A stretch of DNA of 64,000 nucleotides, from assembly GCA_964023275.1 (NCBI GenBank), contig OZ029921.1, positions 1,316,501 through 1,380,500 of the forward strand. Reading direction: 5' to 3'. A program made the position numbers and the translations under genes. Below the pieces are notes generated by a model. The model saw only the letters and a program-made list of their open reading frames with translations, was not told the DNA's origin and ran no database searches. The number at the start of each line of letters is the position of its first letter. Position 1 is the first letter of the stretch. Shown here one piece after another: positions 1 to 64,000 of this stretch. This DNA is from Norana najaformis (taxonomy: Eukaryota > Annelida > Clitellata > Crassiclitellata > Hormogastridae).

Positions 1-105
1 CGGACCAAGGTGGATCCGCCTGATCTGCTCACGTGAAAAACAACGGCACTAAATCCCTACAACTCCTGAAAAGGTATATCTTTCCCTCGCCATTTCAAGA
101 GAGGC

Positions 106-164
<59 letters not shown>

Positions 165-700
165 GATGAGGACCTGCGTCGCTGGCTTGGCAGGGAGTGG
201 CAGTTGGGTCAGTCGCAGGGCCACCGCAGCGGCCAGGTTGCCGCCATTGCTATCACCTGAACTCCACAGAAACAGACTTGTCTAATTATCTGACTGACTG
301 TCTAACGGACTGACTGACTGACTGCCTGACTGCCTGACTGACTGCCTGACTGACTGGCTGGCCTTACTGGTTGTTAGATTACCTATCGTTACCTTTCTTT
401 ATCTTACATTAGCATACCTTACCTTAATTAACTTACCTTAACCTCTTTTTTATTATGAATTATTGATTTCATTTGCGACATCTGTATTTGAACCCGGGAC
501 GCAGAGATTAGCTAGTGACTCTGAACATTTATGAAGCGCCCTATGGCTGTCTATCACGCAGGCGTCCACAAGTTACTATATAGAGTCGCCACCTGGGGAC
601 TGAATGGTTTAAAATCTATTGTGGATTTGAAGCGCCATCAAACTGATGGCTGGGACATTATGATAAAAGCGCCATAGAAGTCTCTAGGTTAGATTTGCCT
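1..700. repeat. Intergenic simple repeats and tRNA-like remnant
   Basis: A (GACA)n microsatellite runs from about 105 to 163 and a degenerate (CTGA)n tract from about 285 to 355. At 488-545 the minus strand has a tRNA B-box-like GGTTCAAAT next to a GGGCGCTTCATAAATG tail, which looks like an old SINE. The short open frame over the GACA tract is a product of the repeat. No gene is supported. Confidence 0.6.
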
Positions 701-1149
701 CCGATGAGGCGCTATACAAATTTGCGATTGCATTTACAATTACCCATGACGGCGATTCGTTTTGGGTCGACGTTGTAGTCAATGGTTCGTCCGATGAAGT
801 GGACCGTGGCCGACACGCAGTCATTGAACGGAATCGGATAAGTCACTTCCGGTACACGTCGGTACCTACCAACTTCCAAGACCCACTTTCTCACCGAAGA
901 AAGACTATAGCACACAATCAAACATACACGCTCAAAATGCGCTTTATAAATATTTAGATACATGCAGGCATCGGCAAAAGGACCTCTGTCTAGGCTGGTA
1001 TTTCCCAAATGTATGTATTCGTTATCGTAACGGTAATACTGTTGGTAATCGTTATCGTTAGATATGGTTTTGGGAGTGGTATTGGAGGCTATGGAAGTAG
1101 AATGGACAGGATAGTATGGTTGCAACAGTGAAGTTTCCTCTAGTGTTAT

Positions 1150-1393
1150 TGTTGTAATCTGACATTTATAAAGCGCCACTTCAAGAATAGACTCATCAGA
1201 AGCGCTCCTGACCCGAACCAGTGAGACCACTGGCAAATAATACAGACTTCAGGCGCTTGCGAAACTGCGGAAGAGACAAACTGAGGAATACTAGCCGGAG
1301 CTCTCGGGAAAGGCGATTCCAGCTATTGGGTCCAACATAGGCAAAGCTTCTAGACTGCGCTGTAGCAGTGCGCATACGAGGGACAAAGAACAA
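1150..1393 (-). mobile_element. 3' end of a non-LTR retrotransposon (LINE), truncated
   Basis: The minus strand from 1393 encodes the last residues of a LINE ORF2. It has the family-typical pattern SFAYVGPNSWNRL followed by LPQFRKRLKSVLF, which ends many invertebrate CR1/L2/jockey-like reverse transcriptases. It is followed by a short 3' UTR ending in GTGGCGCTTTATAAATG at about 1160. The copy is 5'-truncated, so the catalytic domain is absent. The same terminal motif recurs across the window in SINE-like copies, so this copy ties the motif to a LINE 3' end. Confidence 0.7.
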
Positions 1394-1506
1394 AGTATGG
1401 TGGTGCTATCGTGGTGTTATTGTTGATGTTGGTTACAGCCTCCACCACCACCAACATAACACTACACCAAAACTACCTCGATGGTGATGGTGGGGTGGTT
1501 GTAGTA

Positions 1507-1600
1507 CTTGACTGAACGCCTGTGAATAAGCTGGTTCCCTCGATTTGCTTTCGTTGGCCGCTGTAGAAATCTCGAGTTTACGATTACGATTTCGATTACT
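1507..1600 (+). repeat. SINE-like family B, partial copy
   Basis: Matches the 3' half of a repeat seen about ten times here, with core CCTGTGAATAAGCTGGTTCC, then TAGAAATCTCGAG and a TTACGATTACGATT tail. Longer copies lie at 3541-3733, 8122-8310, 27735-27930 and 33745-33952. Confidence 0.75.
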
Positions 1601-2279
1601 TCAGTAATAAAGGCTCACAAAATTTATGACGAATTCCAGGATGAGAACATAGATTCGCACGATCCACGGCTGATCGATGGAAGGAGGCAGAGGCTTGTAG
1701 AGCACGTACGATCGACAGACGGTCAGAAGGACGAAGAAAACCAGACCCTTCATCTTAGGCTGTAGTGCAATGTAAGTAACATGATTCTGTTTACTTGCAT
1801 GTATTCGAGAACTGCTATAGCGCTTTTTTCTACCTCACAAAAAAGCATGTCGTTCTTTGTACGACAAAACCTGTTGAGATACACAGTGTCCCTCAACACC
1901 AGATATACAGCCATCTGTATTCTCTTTTCTGCTAATCCTCTCTGCTGTGTTCTCCTCCCGACTCCTCTCCTCGACTCTGTCCTCTCTCCTCTGCTATTTT
2001 CTGCTCTCCTCTCCTCTCCTCTTCAACATCCTCTGTACGCACTGTACACCTGGCTTTTAATAGTTTTATAAAGCAGATCTGAAAGACGAAAAGACCTTGG
2101 ACAATTTTTAGGTCCTTCAAGTAGCAGTAATTCCTTGGTTTAACGACAGCTTATGGCATCAAAGGCCGTTGCCGTCGCCCTCCTCCTTTATCCAGGCTTG
2201 GGACTGGCACTACCCACGAAACAAGGCAGTGGCGGAGTTTGCTCTAGGCCCTTCAACTGTACTTCGTAGTCCTTTATAA

Positions 2280-2535
2280 TACTAAGGTCAAAAGCATTCG
2301 AATCACAGTACAGGAGGTACGCTTTCGTCTGGGTAAACTCTTAAACGTGTTATATGCTACTCTAGACCTAAAGGTCTTTTGATAAGAGTTCAAATATCTT
2401 ATCGTACATACATATTCATGAACATTCCGAACATTAAACCCAGGTTTACTGACCTGATTGCGGCTTGGCTTTGGTGTGCCATCGGTTGATGCCTCGTGCA
2501 TTAGACACCGGCGCTATAGAAGTTGCTAATTACAA
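2280..2535 (+). mobile_element. LINE/SINE family A tail copy
   Basis: The segment ending near 2535 matches the 3' tail of the LINE remnant at 52198-52445: GGCTTGGCTTTGGTG, then CATCGGTTGATGCC and an ACCGGCGC end. Upstream sequence is too decayed to read as reverse transcriptase. Related tails occur at 6700-6770 (-), 22540-22620 (-), 32041-32110 (+) and 53385-53440 (-). Confidence 0.6.
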
Positions 2536-2559
2536 TTGCAGTTATAATTATTTTTTATT

Positions 2560-2671
2560 TTTATCATTGATATCATTATTGTTATCATTATGATTACTTT
2601 GATTGGGATTATGTATTATTTTATTATTATTATTATTTTTATTATTATTATTATTATTATTAGTAGTAGTT

Positions 2672-2702
<31 letters not shown>

Positions 2703-2820
2703 ATATGTGAACTTATACGTACATACATACATACATGCACACATACATACATGCGTACGTACGTAGGTACTCTACTTACGTACATACATATATACATGAA
2801 TTGTATATGAATTACATATG
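2560..2820. repeat. Microsatellite cluster (ATT, TAG, CATA)
   Basis: ATT-rich, then (TAG)n at about 2660-2702, then (CATA)n to about 2800. Open frames read through it are low complexity. Confidence 0.85.
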
Positions 2821-3084
2821 TCTTGTTATTTATATAGCGCCTTTGTAACAGCCCTGGCAGCTGCAACTCCTAAGTGACTGTGTATTGAAGGAGTCTTAGG
2901 AGAGCCCTCTGGTGGCGACGCGATGCTTTTGTCAGCTGTCGCTAGGGGGCCTGCGATTACAGATGTTGACGTAGAGACATTTGGCTTCTGCGGAACGACG
3001 GACGCAAGGAGAAGTGAGACAAAGGTTAAGAAGGTAACGACCGTTGGTGGCCTATTTTTTATGTAGCAAATGAAATGAACAGTG

Positions 3085-3232
3085 ACGGTAAGAAGGCAAG
3101 ACATGATAAAAAGGTAAGACATAATAAGAAGGTAAGACATGATAAGAAGGTAAGACATGATAAGAAGGTAAAACGTGATAAGAAGGTAAAACGTGATAAG
3201 AAGGTAAGAGATGATAAGAAGGCAAGAAATAC
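3085..3232. repeat. 18-bp tandem array (GATAAGAAGGTAAGACAT)
   Basis: About eight imperfect copies of an 18-bp unit whose length is a multiple of three, so reading frames stay open on the minus strand. Each unit contains GGTAAGA, a splice-donor-like string. No gene context is visible. Confidence 0.85.
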
Positions 3233-3540
3233 AGAATAAAGATAACACCATAAGAAGTCGGTTTAATAAGCAAAATAATTAAGTCTTTTTCACAATCTTT
3301 GATTTTTATCAAGTTTTTCCATGATCGTTTTAATTTCTCCAGAATTTTTGATAAACTTGTTCAGTTTCACAGGGATTTTGAGCAGCTGCCTTAGTTTTTC
3401 CAAGGATTTTTATTAACCTGTTAAGTATCACAGTTTCATCATGAACACCTTTCCTTTACCTTTTTGCTTCACTCATATCAACCAGTTTGGTGGCGGACAA
3501 AATTAAGAGGTGGGGTATAAACGAATTGGCATCCTGGCTC

Positions 3541-3733
3541 CACCCTTCAATTTCAAACATCATCCACCGTAGCCGTCCGACTGTCTGTGTGCCTGACTCC
3601 TGGATCTTGACCTGGAACCGAATCCTTTTGCCTATCGATTTTGTTTTGACTGAGCGCCTGTGAATAAGCTGGTTCCCGCGTCTTAGCTTTTGTTGAGCGC
3701 TGTAGAAATCTCGAGATTACGATTACGATTACC
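3541..3733 (+). repeat. SINE-like family B, near full length
   Basis: Near-complete copy: a 5' part with ATTTCAAACATCATCCACCG, a middle with TGGATCTTGACCTGGAACCG, the core CTGTGAATAAGCTGGTTCCC and an ATTACG-type tail. The minus-strand open frame (3553-3825) reads through this copy and is not a host gene. Confidence 0.8.
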
Positions 3734-3839
3734 CTTGCTTTGTGATGGCTACAAAAAGTGGTTCTATAAATATCTTTACAAAGTGAAGACACAATCACAT
3801 AGGTACAAAGTTTTGCAGACGGCATTGTTGTTCTGCAGT

Positions 3840-4640
3840 AATTCTCGTTTCAATAGTTCTACCCTGTGTGACTGTCTTTGTCCGTGTGCCTCTGCCCAGT
3901 CGTCCGTCTGTCCCTCCGTCTGCCTATGTCTCGTTGTCCGTCTCGCAGCAAGACGCCGTCCAATAACATTTCGACGGCGTTGCCTTTTTTAATAAAGCCT
4001 TGTTGTCTGTCATGTTGCAGTCGGGCAAGGGCGGTCGATATGGAAATGCGCCTCGTCTTTAGCATTCTATGCACCGCTCGCCAACCCTGAAAGGCTTCAT
4101 TAAGTTCTTCCGGCCCTCGCTACGTGGCGTGAGTTACTGCCGCAGTCTGCTTCACTGCCCGCCTCTACGACGAGGTCCGAATAAAACCCGCGATGACGCA
4201 AACCGACCGCGCGCATGCGCATGTCTCCCGCGTTATCGAACGAGAGCTGTAATTTTCAGAAATTGAACTTCCGCCTATCGACGTGTCCCGGATGTTCTGT
4301 CGTCGAGCTGCAGATATTTTATTCAGTCGGCGAGCTGGCCAATTCTATAACCGACCAGCAGGTGACTGGATTAAAAGGGTCATGTCGAATGGCTTTGCAT
4401 ATTATCTCGTGTATAAATCGCACCTCTGACTCGTGTATAAGTCGCACCCCTTCCTTGTCTATAAGCAGAATATTGAGGCAGAAATCGCATCTCCGTCCCA
4501 TGTATGAGTCGCACCCCTTCCTTGTCTTCTTACGGTCTTTCCGTGTGGGGTGAGGGGTCTGTTTACCCTTAAGTCTTCCTATCTTCTCGCCATTAAATGC
4601 CGCTAATATCTCGAGTCTATGGCCTTCTACGAGCAAGCTT
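3840..4640. other. Gene-free stretch
   Basis: Unique-looking sequence with short overlapping frames on both strands. A CTGTCTGTC-type tract runs through about 3865-3950, and a duplicated phrase (CGTGTATAAATCGCACC / CGTGTATAAGTCGCACC) sits near 4410-4450. No recognised protein domain, splice structure or RNA gene. Confidence 0.5.
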
Positions 4641-4774
4641 TTGAGTTAGTATGATCTCTTTGACATCGTAAATTCGTGTTATATAGCTCATCTTTTTTAA
4701 ATCGACAGACTCGATTTTTAACTGCAGTTTGTCTCCGTCTATCTGCTTGTATGTGTGTGGCAGGCATGTATGCT

Positions 4775-4842
4775 TTGCTATGTTATGCTATGTTATGTTA
4801 TGCTATGCTATGTTATGTTATGCTATGTTATGTTATGTTATG

Positions 4843-4876
<34 letters not shown>

Positions 4877-5002
4877 TGTATGTATGTATGTATGTATTTA
4901 TGTATGTATGTATGTATGTATGTATGTATGTATGTATGTATGTATGTATGTATGTATGTATGTATGTATGTATGTATGTATGTATGTATGTATGTATGTA
5001 TG

Positions 5003-5032
<30 letters not shown>
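4775..5032. repeat. Microsatellite: TATGC/TATGT pentamers then (TATG)n
   Basis: Pentamers alternating TTATG and CTATG to about 4841, followed by an almost perfect (TATG)n run of about 187 bp. Long frames on both strands ([25 protein letters not shown]) are translations of this repeat. Confidence 0.95.
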
Positions 5033-5034
<2 letters not shown>

Positions 5035-5299
5035 CAAGTCTTTGTCTCTGTATGTATATGTCTGTCTGTATAGTTCGTCTGTCTACAATCATGCAAAAGA
5101 CTGAGCTTTTGACATTCGCGTCCCATTGCCCTCACGCAGAAGTCCAACAACCGGAGTTTTGCGTTCGGTGGCTACTACACTGCAATCCATGCTCGGTGTG
5201 CGGCCCTAAGTCACTCCGGTCATTTATGTCTGCGGAACAATATGGCACTTGGCCGATGCAAAGGAGTGAAGCCCAATCTAGCCAAACGAATCTAATTAT

Positions 5300-6020
5300 C
5301 TAGACGAACGGCGCCCCATACGCGTAATGATTATTACGGGCGCATTCGACAGAGGGCGCCCAACGATCCGCGCCAAAGCCGTTGCTGTGGCGACCGGGTG
5401 GGGTGAAATGTCGCCGGTGGATCACACACGGCGACTCGGAAACCATGACAACCGGTGTGAATGAGTGTTGATATAGCAACTACCCAAGGTATGCGTTGTA
5501 ATGTAAATGTAGCCAGGACTGAAAAGACTTCTCAGAGCGGCGAGAGAATCTTAAAAGGCGCTAAGTAAATGACCAGATATACAATAATTTGTATAGCGCC
5601 CACTGAGGGAGATATTCAACAGCGCAGTCACGATCTCTAGGCTGATGTATTGGCAACAATCAAACAAATGTCATACAATTCATTGTATCAAATGGATGTA
5701 TTTGTCTCCTTGATGCAAAGACGGTTTTCACATCGTTATACAGAGGTCTCTGGGAATATTCTGCAGACAGAGGCGCTACGCAAATTTTCGGTGTAATTAC
5801 AGTTACACTGTAAAGAACGATTACCAAATTCGTGCACAGTATGACAATGCGATTTAGGTCGATTTCACAAGATCATTAGGATTCGAACCAGAGTAAAATA
5901 CCAAGCGCTATACTCCACGGCCTCCTCATCAACTTTCATCTTGCAAATGGAGGACACTGTGTATTTATGTAGAGCATTTTATGACTTCTCTTTCATATAG
6001 CACCTTCTGATGACTTGTAT
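5300..6020. other. Gene-free stretch with SINE tails
   Basis: CpG-rich patch at about 5310-5410, then AT-rich sequence with GTATAGCGCC tails near 5592. I see no gene. Confidence 0.45.
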
Positions 6021-6028
6021 AAAACAAG

Positions 6029-6171
6029 CAGTGGCGGATTTAGCTATTGCGGTAGTAGGGGGTTATATGCCGGCGCCCCTCAGACCTGACCCGTGCATGG
6101 GGGATCGTCAGAACTTACGCCCCTCTAGAAATGCCCTTGCACCCATGCAAGCAATCCTGGAGCTTCGACTG
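6029..6171. mobile_element. hAT-type MITE, copy 1
   Basis: About 143 bp, beginning CAGTGGCGGAT and ending in a decayed complement (GGAGCTTCGACTG). It is flanked by near-matching 8-bp direct repeats, AAAACAAG (6021-6028) and AAAACACG (6172-6179), one mismatch. CAGTGGCG-type ends with 8-bp duplications are typical of hAT elements. It aligns along its length with 53999-54160 and, in reverse, with 51470-51570. Confidence 0.75.
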
Positions 6172-6179
6172 AAAACACG

Positions 6180-8100
6180 GCTATGCATGTTCATATATCT
6201 TTCTGTTCTGTCGGGCCCGATTCCCCTCTGCCCCCCAACTGTCCATCCGTTGCAGTTGTACGGTGGCCCGTAGCGGACGATATTCCAGCCCTCCGTGCAC
6301 TGCGGGGCAAAACTAATTAGCGTACGATTCCCCGTCAGCGCCTCGCGGGGCCCGATTGGATATCACGGGTGGCCGGGTACAATAATTCGCTAAAAGCTAT
6401 CGTATACGCAGTCAGTCGGATTTGGCTTGAATCGACCGGCAACCCAATCCCTCAACACAATGGACTACGCGTTCCAAATCGAGCTCGGGGCACGCTCAGA
6501 GCACCCTGAGCGAATTAAGACGCACGCGGCGTGAAGAAAGAGCACTCGATCAATCAATCAATTTTCCTATTGAACAACCGAAATTAATAGTAAGCACAGT
6601 ATGATGAATTGTCGGTTGAATTTCACGCCAAGATGTGTACTCAGTTAAATAGTAAAGTTTACATATGAAATACAGGAATTTTGAAATTATATCTAATCTA
6701 ATCTATTCTAATCTAATCTAAAAATTTCTAGTGTTGCTACAATAGTACAAAAGGCATCAATCGATCGTTGTTTCTAGGCAAGAACTACATTCCGAAATCA
6801 ACTCCTTCGAACAGAACCAGTCATTAGATTTCTTGACGAATCAACACACTAGTCTCATTCGCCATCTTGGCTGTGTCTGTCTTACAATCGACCGAGCATT
6901 GCCGTCATTGTTTTCGGGGTAACCCGATTTATCCGGGCACGATATTGAATGCGCCCTTCATAGTAGTAGGCCAGACTGCTCTCATGTTTCAGTATATATT
7001 AGAAATATTTGTATAGCGCCTTTAAGAAATCTGTCAATGGCCCTCTGTCGGTTGCCTTTGTATAATTATTATGCTGTCGGCTGCCCTCAGTATTGTTACT
7101 ATTCGTAGATAGTATGCCCTGAATTTAAGGACAGAGGACTTCCGTTTCCGGTTTTCTTCTTCCGGTTTGTGTGGCCCTGGTTACCAATTCGACAGTTTCG
7201 AGAGAACGTCTGCGCTTCTGTTTGGCCGCCATCTTGGTTTGGTGACGTAAAATGGACGCTTCTCTTTGAGTTTCGATCAAGCGGCGCTATATAAATGTCG
7301 TTTAATATTGCACTCTTTAAAGTAACGTATGGATCATTATGGAGTGTATTATTATTTCTGCATTTATAATTTATTATTAATGTTTATTATTATTATTTTA
7401 GTATTATTTACTTAATATTATTTATTTATTTATTTATTTACCATCATCATCGTCGTCGTCGTCGTCGTCATCATCATCATCATCATACACTTCAAATAAT
7501 CCGCTTGGAGATACCAGAATATGAAATTACGCCATTGCGTAACGTAACTCAGTGTAACTTAATGTAACTAATTGTAACCCGGTGTAAATTAATGTAACTT
7601 AACATAATTGCTCATTTATTATGCGCACGCCTCAGGAAACAGTATTCCATATATAATGGCTCCTTTAGGGCGCTTAAAAATTTGACCACGGTGTCCAATC
7701 GCGTAAAAGCATTGCGTTGTTTTTACAGCGTGTGTCGGATATTAACAGCTGATGTGTCGGACGCAAATTTGATCGGAAAGGATTTTCCACAATGTTTCTG
7801 CGTATTCAATGGCATTTGCGATGGCAGGGGCAGCACCTTTTTCGTCATTAGAAACAGTTATTCAACTGCTGGGTCAAAGAGTGTGGTTTAGTTAAAATAT
7901 CCGTGTTGCTCCAAACAATTTCAGCTGCATATGTCTTCGTTTATTGATCTAAACAATTGATAAATATGCAAAGGTTAACAAAAATTAATCAGGTTATTAA
8001 GGTCACCTATTAATTATCAAGGAAATACAATGAGTGATGATGAATTTCAATGAACGTGTAGCAAAGCTTAGCTGTGGGAAACATCTTAACTAAAGGAAAA
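6180..8100. other. Gene-free stretch with repeat tails
   Basis: Includes a (TAATC)n-tailed family A copy on the minus strand (6690-6770), GTATAGCGCC tails near 7010, an inverse tail near 7285, and ATT and CAT/CGT trinucleotide runs at 7360-7490. A GCCGCCATCTTGG string (YY1-like) with TGACGTAA lies near 7225-7250 but no transcript can be assigned. Confidence 0.45.
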
Positions 8101-8121
8101 GAAAATTGGTTACAATTGCCG

Positions 8122-8310
8122 CTCCAGTTCCAAACACCATCCCCAAAGTCATCTGACTGTCTGCCTGTCTGACTCTTGGATCTTGATCTGGAACCGAACC
8201 CTCTCCCCCTATCGATTTTGTTTTGACTGAGCGCCTGTGAATAAGCTGGTTCCCTAGACTTAGCTTTCTTTGGGTGCTGTAAAATTCTGGAGTTTACGAT
8301 TACTTTTACG
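8122..8310 (+). repeat. SINE-like family B, near full length
   Basis: Aligns end to end with the copy at 3541-3733: CCAGTTCCAAACACCATC start, GGATCTTGATCTGGAACCG middle, CTGTGAATAAGCTGGTTCCC core and GTTTACGATTACTTT tail. Confidence 0.8.
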
Positions 8311-8839
8311 TCTTATGCATTGTTGCATGCTCACAGTAATAATTATAGTTTTGTTTTAGGTTTGTTGAAACGTGTACGGTTAGCTTTGCGTCCGTTTTTA
8401 TTATACAGAAGTCCGTAGATCGTGCAGTAGAAGGGAGGGGTATAGGAGTGGAATGACAGGAAGTAGCTAAGAGAGAGACCGTTCGATCATCGCGTTGCCC
8501 TGAACCGTGCGATCGACACATTTTAGCGAGAGCTGCATTAACACATGTCAACGAAAGCAGATAAGATGGCGGCCGGTGAGAGTGCCAAACGCACCGGGTC
8601 GGGTCAGTTTCGCTATCAGTTCCAGCAATCTTTCCTTTCGAATTGCACGCCTTTCAGGGAGTTTTGTATGAAGTAAACGAGAATCGAATGACGGGCGCTG
8701 TGGTGAAAGGCGGACGTGTGAATTAGTGAGGCATTGGGCGGCTGAGTGCATCAGTGATCAAGTCACGATTTGTATACAACGCTCATTCGGTTCCTTTGGC
8801 ACTCAGCGAATGATGGATTGACTTCGCTCACTTCCCCGT

Positions 8840-9080
8840 CTCTCTGCCTCTCTGTCTCTGTCTATCTGTCTATCTCTTCCTCTGTCTCTGTGTCTCTTTC
8901 TCTTTCTCTCTGTCTGTCTGTTTGTCTCTCTGTTTCGATCTTTCTCTCTCTCTCTGTATCTCTCTCTGTCTCTAACTCTTCTCTGTCTCTGTCTCTCCCT
9001 GTGCCTAAATGTCTTGCTTAACGTCTGTCTGTCTGTCCGTCCGTCCGTCCGTCTGTCTGTCTGTCTGTCTGTCTGTCTGG
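8840..9080. repeat. TCTC/TCTG microsatellite block
   Basis: Degenerate CTCTGTCT runs followed by a cleaner (GTCT/GTCC)n array at about 9024-9080. The frame translating as LSLSVSLS is repeat-derived. Confidence 0.9.
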
Positions 9081-9089
9081 CTAAGGCGA

Positions 9090-9860
9090 TCTTACTCTAC
9101 CCTACGTTACTGAAATTTTAAAAAATAGGAATTGAACCTTTGACACAGAGGCGACCGTGTTCGGCACTCTGTCCTTCGGCGCAGTGCGCATGACCGGATA
9201 TTAAGGCGCTTTCTGAGTCCAGGAGTCTTATTGGATCACGCCCAGTCGTCTCCCATTCTCTGCAAGGAAACTACGAACACATCGCATCGGATGGTGTAAG
9301 AATCTTTACCTTGAAATCATGTTTGAAAACGAACGAATATATTCGAAGGAATTTCTAAAGACGTCATTGATGATAAACAAAGCACTGGAGACGCAAGGGT
9401 CAAAGGTCACCGAGGGGTTAGGAGCTTACAAGAGAGTGGGCATAATAATTTTATGTTGACAGATTGGTTTGAGTGTTCGTCCTGAAACCCAGAGAGTACA
9501 TACACATACATGCATACATACACGCATACATACCTAAACAGACAAGCACACACGCACACATAGTTCTCCCAGAACCGGAATCTTACTCCACTTGGTGCCG
9601 TTAAGACTCTGGTCTTCAGAGCTTTAGTTTTTCTACGGAGAGAGTGGGTGCGTGCTTTCGGTCGAGTGCATTAGGCGTTCCATTAATTAGCGGCCGCTCG
9701 AAGATGCTCCACACTTTACGTAGTGTTTCATCGCTCATGCAGACAATAGCAGCGGGATGAGGGGGGGGGGCTCGGACGGCCGAATGGGGCGCCGATCGCT
9801 GCAATAAACAAAATATGGAACGGTCATATTCCGTGAATGAAGGCTCTCGCTCATTCATTC
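9090..9860. other. Gene-free stretch with tRNA-like SINE trace
   Basis: At about 9118-9200 the minus strand ends in GGTTCAATTCC, a B-box match, suggesting a tRNA-derived SINE remnant. A CATA/CACA run lies at 9500-9560. No gene seen. Confidence 0.4.
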
Positions 9861-10050
9861 ATTTCTTGTTAGTTAATTAATTAATTCATTCATTCGTTCA
9901 TTCATTCATTCTTTTTTCTTTCTTTAATTCATTCATCGTTCGTCCGTTTATTCTTTCACTCATTCATTCATTCTTTCATTCGTTCGTTTATTCGTTCATT
10001 CGTGCGTGCGTTCATTATTACATTAATTTATTAATTCGTTCATTCATTCT
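9855..10050. repeat. (ATTC)n degenerate microsatellite
   Basis: Repeated CATTCATTC / CGTTCGTT units over about 190 bp. Confidence 0.9.
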
Positions 10051-10469
10051 CTGCAGGCGCCACATAAATCGTCTATTACATTATACTACACTAGATTAGA
10101 TCACAGCACAGGTCGACGTTAGCTGCCTTCAGCAAAGGGCATTCATATAGCGCGATTTACCGCCTCTCTAAGCGACTAAGCAAAGGCCTCCAAGGAGTAA
10201 TCTTAAAAGAGGAGTCTTTCCGCGCTCACGTGGCGCCTCTGGCGACACCCGATACACCATCATCGTAATTACGGCCTGTGGCGCCTCTGGTGGCGGCGAG
10301 GGTCGCGCATGCGCTTTAGCCTTGCGAGGATTATCCCTTAATCCCGACTTTTGCGTTGAGCGGCTGACAACGGGAACTCGAGCTAATCCTGCGTAGGTTC
10401 TATCTAGGCGTCTTTTGAACCGAATCGTAATCTCTATTGATGAAGCCGACTCTTTTGCCAAATCCATCT

Positions 10470-11240
10470 TCTTTCTTCTTCTTTTTCGTCTTCTTCGTCT
10501 GACGTCGGATTTCGCCTTTATCTTCCTTCGCCTTCCTCTTCAACTGTTTCTCACTCTTCTTCCTCATCCTCCTCTTCTTCTCTTTATATAAAATTCATAG
10601 TCTTTGTTAAATCCTTTTTCCTCTTCAATCGAATCTTCTTCGTTCTCTTGTTCTTCCACATTCTCCTACTTCTCCATTCTTCTCTCAATCTTCTCACCTT
10701 CTCCGTTTTTTCTCTCAATCTTCTCACCTTCTCCGTTTCTTCTCTCAATCTTCTCACCTTCTCCGTTTCTTCTCTCAATCTTCTCACCTTCTCCGTTTCT
10801 TCTCTCAATCTTCTCACCTTCTCCGTTTCTTCTCTCAATCTTCTCACCTTCTCCGTTTCTTCTATACCGTATCGTAAGCTCTGTTGCTCTTTTCCTCTTA
10901 TTCCGTATTCTTCTTAATTCTTTCTCTTTCTTTTCTCCATCCTCCTTCTTTACTTCCTCCTCCTTTTCTTTCCTTCTGTTCCTTTTCCTCCTCCTTCTCT
11001 TCCTCTTCCTCTTCTTTCTTCTTCTCTTCCTGCTCCTTATTTTTGCTTCTTCTTTTATTCCTCTTCTTGTTCTTCTTCCACTTCCTTTTCTTCTTCTTCT
11101 TCCTGCTCTTTTTTCTACTCCTTTTCCTCCTCCTCCTCCTCCTCCTCTTGGTCCTCCTCCTTCTCCTTCTTCTCCTCCTCTTCCTCCTCCTCTTCTTCCT
11201 GCTCCTACTCCTCCTCCTATTCCTCTTTTCCTTCACCGTT
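10470..11240. repeat. Polypyrimidine tract with embedded 30-bp array
   Basis: About 770 bp is almost entirely C and T on the plus strand. Within it, 10679-10862 holds six near-identical 30-bp units (TCTCTCAATCTTCTCACCTT plus CTCCGTTTCT). Minus-strand frames read as KVRRLREETE repeats. They resemble a coiled coil but follow from the array, and there are no splice sites or flanking coding sequence to support a gene. Confidence 0.9.
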
Positions 11241-11379
11241 CTTCTCTTTTAATCGCCTAAGAATGACGTCACTCAGGCGTACTTCATTCTCTTCTCCACC
11301 ATCTATCGATCGCTACTCACAACCTGCTCTCTCTCTCCCAGGATTCCGATCGCTCTCTCACTCCCGTGATTCTATGGGA

Positions 11380-11590
11380 TTTAATCATATTGCATTACAC
11401 TGTATAGGATTTTATTGGATTAGATTGGATTGCAGTGTATTATATTTGAGTGGATAAGATTCGGTCGGATTACATTGGATTAGATTAGATTAGGCGAGCA
11501 TGGATTGATTAGATCAGCTTGGATCTGATAGGATTGAACTGGGTTAGATTAGATTGGATTAAATTAGGTAGGAAGTGATTGGATTGGATG
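11380..11590. repeat. Degenerate GATTA/GGATTA satellite
   Basis: Repeated TTAGATTGGATT-type words with drift. No coding signal. Confidence 0.7.
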
Positions 11591-11784
11591 ACGCCGTCTT
11601 GTCGTCGCTGAACCAGACTCTTGGGACTGGCACTGGCACCGTGTTCTGCGACTCTGCGATTGGTTCGAAAGCGTCAGCCACCGACTGAACCACCAACCAA
11701 TTAACAAATGAACGACCGTCAGTGACGACGGACCAGCTGCGAAGACGATTCAGATGGAAGCAAGGAGATTCCCGGCGCTAGCCC

Positions 11785-12186
11785 AGCCTTTGTCTGTCTG
11801 TTTGTCTGTCTTTCTCTTTGTATGTCTGTCTGTGTGTCTGTGTTAGTGTGTCTGTCTGTGTCTGTGTTTGTCTGTATCTGTGTCTGTCTACCTGCCCGCC
11901 CGTACCTACATCTGCTTGTCTGCCTATCCTTCCGTTTGTTCATTTGTCTGCCTGTCTGTCTGTCTGTCTGTCTATCGGTTTGTAAGTCCTCAGTCGGCCT
12001 TTCTTTCTTTCTGTCTGTCTACCTGTCTCCCGCCTCTTAATGTGTATGTCTGTCCTTCTCTCCATCCGTCTGTCCATCTGTCCGGCAGCCTGCCTGTGTC
12101 TGATGTCCAGTTGCCTGTCTGCATGCCTATTCATCCGCCTGTCCGCCCGCCAGTGTGCCTGCCTGCCTGCCTGCCTGCCTGTCTGT

Positions 12187-12217
<31 letters not shown>

Positions 12218-12290
12218 CGTGCGTGCGTGCGTGCGTGCCTGCCTGCCTGCCTGCCTGCCTGACTGTCTGTCTGTCCGTCCGTCTGTCCAA
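11785..12290. repeat. CTGT and TGCC microsatellite block
   Basis: (CTGT)n drifting into (CTGC)n and (GTGC)n between 12150 and 12265. All overlapping frames on both strands (CLPACLPA, GRQAGRQA) are repeat translations. Confidence 0.95.
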
Positions 12291-12519
12291 TTGGAGACAG
12301 CGCATGCGTGCGGATCGCTCGTGAGCGCCGAGCTAAGACAGAGAAAGGTTGATGGACGGAAGGGTGAGCGGCTGCATCGACAAACTGAAGCCTAAATGAC
12401 CAGCGAGGACTCGGCTCCGTCAACAGAGGGACAGACGGACAGACAACTCGTGGCGAGAGAGACTGACTAGACAGGGAAGAAAATAACGCAGAACTACAAC
12501 GTGTGACACCGAATCCTAA

Positions 12520-13050
12520 AGGTAGGTAACTTTTAATTGGTATGTGACGAGGATGGAAGAGATAGCGATGAAAAAGGACGATTATGCAAAGCAAAGTATG
12601 GTATAAAATATGTGTCATGAAGTAAAATTTGGTGTAAAATGTACTGTGAAGTATGGATAGGTATAAACAAGGTATGGTATTAAGCAGTATGTCGTATAAA
12701 GTATGGTAAGATCACGCTGGAATTGATAAGGTATAGAGTAAGGTAACTAGGTTAACAATTATGTTATAATCGATATGGTATTCTGTAAAGGTAAGGTAAT
12801 ATACGTTATGATGTGTTCTCCTTAGTCAGGTTTATCACATACAGGTAAAAATAGCTTGTCAGTATAAATAGCTTATCACATATGAATAGCCTATCACACA
12901 TAAATAGCTTAGGCCCTATCACACATGCATAGCTTGTCACATATAAATAGCTTAGGCGTATCATATATGAATGGCTTGTCACACATAAATAGCTTAGGCT
13001 CTATAACATGTGAATAGCTTATCACATATAAATAGTCTATCACGTAGCGA
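12520..13050. repeat. Degenerate minisatellites (GGTATGGTATAAAG; ATCACATATAAATAGCTT)
   Basis: Two drifting arrays: GTATGGTATAAAG-like units at about 12540-12800, and roughly 18-25-bp units around AAATAGCTTATCACATAT at about 12860-13045. Confidence 0.75.
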
Positions 13051-13069
13051 GGTGTCTTATGAGATGCGG

Positions 13070-13225
13070 TTTGAGCTCCTCAGTTTGTCGGTTGCGCTGT
13101 TCCGCAGAGGCCTGAAGACTGTTTTGTTTGACAATAGTTCTCTGCTTTGGGTCGGAAGTGTCTCTGATTAGTTAATTCTTTAAGTGGCGCTTTATAAATA
13201 TCAAATTCCAATTCCAATGTGATCA
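13070..13225 (+). mobile_element. LINE 3' end fragment
   Basis: The plus strand encodes ALFRRGLKTVLFD followed by a stop at about 13170, then AGTGGCGCTTTATAAATATC. This is the same arrangement (ORF2 tail, short 3' UTR, GGCGCTTTATAAAT end) as the minus-strand copy at 1150-1393. Confidence 0.6.
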
Positions 13226-13618
13226 ACGTGTACCACTCAAATAGGCCTACGTGAAGTATCCTTTGCTTCAGAACTCGTTTCTTAGACCTAGACCCTTGAG
13301 CCGGGTGCCGAACGAACCTATAGACCCTGGACATGGGGCCAGAGCGTCGAAGGACAAGCCGTTTACTTCCCAGCTTATTTTTGTTCCAAATTCTACTGCT
13401 TGGCGACAGACACAAGTATGTGTAAATCTTTTCAAGTGGCCTTCAAGGAATTTCTGCGGGGTTACAACAGCTGCCAAGTCCTGAAGCTCTTCAGATGGAA
13501 ATGTTCTAACGGCATATTCCACTTCAATATCAAAGGGATATAGGAGCAGTAAGTTAGGGCTGGTTTCAACTCACCTACCAAACCCCCTACCGTACTATTT
13601 ATAGGGTAGGTTTGAAAC

Positions 13619-13980
13619 ATGTTCTTTGGTGTTACCAGAAGCCGTCATGCAATAAATTTGTCGGTTACAGAGAATTTTAGACATCGATTGTCAAAGTCCG
13701 CCAATGTATTTGTACCGGCAACTAAGACTAGAATGGGTGATCGGGCCTTTCAGGTCGCTAGCCCGCGCGCCTGGAACAGTCTTTTGACATCCATTCAGGA
13801 GTCCAAAAGTGTCAACCTATTTTTAAAAAAACAGCTGAAATTCTATTCACTGCATAACTCTTATATGTAGTACTTGGGCTGACTTTTGACCTTGTAAAGC
13901 ACCCTAGAGGTAGCCTGCTACTTACGATGCTATATAAATTGTCGTCATTACATTACATTACATTACATCGACGATTGATT
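13619..13980 (+). mobile_element. LINE 3' end with ORF2 tail and ATTAC repeat
   Basis: An open frame ending at 13870 carries the ORF2 C-terminal pattern GDRAFQVASPRAWNSL then a lysine-rich LKKQLKFYS end. It is followed by about 60 bp of 3' UTR, GATGCTATATAAATTGTCG and an (ATTAC)n tail to about 13970. The reverse transcriptase domain is missing (5' truncation). Confidence 0.8.
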
Positions 13981-14477
13981 GAAATATCGAGAAAACTCCG
14001 ATCATGACGAATCAATTTATCCTCTCGACACTTGACTTCTCTTGTGCGATGGAAAATAATATCAGCTAACAGCTGTTTCACTTCGAAATGAAAATCACTG
14101 ATAATGCACTGCAGAAGTTTCTAGAATTAGTCTCGATTACACTAGATTGGATCAGGTATGCGAGGATAGATACCATTGTTTCCGTAGGGCCTCGCCTCTA
14201 ACATTTCCCCGAAGATTCTAGAAATACACAGAGGCGTTAAATTGTCATAACCGGAAGGGGATGAACCCGTGGACGACAGAACGTCCTCTGGCGTAGTTCA
14301 CTCAAAACAGGACCGAGAACTCGATGTGTAAAATTCTTCCTACCGGAAGTTCGTATTAGTGTTCATGAAATGTCGGCAAAACGCATCAACCGCCATCTAG
14401 AGTTGATCCGACGTCCGGTTCGTTGCTACGGATATATATATATATAGTATGACGATATGGCTACAGCAGTGAAAACT

Positions 14478-14656
14478 GTCCTGACGTATGTATGTGTGTA
14501 TGTATGTATGTAGGTATGCCTGTCTGTCTGTGTATGTATGTATGTGTGGGTATGTGTGTATATGCATGTGTGTATGAATGTATTTGTGTATATGCCTGCA
14601 TGTAGGTGTGTATGTATGTATATCTATATATGTATGTATGTATATGTATATATCTG
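14478..14656. repeat. (TATG)n microsatellite
   Basis: TGTATGTATG-rich run with TGTG interruptions. Confidence 0.9.
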
Positions 14657-14869
14657 GCTAGACAGTGGAGCGGACAGCTGACCATAAATGTTCTGGGAGT
14701 GTTTGTAAAATTTCCGGTCCTGGATTCGAATCGAACTCATATTTTGGTCGCGCATCTAATGGCGCATCATAAATAAAGATCGGTTAAGCTAAGGCTCGAG
14801 AGAAGGCGCTGTTATAGTTCGGGACCCAAATAAAACGTCAAGAGGTCGTGTACACACACCTTTCCTAAA

Positions 14870-15000
14870 TGGCACGGGTTCGAGCCTCCCCTTAGACGAT
14901 TATTCTGCAGGGACCTTGAGCAAGTCCTTCACTCACAGTTGCTCAGGGTAGTTGACTGATGCATTGCCGTTAGGTAGTGGCGCTTAATAAATGCAGAAAT
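14870..15000 (+). repeat. tRNA-related SINE, family E
   Basis: Contains GGGTTCGAGCC (B box), then GGGACCTTGAGCAAGT and ends in GTGGCGCTTAATAAATGC. A second copy at 51070-51240 shares the order B-box region, AGGGACCTTGAGC, TAACTCACA. Confidence 0.6.
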
Positions 15001-15255
15001 ACTACTAGTATACCACTACCACTACTACAACAACAACTACCACTACTACCACTACTACTACTACTACTACTAATAATAATAATAATTTTGTCTCCGGACT
15101 AATTTTTTCACCACCTGAGGAAAAAATAATAGTATTAATAATAATAATAATAATAATAATTTTGTCTCTGGACTAATTTTTTCACCACCTGAGGAAAAAA
15201 TAATAGTAATAATAACAGTAATAATAATAATATTAATAATAATAATAATAATATA
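15000..15255. repeat. Trinucleotide runs with duplicated ~66-bp segment
   Basis: (CTA)n and (ATA)n runs bracket two near-identical segments containing TTTTGTCTC(C/T)GGACTAATT and CACCACCTGAGGAAAAAATA (about 15087-15130 and 15155-15203). Confidence 0.85.
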
Positions 15256-15596
15256 ACATTTATATGCATAGGTTTCTGCATAAATATTATAAGCTGCCGT
15301 CCTTCTTGAAGAATAATCCGACAATTTTCCAAGCGAGGCTTAAATCGGTGCATATCGATTTCCGAGAGGCTTCCGCACGACTTATAGGCTCCTCGTCCTC
15401 TACGCAAATCCTCCTCGGCATAATGGCCACACAACGCTTCCTCTCCATATTCCTCTGCATGCTTCCCTTTAATATCCCCCCTAACGAATTCCCCATCACC
15501 ATGTAATTCCTCCCTCTTCCTCGCCGCGTTTCCCGCGGCCTGATCCCCTGTGATTAAGTTTTTAGGGGCTCGCGACTCGAGGGATGGAAAGGACTT

Positions 15597-15670
15597 AGGG
15601 GAACTAGGGGCGAGATGGACCCCGTAAGGAATTTTCGGATTTAAGAAGCCACCTCGCCCCTAGCTCCCCT
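15597..15670. other. Stem-loop with 22-nt arms
   Basis: Arm 15597-15618 and arm 15649-15670 are reverse complements at 20 of 22 positions, separated by a 30-nt loop. No protein frame crosses it. Function unknown; it could be a decayed inverted repeat or a structured transcript. Confidence 0.6.
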
Positions 15671-15904
15671 ACTTTCGGGCAACAACGGACAGAAGTCTAC
15701 AGCGCAGTCTTTAAGACGTGGAGCGTGGCTTATGGGCTTTAGATTCTTGCACGAATTGTCTGCTCAGTACAGACATTAGTGTTGTTATAAAACATTTTTG
15801 TCTGCCATAAGTAAGAAAGTCACTACGTCAGGAAGAAAGAAAATAAGTAAATAGGTTCAAAAATAAAGCCATTAAAAAAGCAACATAATTGTCGAACGAT
15901 CAGA

Positions 15905-15975
15905 TGCAATGCGGATAGTGAGTCGGCATTTCACTTATGTGACCCGGATTCGAATCCGAGGGAAGTCAAGTGAAA
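15905..15975 (+). repeat. tRNA-like SINE trace
   Basis: Contains a perfect T-arm-like palindrome GGATTCGAATCC but no complete cloverleaf, so it is read as a tRNA-derived repeat, not a tRNA gene. Confidence 0.35.
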
Positions 15976-16129
15976 TCGAAATAGATAGGCAAGTGGAACT
16001 GTGGGAGTGGCTCTGTAACGTACCAATCAGTTTACATACAAGTAACTTTGCGCAGGACACAAGGAACTCTGAAGTACATGGCCACAGCAATCTCAGCTGT
16101 CAACAGATACTGTTCTTACCAGTATCCGT

Positions 16130-16560
16130 GTATATATGCATATATGTATAATATGTATATATGTATGTGTGTGTAATATGTGTGCATATGTATATATGTA
16201 TATGTATAATATGTGTGCATATATAAAAATAAGTATATGTGTATATGTATATATGTGTGTATATGAGTATGTATATGTGTATGCATAATATTTGTGTATA
16301 TGCATATATATATATATATATATATGTATATGTGCATGTATAATATATGAGCATATGTATATATGTATGTGTATATGTATAATATATGTGCATATGTATA
16401 AATGTGTGCATGTATATGTGTATATTTGTGTTTATGTATGTATGGATATGTTTATATGGATATCTATGCGTATATGTATATATGTTAATATGTATATATG
16501 TGTATATGTTTATATGGATATAATTTTATAGGTGTATTTGTATGTAATGTATATATATGT
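16130..16560. repeat. (TATG/TATA)n microsatellite
   Basis: About 430 bp of TGTATATATG-like sequence; all frames across it (HTYIHMHI, YICICIYM) are repeat-derived. Confidence 0.95.
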
Positions 16561-16804
16561 ATATAATCCGCCATAGCGTGGTCTGGGCGGATGAGGTACG
16601 TGACGGTGGCTCGCTTGACTGAACAGACAAATCCCGTTGGCGTTGGTTGACGGATTAGCTGCCTCTTTGGGCGCTTAAGACGGACAAAGGCAGCGACATT
16701 TGTCACGCGTTCATTACGAATTCATCAAACCTGTGGAACTGTATTGTGTGTTTATGTGTCAGAGGCCCATTTGATGCACGCATGGATGGATTGGTCATCC
16801 ATCA

Positions 16805-17172
16805 TCCATGGGGTGGATGGGTGGGTGGATGGGTGGGTGGATGGGTGGGTGGATGGATGGGTGGGTGGGTGGATGGGTGGATGGATGGGTGGGTGAGTGG
16901 ATGGGTGGGTGGGTGGGGGATGAGTGGGTGGACGGGTGGATGGGTGGTAGGGTTGGTGGATGGGAGGGTGGATGGATTGGTAGGTGGACGGTGTGGATGG
17001 ATGGATGGGTGGGAGGGTGGATGGATGGATGGAGGGGTGGGTGGGTGGATAGATGGATGGATGGAAGGATGGATGGACGGATGGACGAATGGGTGCTTAA
17101 GTGGGTGGATGAATGAATGGAAGGATGGATGGATGGATGGATGTATGGAAGGATGGATGGATGGATGGATGG
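16805..17172. repeat. (GGAT/GGGT)n microsatellite
   Basis: Nearly pure GGAT/GGGT tetranucleotides; plus-strand frames read WMGGWVGG and WMDGWMDG. Confidence 0.95.
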
Positions 17173-17179
17173 CCTCCGC

Positions 17180-18180
17180 TCTCTCTATCGCTGTCTCTCA
17201 TTTGTCGCTCTCTTTGTCTCTGTTGTCTTAAGAACCTTCTCAACGCTACACTCTACACGGGATTCTGCTGACTAAATCTGATTTAATTTGCCCTTACGTG
17301 ACTGAAGCAACAGTTTCGACATCGTGACGTCATTAAATAATTACAATGCACTGCAGTTAGACTGTTGCCATGGCGACCCGGCGTCATTTCCGCTTTCGGT
17401 GATTTTTAGGCGTCGACACGGAAGTGACGTCAGACTTCGATAACACGAATATGGCGCCACCTGACGGAGATCGGGGTCGTAATAAGCGCAGATGACAGAT
17501 GGCGCGCAATTACTGCGCGTTGCTATTATTGCGACGTTTTCTTGGACGTAGAGGACAATCGCATGGAGTACAGTAAGATGTAGGGTCAACGCAGTTGAAT
17601 TTTAGTAGGCCTTCTAAGATGAATTACAATTTTTGGCTACGGTTTCACTTGAAGTGACCATATATTGAATCCCTGTGCGTCGTCCCGAAGGCATATGATT
17701 CGGCGGATCCTTCTAAATCCCCCAACTCAATTACCGACCATTAAAGAATGGCGGGCTGAGTTGTCACCAGATGGCATGATAATCCAAGGATGGTCACCAT
17801 GGATCCAAGTACTAGCCTATCTCGATGTTGCCTAGATTTCGAACTGTGTTGCCACATTGTATCAACATCAAACGGATGCACTCAAGTGTAATGGCTACTC
17901 GAGCACTGACCATTACACTGATCACTGTAAGATAAACACTGGACTAGGGTCAGGGTAAACTGCATCGTATGGAAGCGGTTAATGTCTGTTACTTTCTGCT
18001 GAATCTTACCCCATCCGGTGCGATAAAGGCGTTCCTTTTCCACGAATGAGATTGAGGAAGGGAAGGTGGCGGAGGGTGGTCCTGCCCCTCGCCGCAAACG
18101 CCCCGTGCTCCCGTTCCAATTGTTTTAGCTAATATTATTGCTACAGGCGGTAGAAGCATTTTAGACAAAGCTTGGTCTCA
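17180..18180. other. Gene-free stretch
   Basis: Moderately CpG-rich around 17290-17540, including GGAAGTGACGTCA near 17420 (ETS- and CRE-like words). It could be regulatory but no adjacent first exon is recognisable. Confidence 0.35.
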
Positions 18181-18199
18181 ATGCACATCTCGGAGAGGC

Positions 18200-18845
18200 A
18201 TGTGGGTGGGGTGGGGTGGGGTGGGGTGTGGCGCGGGTGAGTGGGAGGGCGGCGGTTCAGGCGCCGTTGCGTGTCCCACGAGGGCTCGGCCCTACCTCGT
18301 TTTCCCATCTGTCCATCCCTTTCTTCCGTCTTCCTTTCATCTTTCATCCATCCTTCCGTCCATCCCTTCTTCCGTCCAGTCTTTCTTCCTCAAACGACTC
18401 GACCTTCTGTCTCCTCCTCTTCCTCCCTTCCATTCCTTCCTTCCTTCCTTCCGTCCCTCGGATCCGGATTTCCCTTCATCCGTCATCGGTTTCCTCTTCC
18501 GCAACTTTCCCTGAGATTTAACTGTCACCAGATGGCTTCTTCGTTTCGTCCTCGATTGTCTCCCTCCCTCCCTCCCTCCCTCCCTCCCTCCCTCCCTCCC
18601 TCCCTCCCTCCCTCTGCCCTCCCTTCGTCCCTCCCTCCGTTCTTCTTTCCTTCCTTTCTTCATTCCTTCTAAGTCCTACCTTCCTTTGGTTCTTTTCTTC
18701 TTCAATGTACTCTGTCTCTGTCTCTCTGTCTCTCTCACACAAACTCTCTCTCTCTCTCTCCCTCCATATTTTCTTTACTTCCATCCAGTCTTCCTTCCTT
18801 CCTTCTTTCCTTCCAGCCTTCCTTTCTTTCTTTCTTCCATAAGTC
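18200..18845. repeat. Pyrimidine-rich CTTC/CTCC block
   Basis: GTGGG run at 18203-18230, then CTTCC-type repeats including a clean (CTCC)n at about 18561-18614 and CTCT runs to 18770. Frames on both strands are low complexity. Confidence 0.9.
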
Positions 18846-18849
18846 CTTA

Positions 18850-20072
18850 CTAATTTCTATCCGCGATTTCAGTGTAGGATGACAGGCAGCGCATAATTGC
18901 GTGAAGTGGCGCCGCCGGGCGGCCAGTGTGGTTGTGTGGCTTCGTTCGTTTGATTCCGAGTTATATGGGCGGCTTCCCGTAATGAAGTCTCCGAAAGGCG
19001 CCCGATCCAATAGCAACCTCGTCCGCCAACTGCAACACTTAGCCAAACAGTGCGCGCTTATCCGGGCTGTACACTGTCTCTTAGATGTACACGTTGACGT
19101 ACACGCGTGTGACGTGTACACATGCACTGGCCGCTATTCAAAACGAGCTCCGAAATACCAGGTTTCTCCGGGCGTTACAGGTAGGCCTGCGTCCCAGTTG
19201 TGTTCCGTAAAGATCGCCAAAATGGCGGTAATTTCTGGTTTTGTCAGTTGTTGTTGGAAGGAGTCAGTTTAGCCCTTTTTGATATGAAGCCATCTTAATA
19301 TGGCGTAGGCCTAACTACGGATTGAGGGGCGGGGCCAAAATCTTCAAACGGGGGTTCAATTAGAACCGGATAAAATACGCATTGGCCCTGCAAGGCCCTC
19401 GTATCTGGCCAGCAACCAGTCGTAGTATTAGCCTATATCTAATTTGCTCAGCATGTCCTAATTATAATGAGCGCTCCTATTGAGTGTATTCTCTAAGAGG
19501 CGCTTTATAAATCTTAAATTACAATTACAAATTACAATTACTATTATATTATGTGCTATTGCGGTGCTGAGAATGGTAAAGATCTGTTGAGCAGTGGAAT
19601 GTGTTTGCTTTTAGACGCTGACGCCCAAGAAGTTCCTACAAATCGTTGGATTCCTCGATCACAGTACATCGAACCCAATCATCCCACCACTATGACACTG
19701 TTTTGAAATCCGCTTTATCTAACCAGCTACGAATCTACAACTATTTCAATACGTCACTGACCTAACCAGCTTGGAATCTACCTAAGCAAGTCAACCAGAT
19801 GCGTTGAGAAAATTCAGTGGTCGTCCAAAGGATCATTTCCAATCGGCATGTCCAAACTGCCACGGATGTTCAAACTGCCACGGAACTATTCTTTTTAGCA
19901 GGCTCTGCAAGCCGTCGCACTAACCAGTCGCGTTAAAACAACGCCAATGACCTCTTCAGTGAACCGAAACAATGCCAGCGACCACTTGCAGTGAAACGAA
20001 ACAATGCCAATGACCACTTGCGATGAGCCGAAACAATTCCAGTGACCATATTCAGTCCATCGAATCCTCCAA
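18850..20072. other. Spacer upstream of the GT92 gene
   Basis: CpG-containing region 18900-19230 includes AAAATGGCGG (YY1-like) near 19220; a SINE tail AGGCGCTTTATAAATC lies near 19500. Between about 19930 and 20050 a roughly 31-bp unit (AACAATGCCA...GACCACTTGC) is repeated three times just before the GT92 start. A promoter may lie here but its position cannot be fixed. Confidence 0.4.
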
Positions 20073-22262
20073 ATGACGTCATCTCCAATGATTCGATCCG
20101 GGAACTCAAGCGGCATCCTTCGCGTCCTGCGGTCCTATAAGTCCTACCTGTTCATGGTCCTGGTCCTCTACCTGCTCGTCATCCTCGTCTTTCACGCCCA
20201 GCTTCACGTCTATGATGGAACAGGGCTCACAACAAGGTCAAGGTTAGGGTCCGTGGAATCGTCCCTGCTCAACAGAAGCCGGTCCTCTCACCAACCACTT
20301 ACCAGCCACAGGACACCGTCGAAAACTACCTCGACTACGGTAAGGTTTCTTAGTTCAGAGGTCAGCGATAAAGACCATCGCAGTATGAAGGACTGTGATC
20401 GTGCTTATCCACTAATCACGGACTGTTTCCCGACGTCTTCGATGAATCCCGATCTCGGAAGAAGCGGACTCTCATTTCAGAGCATTGGAGAACACTATCT
20501 ATACAGCGCCTACTTCGATAATCGTTTCTTCAACGAGCCGCCGACGATACGCATAATCGCGCTACTGAAAAAGTCGGACAACTTTCATTTCTACTGTCAC
20601 ATACCCGTCGCTAATGAGGACCCGCTGGGTACAGGAGGATCACCAGATGTCCACGACTCAACCAATAGCCGTAGCACGAGAAACCAAGCTCCCGCTGGAC
20701 ACAGTTTTAAGGGTACAGGTGGATATTCAGAAGTTCGAGGTGATTTAAATGGTAACGGTAGCTCTCGCGGATCTGAATATTATCTCAAGTTAAAATATGG
20801 AAAATCTGGCATAGCAGAAAACCCTAAGAATAACGCCGAGTCGCACAAAGACAATTTAAATGTTCCTCGACTGTTACACGGATCTAATACCAGAATCGAT
20901 CGAAACACTAGCAGCAGCAATCCTGTAACCGCAGAAACTCTTAAGAATAGAAGTGACTACAAACGGACCAGTGATAACATTGATGGTAAGCTTATGAAAC
21001 ATCGCCGCCGGATTGAAAACGATCTTAGGGTTCAGTATCGTACCGTTCGGGCAAGCGTCTACGAAATGTGCGAGAACCACAACAAGGACTTCGGAGGATG
21101 GATTCTGTCCTGCCGCCTGGATCGCCACATCCGGCAACCACCTTGTGAGGTTCTCGTTTCGATGAGCCATTCTCGAACTCAGCCGAACGCTTCCGTGGTC
21201 AGCATTCCAGTGTTTCGAATCAGTAACGCGCACACGACACACCGCAAGGAAGACTTTGGAATCTGCGTCCCTCCGCTGTTTGGACACATTCCATCGACCA
21301 CGCTAGTGGAATTCGTCGAGTTCAGTCGGATCCTCGGAGCAAACCACTTCGTCTTCTACCACCACCAGGTGTCCAGAGAGATCGCCAAGGCTCTGAGCTA
21401 CTTTGCTGCTCGTGGCACAGTGACTACTATCCGATGGGACCTGCCTGTGGACGACAAGTCCGTCTGGTACCACGGGCAACTGTTGGCAATCAATGACTGT
21501 CTGTACCGATCAATGCATGCATTTCGACACGTCGCTTTCAACGACATCGACGAATTTGTCGTTCCACACATCCACCTGACCTGGAAGGAGATGGTCTCTA
21601 GCTTTCAACGGTCTCTGTTAGGATCTGAAAGAACTAGTCTTGCGACGGTGACACTCGAGAAGCGTTCTTCACCTTCTGAAAGATTACGACGGGGTCTGTT
21701 GTCGTCCGAAAGGCAAACTCAGAGTCCTGGGTCCCTGGACGGACAATTGCACGGTCCTCTGCCATCGGAGAGCATTCAACAAGGTCCCCAGCCACTCGAT
21801 TGGTTCACGCAGGGTGCCCTGTCTCCAGCAGACGGCACGGACTATGCAGGCTACTCGTTCCAGAGTGCCTTCTTCGATCCACTGCTTTCCGGGCTCATCA
21901 GCCACGTTATGTACGACCTAGAGTCTGACCTTCGAACCAAGACGTTCAGCAAGGTCCGGTCAAAGGTCATGGTCAGACCGGAGGCGATTTTCGAGCTGGG
22001 GATCCACCACGTCAGTCGACTAGTCAGAGAGGACCTGCAGGTCTACCATGTCCCCACAGATGTCGCTTTCGTCCACCACTACCGGAAGTGCATCAGCGAG
22101 TTCGATCCGCTGATGAGCTGTCAGATATTCGCCCATGATGAAAGTCTTTCGCGGTATATCCCTACGATCAGGCACAACATCCACCAGACCCTCTGGTACA
22201 TGAAGGAGGCATCGCAGACGGAAAAAGAGGGCAAGGCTTGTTGGCCCACAGCTTTCCATTAG
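20073..22262 (+). CDS. GT92-family glycosyltransferase, type II membrane protein, single exon
   Basis: A 729-residue uninterrupted frame. Residues 25-40 form one hydrophobic segment after a short basic N-terminus, as expected for a Golgi type II membrane enzyme. Around residue 150 the sequence YLYSAYFDNRF matches the start of GT92 (formerly DUF23) lumenal domains. Residues 395-404 (FGICVPPLFG) open the core, and residues 490-495 (NDIDEF) supply the acidic DxD-type motif expected to bind the nucleotide-sugar metal. The C-terminal HHYR and following cysteine are also family-like. Known GT92 members include nematode GALT-1, a beta-1,4-galactosyltransferase acting on fucosylated N-glycans; the substrate here is not known. 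Residues about 205-340 and 512-590 are unusually long, low-complexity insertions. The start is the first in-frame ATG; no intron is evident. The stop is TAG. Confidence 0.85.
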   Translation: MTSSPMIRSGNSSGILRVLRSYKSYLFMVLVLYLLVILVFHAQLHVYDGTGLTTRSRLGSVESSLLNRSRSSHQPLTSHRTPSKTTSTTVRFLSSEVSDKDHRSMKDCDRAYPLITDCFPTSSMNPDLGRSGLSFQSIGEHYLYSAYFDNRFFNEPPTIRIIALLKKSDNFHFYCHIPVANEDPLGTGGSPDVHDSTNSRSTRNQAPAGHSFKGTGGYSEVRGDLNGNGSSRGSEYYLKLKYGKSGIAENPKNNAESHKDNLNVPRLLHGSNTRIDRNTSSSNPVTAETLKNRSDYKRTSDNIDGKLMKHRRRIENDLRVQYRTVRASVYEMCENHNKDFGGWILSCRLDRHIRQPPCEVLVSMSHSRTQPNASVVSIPVFRISNAHTTHRKEDFGICVPPLFGHIPSTTLVEFVEFSRILGANHFVFYHHQVSREIAKALSYFAARGTVTTIRWDLPVDDKSVWYHGQLLAINDCLYRSMHAFRHVAFNDIDEFVVPHIHLTWKEMVSSFQRSLLGSERTSLATVTLEKRSSPSERLRRGLLSSERQTQSPGSLDGQLHGPLPSESIQQGPQPLDWFTQGALSPADGTDYAGYSFQSAFFDPLLSGLISHVMYDLESDLRTKTFSKVRSKVMVRPEAIFELGIHHVSRLVREDLQVYHVPTDVAFVHHYRKCISEFDPLMSCQIFAHDESLSRYIPTIRHNIHQTLWYMKEASQTEKEGKACWPTAFH

Positions 22263-22289
22263 GTTCATTTGGGATTACCAGTAGTTTCT

Positions 22290-22385
22290 CGGTCTCTCTC
22301 GCTATCTCTCCCTCCCTCCCTCTCTTTCTCCTCTCTCTCTTTCTGTGACTCTGTCTTTGTCTCTCTATCTCTCCATGTCTGTTTC
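22290..22385. repeat. CTCT-rich tract just after the GT92 stop
   Basis: TCTCTCTCCCTCCCTCTC-like sequence beginning about 30 bp after the stop codon, probably within the 3' UTR. A family A tail with (TAATC)n follows at about 22540-22620. Confidence 0.8.
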
Positions 22386-22619
22386 TCGTTGTCTGTCGCA
22401 GTGATACGACGCCAACTAACAATTAACAGTGGCTGGTGTGGTTCCAAGTGATCCAACTCGACTGTCTCTACGCTGACCCGAAAACAATCTGACAAAAACA
22501 GTTCTCTGCTTATTAGATATCGCTCATGTTTTTTTTTTGTAAATCTAATCTAATCTAATCTAATCTACAGCGCCGTTATCGTACTACACAAGGCATCAAT
22601 CGAAATCTATAGTCACTTA

Positions 22620-23630
22620 TAAGTCAAACTGTACTGTCGAATCCAGAAGCGTAAATATGGGCCCTCAGGGCTCGCAACTGCGGGGAAGGGGCCGGGCCCC
22701 AATCAAGAAAACCGAGGGCCCACGCAGAAGCTGATAAAGTAAGGACTGTGCGTGCTCGGAATGGTGTTGATTATGTTCGCGTGTTATCGTGCAGCTTCTT
22801 GTAATAGGCTACTTCAAAGTTAATTGCCAAGGCCAGGAATTGGTGACGCATATTGTCACCTGGTGCTAAATCTTCCCTCACTTAGTACTTAGTCTTTCCT
22901 GTGCAGGTCTGAACATCGGGCAACGCAGCATCTCCACTCATATCGCCCGGCAACGTCCTACGACACACTCAGGCATCCTTGCACAACTCTGTCTCCGGCC
23001 AGTTCTTTCTCGGTCTTCCCCTTCCTCCTTTCTCTCAAGGAGAGAATTCATCACTTGAATGACTCTTCTTCGTCCCTAGGAAGCACTTCTCCCGTCCACT
23101 TCAGTCTTCGTCTAATGATGATATTTTCTATTTCCACTTGTCGCGTTCTTTCTCTAATTGTTTCACGTAATATTCTCTCACGTCAAGATGCTTCTAAAAT
23201 TGAACCTTCCTTTAACTTATCCTAAAATAAACTTTAATCTTGATAAATTTTGGTAGGTAGTTATTTCAAAGCCAATCCAATCGATGTAAATTTGCAAAGA
23301 CTCGTGCATTCATATCTAGCTCGTCGTAAGTCCTAGTGAACATTATACGCGAGTATTAACGTATATCCATCCACTGGCCGACAAATTTATCCTTGCAGCT
23401 GAACATGGGACGAAGAGACACAACGCTGCTCACTGTTCTCATAACATTCACTTGTGGTGCTTTGGCATCATATGGCATATGCCGCACCAAATAACCCCAG
23501 ATTCGAAATTATCAATGATGCTTTGTGGAACAGATTTCACAGTTGCTGTGGTTGTTCTGCTTGCTTCTCCGTTCTTCCAGTTTCGATAAACGATTTTCCC
23601 CCTCCGTCGACCGGCAATTGAATTTTCAAG
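22620..23630. other. Gene-free stretch
   Basis: GC-rich inverted words (GGGCCCTCAGGG, GGGCCGGGCCC) near 22660-22710, then ordinary AT-rich sequence. No gene seen. Confidence 0.4.
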
Positions 23631-23639
23631 GCACTTAAG

Positions 23640-24180
23640 GGCGTCGCCGGACTCGCTGCTCGTTCGTCAAGCGATGGGGAGGGGCGGAATGAGCCAAGAA
23701 TTTAAGAGGGGAGAAATATGTGGGCAGATAAATAATTGAAAGGATTGAGGAGGAGGAGGAGGAGGAAAAGGCGGGGAAGGAAACGAAGCACAGGCTGAGG
23801 GAAGGAATAGGAAAGGAAAGACCAGGGATTAAGTCAAGAAAGCAGAGGAAGGAACTGGGGTACAGACAGAAATAATGTGACAGATAGAGAAGGAGGCAAA
23901 CAAGATGACAAAATAGAGACGGAATGGAAGGAAGAAACAGGGAATTGAGAGAACGCAGAGGCAGAGGAAGCCAAACATAGGAGAGAGAGACGACAGGAAC
24001 ACGGAGACAGAAGACAGAGGCAGAAGGAAAAGGAAAGCGACAGAAATACAGAATACAGCAGGAGGAAAAGTCAGAATGAGGGAAGGAGAGAATAGGAATA
24101 AACCACTTAGGGGTACCAAGCAGAGCTGAAAAGGGATACAGAGAGGTTGTATAGAGAGGAGGAAAAGGGAAATAAAATGC
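23640..24180. repeat. Purine-rich degenerate tract
   Basis: Plus strand is dominated by GGAAGG, GAGGAG and AGACAG words. The 202-residue minus-strand frame is a low-complexity shadow rich in F, S, L and P. Confidence 0.7.
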
Positions 24181-24239
24181 GGTTGTAGGAGGCGAGGCGA
24201 GGTGGCGACCTCCCATTAAAACGTGCAAATAGCAATTGC

Positions 24240-27215
24240 ACAAGTTCTAATATCCGATCTAGGGATATCTACTCATCCATCACGTCCATCTTCAGGGCAT
24301 GAAATCGATGCGTCATGAGAAAATTCAGAGATACAGAGAGACAGAGAGAAAGACACGAAGAAACAAACAGACATCGAGCTAGACGGACAAGCACAAACAT
24401 TAGAGACAGACTATTCATCTAATCAATTCAACAGTTTAGAATTAATAAAATCTATTCCTGCGAATTTTGTGGCATCTTATCAACATCAGATCTTGAAATC
24501 CAGCAGAATGTAGTTTATTCCAAACCCACGAATAAAAACACCACAAAACGTTGGAAAAGCAGAAATGCGATGTAAAGTAAGGTAATTGCTCATTCTTAAG
24601 CAGCATAGTCATCTTTTACATGGTCCTGAGGATGAAGGATATTTCAGTTATGTCCATTTTAATTTTGGAACAAGCAACTGAGTTGGTCCTAGATTAGTTT
24701 GTATGAGCACTGCCCACAGAATGTGTAACCGGGCACAATAATCCTCTAAAACAAAATAAAACATAAAAGTAGAAAAAACAGAAAAATTACTATGATAAAT
24801 CATGGGAAGAGAGCAAGAAGTCAAGCAGATTGAGCAACAAAGCCATGGATATACAGTCATAAAAGGGGACGACTAAAAGCTCATCAGATATTTTTGCAAG
24901 TTGAAAGTAGAATTTGGGCTTCAGAGGTTGATTTGGCTTTTAGAAAGGTCCTTACAACAACCTTAAAAATATCTCGACCATGGTAAAATTGAACTCCACA
25001 ACTCCAGAAACCGTCAGTGACAGCTATCGAACAAATTATTTTCATTGTTATTATTTATTAAATATTGTTTTTACATAAATATTTTCATTTTTCTACTTTT
25101 CACCATGTATATACCTATTATGTAGAAGTATACTAAACGTACTAAAATTGCTGCAATAAAGCATTTTACATATTCAATGGCATAAGGTTTTCCTATCAGC
25201 GCTCGAAGTCTTCCTTCTTCTTGTAAGTTGCGTGGGTGATTTACAAGATGAGTGTAGCAGGTGAGAGTTTATAGAGAGACCGACAGGCGACTTATACGTG
25301 AGAACACGGCCTCTGCGCCCGGAAGCTATAATATCCAAGCGCCGCATTGGACGCGAAATCGAAGTTTATACCTATAGCGATGGACCTGTCTATCTGCAGA
25401 CACATGGATACACGACTCTAGGTTCTGTATGTATCCGACGATATATGCAGCGCTGTTATGTACGCCGGAAATCTATTGGAAAGACCTGCGTACAAGACCG
25501 GAAGCGAGTGGCCGGCTGGGAATTACGGTGGCGAGATTAAAGAATTCGATTTTCATGTTATACGGCTACCATGAACCTACTCAATCAGCGAATTAGGAAG
25601 AAGCTTGGAGTGTGATCGCTTAAAGCGGTCTATAAGATGGATTCCGTGGACGGTAAGGGTTGTGGGAATGACACAGAAAAACGCGTCCGAGAAAGAATAA
25701 AGTAATAGGATATTCAGAAACTGAGTAGCATCTTACTTCACTCATTAAGGAATATTCGTCTCATTTCCTGAATTTCCGTCAACCCTCTGTGGATAGGATT
25801 AGGATAAATGGAGGATACAAGATTACGGAAAGGTTCGGGGCAATTTACCACAGTTGACGTTTCAGAATTTTTGCTTCACATACTTTTGGATCAGATTTCA
25901 AGGTTTATGTTGGCAACTTTTCTTATAATCTTTTCTCGTCTATTTTCGGTCGTTTTTCTCCACTCGCTTCATTTTCCCTTCACCTCTTGACCTCTCCTGA
26001 ACTTTATACCACTTTTGTACATGTTTCGCTTTAACAGTCTGATCATGCATGTTTTGTTAAATAATACTGTATATCTGTCGACAACTCTCCCCGAAACCGG
26101 TTTCAGGATGGCAACTCAGTGGCATGCTTCCTAAACCCAAAGGGGGGACCATGTTGGAAACTGACCCTTGGATCCGCCCTTTGTCCTTAAAAATACTCGC
26201 TGCTAATCAAGCATGCGTACTTTTATAAATACACATCTCTCTTAACACGACTATGCAAAATGTCACATTAACTGCTTTGGGCTAGGCGGGTTACATACAT
26301 TTAGGCTATCTGTTAGCGACCATGCACTACAACCAATGCGCCTACATAGGCTACGTTTGTATAATTCACATCCCACGCAGGTACGTAGTTTATTTTCGTT
26401 ATTCATTTAACTTCCATTTGCTACTTTTTATTATGCACTATTGCTTATTTTACGGATGCATTTCATTGAACAAGAGCGTCGGGCGTTTTCAATATTCCGC
26501 GAGAAATATGGCGAATCCACACACGATGATTTCATTCCTCCTCATGCATATTGCATACAAACGACTCAAATACACAATCTACAAGAATTCGGCTCCACAA
26601 ATCATCGCAAACGCAGACGTGACCAACGGGAAACACGCCATCTTAGACTCCGATCTGCCATGTAATCAGTCCGAATCCCTTGAAGCTGGCAGGCACCGCA
26701 AAACGCGTTCCTAACGCCAGCTCGAGTCGAGTCCTCGGAGAACGTTTCCCGTATGCGGAATACGCAATATCTGTCGGCTTTGTACAGATTGCTTTCGTCT
26801 CATTCGCAAATCCTCGCTTTCTTTCGTCGGATGAATTGGTAAACGAACTCGCTAACTGCTTTTCCCGTCTACACAGCGCCACGTTGAGCCCGATTGACCC
26901 GAAGCGTCTGCCTATTACGCGAGGATTTTAGTCGAACCGGATATAGACGCAAAGGGAAATCTTTGCATAGGGATTATATATAATTGAAAGAGTCGACACA
27001 GGATTACGTAGCTATGTATAAACATGCACTTAAATCTCGCTGTAGACGCTCAAGTCTGGTTAGGACGCTGATGTTGTGTTCTAACAACTGTAGTATAGTC
27101 GCTGCAAATTACCGCAAGTTGGTGTAATAATCTATTTCGGAGATTATGGTATACTTATCGTTGACGTTCATACCAGAAGCTTAAGATAATTATTTTCTGT
27201 TATGGATATTGTTGG
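24240..27215. other. Long gene-free stretch
   Basis: AT-rich, without long array repeats. Short frames (for example 26322-26714, plus) show no recognised domain or bordering splice sites. Confidence 0.45.
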
Positions 27216-27219
27216 TGGA

Positions 27220-27762
27220 TTAATAAATCGTTTTATCTTTAATCCTTGGCGACACACCGATTTTTAAATTTTCCTTAGTCATCCATATAAGCACCCAGTC
27301 AATATATACATCAGCCAGTAATTTATCGGATAGTTTTATGGATTTTCCGTTTATTTCGGATGTCGTAGAGATTATAGGCCTAATCTCCGGTGTAATAAGC
27401 CAATCAATATCTGCCATAGAACTGACTATATAGGCAGTAAATTTTACTGCGTATGATCCAGCTCGTGAAAAATTGGTTCTAAGTGCGCGGCCAGCTAATC
27501 TTAGGTGCAACTCTGAGCAGATAATTAGCACAATACAGACTGGGTATCCATCCATCCATTCATCCATCCATCCATCCATCCAGCCGCACATACATAAGTA
27601 AACAGTCCTGCGTATATCTGACCCATCCCACGAACGCTGCAACAATTCACTTATAATCTCTGCGCGGTAATTAACTGAAAACGCTCCCCTTCCACAAATT
27701 TTATCCCGACTCTCCCTCTTCTCCTTATCTATCATGCAGATCCAATTCCAAACACCATTCAC
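27220..27762 (-). other. Unassigned open frame, probably not a gene
   Basis: A 180-residue minus-strand frame. Its first about 20 codons lie in a family B SINE and a middle part (WMDGWMDEWMDG) is a CATC microsatellite; the remaining C-terminal 80 residues match nothing I recognise. Probably chance. Confidence 0.2.
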
Positions 27763-27930
27763 CGTTGCTGTCTGTCTGTCTTGCCCGCCTGACCCTTGGA
27801 GATTGACCTGGAACCGAATCTGGCCTTCCTGTCTATCGCTTTTGTTTTGACTGAGCGCCTGTGAATAATCTGGTTCCCTCGACTAAGTCCTTTGGGCGCT
27901 GTAGAAATCTCGAGTTACGATTACGATTTA
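27735..27930 (+). repeat. SINE-like family B, near full length
   Basis: Full set of family words: CAATTCCAAACACCATTCAC, TGACCTGGAACCGAATC, TTGTTTTGACTGAGCGCCTG, AGAAATCTCGAGTTACG and an ATTACGATTTA tail. Confidence 0.85.
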
Positions 27931-28700
27931 CTCGTGGAGAGGCAATACCTATACACATCCCATTCATCGCCAATCAATCCATCAATCAATCGATCGATTT
28001 TACACACCCGATTATTTGAGGCCTTCCCGCGATCAAACTCGTCGCCGCCCAAATTCAATTGGCGTGCGCGTTCTCTCCCGTCCCTTGTCGCCAGAAACTC
28101 AATCAGGCAGTTGACGCGTTGCTACCGCGCCGTTACCGCGGTCTCCCTACGCGCGGAAATTGCCCATAAAGTAATAAATCAGTTCGACTAAAACCCGCCC
28201 AGTCCGACCGTTCCTGGGTGGACATAATCTGGTTAATTCGACGCGGCGCTCGTAAATCGCCTAGGTATTGTTTTGCGGAAGGAACGTCGGATGAATGCTA
28301 ACGATTACGAAAACGAAATTAGGACGAAGATTCGACTTGGATGAAAGTGTGAATATTCATGAAGTGAGTCGTTATTACGTCATATGCGATTTTCGGGGCT
28401 TTTCGAAGTTTTCCGTGTGACTCAGAGGCACATACACAAGGGCGCTATATGATTTTGAACAATTTATTTAACAATTAGCCTACAGACGTGTAAACCGTTC
28501 ACAAGAATTCGCCCCTAGCGAATTAAATGACACTAACAACCAAAATAATGCGACCAATAGCCCCATCTCGCAAATGAGAACCAAGTAATTTCTATCTGTA
28601 GGCCATCTGCCGAGAAGGGGCTGCAGAAGGGAGGTTATAGGAATGGAAGAGCATTGAGAAAAAAACGGAGGGCAACCGGGGCATGTCCCCAAAAGGGGCA
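27930..28700. other. Gene-free stretch
   Basis: A CAATCAATC run at 27970-28000, CpG-rich sequence to about 28270, a GGCGCTATATGATTT tail near 28441, and a GGGGCATGTCCCC palindrome near 28680. No gene recognised. Confidence 0.4.
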
Positions 28701-28720
28701 TTTGCTGAACTAGCCTGCAG

Positions 28721-29032
28721 GTGATCGCGTCAGATATGCTATTTAAATTTAAAACAAACCACTGGGGAAAAATACCTATGCAGAGGAACCAAATGTATTA
28801 TAAAAAAACTATCTTCAGTGGTAGACAGTCTAAACCAGAGTGGAAGACACTTATGGACAGGAGAGAGATGTATGAAGAAAACGCATTTTCAGCAGGAGAA
28901 AGTGTGAACCAGGGAAAGTGTGCCCCTGCCCTTACAAATCTCACCCCGCAAAATTGCCATATGATGCTAGACAATTCAAGATTTTTGAGCAAGTTTTGCT
29001 CAGTTTACTACGAAAACAACCATGCAAAATAA
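28721..29032 (+). other. Unassigned open frame with internal ~70-bp duplication
   Basis: A 103-residue frame with two weakly similar blocks, around MQRNQMYYKKTIFSG and MDRREMYEENAFSAG, reflecting a diverged tandem duplication of about 70 bp. Both strands are open. No domain is recognised. Confidence 0.2.
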
Positions 29033-29768
29033 AATTATCATTACACTCGTCCAATTTCCCTTCTCAAATTTCCAGCTGTACTGTACCAGCAATCTAGCAA
29101 AATCCTTTACCGACTTTTCAATAAAGTTCTGAAGAGTTATTGAATTCTGTAGTTCACAAGGAAGTAGTTCATAGACCACTGAAGCTATTTTTAACCAAGT
29201 AGTTTTTGATCAACTATTTTTAGACACTATCGATGGAAGTACAGTAAGAACGACATTACAATGAAATTGTGCTGTAGCAAAGGACTAAAGCTGAACTAAA
29301 TCTGGTGTCACATAAATTCTCTAAGCATTAAATCAGAACCTGCTTCGTAATCGTACGCATCATAAAGAGGTTCTAGTGACCAGCAACTTCATGATCATGG
29401 TAGCAAAGGCAGAAGGCCAGCATGTTACGAATCGGCTGTTGCAACACAGTGGTAGCGCCAGAACCTTAATTCCGTACAAAGAAACAGTATTTTGTAGATC
29501 GCTTTGAGCAAATCCTTCTGCAGGGGAGATCACATTCCTAGATAATTTCTTGAAAGAAGATCGTTATTCCGGATGCTGCTTACTGCTGACCCGAGCAGAC
29601 GAAGATTCAGAGTAGTCATACTACAACATGAAATATAAAATCATTATTCTACAGCACCTCTGAGTATATAACTTGAACAGCAGTAATGACAGTACCTGTC
29701 AGTGGAAGATTTACAGAGATCCATTTAGCAAATGGATTTGCAGGTCAAAAAACGTTGCCATAGTAATA

Positions 29769-29774
29769 TTTATT
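29769..29774 (-). terminator. Candidate polyadenylation signal for INSIG
   Basis: TTTATT on the plus strand is AATAAA on the minus strand, about 330 bp past the predicted INSIG stop. Confidence 0.35.
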
Positions 29775-30101
29775 AACATATAATAAGTTAATAGCAATAA
29801 CATTTGTTGTTGGAAGAAAGCAGTTATCTTTGAGGCTTCACCAAGGCTGGTTGGGTATTTGCAATTCCACTCTTCCTGATAATGAATATGATTATTAATA
29901 TTATTATCATTATTACTAAAAGGAATTTTGCAAAGCACAAGCTGGCATAATTAATAAATAAATGTGCTATAATTAATAAATAAATGCGCTAACAATAGTT
30001 CCCCTAGTCAGACAACGCAAAAAAATTAATTTTCTGTTTCCTTCAGAAGCTTTAAAGTGAAAGTTTTGAAGCTGTGAGTAGTCGGAATTTTCAAAGCAAC
30101 A

Positions 30102-30255
30102 CTATTTATCAAACAATCTCATTCCTCCGTGAAAAGAAAACCCAGTTTTACTTACAAATGCGAGCTGCCTTCCGATGTTGCCCATTGTTACACCTCCAGA
30201 GAAAAATATGCAAGGCAACCATGACCGGATGTAAAGGAAATCAGGTGCAGTGTAC
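30102..30255 (-). CDS. INSIG: INSIG coding exon 4 (end uncertain)
   Basis: Starts after acceptor CTTCAG. Encodes [15 protein letters not shown] and [14 protein letters not shown]. Reading on gives 17 non-conserved residues to TAG at 30104-30102; a consensus donor immediately after the phenylalanine at 30156 allows an alternative end. Confidence 0.75.
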
Positions 30256-32353
30256 CTGAAGCAAAGATTTTCATGTCAACTTCAACAGTTACTCGTCTAT
30301 TGCTATATTTATTGTTTTAAAAACATTAATATGTGCTATACAACAAAACCGTCTCCTTCATTATTGTAATGCGAAACAACCAAAATAAATATCCTAACTT
30401 TAATTGTAATTACCAATAATGTAAGAAGACAGATTCTGTGTTTTGTCAAAATGATCATCTGTAAAATCTAAACACTTAATCTAGCACATTTAAGGTACCT
30501 AAAACCCTGCCTATGCTACTCTTAGTGGGGTAAAGATCACTGAGAGCAAATACTTTATTAATTAACACACAGTGCTCAGATACTAGAAAAGTCACCACTG
30601 CCAGGCTCCCACATACACATAGAGCACTACCAGTGTAAAGCTAATCTTATTGTTGATCTGCAGTCCTGTGCCTGCAGTTTCCCTCAAAAAGGTAGCTTGG
30701 GGATTTCCACAAAATAATGCAGCAGGTACACAAATGCCTCAATAAATCACCTTATTGACCTGCCAAAATTCTGACAATTTCTTCTCACCTGTAGATTCCG
30801 TGATAGACTAGAAGCTGTGTGACGATGGTGGCAACGATCGCAATACCGACTCCGAGGCCAAATCCACTCCGAGATCGATCAAACAGCCACCAAAGGCCGA
30901 TCGACAATGCCGTAAGCGTGAGGGACAACTGCAGATTGTTTGAAAAATCGATTTTCTTGAGCAAAAAAGTTAAGGCCAAAAAAGCTCTCAAAAGGATTTT
31001 GTGACCATGAAACATGACTCTGTTAGGTGATCCAAAAATGCATCATGATTAAAATCCTGGTGTATCAAATAAAATTTATATGCAGCCCCAAGCAAGCGCA
31101 GCTGTCATGTAGATATGTTGCTCCATTAGTTTCCTAAAAGATTTTGGAAAAACACAGACCTGTAACTTTGGACTAGCAGAGGTGACAATACAGCACAACC
31201 ACTGGCTTATTAGTATGGAAAGTACACAAAAGCCCAGGTACTTTTGTTATACTTTGTAAGTTTTGAAACATGATGCCATTCCACTTTTGTCTGTGAAATC
31301 CCAAGTGAAACTCCATGCACAGTCAAGAGATCTCGTGAAATCATGTAAAATACATGTGTAATGTCACATGAAATTGTGAAATCCCATGTGAAATCTCAGT
31401 GAATCACGTGAAACTGTTACTTCGTCTGGCACATTATGCTGTACTTCAGATGGATCGTAATTGTAAATGTAACAGAACATTTGTAAAGCACCTGTAAGGA
31501 GCCTCTCAAATGTGCTACTTAAATGCAGTTATCATATTTCGCTTCAACTACAAGATGCTCCAACCCCTCTTTGCTTCCTCATCGTCTGAGCAAGGATACT
31601 GCACTGGCGTGATTGATGCCAACGAAAACAGCGACGCATCGCATGACGTTGGACCACTCTGGTTTCGGAAGAGGCTGTGCACCAAGTTGCCGGTCAAAGT
31701 AGGGATAAAGAAGACCCATCACAGCTACAATCACCATAGCAACAGACGTCAGACGAATAATAACAGACTTTGGCTTTACAGCTGTGCAATAATTACTTTG
31801 CTTTTAAATTACTTCACCTAGTAACTGTTTGTACGTAAGTATGCATGTATGTATGTACAGTACAAAGATACCTGTGTACTTATGTACCTACAGCATGTAT
31901 GTATGTATGTATATATGTATGGACTAATGGATGTATGTCTGAACCATACATATGCACAGGTCAGGAGTACCTCTGAAGACTTTCCCTTGATGCTGAGCTA
32001 TATAAATTTGTGATTAAAAATTTACATACTTATGTAAGTGATGTGATTTTTGGTTTGATTTTAGTGTGCCACTGGTAGATGCTTTGAGCATTAGAAACTG
32101 CTACCATTCACCTCATTCACCTGTCCAGTCCAAAAACAATCATCATCGTACCTGCAGCAGTACCACAGGTGGGTGGCACCCACCAGGCCGAGGCGAACAC
32201 ATTATCGACGACGTCTGGAAACTGGGCCACCTGGCGCTGCACCTGGAGCAGGTTGAGAACGAGTGAGAAGAGAACACCTATGACGAACAGAACGAGGCCT
32301 CGGACCAGCAGACGTAACAAGGAATGAGATCGCTTTACGACCACTACAGACAT
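30102..32353 (-). CDS. INSIG: Insulin-induced gene protein (INSIG), four coding exons
   Basis: Exons assembled by splice sites and phase: 32353-32152, 31724-31600, 30955-30789, 30255-30102 (all minus), giving 215 residues against 225 for human INSIG2. INSIG is a polytopic ER membrane protein that, when sterols are abundant, retains Scap/SREBP in the ER and helps degrade HMG-CoA reductase. Visible family signatures in order: [12 protein letters not shown] after the first membrane segment, [64 protein letters not shown], and [19 protein letters not shown]. The aspartate of FDRSRSG, needed for Scap binding in mammals, is kept. All joins are in frame with GT donors and AG acceptors. An AG at 32360-32361 sits just before the start, so an upstream 5' UTR exon is likely. 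The 3' end is less certain: a perfect GTAAGT donor at 30155-30150 follows the last conserved residues, so a further short last exon may replace the read-through tail. Confidence 0.9.
30789..30955 (-). CDS. INSIG: INSIG coding exon 3
   Basis: 167 nt, acceptor CTCAAG, donor AG|GTGAGA. Encodes KIDFSNN, two membrane segments and the FDRSRSG motif. Confidence 0.93.
31190..31430. repeat. Degenerate repeat in INSIG intron 2-3 region
   Basis: Drifting units around GTGAAATCCCATGTGAAATC, several copies between about 31285 and 31415. Confidence 0.6.
31600..31724 (-). CDS. INSIG: INSIG coding exon 2
   Basis: 125 nt between acceptor TTGTAG (31725-31730) and donor GTATCC (31599-31594). Encodes [14 protein letters not shown], then [16 protein letters not shown]. 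No plus-strand frame across it is meaningful. Confidence 0.9.
32041..32110 (+). repeat. Family A tail in INSIG intron 1
   Basis: GTGCCACTGGTAGATGC...GAGCATTAGAAACTGC aligns with the family A tail (GCCATCGGTTGATGC...GTGCATTA). Confidence 0.5.
32152..32353 (-). CDS. INSIG: INSIG coding exon 1
   Basis: 202 nt, start ATG at 32353. Encodes the cytosolic N-terminus, first membrane segment ([21 protein letters not shown]) and the [10 protein letters not shown] motif. Donor AG|GTACGA at 32151-32146. Confidence 0.9.
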
Positions 32354-32774
32354 GCCAATCTGGAAAAGTACATGAAAAACTCTCAGGTTAAACTCACTAA
32401 AATATATTTAAATGTCCCTAAACGTAAAACATTTTTTACACCCCTGTATAGATCGTAGCTCTGGAATTTTTCATTACACAAAAAGCTAAGTTGCATAAAC
32501 CACAGGAGTTTCATTAAAAACAAATTATTGCAAGAGGTATGGTCAGTTTTGGTTCCGATTCATTAATCATAATTAATTGTAAGCTCTTCAAAAAAAGCAA
32601 ATTAACAGGTGCAATTTTGTATTTTTAGCATCTGTACATCGCCTCTTAAGAGCCTATCAAAGGCGAACAGCTATAATTTTCCACACCAAACTGCTAACAC
32701 TACTACACTGAGATCTGCCAAATAACATTAACTGAGTTAATCAGTTTTAATGTTCATACATTAAACACATTTCG

Positions 32775-32875
32775 AGACGGATGCTGGGTGGTGAAGGATC
32801 TCACCCGTCAATTCATTGAAAAATGAGCAGGATCGAGACCATACAGGCGCTATATAAAACCGTGTACACTTACAT
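32775..32875 (+). repeat. SINE-like family C copy
   Basis: Contains GGTGGTGAAGGATCTCACCC, AATGAGCAGGATCGAGACCA and ends CAGGCGCTATATAAAACC. Other copies: 51655-51775, 56740-56895, and reversed at 58055-58200. Confidence 0.75.
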
Positions 32876-33244
32876 TTATAGACGTTATTGGCACAAAATA
32901 TATCGCCGACCTGAACTAGTGTTAATCTATCTGTCAATCACTGTTTTATTAAATTACATTTGACTACATTTACATCGCATACGTGTTTCGTTTCGAAATT
33001 GATAGCTCGATCATCTGGTGGGTTTTAATCGTACGGTAGTACCAAATTACAGGAAGCGCATCGCATCTTTGCGGAGGCATAGTATTCAGACAGAATTTCG
33101 TTAACAAACACGCTAGTCAAGTAGAAACATTCTCTGAAATAAAGCTTTACCTGAAAACTGTACTCTAGATAAACTGGATTATTAAACAGAATGCAAAATT
33201 ATCACAATCGGTCACTTTTTCGCACAGTGTGGGAACTGTGTTTG

Positions 33245-33303
33245 CAAACATCACCCTATGGTCCCCACTCATTTGGGTCGCATGACCGGAGCCAACCAAT
33301 GGC
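33245..33303. promoter_or_regulatory. Candidate NF-Y / SRE-like cluster upstream of INSIG
   Basis: AACCAATGGC (33294-33303) fits the NF-Y consensus, and ATCACCCTAT (33250-33259) resembles a sterol regulatory element (ATCACCCCAC in mammals). They sit about 0.9 kb from the INSIG start, in the spacer between divergent INSIG and RhoBTB. SREBP sites with nearby NF-Y boxes are known in sterol genes; the assignment here is inference. Confidence 0.25.
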
Positions 33304-33744
33304 GTAGCACTAAACGGGGCTGCTAATTATAAATGCTCGGCTGACAAGCCAACGAACCCTTGAACATCTGACAAAATAGGTCATGTTTTGTTTTTGCGAG
33401 CAAGCTGTATTTTCAACCAATTACATTATATTTAAATAGGTCTAAATTTGGTCCTGCCACGCCAGCTAATTCACTGCCGTAGGGCCAATCACAGTACTAA
33501 AATAGGGCATAAATCTGTACAAAATTATTTCATTTTATTACTATTGACTTTTAGAATTTAATTTAAAATGCAAGATCACAGCAGCATTTGACAATTCCTG
33601 TCAAAAAGGGTGAAGTATTGAGGTATTGGGAAGCCGGACGAACTCGCCAATACTTCACGCTTGCGATTTCTGCGCCTGGCTTTCACTCAAAGCTGAAAAT
33701 ACTCCTCTCCTACATACCCTATCCTGATTCCGCCTCTTCTCCTT

Positions 33745-33952
33745 ATCTATCTCACCGCCCCAATTACAAGCACCATCCATCCGCCGTCAGCCCTCTGCCG
33801 TCTGCATACTTGACCTTTGGATCTTGACCTGGACGTGCATCTAATCCTTCCTGCCTATCGAGTTTGCTTTGACTGAGCGCCTGTAAATAAGCTGATTTCC
33901 CGACTTAGCTTTCTTTGGTCACTGTAGAAATATCTAGTTCAACGATTACGAA
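33745..33952 (+). repeat. SINE-like family B, near full length
   Basis: Words in family order: CCCCAATTACAAGCACCATC, GGATCTTGACCTGGA, TTTGACTGAGCGCCTG, TAAATAAGCTGATTTCC and a TTCAACGATTACG tail. Confidence 0.8.
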
Positions 33953-33954
33953 AT

Positions 33955-34780
33955 GCTCTGAGCCCTCTTGAGATGGCGCTTCTGGCAATAATAACAATAA
34001 TAAGTTGAAGTTTGCAATAAATAATAATAATAATAATAATGGTCCAACGTTCCTGCTGTACAGTGCTTACCGCGCACCTTCTATCCACTATGTACAGCAC
34101 GCAATGCCGTTTTAATGTAACAAAATTGTATTTTGAAAATTAAGATTATTTGATGCGTTCAAAAATGAAATAATTACAATAATAATAATAATAATAATAA
34201 AGCGATATATTAATATTTATAAATGATAAAAGCGTAAAATTATGCTATCAGCTTATCGCCTGTATGTCACAACCAGGTCACGTGGTGAGAATTTATTTTT
34301 AGTAAGACGTTTCTATATTTAGAAAAGTGAAATCGTTTCGTATATAAGTAAATCGAAACGTAGTCCAAACAGCATGTTACATCAAAACCACGTAGGCTAT
34401 CGTTGCATCAATGCTGTGATGGAAATTACACAAGGGAGTGTAACAACAAACAGTTAAAATAACGGGTGGTTAGTGAATAGTAAGTAGATTTTGTGCAAAC
34501 TTGCCCCAACTTTTTAATCTACACTGTAGCTGAATAAAGCGGACATTCCAAACGCATGTAATCATCGGTACAATGTGTCATGCGCATCGGCATAATAACT
34601 AACTACTTTTATAGCGCCATTATTAAAATCAACTGACCTTCCACTAAGGCCTACACGTTTAATCGTTGCGTAATAATAACGAAAATTCGTAGAGAACTGT
34701 ATATATCTCTGACTACACATTTTTTAAACTCTGACCACGATGACGATTACGCTTGAATCGACCGTCGATTGATGTCTGCT
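33955..34780. other. Gene-free AT-rich spacer
   Basis: Several (AAT)n runs (33990-34040, 34175-34200) and a TTTATAGCGCC tail near 34610. No gene. Confidence 0.5.
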
Positions 34781-34785
34781 ATATA

Positions 34786-35167
34786 CACTGTGTCCGGAAA
34801 AATTCCAAGGCTTTACGGTAAATATGAAAATAATTAGTAACCATTAATCGATTTTTAAAATTCCAAAAACAGTTTAATCCTGAAATATATAATTACCAAC
34901 AAAATTCTTTGTAATTTATTAACGGCCCCCGTTTAAAATTACGTCACAGTGACGTATTTGAATTTTATATTTTGTAAAGAAAGTTGCTAGAAAAATGGCG
35001 TTCAGCGAGGAAGACAAAATTGTTATAAAATTTTTACGCCAAAACAACAATTATAGTGCAAATAATATTTCAGGATTAAACTGTTTTTGGAATTTTAAAA
35101 ATTGATTAATGTTTACTAATTATTTTCATATTTACCGTAAAGCCTTGGAATTTTTCCGGACACAGTG
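34786..35167. mobile_element. Tc1/mariner-like MITE with 103-bp inverted repeats
   Basis: 382 bp flanked by TA on both sides (34784-34785, 35168-35169). The left end 34786-34888 and right end 35065-35167 are reverse complements with only two differences. The ends read CACTGTGTCCGGAAAAATTC. The 176-bp interior keeps an ATG-started frame (34995) that resembles a transposase N-terminus and then runs into the right inverted repeat. This marks it as an internally deleted, non-autonomous element. It lies about 490 bp before the RhoBTB start codon. Confidence 0.9.
34995..35105 (+). pseudogene. Transposase N-terminal remnant inside the MITE
   Basis: A 36-codon frame beginning MAFSEEDKIVIKFLRQNNNY, like the first helix of mariner-type transposases (SxEDKxxI). 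It is cut off where the right terminal repeat begins and stops at TGA. No catalytic DDE/D region remains. Confidence 0.6.
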
Positions 35168-35659
35168 TAGTTCTAACTTTGGGTATTATGCTAACATCGC
35201 TATATAAGTCATTAGATTAGTTTAGTTTTATCGTCCGAATGACCGCTCTGATGTAACCAACCTGTTGTTCAGTGATGTAAAAATTAGATCATGAAATTTA
35301 TATAGCGCCTTTTGGCCTCCTCCCGACGCTTTGGGCATGATGTTAGGGTTGAAACATTTCAGATAGCTTAATGGCAACGTATATTGCAACATTGGAAATG
35401 GAACCGCTGGTAAATGGAACCGGACATGCCCAACCGTAAAAGCTTTCAGAAATTGACGCCATGTTTGGAGTTGACTGTTAGCCTTGCATGTTGACCCCTT
35501 TTGTCAGAGTAATTATATATGTAGTATGCAAAACTACATTCAGATGTGTAGTTCATCTTAAGTTGATGTTATAATTTATCCTTAGATTTCACATTCTGAA
35601 TATTATATTTCCAATGTTATACACACATTTTGGTTTTAAACAGTTTTCAGATTTGCACA

Positions 35660-35842
35660 ATGCAGAGAGTAAAAGTTGTAGTTTCCGGAGATGGAGGCAT
35701 CGGCAAAAGTTCCCTTGTCATTACTTATTCAACCGGAACATATCCAAGGGAATACGTTCCGACAGTGTTTGACAATTACATCAGTGAAGTCCAGTTCAAC
35801 AACGAGACTATTTCTCTTTTGTTGTATGATACGGCCGGTCAG
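35660..35842 (+). CDS. RHOBTB: RhoBTB exon 1 (P-loop, switch I, DTAGQ)
   Basis: 183 nt, 61 codons, ends exactly at Gln61; donor CAG|GTAAAC. Reading past the donor gives a spurious extension. Confidence 0.92.
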
Positions 35843-38800
35843 GTAAACTCAAATTTGGTCACAGTATGCATTCTGCCACAAGGGTGGATATTGGAAGGGG
35901 CTGAAGGTCCCCATCTGAGCTTGAGAGGGAAGCCATTGAGTTGGCCATCAAACTGGTTATGGTTGGGTTCCCTCCATATTCCACACTGTGTTTTATCAGG
36001 ATTTGTGTATGATGAATCGTATTATAAGGTGGTTCCAGTGTATTTTATTCAAGAACCAGTTAAGTTTACAGATGTTTATATATATTTATTCAGTTGCATC
36101 ATGTTAGCATTCCTACTTACAAAATACAATTTCTTATATTGTACCACGAGGTTGTGGTATGACGAGGTTGTGTTATGATGAGGTGGTCTAACAAAATTTA
36201 CCAATTGTTTATTCTTTTATTGAGTTACATTTCATATTATTTTGTGCACCAAGGTTGTGTTATATTTGAGGTAGTGTTCTAAGATCAGTTTTTTCGGCTA
36301 ATAAAAAATAATTTAGTTTTTAATAAAAGAATTGTGTTACTAAGTTATTTTAATTATGTAATATAATGCAACTTATTTTAATTCAGTTTCAGTGTTTACA
36401 ACTTTACACTGTTTTCAGTGTTTATTGATTGATAAAAATAATGAAATTTTAGCACAAAATTCCATAATTGTTCAGTTCTGGAACCTTTTTTTCTAGAAAA
36501 AAAGCACTGCCAGAGACTGAATAATTAGATTTACCAACTATTTGTGTTTTTATCCCGTTGCACTCCATTGTAATGTATGACGACTCTGTGTTTTAGAGTT
36601 CCCAGGTTCAGTTAACTTTGTGTGATGATGCACGTTTCATGGAGACTCCAGTGCATATATATTTTGCAGGAAGATTACGATCGACTGAGGCCTCTTGCTT
36701 ACCCGGGAACAGACGTCTTTCTTGTCTGCTTCGCTGTTGATAGACTACCGAGCCTACAGAATGTCCGAGAGAAATGGATTCCCGAGATTAGACACTACTG
36801 TCCAGACACGCCTATCATTCTTGTTGGATGCAAATCTGGTAGGAGAATGTTTAAATCTGAAGTTGAATGCATGTTGTGTGCGTATGTATGGATGGATGTA
36901 TGTATGTATGTGTGGACTTTGCAATTGTAATTGTAATCAGAAATTTGTATAGTGACACTCCAAGAGAAACTAATCAGCAGAGCTTTCTGTGCTAGCCTTA
37001 ACGATATTAGATGTTGTTGAGAACAGAACATTCATACTTTAGAAAACATTGCTCTGATAACTCGAATAGTGGTAAGCTCAGACACACATGGAGAGCTCTA
37101 CCAACAAAGTCCCAGCTATGGTTGAAAGATGACAGCATGTTCAGAGTACCTGGAGCACATAGCTTTGAGAATGAGGAACGACAAAGGTGATGTGTGTGTT
37201 GTATGCATGCATGTGTGTAGGGCCTACATGCCAGGTATGCATGTGTCTATTTATGTATGCACTTATGTATACGTTTGAATATTTTAAGATGCTATATAAA
37301 TTACCGCATTTTAAATTGAGGCAACTTAAGAATCCCATTATACAAAATCCTAGGAAGCTGCATGAATTTTACCATTACGTTGCCAGTACATTACATAATA
37401 TCTTCTATTTTTAGATCTCCGGCATTCCAATCATGTCTCAGGGTGCATTCCTAAAGACGATATAAACAAAGAAGCTGCAAGTCTTGGCCTAAAATACATT
37501 GAGACAAGCGCCCGGGAGAAGGATCGGCTGGATGAGTGCATTCAAGCTTCGGTAGCTATTCAGGACTCATCATACTTACTAATGAGTTAACTTCTTAGGT
37601 CTTGAAAGCAGGTCTCATCATACTTGTGTTTGAGTATTCCCTTTAGATCTTGAAAAAGTATTTCGTCACACTTTCTTAACAGTATTCTCCACTGATCCTG
37701 AAGAGGATTTAACACTTGCTCGAGGCTTTTGCTTGCTGATCTTGAAAACGGGTTCATGGAATTTATGGGTAGTGACCTCAGATCTTGAGAAAAGAGACTT
37801 GTCATAAACTCTGCCACTAGCGTACTCGTGTAGTGCCAGTCCCAAGCCTGCATAAAGGAGGAAGGCGACGTCAACGGTCCTTGATGCCTTAAGATGTCGT
37901 TAAACATTGGAACTACTACTGCTAGACTTGTGATACTTTACTGAATAGAGGACAGTTGAGCAACAATTACTGTTTAATTTTACTGAATAAAGGACAGTTG
38001 AGCAACAATTACTGTTTAACTTTACTGAATAGAGGACAGTTGAGCAACAATTACTGTTTAACTTTACTGAATAGAGGACAGTTGAGCAACAATTACTGTT
38101 TAACTTTACTTAATAGAGGACAGTTGAGCAGCAATTACTGTTTAACTTTTCTGAATAGAGGACAGTTGAGCAACAATTACTGTTTAGCAACAATTACTGC
38201 TTAGAATTTTGTCAATAACAATTCTTTTTTGGACTGTTCTCCAGATATCTCTTCAAGGTATTTACACAGGAATATGATGGCCATTAAGGGTTGAGCATCG
38301 TAATGTCAACCACTTGCTTGACGTTACATTGTATTGTTACATAGATGCTGTTCCTACATAGGTAGCTGAAGAAATATTTTGAATGGATCTTAAGTTGCAT
38401 CTTTCTATATCTGTTTGAAAGACAAGTTTTAGTACCTTTAAGAGGTTCTGTAAAGGCACTATGTATATAGCCAGTGATGTAATTGAATTCCTTTTGTTCT
38501 AGTTGAGCTGTTGTATTGGTGCAAATGCGAAAAAGCGTTCATCAAAGCTATCCCGGAAAAAGAAATCTGAGCTCATAGCACCAGTCATGCCACCTGCAGG
38601 TTTGCCTGTATGGAAAGTTCTGATCATCATGTCGTATTCATAACTGGCACAACATCAAACGATGATTACTTTGAAACAAAACTGAATTGTAAATCGCCAA
38701 ACTACAACACAGAGAGAATACTAAAAGCCAATAAGAAAAACTCCAAAATAGAAATATTGGTGTAATTTTGAGCTATTTTTAGCATTTGAGAAGTTCCAAA

Positions 38801-41800
38801 ATTGTAATCTTTTGGCAAGAACTGGTTGAGGTCCATGACGCATAAGATATGAACCATTAACTAATCGTCTCTTCTCATGTTGCACCTATTTAGATCAGTT
38901 GTACAGCCTGTGGGGCTCACTGTTGTCTGGTGGTCTGGGCCAAAATCTGGAAAAATGGTTCCAGCTCGTGGCCTGGTAACGTACAAAACCTCCATTCTAG
39001 TTACAAGATCAGAAATGCGATGCTGTACTGCTTCATACGAGTTATTTGTCTTGTCTTTACGCCTACGATTCCTCGCTCAGCCGATGGACACATGGCGTGT
39101 TAACAAATGTCTTACTTACTCTTACTTACTTGTTGCTAGGAAGGGCGCCGTCGATTGAAATTGTAACATCGGTATTTGGTGAACAGTGGAGAGAAATGGT
39201 CGATTGTCCAGAATACGCTGATGTCGTCTTTTTGACATCCACTGGACATCGTTTCATGGCGCATAGAATCGTTCTCTGCTGTGCGTCTGAGATTTTCTGC
39301 CAGATTCTCCTGGGTGACTTTGGTGTAGACGTAAAGGTGCTATATAAATTCTTTGATATAATATGTACATGAATTAATTGCATTTATACAAGATTAAGAA
39401 ATCGTGGAGTGACGTGAACCATGCAGTCTGTGAAGGAAAGTTTTGAACTGCTGTGTGTGCTCGCTTCAGTGAGTAGGGGTCATTCATGAAGGACATCTGC
39501 AAAAATGGGTAAGGAGGGATCACTGAAATGTGGACAAGACGGCATTGAAATCCTCAACTGTTATTGTGGGACATTCAAGGAGATGGCTAACAGAGTTTTT
39601 CAGAGTGCTGGAACTTTGGGTTATGTCCCAAATTCATAATAAACAATAGGCCGGCACTATTAATCAGGCCGATAGTATTATTATTATTATTATTATTATT
39701 GTTATTATTATTATTATTATTATTGTTATTAAACCAAAGAATCATGTCTCAAGGATGAAATGAAAAAATTATGTTTGAGAGACTTGTTTCATCTGGATTG
39801 GCTTTATTATTATTATTATTATTATTATTATTGTAATTGCATTCTGTTTATTTTCCTTCCATTGTGTTTTGCTCAGAGCCAAGAGACAGATTACAAAGAC
39901 GATGTCTGTAAACGCTCACGAGAGCAGATCCATGCCGGTCTACTTCCGGGATTCACAAAGATCCATGACGAAGAAACATCAAAGGAGGGAGACCTTATGA
40001 CTTCACAAACTGTGATTGAAATGAGTGCAGATGTTTCTGCGACTGCGTTTGTTAATGTTCTGCAGTTCCTTTACTCAGGTTACTGGTTGCATTCTTAGTC
40101 TAGCTTTATTATTTTCACAATAGGAATGCTAATGTGAGCACTATTTTACACCTTTTGCTGGACTAGATTGAGGGCAGATCAGGTGTTTAAAGGTAAGGAT
40201 GGGTAAATTAAGGTACGTTTTGTGTTATGCCAATTCGGCTGGGTTATGAAGTCTAAGACTTTGTCCACCTGACTTGATCTTGACTTCTGACTCTTTGACG
40301 CTATTGCTGCAAGTCTTTCAAGTATTAATCAGAATCAAGCTGAAAGATTAATGCTCTATAACTATGTCCTTGACCTCTAACACTTTGATGCAATCATCGC
40401 TTCGTGCTTCGGTCACTTTGACATTTATTCTTGTCCTCTAACACTTGACCTTTGTTCTTTACCTCTAACACTTTGACCTACATCCCAGACTTCTAACACT
40501 TTGACCTTTATCCATGTAACCTGTCTGTCTGACCCCAAACTCTTTCACTTTATCCGTGACCTCTTGTTTCAGGTGTTCCAAGCATCAACAAAGAATCAAC
40601 TGCAAAGGAGATTGAAGAAGTCCGTGAGGTGGCGCGAATATTCAAACTTGAGTACCTGGAAACAATCTGTGTGAACCTCCAGAACAACGAGGAATTCTTT
40701 AATCCAAGCATTGGCACCTTCCTCAATGACAAAATGGGACAGCGACTCAAGGACCTCTTCCTCAACAAACGTCGATTTGCTGACATAGTCTTCATTGTTG
40801 AGGGTAAGTGCCGCATGTTGGTCTGTTGTGCAGCAAATGTTCTATCGTCTGCTGTGCAGCAAATGTTCTTTGGTCTCTTGTGCACCAAATGTTCTATGGT
40901 CTGTTGTGCTGCAAATGTTCTATGGTATGTTGTGTAGCAAATGTTCTATCATCTGCTGTGCAGCAAATGTTCTTTGGTCTCTTGTGCACCAAATGTTCTA
41001 TGGTCTGTTGTGCTGCAAATGTTCTATGGTATGTTGTGTAGCAAATGTTCTATCGTCTGCTGTGCAGCAAGTGTTCTTTGATCTCTTGTGCACCAAATGT
41101 TCTATGGTCTCTTGTGCAGCGCGGTCGTCTGTTGTGCAAGAAAATGTTCTATTCTGCAGCATGGTGGTGCGTTCGGTAGAACACTGGGTATGTAATTTAA
41201 CGATTGTGAGTTCGAGGCTGCAAAACGAATTGCTTATAATGATGGGCCAACTTTGAAGCAGACTTACAAAGTGATGCTCTGTATTGTTTATGTTTTAGGA
41301 ATTTTGAAGCAATAGTAGTATATGGTTAGCTCAGATGCAAGGGATCTTGGAATGTTATTTTTCAACACGGGATTTTCTCAGTCAGAAGACAGAAATTTCG
41401 AAATGTTTTATTAACAATCTTACTCAAGAGCATCAGATAATACAATTATTAAGTGATTTTTTACTTAGAAACGAAGATCTATGCTCACCGAGTGGTTCTG
41501 TCTGCAAGATGTGATGTCATGAAGACCATGTTCTCAACGAGTTTTCGTGAGAGCAGTGAATTCGAGGTAGACTTTTATAAGGCATTGTCTTAAAACAGAT
41601 CTCAAGGCGTTTTAGTGTTTTTGGAAACATAGCGGTGTATGTCTTGTTGAACATAATCCCTTTTTAGTAGACTGCAACTTTTACACTTAATATTTTAACC
41701 CCTAACGCTATGCCTCGCAGTCTTATTGCTGACTGAAGCATGTGCTAAGTTAAATTAGTAACTTTTCTCTCATTATCTTGCCTAACCTAGCATTACCTAG

Positions 41801-44800
41801 CATAACCCTATCCTACCCTTTCTTGCCTGAAATTACCTTACGTGATCATATTTCACCTAACTTGACATTTTTAAAGCTTATCCTCAACTTATATCTACTT
41901 GTCTTCCGTCTTTTCTAGTTATCTTAACTTATCGTACATTATCTGACCTTACCGGACTAATCTTTCCTTACCTTACTAACCTTTCCTTGCCTTACCTAAC
42001 CACCAAACGTTAACCTATTTTATCTTAACATTCCATACCTGAACTTTTTCACACAACATTAACATCCCTGACCTAAGCTTAACCTACCCTATCTTCCTAT
42101 TTGACCATTTCTCTCCTTCCCTTATCTGACATTTACCTGGCATACCCTACCTTGCATTTCTTTACATTACCTTTGCATTTTGCCCGGGCTTCTTGAATGG
42201 ATTATGATTTTTGACTGCAGTTTCACTTCAAGCGACAATTGATGTGTTGCGCATCGTGACAACAGTGTTACAGAATTTATTAGATTAGATTTGATTAAGC
42301 AGAGACTAGATTAGATTAACCTTCCCTAATGTTGTTCTGTTGTAGTTTGAACTTCCTGAAGTTCCTTTGACACTTCTGGAATACATCTACACAGCTCACG
42401 CGCCGATCGAAGACGGTGACTCTGTCTACATCATGATTCTTGCCAATCAGTATCTCGTCAAACGCCTCGTTAACCTGTGTGAGCTCTACATTACGATGGA
42501 AGTCGATCGATCAGTGGTCAAGAACATCCAGAAGTCCAACATTGATGTCATTGGCTTGCTAATTTCCTCACAGGTGGGCTGATTTTCTTCGGGACCTCTG
42601 TGAGTTTTCAAATGGCATTATATAAATATTTAGAAAATACTTACTTACAGGTTAGCTGGTTTCACCACAGGTGGGCGGATGTTTTGTCACAGGTAGTGAA
42701 TTAATTATGTTACAGGTGAGCTGATTTTTTACAGATGAGGTGATATCACCATTTAGCCATCCTTTTCACAGTTAAAGTTGATGCTGCCACAGTTGTTGTT
42801 GCCGTCGATGATGATGATGATGATGACTGCGGCACAATGGTCTTTTTCGGTATCATCCAATGATTGTGGGTTTGAGCCTGCTGAGCAGGCTTCATGTGTC
42901 GACTATGGACAAGTTGTTCACCCGCGTTTGTCTCACACCTCAGATTTGCTGAACTTGCACAAGTAATAAATAAGTTAATTAATTAAATAAAAAGCTTTTC
43001 CATTTCCTTTCCAGTTACATAACGCCGAGCAGTTGGAAGAGTGATGTTTGCACTTCATTGCATCCAATTACCTGGCATTTGTTGAACGGAAGGAGTTTCT
43101 CAAGCTGACTGGAGACAATCTCTTCTACATCGAGGAGCATCGCTGGCCTCCAGTCTCCTACCTGCAAGAGGTGGAAAAGTACGAGGCGGAAATGCGGAAG
43201 TTCAACCCCAAGGCATGTTCGGTGATGTGATCAAAAAGGAGAGACACCCAGTCCATATCGGACGCAAGCTTTCAAACTTTCTAAATGGCCATTGATCTTT
43301 TGAATTTCAGAACTTCTATAGTATATCGCCAATGCCATAAAGCTTGAGGCATTACTGATGGTTGGTTCAAGCAGGGTACAATATGTAAGGGAAGGGGAGA
43401 CTTCCCCTTTCGGATTGGTGAAGACCATCTCCAAACGAAGATATGTTTTCCTGTCCATCGGCCTTTCTTCCACTCTAGTTCAGGTTATGTCGCTCTGAAG
43501 ATAGATTTTCACAATTCATTTCACTCCTGGCCATGGGTCTTTCTTTTCTTAGTCCAGACTTGTCTTCCATTAAAGACACCTGTGTATTTTTTCCTGGTGT
43601 TTTCCCAACTGATTCAGACTATTTCCTACAGAAGATGCCCATAACAGCAACGTCGTATGTTGGACTTGTGAATCCCATATGACAGTATTCCCATATGGGC
43701 TTCATATGTCCCACATTTGTAATTGAAATTGCTATCAAGACATTATGTGCAATAAATCTGTGCCTTCTCTGGTTTTACTTTTGTAAATGTATTCTGAAGA
43801 TGTGTATATATATATACCTATATTTGCATATAAAGAAATTACTGACTATATTTCATATATTTGTGACCGTATTTCAGATATCTGTATTTACTTTATTTAT
43901 TTATAATGCTCTAAACATCAAACGATGGCTGCTTCTCTCGCCTTAAAACACAACCTGTCCAGTTCCTTCCCGCCTTCTCTCTCTGGTCTTCTGGCAGCCG
44001 GACTTGGTTCTTGACATGGCATCTTTGGACAGCCCAACTAACTTGATGCATGAGGTGGTGCCTGCTCTTAGCTTTTAAGCAGCACTTTAGAAATCTGGAG
44101 ATTACAATTAGATTGTGAAACTCGTAATTCGTTGGATCAGCCTGGTTGAAACCTGATGGGTCAGTCAAACCTTAAGTCAAGGTATGAGGGGCAGGGCCTG
44201 TCGGAGGGGAGCCGGCAGGGCCAGTTGGGCCGGGCTTCACATAGAGAAGAGGCCTCAGATTTTGAAACAAGTTGGTATGTAAAAATTATTAATATTATTT
44301 TTTTCTTTTTTGTATTATAATTCACAACTGCGATTTAGTAGGCTTATCGTGTGTGCGTGCTTCGATAAGTAAGAGGCCCCGGACCTGTCTGAGTGACTGA
44401 AACCTTTGATGAGAGGTGAGCAGGTTTGATGATTCTTACGTATAGACCCAAATGACATTTTCTGCACTTTAGACAGGTATACATGCGTACGGACATTGAG
44501 ACTTATGCAATGCCTAACGAAAGCTTAGTCGTAGGAACCAGCTTATTCACAGTCGCTGAGTCAATTGGCAGGAAGTGCAGTTCAAAATCAGGATCCAAGA
44601 GTCGGGCAGACAGGCAGTCAGGTCGCTACGCTTGAGGCAGATTCGAACCTCCGACCATCCGGTTACGAGGCAACGACCATACCACTACACCACTGCGTCC
44701 CACGATTACATACATACACGTAAGCAAACAAATGGCAGAGCGCACAGAACTGAGCAATGAATTCCAGTTTTGGATCCGCCACCAACACAACACTCAACAC

Positions 44801-45250
44801 TTCTGGTGCGAGGCAGAGCAAGGGTCAAATTATTCGCTGGTCCAGTGCAATATTATTGTGTTGGCAAAAGGGTAAACAAGAATCAGGGATAGGTCAGCCG
44901 ATTTAAGGGTAATACCTTGTGAACCCTAAGACAGGATAAAAGGAAACGTTCCAGCAGTCTTGCGAAAGAGAAGGCACCTAATGAAACGGTGAGAAGATTT
45001 AACAGATTTCACAAGACCATCTTCTGAAAACGGTAAGCCGAAAAACTTAGCCATAGTGTTTAAAAATGCGTGCAAGCATGACTGTGTTGGGTTTTGATCA
45101 AGTACTCTATATTGAGTATTATAATGTACTTTGGTTTTGATATAGGCCTACTACGCAGAATTTCGAATTTTTTTCTTGTGTAAAATTCGACATTCGCGGA
45201 AATTCATATAAAGCCTCTAGTTAATTTCAAAAAACAGGTTCATAATGTAA

Positions 45251-45283
<33 letters not shown>

Positions 45284-48200
45284 GCAGCTCAGCCGAGGCT
45301 GGAAAGGGAGCTTTATGAGTTTAAAACTCAACAATCGTCATATGATATTTAAAAAAAATTCGTCCACCGACGTCGTTTAACTGTTGGAATCCATCGAAGC
45401 CTCTCTGGCTTAGGCGTAATTAAGACATATGGGAGGCGCTCATCTCTGGGTCTTTGGCCTTTGATCCGGCATTGGACGAATACAATGTCCTGGAATAATA
45501 GGCCTACTGCTTGGTGACAGAAGCACGTGTGTGAGCTAACTATTCGCCTGGGTCTTTCCACGGAGTCCTCTCAGCAGCCTCGAAGCTGCAATCGTTGCAT
45601 TACAATAGTAACATCAGCATTGTATGGGTTATGCATTCTTCAGTAACAGAACAGTTATTTGAGATTTTCACTTCTTGAAATTTCGTGAACCCTAATCCGC
45701 TGTGAAGATTGGAGGACTGGGACATGGCTAACGAAGCCGCCTGAAGCTGAAAACATGACTTGTTGTTAAATTCAGCGCTTTTGTGATACATAAAAGGCGC
45801 TAATTACCTTGTACATACATGCATACATACATACCATTCATTCATTCATTCATTCATGCATAACGAGTGGTCTATACGTATCAAGGGACTCGTGAAACTA
45901 ATGTCTAAACATTGATCCAATGTGCTGTTTAAAAACCGTGGTGCAATCTGGCGAATGCAAATGAAACATTTTTCAAACGCACGCATATATGTACACAAAG
46001 CGATAGCAAATTAATTCTGGTTTTACTTATGCCTATGCTCGAGGATTTCTTTAACCGCGTTTTTATAAATAAAAAGGAGCATAAAACTAGTTAAAGTATT
46101 TTTATAAGAAGAAAGACTGAGGGGAAAATATGTTAATTAGATGTGGGCCATGGATCGACACCTCTATTTTCAAAGTCAGTCTGCGACGCCTATTTTCTGC
46201 GACGTCATTTTACAGATATACATTTACGCTACATTTCAGTAAATTTCACTGTGCTCTGGGAAATGTTACTCAAATGCACCAGCATTATGTAATCATGGCC
46301 AACCCATGCGAAAGGGTTTTCTGAGAAAGGGTACCCTATGGTAAATTAAGGTTCGGGTTCGTCCTGATTATAGATTTTGTTTCGACTGAGCACTGGTGAA
46401 TAAGCTGGTTCCAGCGACTTAGCTTTCGTTAGAATGGAGCCAATTTTTAGAGCCATATATAAATTGGAAAAACAAAAATACATAGTAAAATATGCCTACA
46501 TGAATACATAGTATAGATACATACATACATACATACATACATACATACATGTACATACATACATACATACATACACGCACACATGCATAGAGGGCTTTGA
46601 GTCGATGCTGGCCGGCTGAATCGCTGCTGCGCGGTTCTGTGTCGATGCTGGCATGATGTGCGCCGATGCTGGCATGCTGTGGGTCGATGCTGGCAGGCTG
46701 TGCGTCGATGCTGGCAGGCTGTAAGTCGATGCTGGACGGCGAGGCGTCGATGCTGGCAGGTTGTAAGGGCGATGCTGGCCGGCGAGGCGTCGATGCTGGC
46801 ATGCTGTAAGTCGATGCTGGCAGGCGAGGCGTCGATGCTGGCATGCTGTGCGTCGATGCTGGCCGGCGAGGCGTCGATGCTGGCAGGCTGTGGGTCGATG
46901 CTGGCCGGCGAGGCGTCGATGCTGGCAGGCTGTGCGTCGATGCTGGCAGGCTGTAAGTCGATGCTGGACGGCGAGGCGTCGATGCTGGCAGGTTGTAAGG
47001 GCGATGCTGGCCGGCGAGGCGTCGATGCTGGCATGCTGTAAGTCGATGCTGGCAGGCGAGGCGTCGATGCTGGCATGCTGTGCGTCGATGCTGGCCGGCG
47101 AGGCGTCGATGCTGGCAGGCTGTGGGTCGATGCTGGCCGGCGAGGCGTCGATGCTGGCAGGCTGTGCGTCGATGCTGGCCGGCGAGGCGTCGATGCTGGC
47201 ATGCTGTGCGTCGATGCTGGCCGGCGAGGCGTCGATGCTGGCATGCTGTGCGTCGATGCTGGCCGGCGAGGCGTCGATGCTGGCAGGCTGTAAGTCGATG
47301 CTGGCAGGCTGTGCGTCGATGCTGGCCGGCGAGGCGTCGATGCTGGCATGCTGTACGTCGATGCTGGCCGGCGAGGCGTCGATGCTGGCATGCTGTGCGT
47401 CGATGCTGGCAGGCTGTAAGTCGATGCTGGCAGGCTGTGCGTCGATGCTGGCCGGCGAGGCGTCGATGCTGGCATGCTGTGCGTCGATGCTGGCCGGCGA
47501 GGCGTCGATGCTGGCATGCTGTGCGTCGATGCTGGCCGGCGAGGCATCGATGCTGGCATGCTGTGAGGCGATGCTGGCATGCTGTGCGTCGATGCTGGCA
47601 GGCTGTGCGTCGATGCTGGCCGGCGAGGCATCGATGCTGGCAGGCTGTGCGTCGATGCTGGCCGGCGAGGCGTCGATGCTGGCATGCTGTGCGTCGATGC
47701 TGGCCGGCGAGGCATCGATGCTGGCATGCTGTGAGGCGATGCTGGCATGCTGTGCGTCGATGCTGGCAGGCTGTGCGTCGATGCTGGCCGGCGAGGCGTC
47801 GATGCTGGCATGCTGTGCGTCGATGCTGGCCGGCGAGGCGTCGATGCTGGCAGGCTGTAAGTCGATGCTGGCATGCTGTGCGTCGATGCTGGCCGGCGAG
47901 GCGTCGATGCTGGCATGCTGTGCGTCGATGCTGGCCGGCGAGGCGTCGATGCTGGCATGCTGTGCGTCGATGCTGGCCGGCGAGGCGTCGATGCTGGCAT
48001 GCTGTGCGTCGATGCTGGCATGCTGTGGGTCGATGCTGGCCGGCGAGGCGTCGATGCTGGCAGGCTGTGGGTCGATGCTGGCATGCTGTGCGTCGATGCT
48101 GGCAGGCTGTAAGTCGATGCTGGCATGCTGTGGGTCGATGCTGGCCGGCGAGGCGTCGATGCTGGCAGGCTGTGCGTCGATGCTGGCCGGCGAGGCGTCG

Positions 48201-51200
48201 ATGCTGGCATGCTGTGCGTCGATGCTGGCCGGCGAGGCGTCGATGCTGGCATGCTGTGCGTCGATGCTGGCCGGCGAGGCGTCGATGCTGGCAGGCTGTG
48301 GGTCGATGCTGGCCGGCGAGGCGTCGATGCTGGCAGGCTGTGCGTCGATGCTGGCCGGCGAGGCGTCGATGCTGGCAGGCTGTAAGTCGATGCTGGCAGG
48401 CTGTGCGTCGATGCTGGCCGGCGAGGCGTCGATGCTGGCATGCTGTGCGTCGATGCTGGCCGGCGAGGCGTCGATGCTGGCATGCTGTGCGTCGATGCTG
48501 GCCGGCGAGGCATCGATGCTGGCATGCTGTGAGGCGATGCTGGCATGCTGTGCGTCGATGCTGGCAGGCTGTGCGTCGATGCTGGCCGGCGAGGCGTCGA
48601 TGCTGGCATGCTGTGCGTCGATGCTGGCCGGCGAGGCGTCGATGCTGGCAGGCTGTAAGTCGATGCTGGCATGCTGTGCGTCGATGCTGGCCGGCGAGGC
48701 ATCGATGCTGGCATGCTGTGAGGCGATGCTGGCAGGCTGTGCGTCGATGCTGGCAGGCTGTGCGTCGATGCTGGCCGGCGAGGCGTCGATGCTGGCATGC
48801 TGTGCGTCGATGCTGGCCGGCGAGGCGTCGATGCTGGCAGGCTGTAAGTCGATGCTGGCATGCTGTGCGTCGATGCTGGCCGGCGAGGCGTCGATGATGG
48901 CAGGCTGTGGGTCGATGCTGGCATGCTGTGCGTCGATGCTGGCAGGCTGTAAGTCGATGCTGGCATGCTGTGGGTCGATGATGGCCGGCGTGGCGTCGAT
49001 GCTGGCATGCTGTGCGTCGATGCTGGCAGGCTGTGGGTCGATGCTGGCATGCTGTGCGTCGATGCTGGCAGGCTGTGGGTCGATGCTGGCCGGCGAGGCG
49101 TCGATGCTGGCAGGCTGTGGGTCGATGCTGGCATGCTGTGCGTCGATGCTGGCCGGCGAGGCGTCGATGCTGGCATGCTGTGAGTCGATGCTGGCAGGCT
49201 GTGGGTCGATGCTGGCATGCTGTGCGTCGATGCTGGCAGGCTGTGGGTCGATGCTGGCATGCTGTGGGTCGATGCTGGCAGGCTGTGGGTCGATGCTGGC
49301 CGGCGTGGCGTCGATGCTGGCATGCTGTGCGTCGATGCTGGCAGGCTGTGGGTCGATGCTGGCATGCTGTGGGTCGATGCTGGCAGGCTGTGGGTCGATG
49401 CTGGCCGGCGAGGCGTCGATGCTGGCAGGCTGTGCGTCGATGCTGGCAGGCTGTAAGTCAATGCTGGCCGGCTAGGCATCGATGCTGGCTGTTTAGGGTC
49501 GATGCTGGCATGCTGTAAGTCGATGCTGGTTGATTGTGGTATTTCAAAATTTAACATATAATTTCTCTGTTTGCATATTTAAATTAAGTCATTTATCTTA
49601 CTCTCTGCCCATCACACAAAGCACCTGTGTTGAGATTTCGATATGGGTGTGGCGATGCCAGCTGCGTAATGCAATGCACCTACCTCCTTGCAATAGTTTT
49701 TCCATCTTTCCCTTTTCTATCCTCCAGATCCAATTCCAAACACCACCTACCGTAGGACTGTCTGCCTGCCTGCCTGACTCTTGCATTTTAACCTGGAACC
49801 GAACCCCGAGATTTCTACAGCTGTCAACGAAAGCTAAGCCTCGGGAACCAGCTTATTCGCATACGCTCAGTCAAAACAAAATCGATAGGCAGGAAGGGGT
49901 TTCCAGGTCAGGACCTAAGAGTCAGACACTCAGACGGCTATGGTGGACGGTGTTTGGTATTGAACCGGAAAATGAGACAAAGGCAAGAAGATGAATGACG
50001 ATAGGATTCGTGGAAGAGGCGAGAATATGTTTTTCCCTTTACCACTTCCGCTCCTTATAAAATTAGTTTAATTGATGTTATGCTCCAATGTTTTACTAAT
50101 AAAATCAGTATTTAACTAAAGAAATATCTTTGAAAATAGGTACAAATGTAACTAAATCTGTTACATACAGCCGCCTCCCTTAACAGCTCCTCTTCCCCCT
50201 CTCTTTCTGGTCTTCTGGCAACGGGACTTGGTTTTTGACATGGCAGCAACCCCACTGACTTGACGTATGTATGTAAAATAAGTATGTATTTATGCATGTA
50301 TACATTTGTGTATGTATGTATGTATACTTGTTTGTATGTGTATATGTATGTAAAATATGTATGTGTGTATGAATACATGTATGCACGAATACATATATAT
50401 ATATATATATATGTATGCATGCATGTATATTTGTGTACGTATGCATGTAGGCATGTATGTATGTGTGTGTGTGTTCCCTTTCAGTGGTTACATACTAATG
50501 TTGCATTTGCATCACATTTTCCGAAACCAGTGGATAGTGTAAAATAATCTGTGAAATTGCCTTCATGAAATCCGTGGCACTTTCCAAAAAGAGGTGTCGA
50601 TCCAGAACCCGTATTTAGTGAACGCATTTTCCTTTTTTACTCTCTCTTCTTATAAAATTACTTCAGGTAATTTATGCCCCAATTTTTATTTATTTATTTT
50701 TATTTATATAAAACTCGAAGAGAGACATCTGCACAAGTGAAACCATAATTATTTTAAGATCGCTCTCGTAATTGTAAGCTTGCGTTATTGAAATGTTTCA
50801 TTTGCATTCGCTAGGTGGCAGGACAGTTTTGAAAGAGACCATCAGATCAAATCGCGCGCTGGTTACACGAATCCCACACACGTGTTGACCACTCCTTTAC
50901 GATCTGTATGTCTGCATATCTGTTTGTCTCTGTATTTGTTCGTCTACTGTCTGTCTGGAGTTGGGTCTGATTAGGCAGGTGGTATGCAGGTGCGAATAGA
51001 CTTGTTGACACTATTTCTAAATTAAGTAGGCTTAAGTTCTCTGCTTGCATATAATTATCATATAATTATTAGAGGGGGCGTGTTGGATAGAGCGCTCGAC
51101 TTGTAACAAGGAGTGCCTCTTCTGAGACGGGTACTACATGTGTAGGGACCTTGAGCGAGTGCCTAACTCACAAGGGCTTGGCGCTACCGATTGATGCTAA

Positions 51201-52457
51201 GTCAGTAGATAGTTACGCCTAACAAAGCAGAAATAATAGCTGCCCATCCTAAAGAGCATGTGGTTTGAAAGATTTCAATGTAAGTGTCATGCGGTCCCAG
51301 ATGTTTAATGCACCAGCCCACTTGCAATAGCTTTGTCGTCCTTTCTGTGGTCGGTTGGCCCCCGATTCCTTATTAAATGAGGAAAAGCCTGAAGCAGTCA
51401 GGAAAACCCAAAGGCGGGGGCGAAATGAACTGCGAAAATGTGTAGTCAATGGGAAATTGCCTGTGCAGTCAGTGGCAGTTCCAAGGTTGCTTGCGTGGGA
51501 GGGGAAGGGCATTTCCAGTGGGGCGCGATATTATGGCAGCCCCCCATGCACGAGTCTGGTCTGTGAGACAGTACAAGCAGACGTGTGGGCAGGAACGAAT
51601 TGTTTGGAAATAACACCTATTTTAGAGCGAATTAGCTGGCTTCCCTCACTGGCCGAGTAGTGGGGCTGGCATGGTCCGTACACGGGGACCTGAAATGGCT
51701 TGGCGCCCTTTCAAATGGGCAGCGGTGGTGAAGGATCTCACCCGATCAATTCACTCGAATGAATGAACATCGTAATCGTAATTCCGAGATTTCTACACTG
51801 CCCAACGAAAGCCAGTCACTGGGACCAGCATATTCACAGACGCTCAGTCAAAACAAAATCGATAGGCGAAAGGGTTCGGTTCCAGGACAAGATTCAAAAT
51901 TCAGGCAGAGACAGCATGGCAGCTACGGTGTTTGGTGTTTGGAATTGAGCCAGAAAGTGAGGTAAGGGGAAGAATTGGAACTGTACGATTAAAATTAAAA
52001 TCACGATTAAAATTACGATTATAGTAGCTGATGTAAACAGACACGTCTGTTGAAATGTTTCATTCGCATTCGCTACCCAATTAGCGACCCAATTAGGTCA
52101 ATTCTGTCAACCTTTACACGAATCCCGTGCACGTATTGACCACTCTTTTACATTGTTTCTCTGTGTGTATGTCTGCCTGTCTCGGTGCATGTCTGTTTGT
52201 CTATGCTTTTGGCGCATAAACATTTTAGTTGCTGGACTTAAATGTTGGAATTCCCTTCCTATGTCGGTTCGTTCGGCTCAGTCGCTTCTGTCATTTCGTT
52301 CTCAACTTAAACTTCCCTGTTTCAAATTGCTTATCCACCGTAGGCTGCCTCTCTGTCTTGTGGTCTGACCTTCTGGATATCGACCTGATTGTGGCTTGGC
52401 TTTGGTGCGCCATCGGTTGATGCCTTGTGCATTATACACCGGCGCATTAGAAGTTTC

Positions 52458-52490
<33 letters not shown>

Positions 52491-52893
52491 CGATGATGAT
52501 GACGGCACAGTGGTCTATCCAGTAGCGTCTCGAGGCCATAATCCAATTATTGTGGGTTGAAACCTGGACAAGTAGTTCGCACATATTTATCTCACGCTCT
52601 AGATTCAGATTTACCCGCCTTGTAAATAATAAATAAATTAATTAATTAAATAAAACGTTTTTCCATTTCCTTTCCAGTTGCATAACGCCGAGCAGCTCGA
52701 AAAGTGGCGTTTGCACTTCATTGCATCCAACTACCTGGCGTTTGTCGAACGGAAGGAGTTTTCCACGCTGACTGGAGACAACCTCCTGTACGTCGAGGAG
52801 CGTCGCTGGCCTCCAGTCTCCTACCTGCAAGAGGTGGAAAAGTTCCAGGCGGAAATGCGGAAGTTCAACCTCAAAGCATGTTCCGTGATGTAA
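35660..52893 (+). CDS. RHOBTB: RhoBTB GTPase: Rac-like G domain, two BTB domains, CaaX end; ten exons
   Basis: Exons: 35660-35842, 36670-36838, 37415-37551, 38503-38599, 39140-39330, 39877-40078, 40573-40803, 41469-41566, 42346-42573, 52678-52893. They give 583 residues with every join in phase. Residues 1-170 are a Rho-family G domain with P-loop GDGGIGKSS (10-18), switch I VPTVFDNY with Thr35, DTAGQ with Gln61, CKSD, and ETSA. A basic linker (about 170-195) leads to BTB1 (about 215-330, with an insertion near 259-310) and BTB2 (about 395-500). The last exon carries the RhoBTB C-terminal block ([19 protein letters not shown]) and ends in CSVM, a CaaX box as in RhoBTB3. RhoBTBs act as Cullin-3 adaptors and in vesicle traffic; the G domain here looks fully canonical, closer to amoeboid RacA than to vertebrate RhoBTB1/2. 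A nearer duplicate of the last exon (43015-43230) has an in-frame stop. The acceptor TTTTCAG before the start implies a 5' UTR exon. Confidence 0.9.
36670..36838 (+). CDS. RHOBTB: RhoBTB exon 2
   Basis: 169 nt after acceptor TTTGCAG. Encodes [18 protein letters not shown] and PIILVGCKS; donor G|GTAGGA splits the Asp codon of the CKSD motif. Confidence 0.92.
37415..37551 (+). CDS. RHOBTB: RhoBTB exon 3
   Basis: 137 nt after acceptor TTTTTAG. Restores D-L-R of the CKSDLR motif and encodes [12 protein letters not shown] (G5 motif). Donor TCG|GTAGCT. Confidence 0.9.
37937..38210. repeat. 42-bp minisatellite in RhoBTB intron 3
   Basis: About six copies of a 42-bp unit containing GAGGACAGTTGAGCAACAAT. 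The length is a multiple of three, which creates the overlapping [13 protein letters not shown] frame; not coding. Confidence 0.95.
38503..38599 (+). CDS. RHOBTB: RhoBTB exon 4 (basic linker)
   Basis: 97 nt after acceptor TGTTCTAG. Encodes [16 protein letters not shown], a basic stretch placed like the polybasic end of Rho GTPases. Donor GCAG|GTTTGC. Confidence 0.8.
39140..39330 (+). CDS. RHOBTB: RhoBTB exon 5 (BTB1, first half)
   Basis: 191 nt after acceptor TTGCTAG. Encodes [19 protein letters not shown], the BTB opening. Donor GAC|GTAAAG is followed within a few bases by the LINE/SINE tail GGTGCTATATAAATTC, so a retroelement tail sits at the exon edge. Confidence 0.85.
39877..40078 (+). 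CDS. RHOBTB: RhoBTB exon 6 (BTB1 insertion and second half)
   Basis: 202 nt after acceptor TTGCTCAG. Encodes a charged, non-conserved insertion then [14 protein letters not shown] of the BTB fold. An (ATT)n run lies just upstream. Confidence 0.88.
40170..40560. repeat. Degenerate ~30-bp repeat in RhoBTB intron 6
   Basis: Drifting units around CCTCTAACACTTTGACCT ending just before exon 7. Confidence 0.7.
40573..40803 (+). CDS. RHOBTB: RhoBTB exon 7 (inter-BTB, start of BTB2)
   Basis: 231 nt after acceptor TTTCAG. Encodes [19 protein letters not shown] then [10 protein letters not shown]. Donor G|GTAAGT. Confidence 0.92.
40815..41130. repeat. 26-bp minisatellite with 104-bp higher-order period, RhoBTB intron 7
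   Basis: Units begin CAAATGTTCT and vary in the rest. Four variants repeat in the same order, giving a 104-bp super-unit present about 2.7 times. Starts 12 bp after the exon 7 donor. The [14 protein letters not shown] frame is repeat-derived. Confidence 0.93.
41469..41566 (+). CDS. RHOBTB: RhoBTB exon 8 (BTB2)
   Basis: 98 nt after acceptor TACTTAG. Encodes [20 protein letters not shown]. Donor GAG|GTAGAC. Confidence 0.92.
41745..42180. repeat. Degenerate ACCTT/CCTAA repeat in RhoBTB intron 8
   Basis: Drifting TTACCTTACCTAACC-like pentamers over about 430 bp. Confidence 0.75.
42346..42573 (+). CDS. RHOBTB: RhoBTB exon 9 (BTB2 end)
   Basis: 228 nt after acceptor TTGTAG. Encodes [19 protein letters not shown] and [16 protein letters not shown]. 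Donor CAG|GTGGGC. The next exon is either 43015-43230 (with a stop) or 52678-52893. Confidence 0.92.
43015..43230 (+). pseudogene. RHOBTB: RhoBTB last exon, proximal copy with in-frame TGA
   Basis: Acceptor TTTCCAG is intact and phase matches exon 9, but the tenth codon is TGA (43042-43044) where the distal copy has TGG (Trp). Otherwise the frame stays open to the same CSVM end and differs from the distal copy at 11 of 71 positions, including the stop. It keeps a Cys and a His (HRWPP) that the distal copy replaced by Arg. Use of this exon would give a 521-residue protein lacking the C-terminal block and CaaX box. It may be a pseudoexon, an alternative terminal exon, or a sequencing error. Confidence 0.85.
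43965..44110 (+). repeat. SINE-like family J copy
   Basis: Words TCTGGTCTTCTGGCAGCCGG, CTTGACATGGCATC, TTAGCTTTTAAGCAGCACTT. Related copies at 50183-50265 (5' part) and 61615-61765. Its 3' half resembles family B. Confidence 0.65.
44516..44620 (-). repeat. SINE-like family B copy (reverse)
   Basis: Minus strand carries the CTGTGAATAAGCTGGTTCCT core and upstream GACTCTTGGATCCTGAT words. Confidence 0.7.
44625..44705 (-). repeat. tRNA-derived SINE (family D), 5' part
   Basis: Minus strand reads GGGACGCAGTGGTGTAGTGG then a B box GGTTCGAATCT. Matches the head of the longer copy at 63200-63400. The A box TGGTGTAGTGG fits the Pol III consensus. Confidence 0.8.
45240..46370. other. Gene-free stretch in RhoBTB intron 9
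   Basis: (AAT)n at 45252-45282, a LINE-like or SINE-like segment at about 45349-45600 weakly similar to 13268-13522, and CATA/CATT runs at 45815-45855. No exon seen. Confidence 0.45.
46372..46440 (+). repeat. SINE-like family B, partial
   Basis: CTGAGCACTGGTGAATAAGC then GGTTCCAGCGACTTAGC; truncated before the tail. Confidence 0.7.
46518..46580. repeat. (CATA)n microsatellite beside the 21-bp array
   Basis: Clean CATA units immediately left of the large minisatellite. Confidence 0.95.
46601..49533. repeat. Large 21-bp minisatellite in RhoBTB intron 9
   Basis: About 140 head-to-tail copies of a 21-bp unit starting GTCGATGCTGGC. Nearly all variation is in the last ten bases, giving a few recurrent types (AGGCTGTGC, ATGCTGTGC, CGGCGAGGC, AGGCTGTGG, AGGCTGTAA). 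Longer blocks repeat too: the sequence around 46724-46930 recurs about 235 bp later. Because 21 is divisible by three and most units lack stops, several frames are open on both strands, including 1036 codons (minus, [14 protein letters not shown] heptapeptides) and 875 codons (plus, [14 protein letters not shown]). I read these as by-products, not genes: neither end joins conserved coding sequence, and the minus frame runs into the CATA microsatellite. Confidence 0.95.
49725..49990. repeat. Head-to-head pair of family B SINE parts
   Basis: 49725-49806 is the 5' part of family B in plus orientation; at 49807 it switches to a nearly complete minus-orientation copy (to about 49975). The result is an imperfect palindrome. 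Confidence 0.8.
50183..50475. repeat. Family J fragment and (TATG)n microsatellite
   Basis: 50183-50265 matches family J. It is followed by TGTATG/TATA repeats to about 50475. Confidence 0.8.
51070..51240 (+). repeat. tRNA-related SINE, family E
   Basis: A tRNA-like head GGATAGAGCGCTCGACTTG, then TAGGGACCTTGAGCGAGTG, matching 14870-15000 in order. Confidence 0.55.
51470..51570 (-). mobile_element. hAT-type MITE, copy 3 (partial)
   Basis: Begins CAGTGGCAGTTCCAAGGTTG and aligns with the reverse complement of the copy at 6029-6171 through CCCCCCATGCACG; the far end is not recognisable. Confidence 0.65.
51655..51775 (+). repeat. SINE-like family C copy
   Basis: GGTCCGTACACGGGGACCTG, TGGCGCCC and GGTGGTGAAGGATCTCACCC in the same order as at 56740-56895. 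Confidence 0.75.
51777..51960 (-). repeat. SINE-like family B, near full length (reverse)
   Basis: Minus strand has the TTTGTTTTGACTGAGCGTCTG core and AGAAATCTCGGAATTACGAT tail. Confidence 0.8.
52198..52500 (+). mobile_element. LINE 3' end with family A tail and (GAT)n
   Basis: Encodes an ORF2 tail with [18 protein letters not shown] and [10 protein letters not shown], stop at about 52366, then the family A 3' UTR (GGCTTGGCTTTGGTGCGCC, CATCGGTTGATGCC) and a (GAT)n run. 5'-truncated, so no catalytic domain. Confidence 0.8.
52678..52893 (+). CDS. RHOBTB: RhoBTB last exon, distal intact copy
   Basis: 216 nt after acceptor CCTTTCCAG, in phase with exon 9 across a 10.1-kb intron. Encodes the RhoBTB C-terminal block and ends KACSVM then TAA. 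The CaaX box predicts prenylation. Confidence 0.85.
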   Translation: MHNAEQLEKWRLHFIASNYLAFVERKEFSTLTGDNLLYVEERRWPPVSYLQEVEKFQAEMRKFNLKACSVM

Positions 52894-53774
52894 TGAAAAG
52901 GGGAGAGGCATCTAGAGGAACTTTCTAAATGGCTGAAGATCTAATCGAATCTCAAAACTTCTATAACATCACTGTTGTAACGCTTCAGGCATAACTAATG
53001 GTTGCTTCTAGCAGGTTACAATATGTAATGTAAGAGGGAATTTCCCTTCTCCAATGGTGAAGACCCGCTTCTACCAAAGGTATTTCCTGCCGATCGCGCC
53101 CTTTTCCCTAGTAGTTCAGACTTGTCTCCCACTGATGACACATTTTCGCATACATTCTGCTACTCCCCAAGGGCCTTTCCTAAATGTTTCAGACCACCTC
53201 CTTCTGAAGATACATTTTCTACATTTTTCTTAAAATATCTCTAAGTAAGTTATGTCAGGATATAAGTCTTTGGATAGCTTCGATTTATCACACACACACA
53301 CACGCCCACACACAATTATTGAATATATTTTATGTATTTGAGATATGTAACCACATGTCAGATATTAGAATTTAATTCGACAACTTCTATTGCGCCGTTG
53401 TAATACTGCAGCAGGCATCAATCGATGGTTGCTGCTTGTGACACCATAGTACAAAAATCGTAAACTGTTGGATAAGCCTGGTTGAAAGCTGATGGTTCAG
53501 GGAAACAGGAAGTGCGATGTGTAGACACATCAGTCTTAAGTTTAGAGCTGAATGACATTTATAGTGCTTTTGACAGGAATACATACATGCATAGGCCGAC
53601 ATATTACGTTATCCCGACGCTGCGACATCTGCCCCGGATGAGGGTCTACTGGGCACTGGGCAGTGGTCGTATCGTGTACCGGGGACTCTTGGGACCGCTT
53701 GCTATCACTCCACATCATGGACGCAACTTGATCCAGAAACTTTAAGATCGTGTCTTCCGTCAACTCTGGATATA

Positions 53775-53930
53775 AATTCGTTGGTTTGGCTCCACGTGTG
53801 TGCGTGGACTCGTCAATGAAGACTCGTCTAAAATCTAGATATCGCTTGCTGATGTAGTTTCTGCCATTAATGACATTTAACATCATTTAAGCTAACATAG
53901 GCAGCGCTTTTGTGACGTACTAAAAAGAAC
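53775..53930 (+). repeat. Repeat family H copy
   Basis: Shares TTAATGACATTTAACATC and AAGCTAACATAGGCAG with copies at 62645-62845 and 62995-63175. Confidence 0.5.
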
Positions 53931-53998
53931 TACATGTATATCAAATGTTTAGAATAAAACATACACACATACACGTACATACATAGCCTACAAACATC

Positions 53999-54160
53999 AA
54001 GTGGCGGATGTATCTGTAGGCGTGGGGCGGTTCGCCCTCCGCGTCCCTCTTGGCTATATGCCCGCGCCCCTCAGACCCGACCCGTGCATGGTGGACTGCC
54101 AAAAACGTGGCACCCTCTGGAAATGCTCGCCCCATGCAAGCATTCCTGGAGCCGCCACTG
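53999..54160. mobile_element. hAT-type MITE, copy 2
   Basis: Starts AAGTGGCGGATG and ends GGAGCCGCCACTG, so the ends are inverted repeats of GTGGCGG. Flanks CAAACATC and CATACATA match at 6 of 8 positions, consistent with an old 8-bp duplication. It lies only in the distal segmental copy, so it inserted after that duplication. Confidence 0.75.
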
Positions 54161-55067
54161 CATACATACATAGATACTTACATATAGCCAAATAACTTAC
54201 AGAACTGAGCAGTGCAATCCAAGGGTTGGAAACGACCATCGAGAGCTCAACACTTTTGGCACAGGAAGAGTCGGTGTGCGTTGATGCAGTATTATCTAGA
54301 TGGCGTGAGGATTAACAAGGAACTGGGACAGGTAGGCTGATTTAAGGGTAAAACCTTGAGAGCTATAAGACAGATTTTTAACGGAAAAGTTTATGCAATC
54401 TTTTGTGAAAAAGAAAGAACCCAGTGAAACCGTCAAGAGATTCAACCGGTTTTGTAAGGTCATCTTCCGAAAAACGTTAAGCCCAAAAACTTAGCCATAA
54501 TGTTGAAGACGAAGCATGATGTTAAGAAACGTAGACGAATATATGTTGGGTTTTTATATGAACATGCCACGCAGAATTTCGAAAAAATGTGTTGTATCGG
54601 ATTCGCCATTCGCAGAAAATCATATAAATCCGGTAATTATTACGTGCAGGCACGAAAATTGTAGCGCTATACAAACTACATTAAATTGGTAGAAGTTTTA
54701 GCGGAATTATCCCTTCTTTGGAGGCTTCAAATGGCAACCAGTGGTGTATGTAGTTCTTTTCCAAAAGACAACATTTTGTAATTAAAATTTGGATTTTCGT
54801 GCGTAAGGTAAACGTATATTTACAGTAAATAGTACTATGTTTCATGCGCACTGTGTATATTTATTTGTATTTATTTAAGTCGTTCTGCCAGCAACCTTAA
54901 GCGTATCACATGTGAATAAGTAAGTTCACTGAATAGTTCGGAGTGAACGTGCCAAGACTTGTTGGAGACAGAATAGTCGAGTTATATAGAAGAAATGTAG
55001 CAAACAACAAGCGGCGTTTGAGCGAATTGCAATCGAATGTGCATGCAAGCTTTTTTCGTGCTTTTAG

Positions 55068-55960
55068 TAATCATCATCATCATCATCAGTCACCATGGGT
55101 TCAGCGCCCGTAGGTGCTTGATGCGCGCTTCACTATCCTCATCCAATTGTCTCTATCCTGTGCCAGGTGGCTTAGTTGTTGTAAGGAGCTATTACTGCAC
55201 CAAGAGATGATGTCGTCTACCCACTCTCTGTTGGGGCGTCCTCTTCTGTTCTTCCCTCCCATCCTGCCAAACACTATCGTCTTGAGTATTCTGGAGTTAT
55301 CCATTCGACATATATACCCAAATAATTGCAATTTTCTATGGATTAGTTTTTGGAGTAAAGTTGCTCTTGGTCCAATTTGCTTGTATAGCTCCTCATTCGT
55401 CATCTTTCTTTGCCAACCGATTCTCAGTACCTTCCGATAGCATGTTCTTTCAAATGCCATTACTCTTCTTTCAATTTCTTTGGTTATTACCCACGTCTCG
55501 CATGCATACATGGCCCCACTGAACATGCAAGTATCTAGTACCGTCAGCTTGGTCTTCAGCATTATCTCTTTACTTTTCCAGATGTTGTTTAAGGTAGCGA
55601 GAGCCGCTTTGGCCTTGGCAAATCTTAGAGTTACCTCTCTCTTGCAACTCAGGTCGTGCGTGAATGTACTTCCCAGATATACGAATTCTTTAACATTTTC
55701 GATTCCTTCGCCATCGATTATTATCTGCCGGTCGATTGTGTCGGTGCCAAACACCATCGTTTTTGTCTTTGCCGTGTTTACAACCAAGCCGTATGGCTTA
55801 CTATCTAATACCAATCTCGTTAATGTTCCTTCCAGCTTCTTGCTACTCCCTTCAATTATATCTATATCATCGGCAAACCTCAGGTTGTTTATTGCTAGAC
55901 CCTGCACCAAGATTCCTCCGCCATCCTCTTTGACGCCATCCATGGCTCTTTCTAAAACTG
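55068..55960 (-). mobile_element. RTE-like LINE, 3' half of reverse transcriptase, 5'-truncated
   Basis: A 280-residue minus-strand frame (55943-55101) begins inside the reverse transcriptase palm. It has LAINNLRFADDIDII (the catalytic FADD box), then GLVVNTAKTKTMVFG, EFVYLGSTFT, and a C-terminal region with ETWVITKEIERR, LQLFGYICRM and RRGRPNREWVDDI, typical of RTE-type elements. It ends at TGA and is followed by an (ATG)n-type short tandem tail (55068-55090), as RTE copies usually have. The endonuclease and the N-terminal part of the polymerase are missing. It is a dead-on-arrival copy although the remaining frame is undamaged, suggesting recent insertion. Confidence 0.88.
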
Positions 55961-56168
55961 TAATGACTTACAGAAAGTACAAGGAGCTTCAGATTATAAT
56001 TGAGTAAAAGTTATAAAATACTCTTTATTAATGCAAGGTAAACGCACACCATGGAAATGAAAAGTGTGACTTTGAATCCTTAGGCTTTGATAGCTTTTGA
56101 CTGGTTGGGTTATCATGTGTATGACTGTGTGTATGTTTAAGAGTTCCCACTCGTCCAGGAGTCAAAGC

Positions 56169-56539
56169 ATGGACCAGGCGAGCTATCTGAAAAACCTCTC
56201 GAGCACGCTTTTTGAGCTTTCGAGGGCAAACGTTCTCTGCGATACAACGCTAATCGCGAGTGACCGTGAGTTCAGTGCTCACAGTGTCATCTTGGCTGCA
56301 GCGAGTCCAACCTTGAGGTCGGCATTCCAGAACTCGCCAGATGTGAAAAACATGTACCGGCTTGAACTTCACTGGCTGGATGGCGACACCCTAGAGAATG
56401 TTCTGTTTCTCATCTACACGGGAAACCTAAAGCCGTCTGACAGTAGTAAGGATGAGGATGACTCGATGAATTTGATCATGACATGTGAACAACTTGGCCT
56501 CGACTGGATCTGGTCACAAGTCGACCTTACGCACAAAAA
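56169..56539 (+). CDS. ZBTB-type exon 1 (BTB domain)
   Basis: 371 nt; donor AA|GTAAGT. Contains the whole BTB domain. Confidence 0.88.
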
Positions 56540-59500
56540 GTAAGTCATTTTGCTGGGTCGTTTATGAACAGTCAGTAAGAAAAGCCACAGAATTTTGCTG
56601 CTAATTAAAGAATTTGAATCTCAGAACGTATTGAGAAGTTGGTAGAAGGGAAATGTTGTCAAGCCTTGTGTGGGTGCAGTACTGAGCTTCAGCCTCAGTC
56701 CAGAGTTCTAATGGTCGTGGCTTATTTCAGAGATTTAAATCTCGGGCTAGTACGGTCCGTGCACGGGGACCTTAAATGGCGTGGCGCCCATGCAAACGGG
56801 CCGTGGTGGTGAAGGATCTCACCCGATAAATTCATTGCAAAAATGAGCAGGGTCGAGGCCATACGGTCGCTATATAAAACATATACATTTACATTTATTT
56901 TACATTTAACCCCTTTACCGTGGAATAAATTATTTCAATTCTTTCCACACATGTGCATTTATTTTTAGGTATTCTTCAAAATAATGCATGTGATTAAGGA
57001 AGACTGGTATTTGTAATTGTAATATTCCAGAAGTCTTTCTTTGCTCTGAGAAACATAAAAGTCAACATCATAAATTTTTTTAAAAAGTAGCTCTGTAGGG
57101 CTCCTTATTAATTTATATAGCACCAGTTTAGTATATTCGCTTTGTATGATATATTCCAAATCATGGTGCATGCCAAATCGAGAGGCCTCTTATCTTCCGA
57201 AGATAAGGAGTCTTAATCGATGGTTTCGTGGACCAGTATAGTTCAATTTCTGGTTTCTGAATGATGCCTTGGTAGATGAGAACGGCAAATAAAACCTTCA
57301 ACTCACCACGACTAACATCAATCCAACTATTCAATCCGGATCGTTTTTTCAGTCGAGGACTGCATTAGTTGGTGTGCATGTCTGTTAGTTTCAGCAACTA
57401 TCTTGGCTGGTAAGGAACATATTGAAATTTTCCACTGGATCCGTCGTGTCAGCAACTGGAACACGCGTTCAAGGTGTTCCTATAGGCCTAAATGCTAAGC
57501 GTTGACAAGTCCCGATTTCATCTCTTGACCCCGCAGACAGCGAACTGCTGTCGTAGGCCTACCGAATGGTTTTCTGGCTATCATCACTGTCATTTTCTCA
57601 CACAACAACGTTACTAGAACTTAGTTAGCTATCATCAGTCACTATCATCGGACAAACTATCATCACTTTCAACTAATAAACGATGTATTTCTTCGTTAGA
57701 TAAACCACGCTTGTGACCAGCCATTTTTAGTGTGAATTATATAATTTTATTTAGTTGTCCCGCCCAGCGTATGACCTAATTTATAATATAGAAAGCCGTT
57801 ATTTTAATCATGAAGCACTATTATATTTTGCTGTTGCCATTAGAACGAGTTTATTCGGGATACACGGTGAGCGAATAGATGCATATCATGCGGATGAGTT
57901 AACTCGGGGTTCACGCTGTACAATGAGTTTCCGCTGGACGAGTTAACTCGGGGTTCACGGTAAAGGGGTTAATGTGTCTTTTGAGGAAAGTTGTTCCAAG
58001 CAGCATTTAAGTTGTTTCATGTTTCATTGCTGTCCAGAAGTAAATGTAAATGTACACGTTTATCTACAGCGACCATATGGCCTCAACCGTGCTGATTTTT
58101 AAATGAGTTAATCGGGTGAGATCCTTCACCACTGCTGCCCGATTGAATGGCGCAGTGATCTAGTAACCTGAAATCTGGCCATATGGCAACTTGCACAGGA
58201 CCAGTGTAATGTAAATCTTCTCACGCAGTGCATTGTATGTTGTAAATTTGCTGAGAGTGAATGGCACAGTATGAAATGCATGGGCTTACATTACATAGGA
58301 TTACAATTCACGTGTTATTTATTACAGGCAAAACGAACAAGAATCGACAGTAGAAAGTCAGAACAAAATGACAGGCAAGTATTTGGTTGTAAGAGGGCAA
58401 GTATTTGGTTGTAAGAGGGCAAGTATTTGGTTGTAAGAGGGCAAGTATTTGGTTGTAAGAGGGCAAGTATTTGGTTGTAAGAGGGCAAGTATTTGGTTGT
58501 AAGAGGGCAAGTATTTGGTTGTAAGAGGGCAAGTATTTGGTTGTAAGAGGGCAAGTATTTGGTTGTAAGAGGGCAAGTATTTGGTTGTAAGAGGGCAAGT
58601 ATTTGTTTTTGAGGGCAAGTATTTGGTTATGAGGGCAAGTATTTGGTTGTAAGAGGGCAAGTATTTGTTTTTGAGGGCAAGTATTTGGTTATGAGGGCAA
58701 AATTTGGTTGTAAGAGGGCAAATATTTGGTTGTAAGGGGCAAGTATTCAGTGATGAGGGCAGTAAATACATAGCACCTTTGGAATTTTTAAAAGGCACTA
58801 TATAAATGCCCAGTACATACATACCGGTAAATGCATACATACTTCATATTTTTTGTGTTTTGTATAAAACCAATAAATTAGTGATTACCTTGCCATAATA
58901 TACCCTACCTGGTGATTGTCTAGGTGGCTCCCGTTCCAGTGCATGTCAGGACCGTCTCCTTTCCGATCCTTCATTCAAGAGTCGGACAATATCAGAACTC
59001 AAACCAATCGAGCAGCCTCACTTTAACGACACCAAAGAATCAACGGATGACTTCAGAGACTTTGACATCGACCTCGTCAAACACGAAGGTCCAGTCATCG
59101 CTGAACAGAACTCTCTGAATTGGAGCAATGCCATCAAAGATGGCAGCACGCTTGAGACTTTCGTTTGCGAATTCTGTGATAAAGCCTTGCCCGATGTCGA
59201 ACAGTTAAACTCGCATCGTCGCTCGTGTTCTTCGGACCATTCAGTACTGATGTGCAGAGATTGTGGCCGTCGTTTTAAATATGCTGCGGCTCTCCAGAAG
59301 CACTACAAACTTCATCATGCACACTCAGAACCTTCGCCGTCAGTTTGTCATGTCTGTGGACTAGTTTGCAATGAACTGAGGACACACTTGGCCGAGGTGC
59401 ATGGCGAAACTTCGGAGCTGTTGGGATGCGATACATGCGACGCAGTTTTCACAGACAAGGCTGAACTAGAGAATCACTTCAAGGTCTCTCACGCAGACGA

Positions 59501-60581
59501 ACAGAACGAGAAACCGTTTGTCTGCTCCCAGTGCTGGAGATCATTTCGGGAGAAGAGTCAGCTGAAGAAACACCTCCTGGTGCATGAATCGCAAAAGGAC
59601 TTTGTGTGCGAGCTGTGCAGTCGAAGCTTTGCGCAGGAGTATTACCTCAAGAAGCACCTGCGGACACACAGCGATACCCTCGACCACGCCTGCCCCACGT
59701 GTGGCAAAAGGTTCAAGCTGTTCGACTACTTACGGGTGCATCTAAAAGGCCACTGTGGGGGTGGAGAAACTGAAGACCCTCGTGGGTTGACAGCAACCGC
59801 GGTGGGACGTCAGCCACACGCATGCTTCGTCTGCAATCGAACATTCACCCACCTGAGCTATCTGAAGAAGCACATGCGCATACACACTGGTGAAAAACCA
59901 TATGAATGCGTCACCTGCAAGAAACGCTTCAAGGACAACTGTCTCCAGCAGCACATGCTGACACACAGCACCGAGCGGCCGTACGCATGTCAGAAGTGTA
60001 GCCGACGCTTCCTTCGCCACGCCGACCTCCAGGCGCACGTCCGGACTCACTCCGGCACGAAGTCGCACTGGTGCACGCACTGTGTCCAGGGCTTCCACAA
60101 GAAAGGGGACCTCCATCGTCACCTCCGTGTCCACACCGGCGAACGTCCGTACATCTGCGAGACATGTGGAAAGAGCTTCAAGATCCTGTTCCACTTGACG
60201 CTTCACGCTGCCGTGCACTCCAACGACCGGCCGCACAAGTGCGATAAGTGCGGACGGGCTTTCCCAAGCGCCGTGCGCCTCAAAAAGCACGCTTTCATAC
60301 ATACTGGTGAACGACCCTATGTCTGCCCTGTCTGCAGTCGTGAATTCAACCGCCACGCAAACATGAAGTCTCATCTCAAAACACACGACGAGAAACCTGC
60401 AAGGCCTCGAGGTGCTGCGACGTCCGAAAACGGAGACTTCGTAATGATCTCGGAGACGAGGGGAAGCCTTGCAGAGAGCCTCAAGAGATCAGAAAACATG
60501 GAGATAGTCTACTGCAAAATGGAGCAGCCTGAGGTCCTTGTTGCCTTGCCCATGGACACGTTGCAGAAGTACACGCTGTAG
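56169..60581 (+). CDS. BTB/POZ C2H2 zinc-finger protein, three coding exons
   Basis: Exons 56169-56539, 58328-58374 and 58924-60581 join in phase to 691 residues. Residues about 10-120 form a BTB/POZ domain (NVLCDTTLIASDREFSAHSV, ILAAASPTLRSAF, DTLENVLFLIYTG), used for dimerisation and corepressor or Cullin-3 contacts. A short acidic linker follows. Residues about 219-627 carry one C2HC-like finger and 13 C2H2 fingers, several joined by TGEKP-type linkers, so sequence-specific DNA binding in the nucleus is expected. The protein has the ZBTB architecture; I cannot name an orthologue. The 47-nt middle exon is required to keep the frame. Its donor is GC, not GT (ACAG|GCAAGT), and forms the first unit of a 22-bp minisatellite. 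The start ATG at 56169 is chosen because the BTB domain begins soon after; in-frame ATGs exist up to 56097. One finger (YECVTCKKRFKDNCLQQH) is one residue short between its Cys and His pairs. Confidence 0.88.
56740..56895 (+). repeat. SINE-like family C copy, in intron
   Basis: Complete set of family C words and an ATACATTTACATTTATTT tail; inverted partner at 58055-58200. Confidence 0.8.
56910..57968 (-). mobile_element. piggyBac-like element, internally deleted, in intron 1 of the zinc-finger gene
   Basis: Perfect 13-bp terminal inverted repeats CCCCTTTACCGTG (56910-56922) and CACGGTAAAGGGG (57956-57968) are flanked directly by TTAA on both sides (56906-56909, 57969-57972), the hallmark of piggyBac target duplication. 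Near the right end the 16-base string GAGTTAACTCGGGGTT, containing a palindrome, occurs twice. On the minus strand a 29-codon frame (57724-57635) resembles a piggyBac transposase N-terminus. The DDE catalytic region is missing, so the copy is non-autonomous. Confidence 0.88.
57635..57724 (-). pseudogene. piggyBac transposase N-terminal remnant
   Basis: Frame MAGHKRGLSNEEIHRLL followed by an acidic, serine-rich SDDS stretch and TGA, as at the start of PGBD-type transposases. Everything downstream of the acidic stretch is lost. Confidence 0.65.
58055..58200 (-). repeat. SINE-like family C copy (reverse)
   Basis: Minus strand reads GGTGGTGAAGGATCTCACCC-like words and a TACATTTACATTTAC tail; forms an inverted pair with 56740-56895 around the piggyBac-like element. 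Confidence 0.75.
58328..58374 (+). CDS. ZBTB-type exon 2, 47-nt microexon with GC donor
   Basis: Acceptor TTATTACAG, then 47 nt encoding QNEQESTVESQNKMT, donor ACAG|GCAAGT. Skipping it would shift the frame of exon 3, which supports its use. Confidence 0.75.
58375..58755. repeat. 22-bp minisatellite beginning at the exon 2 donor
   Basis: Exactly ten perfect units of GCAAGTATTTGGTTGTAAGA plus GG (58375-58594) followed by about seven altered units of 19-22 bp. The first unit is the GC 5' splice site. Each unit also has a GTAAGA word. The minus-strand LPSYNQILAL frames are repeat translations. Confidence 0.95.
58924..60581 (+). CDS. ZBTB-type exon 3 (all zinc fingers)
   Basis: 1658 nt after acceptor TTGTCTAG, stop TAG at 60579-60581. 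Begins about 75 codons before the first finger. Confidence 0.92.
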
Positions 60582-61202
60582 TATCTCTGACCTGCTGTCT
60601 CATGTTGGCAAAGCTTGCTGAAAGCCATTTTTCTTGTGTTTTTGTGAAAAGGCTGATAAATAACTGTTTTTTTTTCTCTTTTTCAATGGTGGCTTCAAAT
60701 TCATGTAGATAACAGCCATTGTCAAATTCTTCCAAATGAACCTGCTTTCTGAAACTCTTTTCCCCCTTCCAAACACTTTGGTACCAGTCTTCGGGAGCAT
60801 GGTTGAATGAGTGAATTTTTTTGGCTCATTTTTGTAACGCTAATTAGGCAGAGGAAGAGAATCTGCAAACCAGTTATAAACCATTTGTTTATGATTCACT
60901 TGATGGATGTCTCGTATTTTCAACAGGACGCGTACATTGTGTCAGGATGTAAGTCTTTGGGTAACAAATGTCTGTTAAGGTCTTAAATTTATAAAAATTT
61001 ATCACACATATTAAATGGGACCAAATTTATGCTCAAAGCCACATTTGTTGATCTCTCAAGATTGTTCTGAGAGAGTTCTGTTATAGTGGTGCCCGCTAGC
61101 AAACTCGGCTATAAAACAAGCGCATCAACCGTATGCTGATGTTGGGAAGATCAGGTGGCGAGGGACATGACTGGCCACCCATCCTCATGCCAGGGCTATG
61201 AA

Positions 61203-61208
61203 AATAAA
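61203..61208 (+). terminator. Candidate polyadenylation signal for the zinc-finger gene
   Basis: AATAAA about 620 bp after the stop codon. Confidence 0.5.
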
Positions 61209-61415
61209 GTTGCTAATAAATCATATACATGGTTGCTTGTTATGGTTAGCTTAAGGGATTGCCGAGTGGGGTATGCATAGTATATTGGAAACTGTCTAAA
61301 ACAAGGAATTACCTATTGGGTGTACCTTTAAAATGATGGCCATACTCAGTCCATGTGACATAGCCTTGCTAACAGTCATTGTGTGTTGTGTAAAGACAAC
61401 GAGTGCAGACAACAG

Positions 61416-61421
61416 TTTATT
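61416..61421 (-). terminator. Candidate polyadenylation signal for SIRT4
   Basis: AATAAA on the minus strand, about 395 bp past the SIRT4 stop; the two convergent genes' signals are about 210 bp apart and overlap-prone. Confidence 0.4.
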
Positions 61422-61614
61422 ACCCAAAGACCTACATTTCTTTGTATGCAGTACTAATTATCACAAGTCTAGAAGGGTGTGTTGATTACCGAGAATTCAG
61501 TGCATTTCCTAAGTAAGTTTTCAGATCACAGTTCTACTTGCTATCAATCAACTTGGTTCCTTTTGAGATAACATGTCAAAGTTTGAAGGCCATTTGCAGC
61601 ATGCTGTGCTGAAA

Positions 61615-61765
61615 CCCAAGTGTCGCACATCTTCTTGGCAACTGGATTTGCTTCTCGACTTGGCATCTTTGATCAACCCCACTGACCTGATGCAGCGCTC
61701 GTGAACAAGCTGGTGCCATGGGTTTAGCTTTTAAGTAGCACTTTCGAAATTTTGAATTTACAATT
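61615..61765 (+). repeat. SINE-like family J copy
   Basis: TTCTTGGCAACTGGATTTGC, CTTGGCATCTTTGATCAACC, and a family B-like GCTCGTGAACAAGCTGGTGC segment with a TTTACAATTACAAAG tail. Confidence 0.65.
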
Positions 61766-61814
61766 ACAAAGATTGTCTAAAGAAGTTTAGAAGACAGTTA
61801 ACCTAAATCTCACC

Positions 61815-61964
61815 CTAAGCTTCAAGTTTTGTTAAAACCTCGCTACAACGTGCTTCAATTTTTAAATTGGCGATATCGTCTGCCTGTGTTGGACCAATGT
61901 TTACTATGGCTATCTTCTTTCCAAGGGATTTTGCCCTCTGAACAAAACGGTAACCGGAATAAAC
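61815..61964 (-). CDS. SIRT4: SIRT4 last exon
   Basis: 150 nt, acceptor ATTTCAG. Encodes [17 protein letters not shown] and [17 protein letters not shown], ending at TAG (61817-61815). Confidence 0.92.
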   Translation of the reverse strand, partial: VYSGYRFVQRAKSLGKKIAIVNIGPTQADDIANLKIEARCSEVLTKLEA

Positions 61965-64000
61965 CTGAAATGGTAAACAAATCAGTCACATTAATCGTAA
62001 TTATAAAGTCGAAATTTCTAAAGTCTTACTTAAAAGCTACAGGCCCTATGAATGTGTCTGCTTGGGTACACTTCTGAACCTTATAATGCCATCTTTGGCA
62101 GCCATGTGAAACACCTCCAGGTAAAGAGGTCGTTTTAAAACGAGGTCTTGTGTTAAAATGAGGTCAAGTTTTGAAACAAGTTCATGTGCTAATACGAGGT
62201 CAAGTGTTGAAATGAGGTCATGTGCTAAAACAAGGTTGTGCTAAAATGAGGTCATACTGTGTTAAAGAGGTCATATCAAAGCAGAAGTAAATTTGGGATC
62301 AAGGTTTTTCCTGCGTTATATAAGAATCTGTGTTGAAACGAAGCATGTTGTAACAAGCTTCCAGTGTTCTATTATATCGACATTTATGTAGCTCCTTTCA
62401 AGTGCCTCTGACAGGATTGAACAAAATCTGGGCTTACGTAGAGAGAAGATCCAGCCACTAGAAGGCTGTCCGCAGATCCAACCAAGCCGTAGATGTGGTC
62501 CACTAGTTGTGCAGCCACGTTGTCTCCAAAGAAAATTACGTCTGGTTTCAGAACACCGCCACAGCTTGGACAAGGTGGAACCTGGAATGTTCCAGAAGGA
62601 AGTTTAATATCAAGTATTTTATGCCGTCATCTTTCAACTCTAGCTTGGAATCTGTTGGTAGGGCTATATGCGTGTGCACGAGCTTGTCACTGGTGACTCT
62701 TCTAGTTCTCTGAGCAATGTTTGCTGATGAATGGATGTTCTGTTCTTAATGACATTTAACATCTTTAAAGCTAGTGCAGAGAGACAGGCTCTGTTTGGTG
62801 TCCCTTGGAGAGGTGCTATAAAAATTCTGATTACAATTAGAATTACAATTTCTGATTACAATATTTCTTTTGAACATAATGGTGAATATTTAACATAAAA
62901 CATTTAATACTGAAAATTTGACACTCAGTATTACACAATAAATTAAAAATTTGAAAAAATGCTTAGAAAGTAAGTTCAGCAGTTCAGGAACTCCGGTTTG
63001 GAATCTGTCGGTTTGGGCTTCATGTGGGTGAGTGGAAGCTCACCAGCAGTGACTCTTCTAATTATCTAGGCACTGTCTTCCTACTGGTGAACATTTTGTT
63101 GTTAATTACTGCAACAGTTAAGCTAGCATAGGCAGAATTTTCATGAGGTACTTGAAAGGCACTGGTAATAGGTGACTAGATAATTAACAATGACTTGTGG
63201 GACGCATTGGTGTAGTGGCATGGTCGGTGCCTTGTAACTGGAGGGTCATGGGTTCGAATCAGCCTCAAGCCACTGCCTAGCGACCTTGGACAAGTTGCTC
63301 ATCCAGAATTGTCTGTGAGGAAGGCAACGGGAAACCACCTCACTCATCCCATCCCCAGGTGGCATAAAGCCAATGGACCTGCCTTGATATAACACATCAT
63401 CATCATCATCATCATCAGCATTGATGTAACTACAACTGAATATGGAAAATGAACTGTACATGGTAAAATGTTAAATGTTAATATGCTAAATGGTAAACTG
63501 TGATGCCGGTAGTTGGGAACAGATGTTGCATGGCTGGAGATTTTGTACACATTGACATAATTAAATATCCATTTTGAAACATCTTAGGAAACTGCAGACA
63601 CTTGCCGTGAAGCTCATGACCTGCTCATCCGAAAGCAGAATGTCTCCATCTGGTGCTATCTGGTCCTGCAATACAGATGCTGACCAATCGGGATTTTCCT
63701 CTGCTAACATCCCTTGCAGCTCCCCTCGCGACATCCGCAAATCGCACGAAAGACAGATAACGCGGTGACTACTTCCGTGAAGTTCCACCATGTGTCTACT
63801 GCCTGCTTTGCGGTGGAGATCGTCCACGTTCTGCGTCACGATGCAGTTAAGCACTCCCTGTTTTTCCCAGTCAGCAAGAGCGAGGTGCGATGCGTTTGGC
63901 TTGAAAGAGGCAAATCGTGGCCATCCGACAAAGTTACGAGCCCAGTAACGCTGGCGGGCCGTGCTGCTTTGTACGAACTCAACGTACTGAATGGGGCGTC
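61815..64000 (-). CDS. SIRT4: SIRT4-type mitochondrial sirtuin, 3' three exons (5' end beyond window)
   Basis: Exons (minus): 64000-63606 (partial), 62581-62438 and 61964-61815, all in phase, giving 228 complete codons to the stop. SIRT4 is a mitochondrial NAD-dependent lipoamidase, deacylase and ADP-ribosyltransferase acting on pyruvate and glutamate dehydrogenases. Motifs in order: [15 protein letters not shown] (class II sirtuin signature), TQNVDDLH (NAD binding), ELHG with the catalytic His, a CLSC and later CPSC zinc-binding pair, [44 protein letters not shown] and [11 protein letters not shown]. The intron after the first visible exon has a GC donor (ACG|GCAAGT); the others are GT-AG. 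The N-terminus with the mitochondrial signal and Rossmann GAGxS motif lies beyond 64000. Confidence 0.92.
62120..62280. repeat. Degenerate repeat in SIRT4 intron
   Basis: Drifting units around GTGCTAAAATGAGGTCA. Confidence 0.7.
62438..62581 (-). CDS. SIRT4: SIRT4 middle exon
   Basis: 144 nt, acceptor TTCCAG, donor TAC|GTAAGC. Encodes [20 protein letters not shown] and [13 protein letters not shown]. Confidence 0.93.
62645..62845 (+). repeat. Repeat family H copy in SIRT4 intron
   Basis: GGAATCTGTTGGTAGGGC, GTGACTCTTCTAGTT, TTAATGACATTTAACATC and a GAGGTGCTATAAAAATTCTG tail. A second copy follows at 62995-63175. Confidence 0.6.
62995..63175 (+). repeat. Repeat family H copy in SIRT4 intron
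   Basis: GGAATCTGTCGGTTTGGGC, GTGACTCTTCTAATT and AAGCTAGCATAGGCAG in the same order as the copy 350 bp upstream. Confidence 0.6.
63200..63420 (+). repeat. tRNA-derived SINE (family D), near full length
   Basis: Head GGGACGCATTGGTGTAGTGG with A box TGGTGTAGTGG, B box GGTTCGAATCA at about 63251, body GACCTTGGACAAGTTGC, and a (CAT)n tail at 63395-63418. The head matches 44625-44705. Confidence 0.82.
63606..64000 (-). CDS. SIRT4: SIRT4 exon, partial
   Basis: Contains [12 protein letters not shown] and the first zinc cysteine pair; ends TTCACG|GCAAGT. Reading on gives a spurious FLRCFKMDI tail. Confidence 0.9.

Follow-up and report, generated by a model that had tools for sequence, protein, structure and literature searches.

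Tandem duplication of exons is common in animals, affecting about 10% of genes according to a figure quoted from a 2002 study (PMC9013439). It may also concern the 3' ends of genes, as in Drosophila pip and PGRP-LC, whose tandem or variable 3' ends are chosen exclusively (PMC9013439). For RhoBTB, the C terminus of which may decide membrane anchoring, published descriptions of this region diverge: a CAAX end is reported for RhoBTB3 (PMC4931677) and for bivalve RhoBTB (PMC4669188), whereas PMC7600811 describes the RhoBTB subfamily as lacking CAAX. In the open-licence PMC literature, a search for RhoBTB together with exon duplication returned a single paper, on a Mendelian disease cohort.

Here, we describe a RhoBTB gene of the annelid Norana najaformis with two homologous candidate last exons, located within a 64,000-nucleotide stretch of DNA (the window). 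It resembles pip and PGRP-LC, as outlined in PMC9013439, in having homologous tandem last exons, each with an acceptor and each a potential alternative 3' end. It differs from them in having just two copies of the exon, which lie about 9.7 kb from each other and are candidate alternative exons, and in the internal stop within the copy nearer to exon 9. The duplicated last exon also sets the gene apart from RhoBTB1/2/3 and bivalve RhoBTB. We favour, with a probability of roughly 0.55, the explanation that these are duplicated alternative last exons, that each served as a working ending for the greater part of its existence and that the near one was recently hit by a nonsense change. On this view, the gene most likely had two endings that could stand in for each other and lately lost one of them, which is more probable than a novel type of switch. 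Last exons duplicated in tandem are already known, and the nonsense change, though unusual, can be explained.

Gene Model and Predicted Protein

The gene extends on the plus strand from 35660 through exon 9, followed by the two candidate last exons (Table 1). In the ten-exon model, the boundaries of which were picked by eye, exons 1–9 amount to 1536 nt (512 codons) and are open throughout, with GT-AG introns; nine exons are reported for bivalve RhoBTB genes.

Table 1. Coordinates within the window of the RhoBTB exons, the signals around the two last exons and the duplicated segments.
Feature	Position	Strand	Remarks
RhoBTB exon 1	35660-35842	+	
RhoBTB exon 2	36670-36838	+	
RhoBTB exon 3	37415-37551	+	
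RhoBTB exon 4	38503-38599	+	
RhoBTB exon 5	39140-39330	+	
RhoBTB exon 6	39877-40078	+	
RhoBTB exon 7	40573-40803	+	
RhoBTB exon 8	41469-41566	+	
RhoBTB exon 9	42346-42573	+	
Near duplicated segment	42852-45223	+	interrupted homology; outermost upstream match weak
Acceptor region, near exon 10	42961-43014	+	92.6% identical to 52624-52677
Near (proximal) exon 10	43015-43230	+	71 codons + TGA; internal TGA at codon 10
In-frame TGA (TGG in far copy)	43042-43044	+	
ATTAAA downstream of near exon	43569	+	consensus match only
AATAAA, candidate poly(A) signal of near exon	43751-43756	+	consensus match only
Far duplicated segment	52538-54639	+	interrupted homology; outermost upstream match weak
Acceptor region, far exon 10	52624-52677	+	
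Far (distal) exon 10	52678-52893	+	71 codons + TAA; ends CSVM
AATAAA, candidate poly(A) signal of far exon	53953-53958	+	first AATAAA/ATTAAA past far exon; consensus match only

The predicted protein starts with a GTPase domain (Pfam PF00071, Ras, E 1e-42, residues 5–162). By eye, its G4 motif (GCKSD) contains the Cys also given in PMC7600811, while its G5 motif, TSA, is unlike the S(V/I/S)(F/V/Y/L) stated there. The BTB family (PF00651, E 4.3e-32) matches downstream in three stretches (best 390–485), from which we infer a bipartite first and a whole second BTB domain, and BACK (PF07707) follows at residues 505–549 with a sub-threshold score of 14.3 bits (cut-off 20.9). The Ras domain and the BTB domains are as in the RhoBTB family, to which the weak BACK-like tail may correspond as well, and the product of the far exon closes with a CaaX box (CSVM, read from the sequence; prenylation is putative), as do RhoBTB3 (PMC4931677) and bivalve RhoBTB (PMC4669188). 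In searches of solved structures, the best 60 of 801 matches to the whole model were all small GTPases or fusions thereof; the BTB part gave 49 matches, none with the name RhoBTB, exon 9 six weak ones, all BTB proteins, and the C-terminal tail a single one at chance level. No relatives of exon 9 were found in a prokaryotic contig collection, nor any of the BTB part plus tail in a viral one.

Two Last Exons

Both copies of exon 10 are directly preceded by the identical 19-nt acceptor TTTTCCATTTCCTTTCCAG, and from the end of exon 9 (CACAG/gtgggc) splicing would proceed in phase 0 to either of them. Each comprises 213 coding nt plus a stop, continues the frame of exon 9 and ends in KACSVM; at codon 10, the TGA of the near copy corresponds to a TGG at 52705–52707 in the far copy. 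The predicted products have 521 (near exon) and 583 residues (far exon, ending CSVM), the shorter lacking 62 aa that include part of the BACK-like region and the CaaX box. The intact, in-phase acceptors, the TGA opposite TGG, the near frame that is otherwise open to the same CSVM end and both product lengths had all been put forward in the original prediction, and the spliced model bears them out.

When the 583-aa model and exons 9 and 10 alone were compared with the window by tblastn, the near and far exon 10 were recovered at E 9e-38 and 3e-46, respectively. Further copies of any RhoBTB exon were not found in the window (E up to 5; only chance matches at E >= 0.35), and a second full RhoBTB gene there was rejected, as no additional copy of exons 1–9 exceeded chance. 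A/T-rich AATAAA matches also occur immediately upstream of both exon 10 copies. The stretches before the two acceptors (42830–43014 and 52500–52677) include a tRNA B-box-like sequence and an A/T-rich tail and by eye resemble an old SINE predating the duplication; a scan of the window with ARAGORN detected no tRNA.

Tandem Duplication of the 3' End

Self-comparison revealed a diverged tandem duplication that is detectable over about 2.1–2.4 kb. It comprises matches of 42906–43543 with 52565–53179 (76% identity) and of 44846–45223 with 54285–54639 (69%), with weaker shared stretches upstream that include 42852–42880 versus 52538–52566. In the middle, the alignment breaks down: between 43926 and 44707, identity is only 35–50% in each of the eight 100-column blocks. 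The two exons are adjacent, homologous, of the same phase and furnished with splice signals, as is characteristic of tandem exon duplication. Since intron and 3' flanks are common to both copies, the duplication occurred at the DNA level, and a retroposed exon copy was rejected. Two alleles misassembled in tandem are likewise unlikely, as the flanks differ by 24–26% with 18 gap events. Such divergence exceeds allelic differences in nearly all animals.

Between the two copies lies a 2.9-kb GC-rich minisatellite (46593–49529) with a 21-nt unit (TRF periods 42 and 63). Because this unit is a multiple of three, long open frames arise on both strands, four of them of 902 to 1043 aa, which gene finders may mistake for genes.

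Selection on the Two Copies

The coding parts of the exon 10 copies differ at 22 of 213 nt (89.7% identical; 7, 5 and 10 differences at codon positions one to three) and contain no indel. The flanks show 18 gap events (intron 6, 3' 12); among their aligned positions, 52 of 199 differ in the intron and 68 of 283 on the 3' side, which corresponds to distances of 0.321 and 0.290. It had been proposed that the coding parts are more alike than their surroundings. This applies to the exon, but the 54 nt leading up to the acceptor are conserved to the same degree (Table 1), so that the conserved tract consists of exon and acceptor region and not of coding sequence alone. The similarity of the acceptor regions is in keeping with both copies having been spliced.

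With codon 10 left out, the Nei-Gojobori method yields 9 synonymous differences at 44.2 sites and 12 nonsynonymous ones at 165.8 sites, that is, dS 0.238, dN 0.076 and a ratio of 0.32, the measure suggested as a check in the original prediction. With site numbers rounded, the synonymous class (9/44) does not depart from the flanks (120/482; p=0.59), while the nonsynonymous class (12/166) falls far below them (p=2e-7) and below the synonymous class within the exon (p=0.02); these tests overlap, cover a short exon (210 compared nt) and set the two copies against each other, a pairwise comparison in which changes are not attributable to one copy or the other. For one neutral lineage, 3.2–4.5 indels would be expected in 213 nt, against none observed (P 0.011–0.040).

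Simulations at neutral distances of 0.24 or 0.30 (1500 runs per setting) applied constraint ratios of 0.05, 0.15 or 0.25 to the working copy and relaxed one copy at a time, with indel rates derived from the flanks, that is, from 18 gap events in one pairwise alignment. If one copy was always neutral, 11 or fewer nonsynonymous codons (11 being the observed figure when the stop is counted) were reached in 0.1–5.6% of runs, and the joint outcome of at most 11 such codons, at most one stop and no indel in 0–0.1%. The joint figure rose to 0–1.7% when neutrality was confined to the last three quarters of the time since duplication, to 0.7–12.9% for the last half and to 7–43% for the last quarter. 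These results disfavour a copy that has been neutral ever since the duplication and indicate that, if either copy was lost, this most likely happened late compared with that event. For the near copy with its one stop, neutrality over at least three quarters of this time has a joint P <= 0.017; a recent loss of constraint would leave no trace other than the stop. The substitution tests, the absence of indels and the simulations thus uphold the earlier proposal that both copies were under selection until recently.

The near copy may not simply be the worse one. Judged against approximate human RHOBTB1/2-like pieces, it agrees at C523, H554 and Y568, the far copy at W522 and Q569, and the match to these pieces is slightly better for the near copy (E 6.9e-8 versus 3.3e-7). 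This does not favour the simple view that the far copy is sound and the near one dead; by the same approximate reference, constraint may instead be weaker or altered in the far copy. Either the far copy is perhaps taking on a different function, or the gene may mainly have used the near ending before the TGA appeared, or this TGA is possibly not fixed. In addition, the net charge (K+R minus D+E) is -4 for the near and 0 for the far copy, a difference that could, speculatively, affect membrane contact near the CaaX box.

Probable Recent Loss of One Ending

We propose that the gene had its 3' end duplicated in tandem, from the end of intron 9 through the last exon and the 3'UTR and beyond, and that it thereby gained two alternative last exons, both with an acceptor and a candidate poly(A) signal of their own. 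Judging from splice signals and frame, both exons probably are, or were, spliced in this manner, and both endings would have been kept working for most of the time since, with the constraint taken from the substitution pattern and the exon use presumed. Later, the near copy would have mutated from TGG to TGA. A transcript with the near exon would now stop after residue 521 and miss part of the BACK-like region along with the CaaX box, and the far exon would be the sole source of the full 583-residue, potentially prenylated protein. By an established rule, a stop in the last exon escapes exon-junction-dependent decay; this decay should hence not apply to the near-exon transcript, and the truncated protein could accumulate. 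Most plausibly, the near exon now represents a pseudoexon at an early stage, or a leftover ending, and its truncated product is probably non-functional. As in nonsense-mutated duplicate exons generally, an in-frame stop interrupts an otherwise intact copy, but unlike a typical pseudoexon the near copy looks constrained until late.

If both endings are used, the locus offers a small natural experiment in the keeping or losing of duplicated last exons. If the TGA is merely a recent nonsense change, it is mainly an annotation matter, as a gene predictor may pick the near exon, giving a truncated RhoBTB, or merge both copies.

Alternative Explanations

It is possible, if on balance unlikely, that the TGA is a segregating null allele or an assembly base error and that both exons are still working last exons. 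This would agree with the TGA being the sole disabling change (one stop, no indel) in an otherwise constrained near copy, and with the residues that this copy keeps and the far copy lacks relative to the approximate human pieces. In one assembled sequence, such an allele or error would look the same as a fixed nonsense change; nothing in the sequence suggests an error, however, and mutations from G to A are commonplace transitions.

More doubtful is a regulated switch, in which use of the near exon would yield a stable, soluble 521-residue form without CaaX and use of the far exon a membrane-anchored form of 583 residues, the TGA being kept. Its intact acceptor, the candidate poly(A) signal at 43751 and the expected escape from exon-junction-dependent decay would permit such a function for the near exon, and mutually exclusive terminal exons have precedents in Drosophila pip and PGRP-LC (PMC9013439). 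However, if function depended on the codons ahead of the TGA alone, codons 11–71 of the near copy should have been neutral since the TGA arose, yet the whole exon is constrained and free of indels; a recent TGA accounts for the same facts. Of the three options in the original prediction (a membrane/soluble switch, a fresh pseudoexon or a read error), the one that fits best is a nonsense change that struck the near copy recently. The points in favour of the switch concern its feasibility, and the truncation would cost more than the anchor: 62 aa would be lost, among them part of the BACK-like region. In a broader and distinctly improbable version, the TGA is kept as a regulated feature, with last-exon choice or A-to-I recoding to Trp setting the balance between a truncated soluble and a full membrane-anchored Cul3 adaptor, and the far copy (charge 0 versus -4) serving as a differently targeted ending.

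Very unlikely, too, is a gene-conversion tract of ~270–290 bp as the source of the exon similarity, with one copy long dead. The similar tract does reach 54 nt upstream of the exon, but this extension is the acceptor region, in which one would expect splice signals. Moreover, conversion would have cut synonymous divergence as well; synonymous sites have diverged about like the flanks and nonsynonymous sites far less, which argues for purifying selection instead.

Hardly credible, finally, is a near exon that serves as a full ending because its TGA is read through or edited A-to-I (UGA to UGG, Trp). The idea of UGA-to-UGG editing comes from an analysis of the coleoid cephalopod editome that allows for the conversion of a stop to Trp (UAG to UGG); the same source describes Aplysia and Nautilus as without extensive recoding (PMC8382921). 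Most of the constrained exon does lie downstream of the stop, and A43044 is predicted to be paired in a local hairpin (P 0.95); however, this fold is unremarkable (z -0.70; 40 of 200 shuffled sequences fold equally well or better), and the only three inverted repeats of at least 16 nt in 42574–45400 (16–19 nt) are all outside the exon. Furthermore, the base 5' of A43044 is G, which ADAR disfavours at this position. Selenocysteine at the TGA was rejected, as the window stayed below the gathering score of every Rfam family, including SECIS, and so was a nuclear code with TGA as Trp, given that no TGA occurs in frame in exons 1–9 and that TGA is also the final stop of the near copy.

Neighbouring Features

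Downstream of RhoBTB, an open reading frame with a BTB match (PF00651), followed by a multi-zinc-finger one (zf-C2H2), indicates another BTB gene on the plus strand (56094–60581), likely a single BTB-zinc-finger gene. It is preceded on the minus strand by a reverse-transcriptase-like fragment (55101–55967; RVT_1 match under the cut-off). Upstream of RhoBTB, a long open reading frame at 20046–22259 matches glycosyltransferase family 92 (E 1.4e-33). A dispersed repeat family of ~190 bp occurs in both orientations at 3546–3732, 8113–8309, 27675–27928, 33693–33951, 49806–49989 and 51769–51974.
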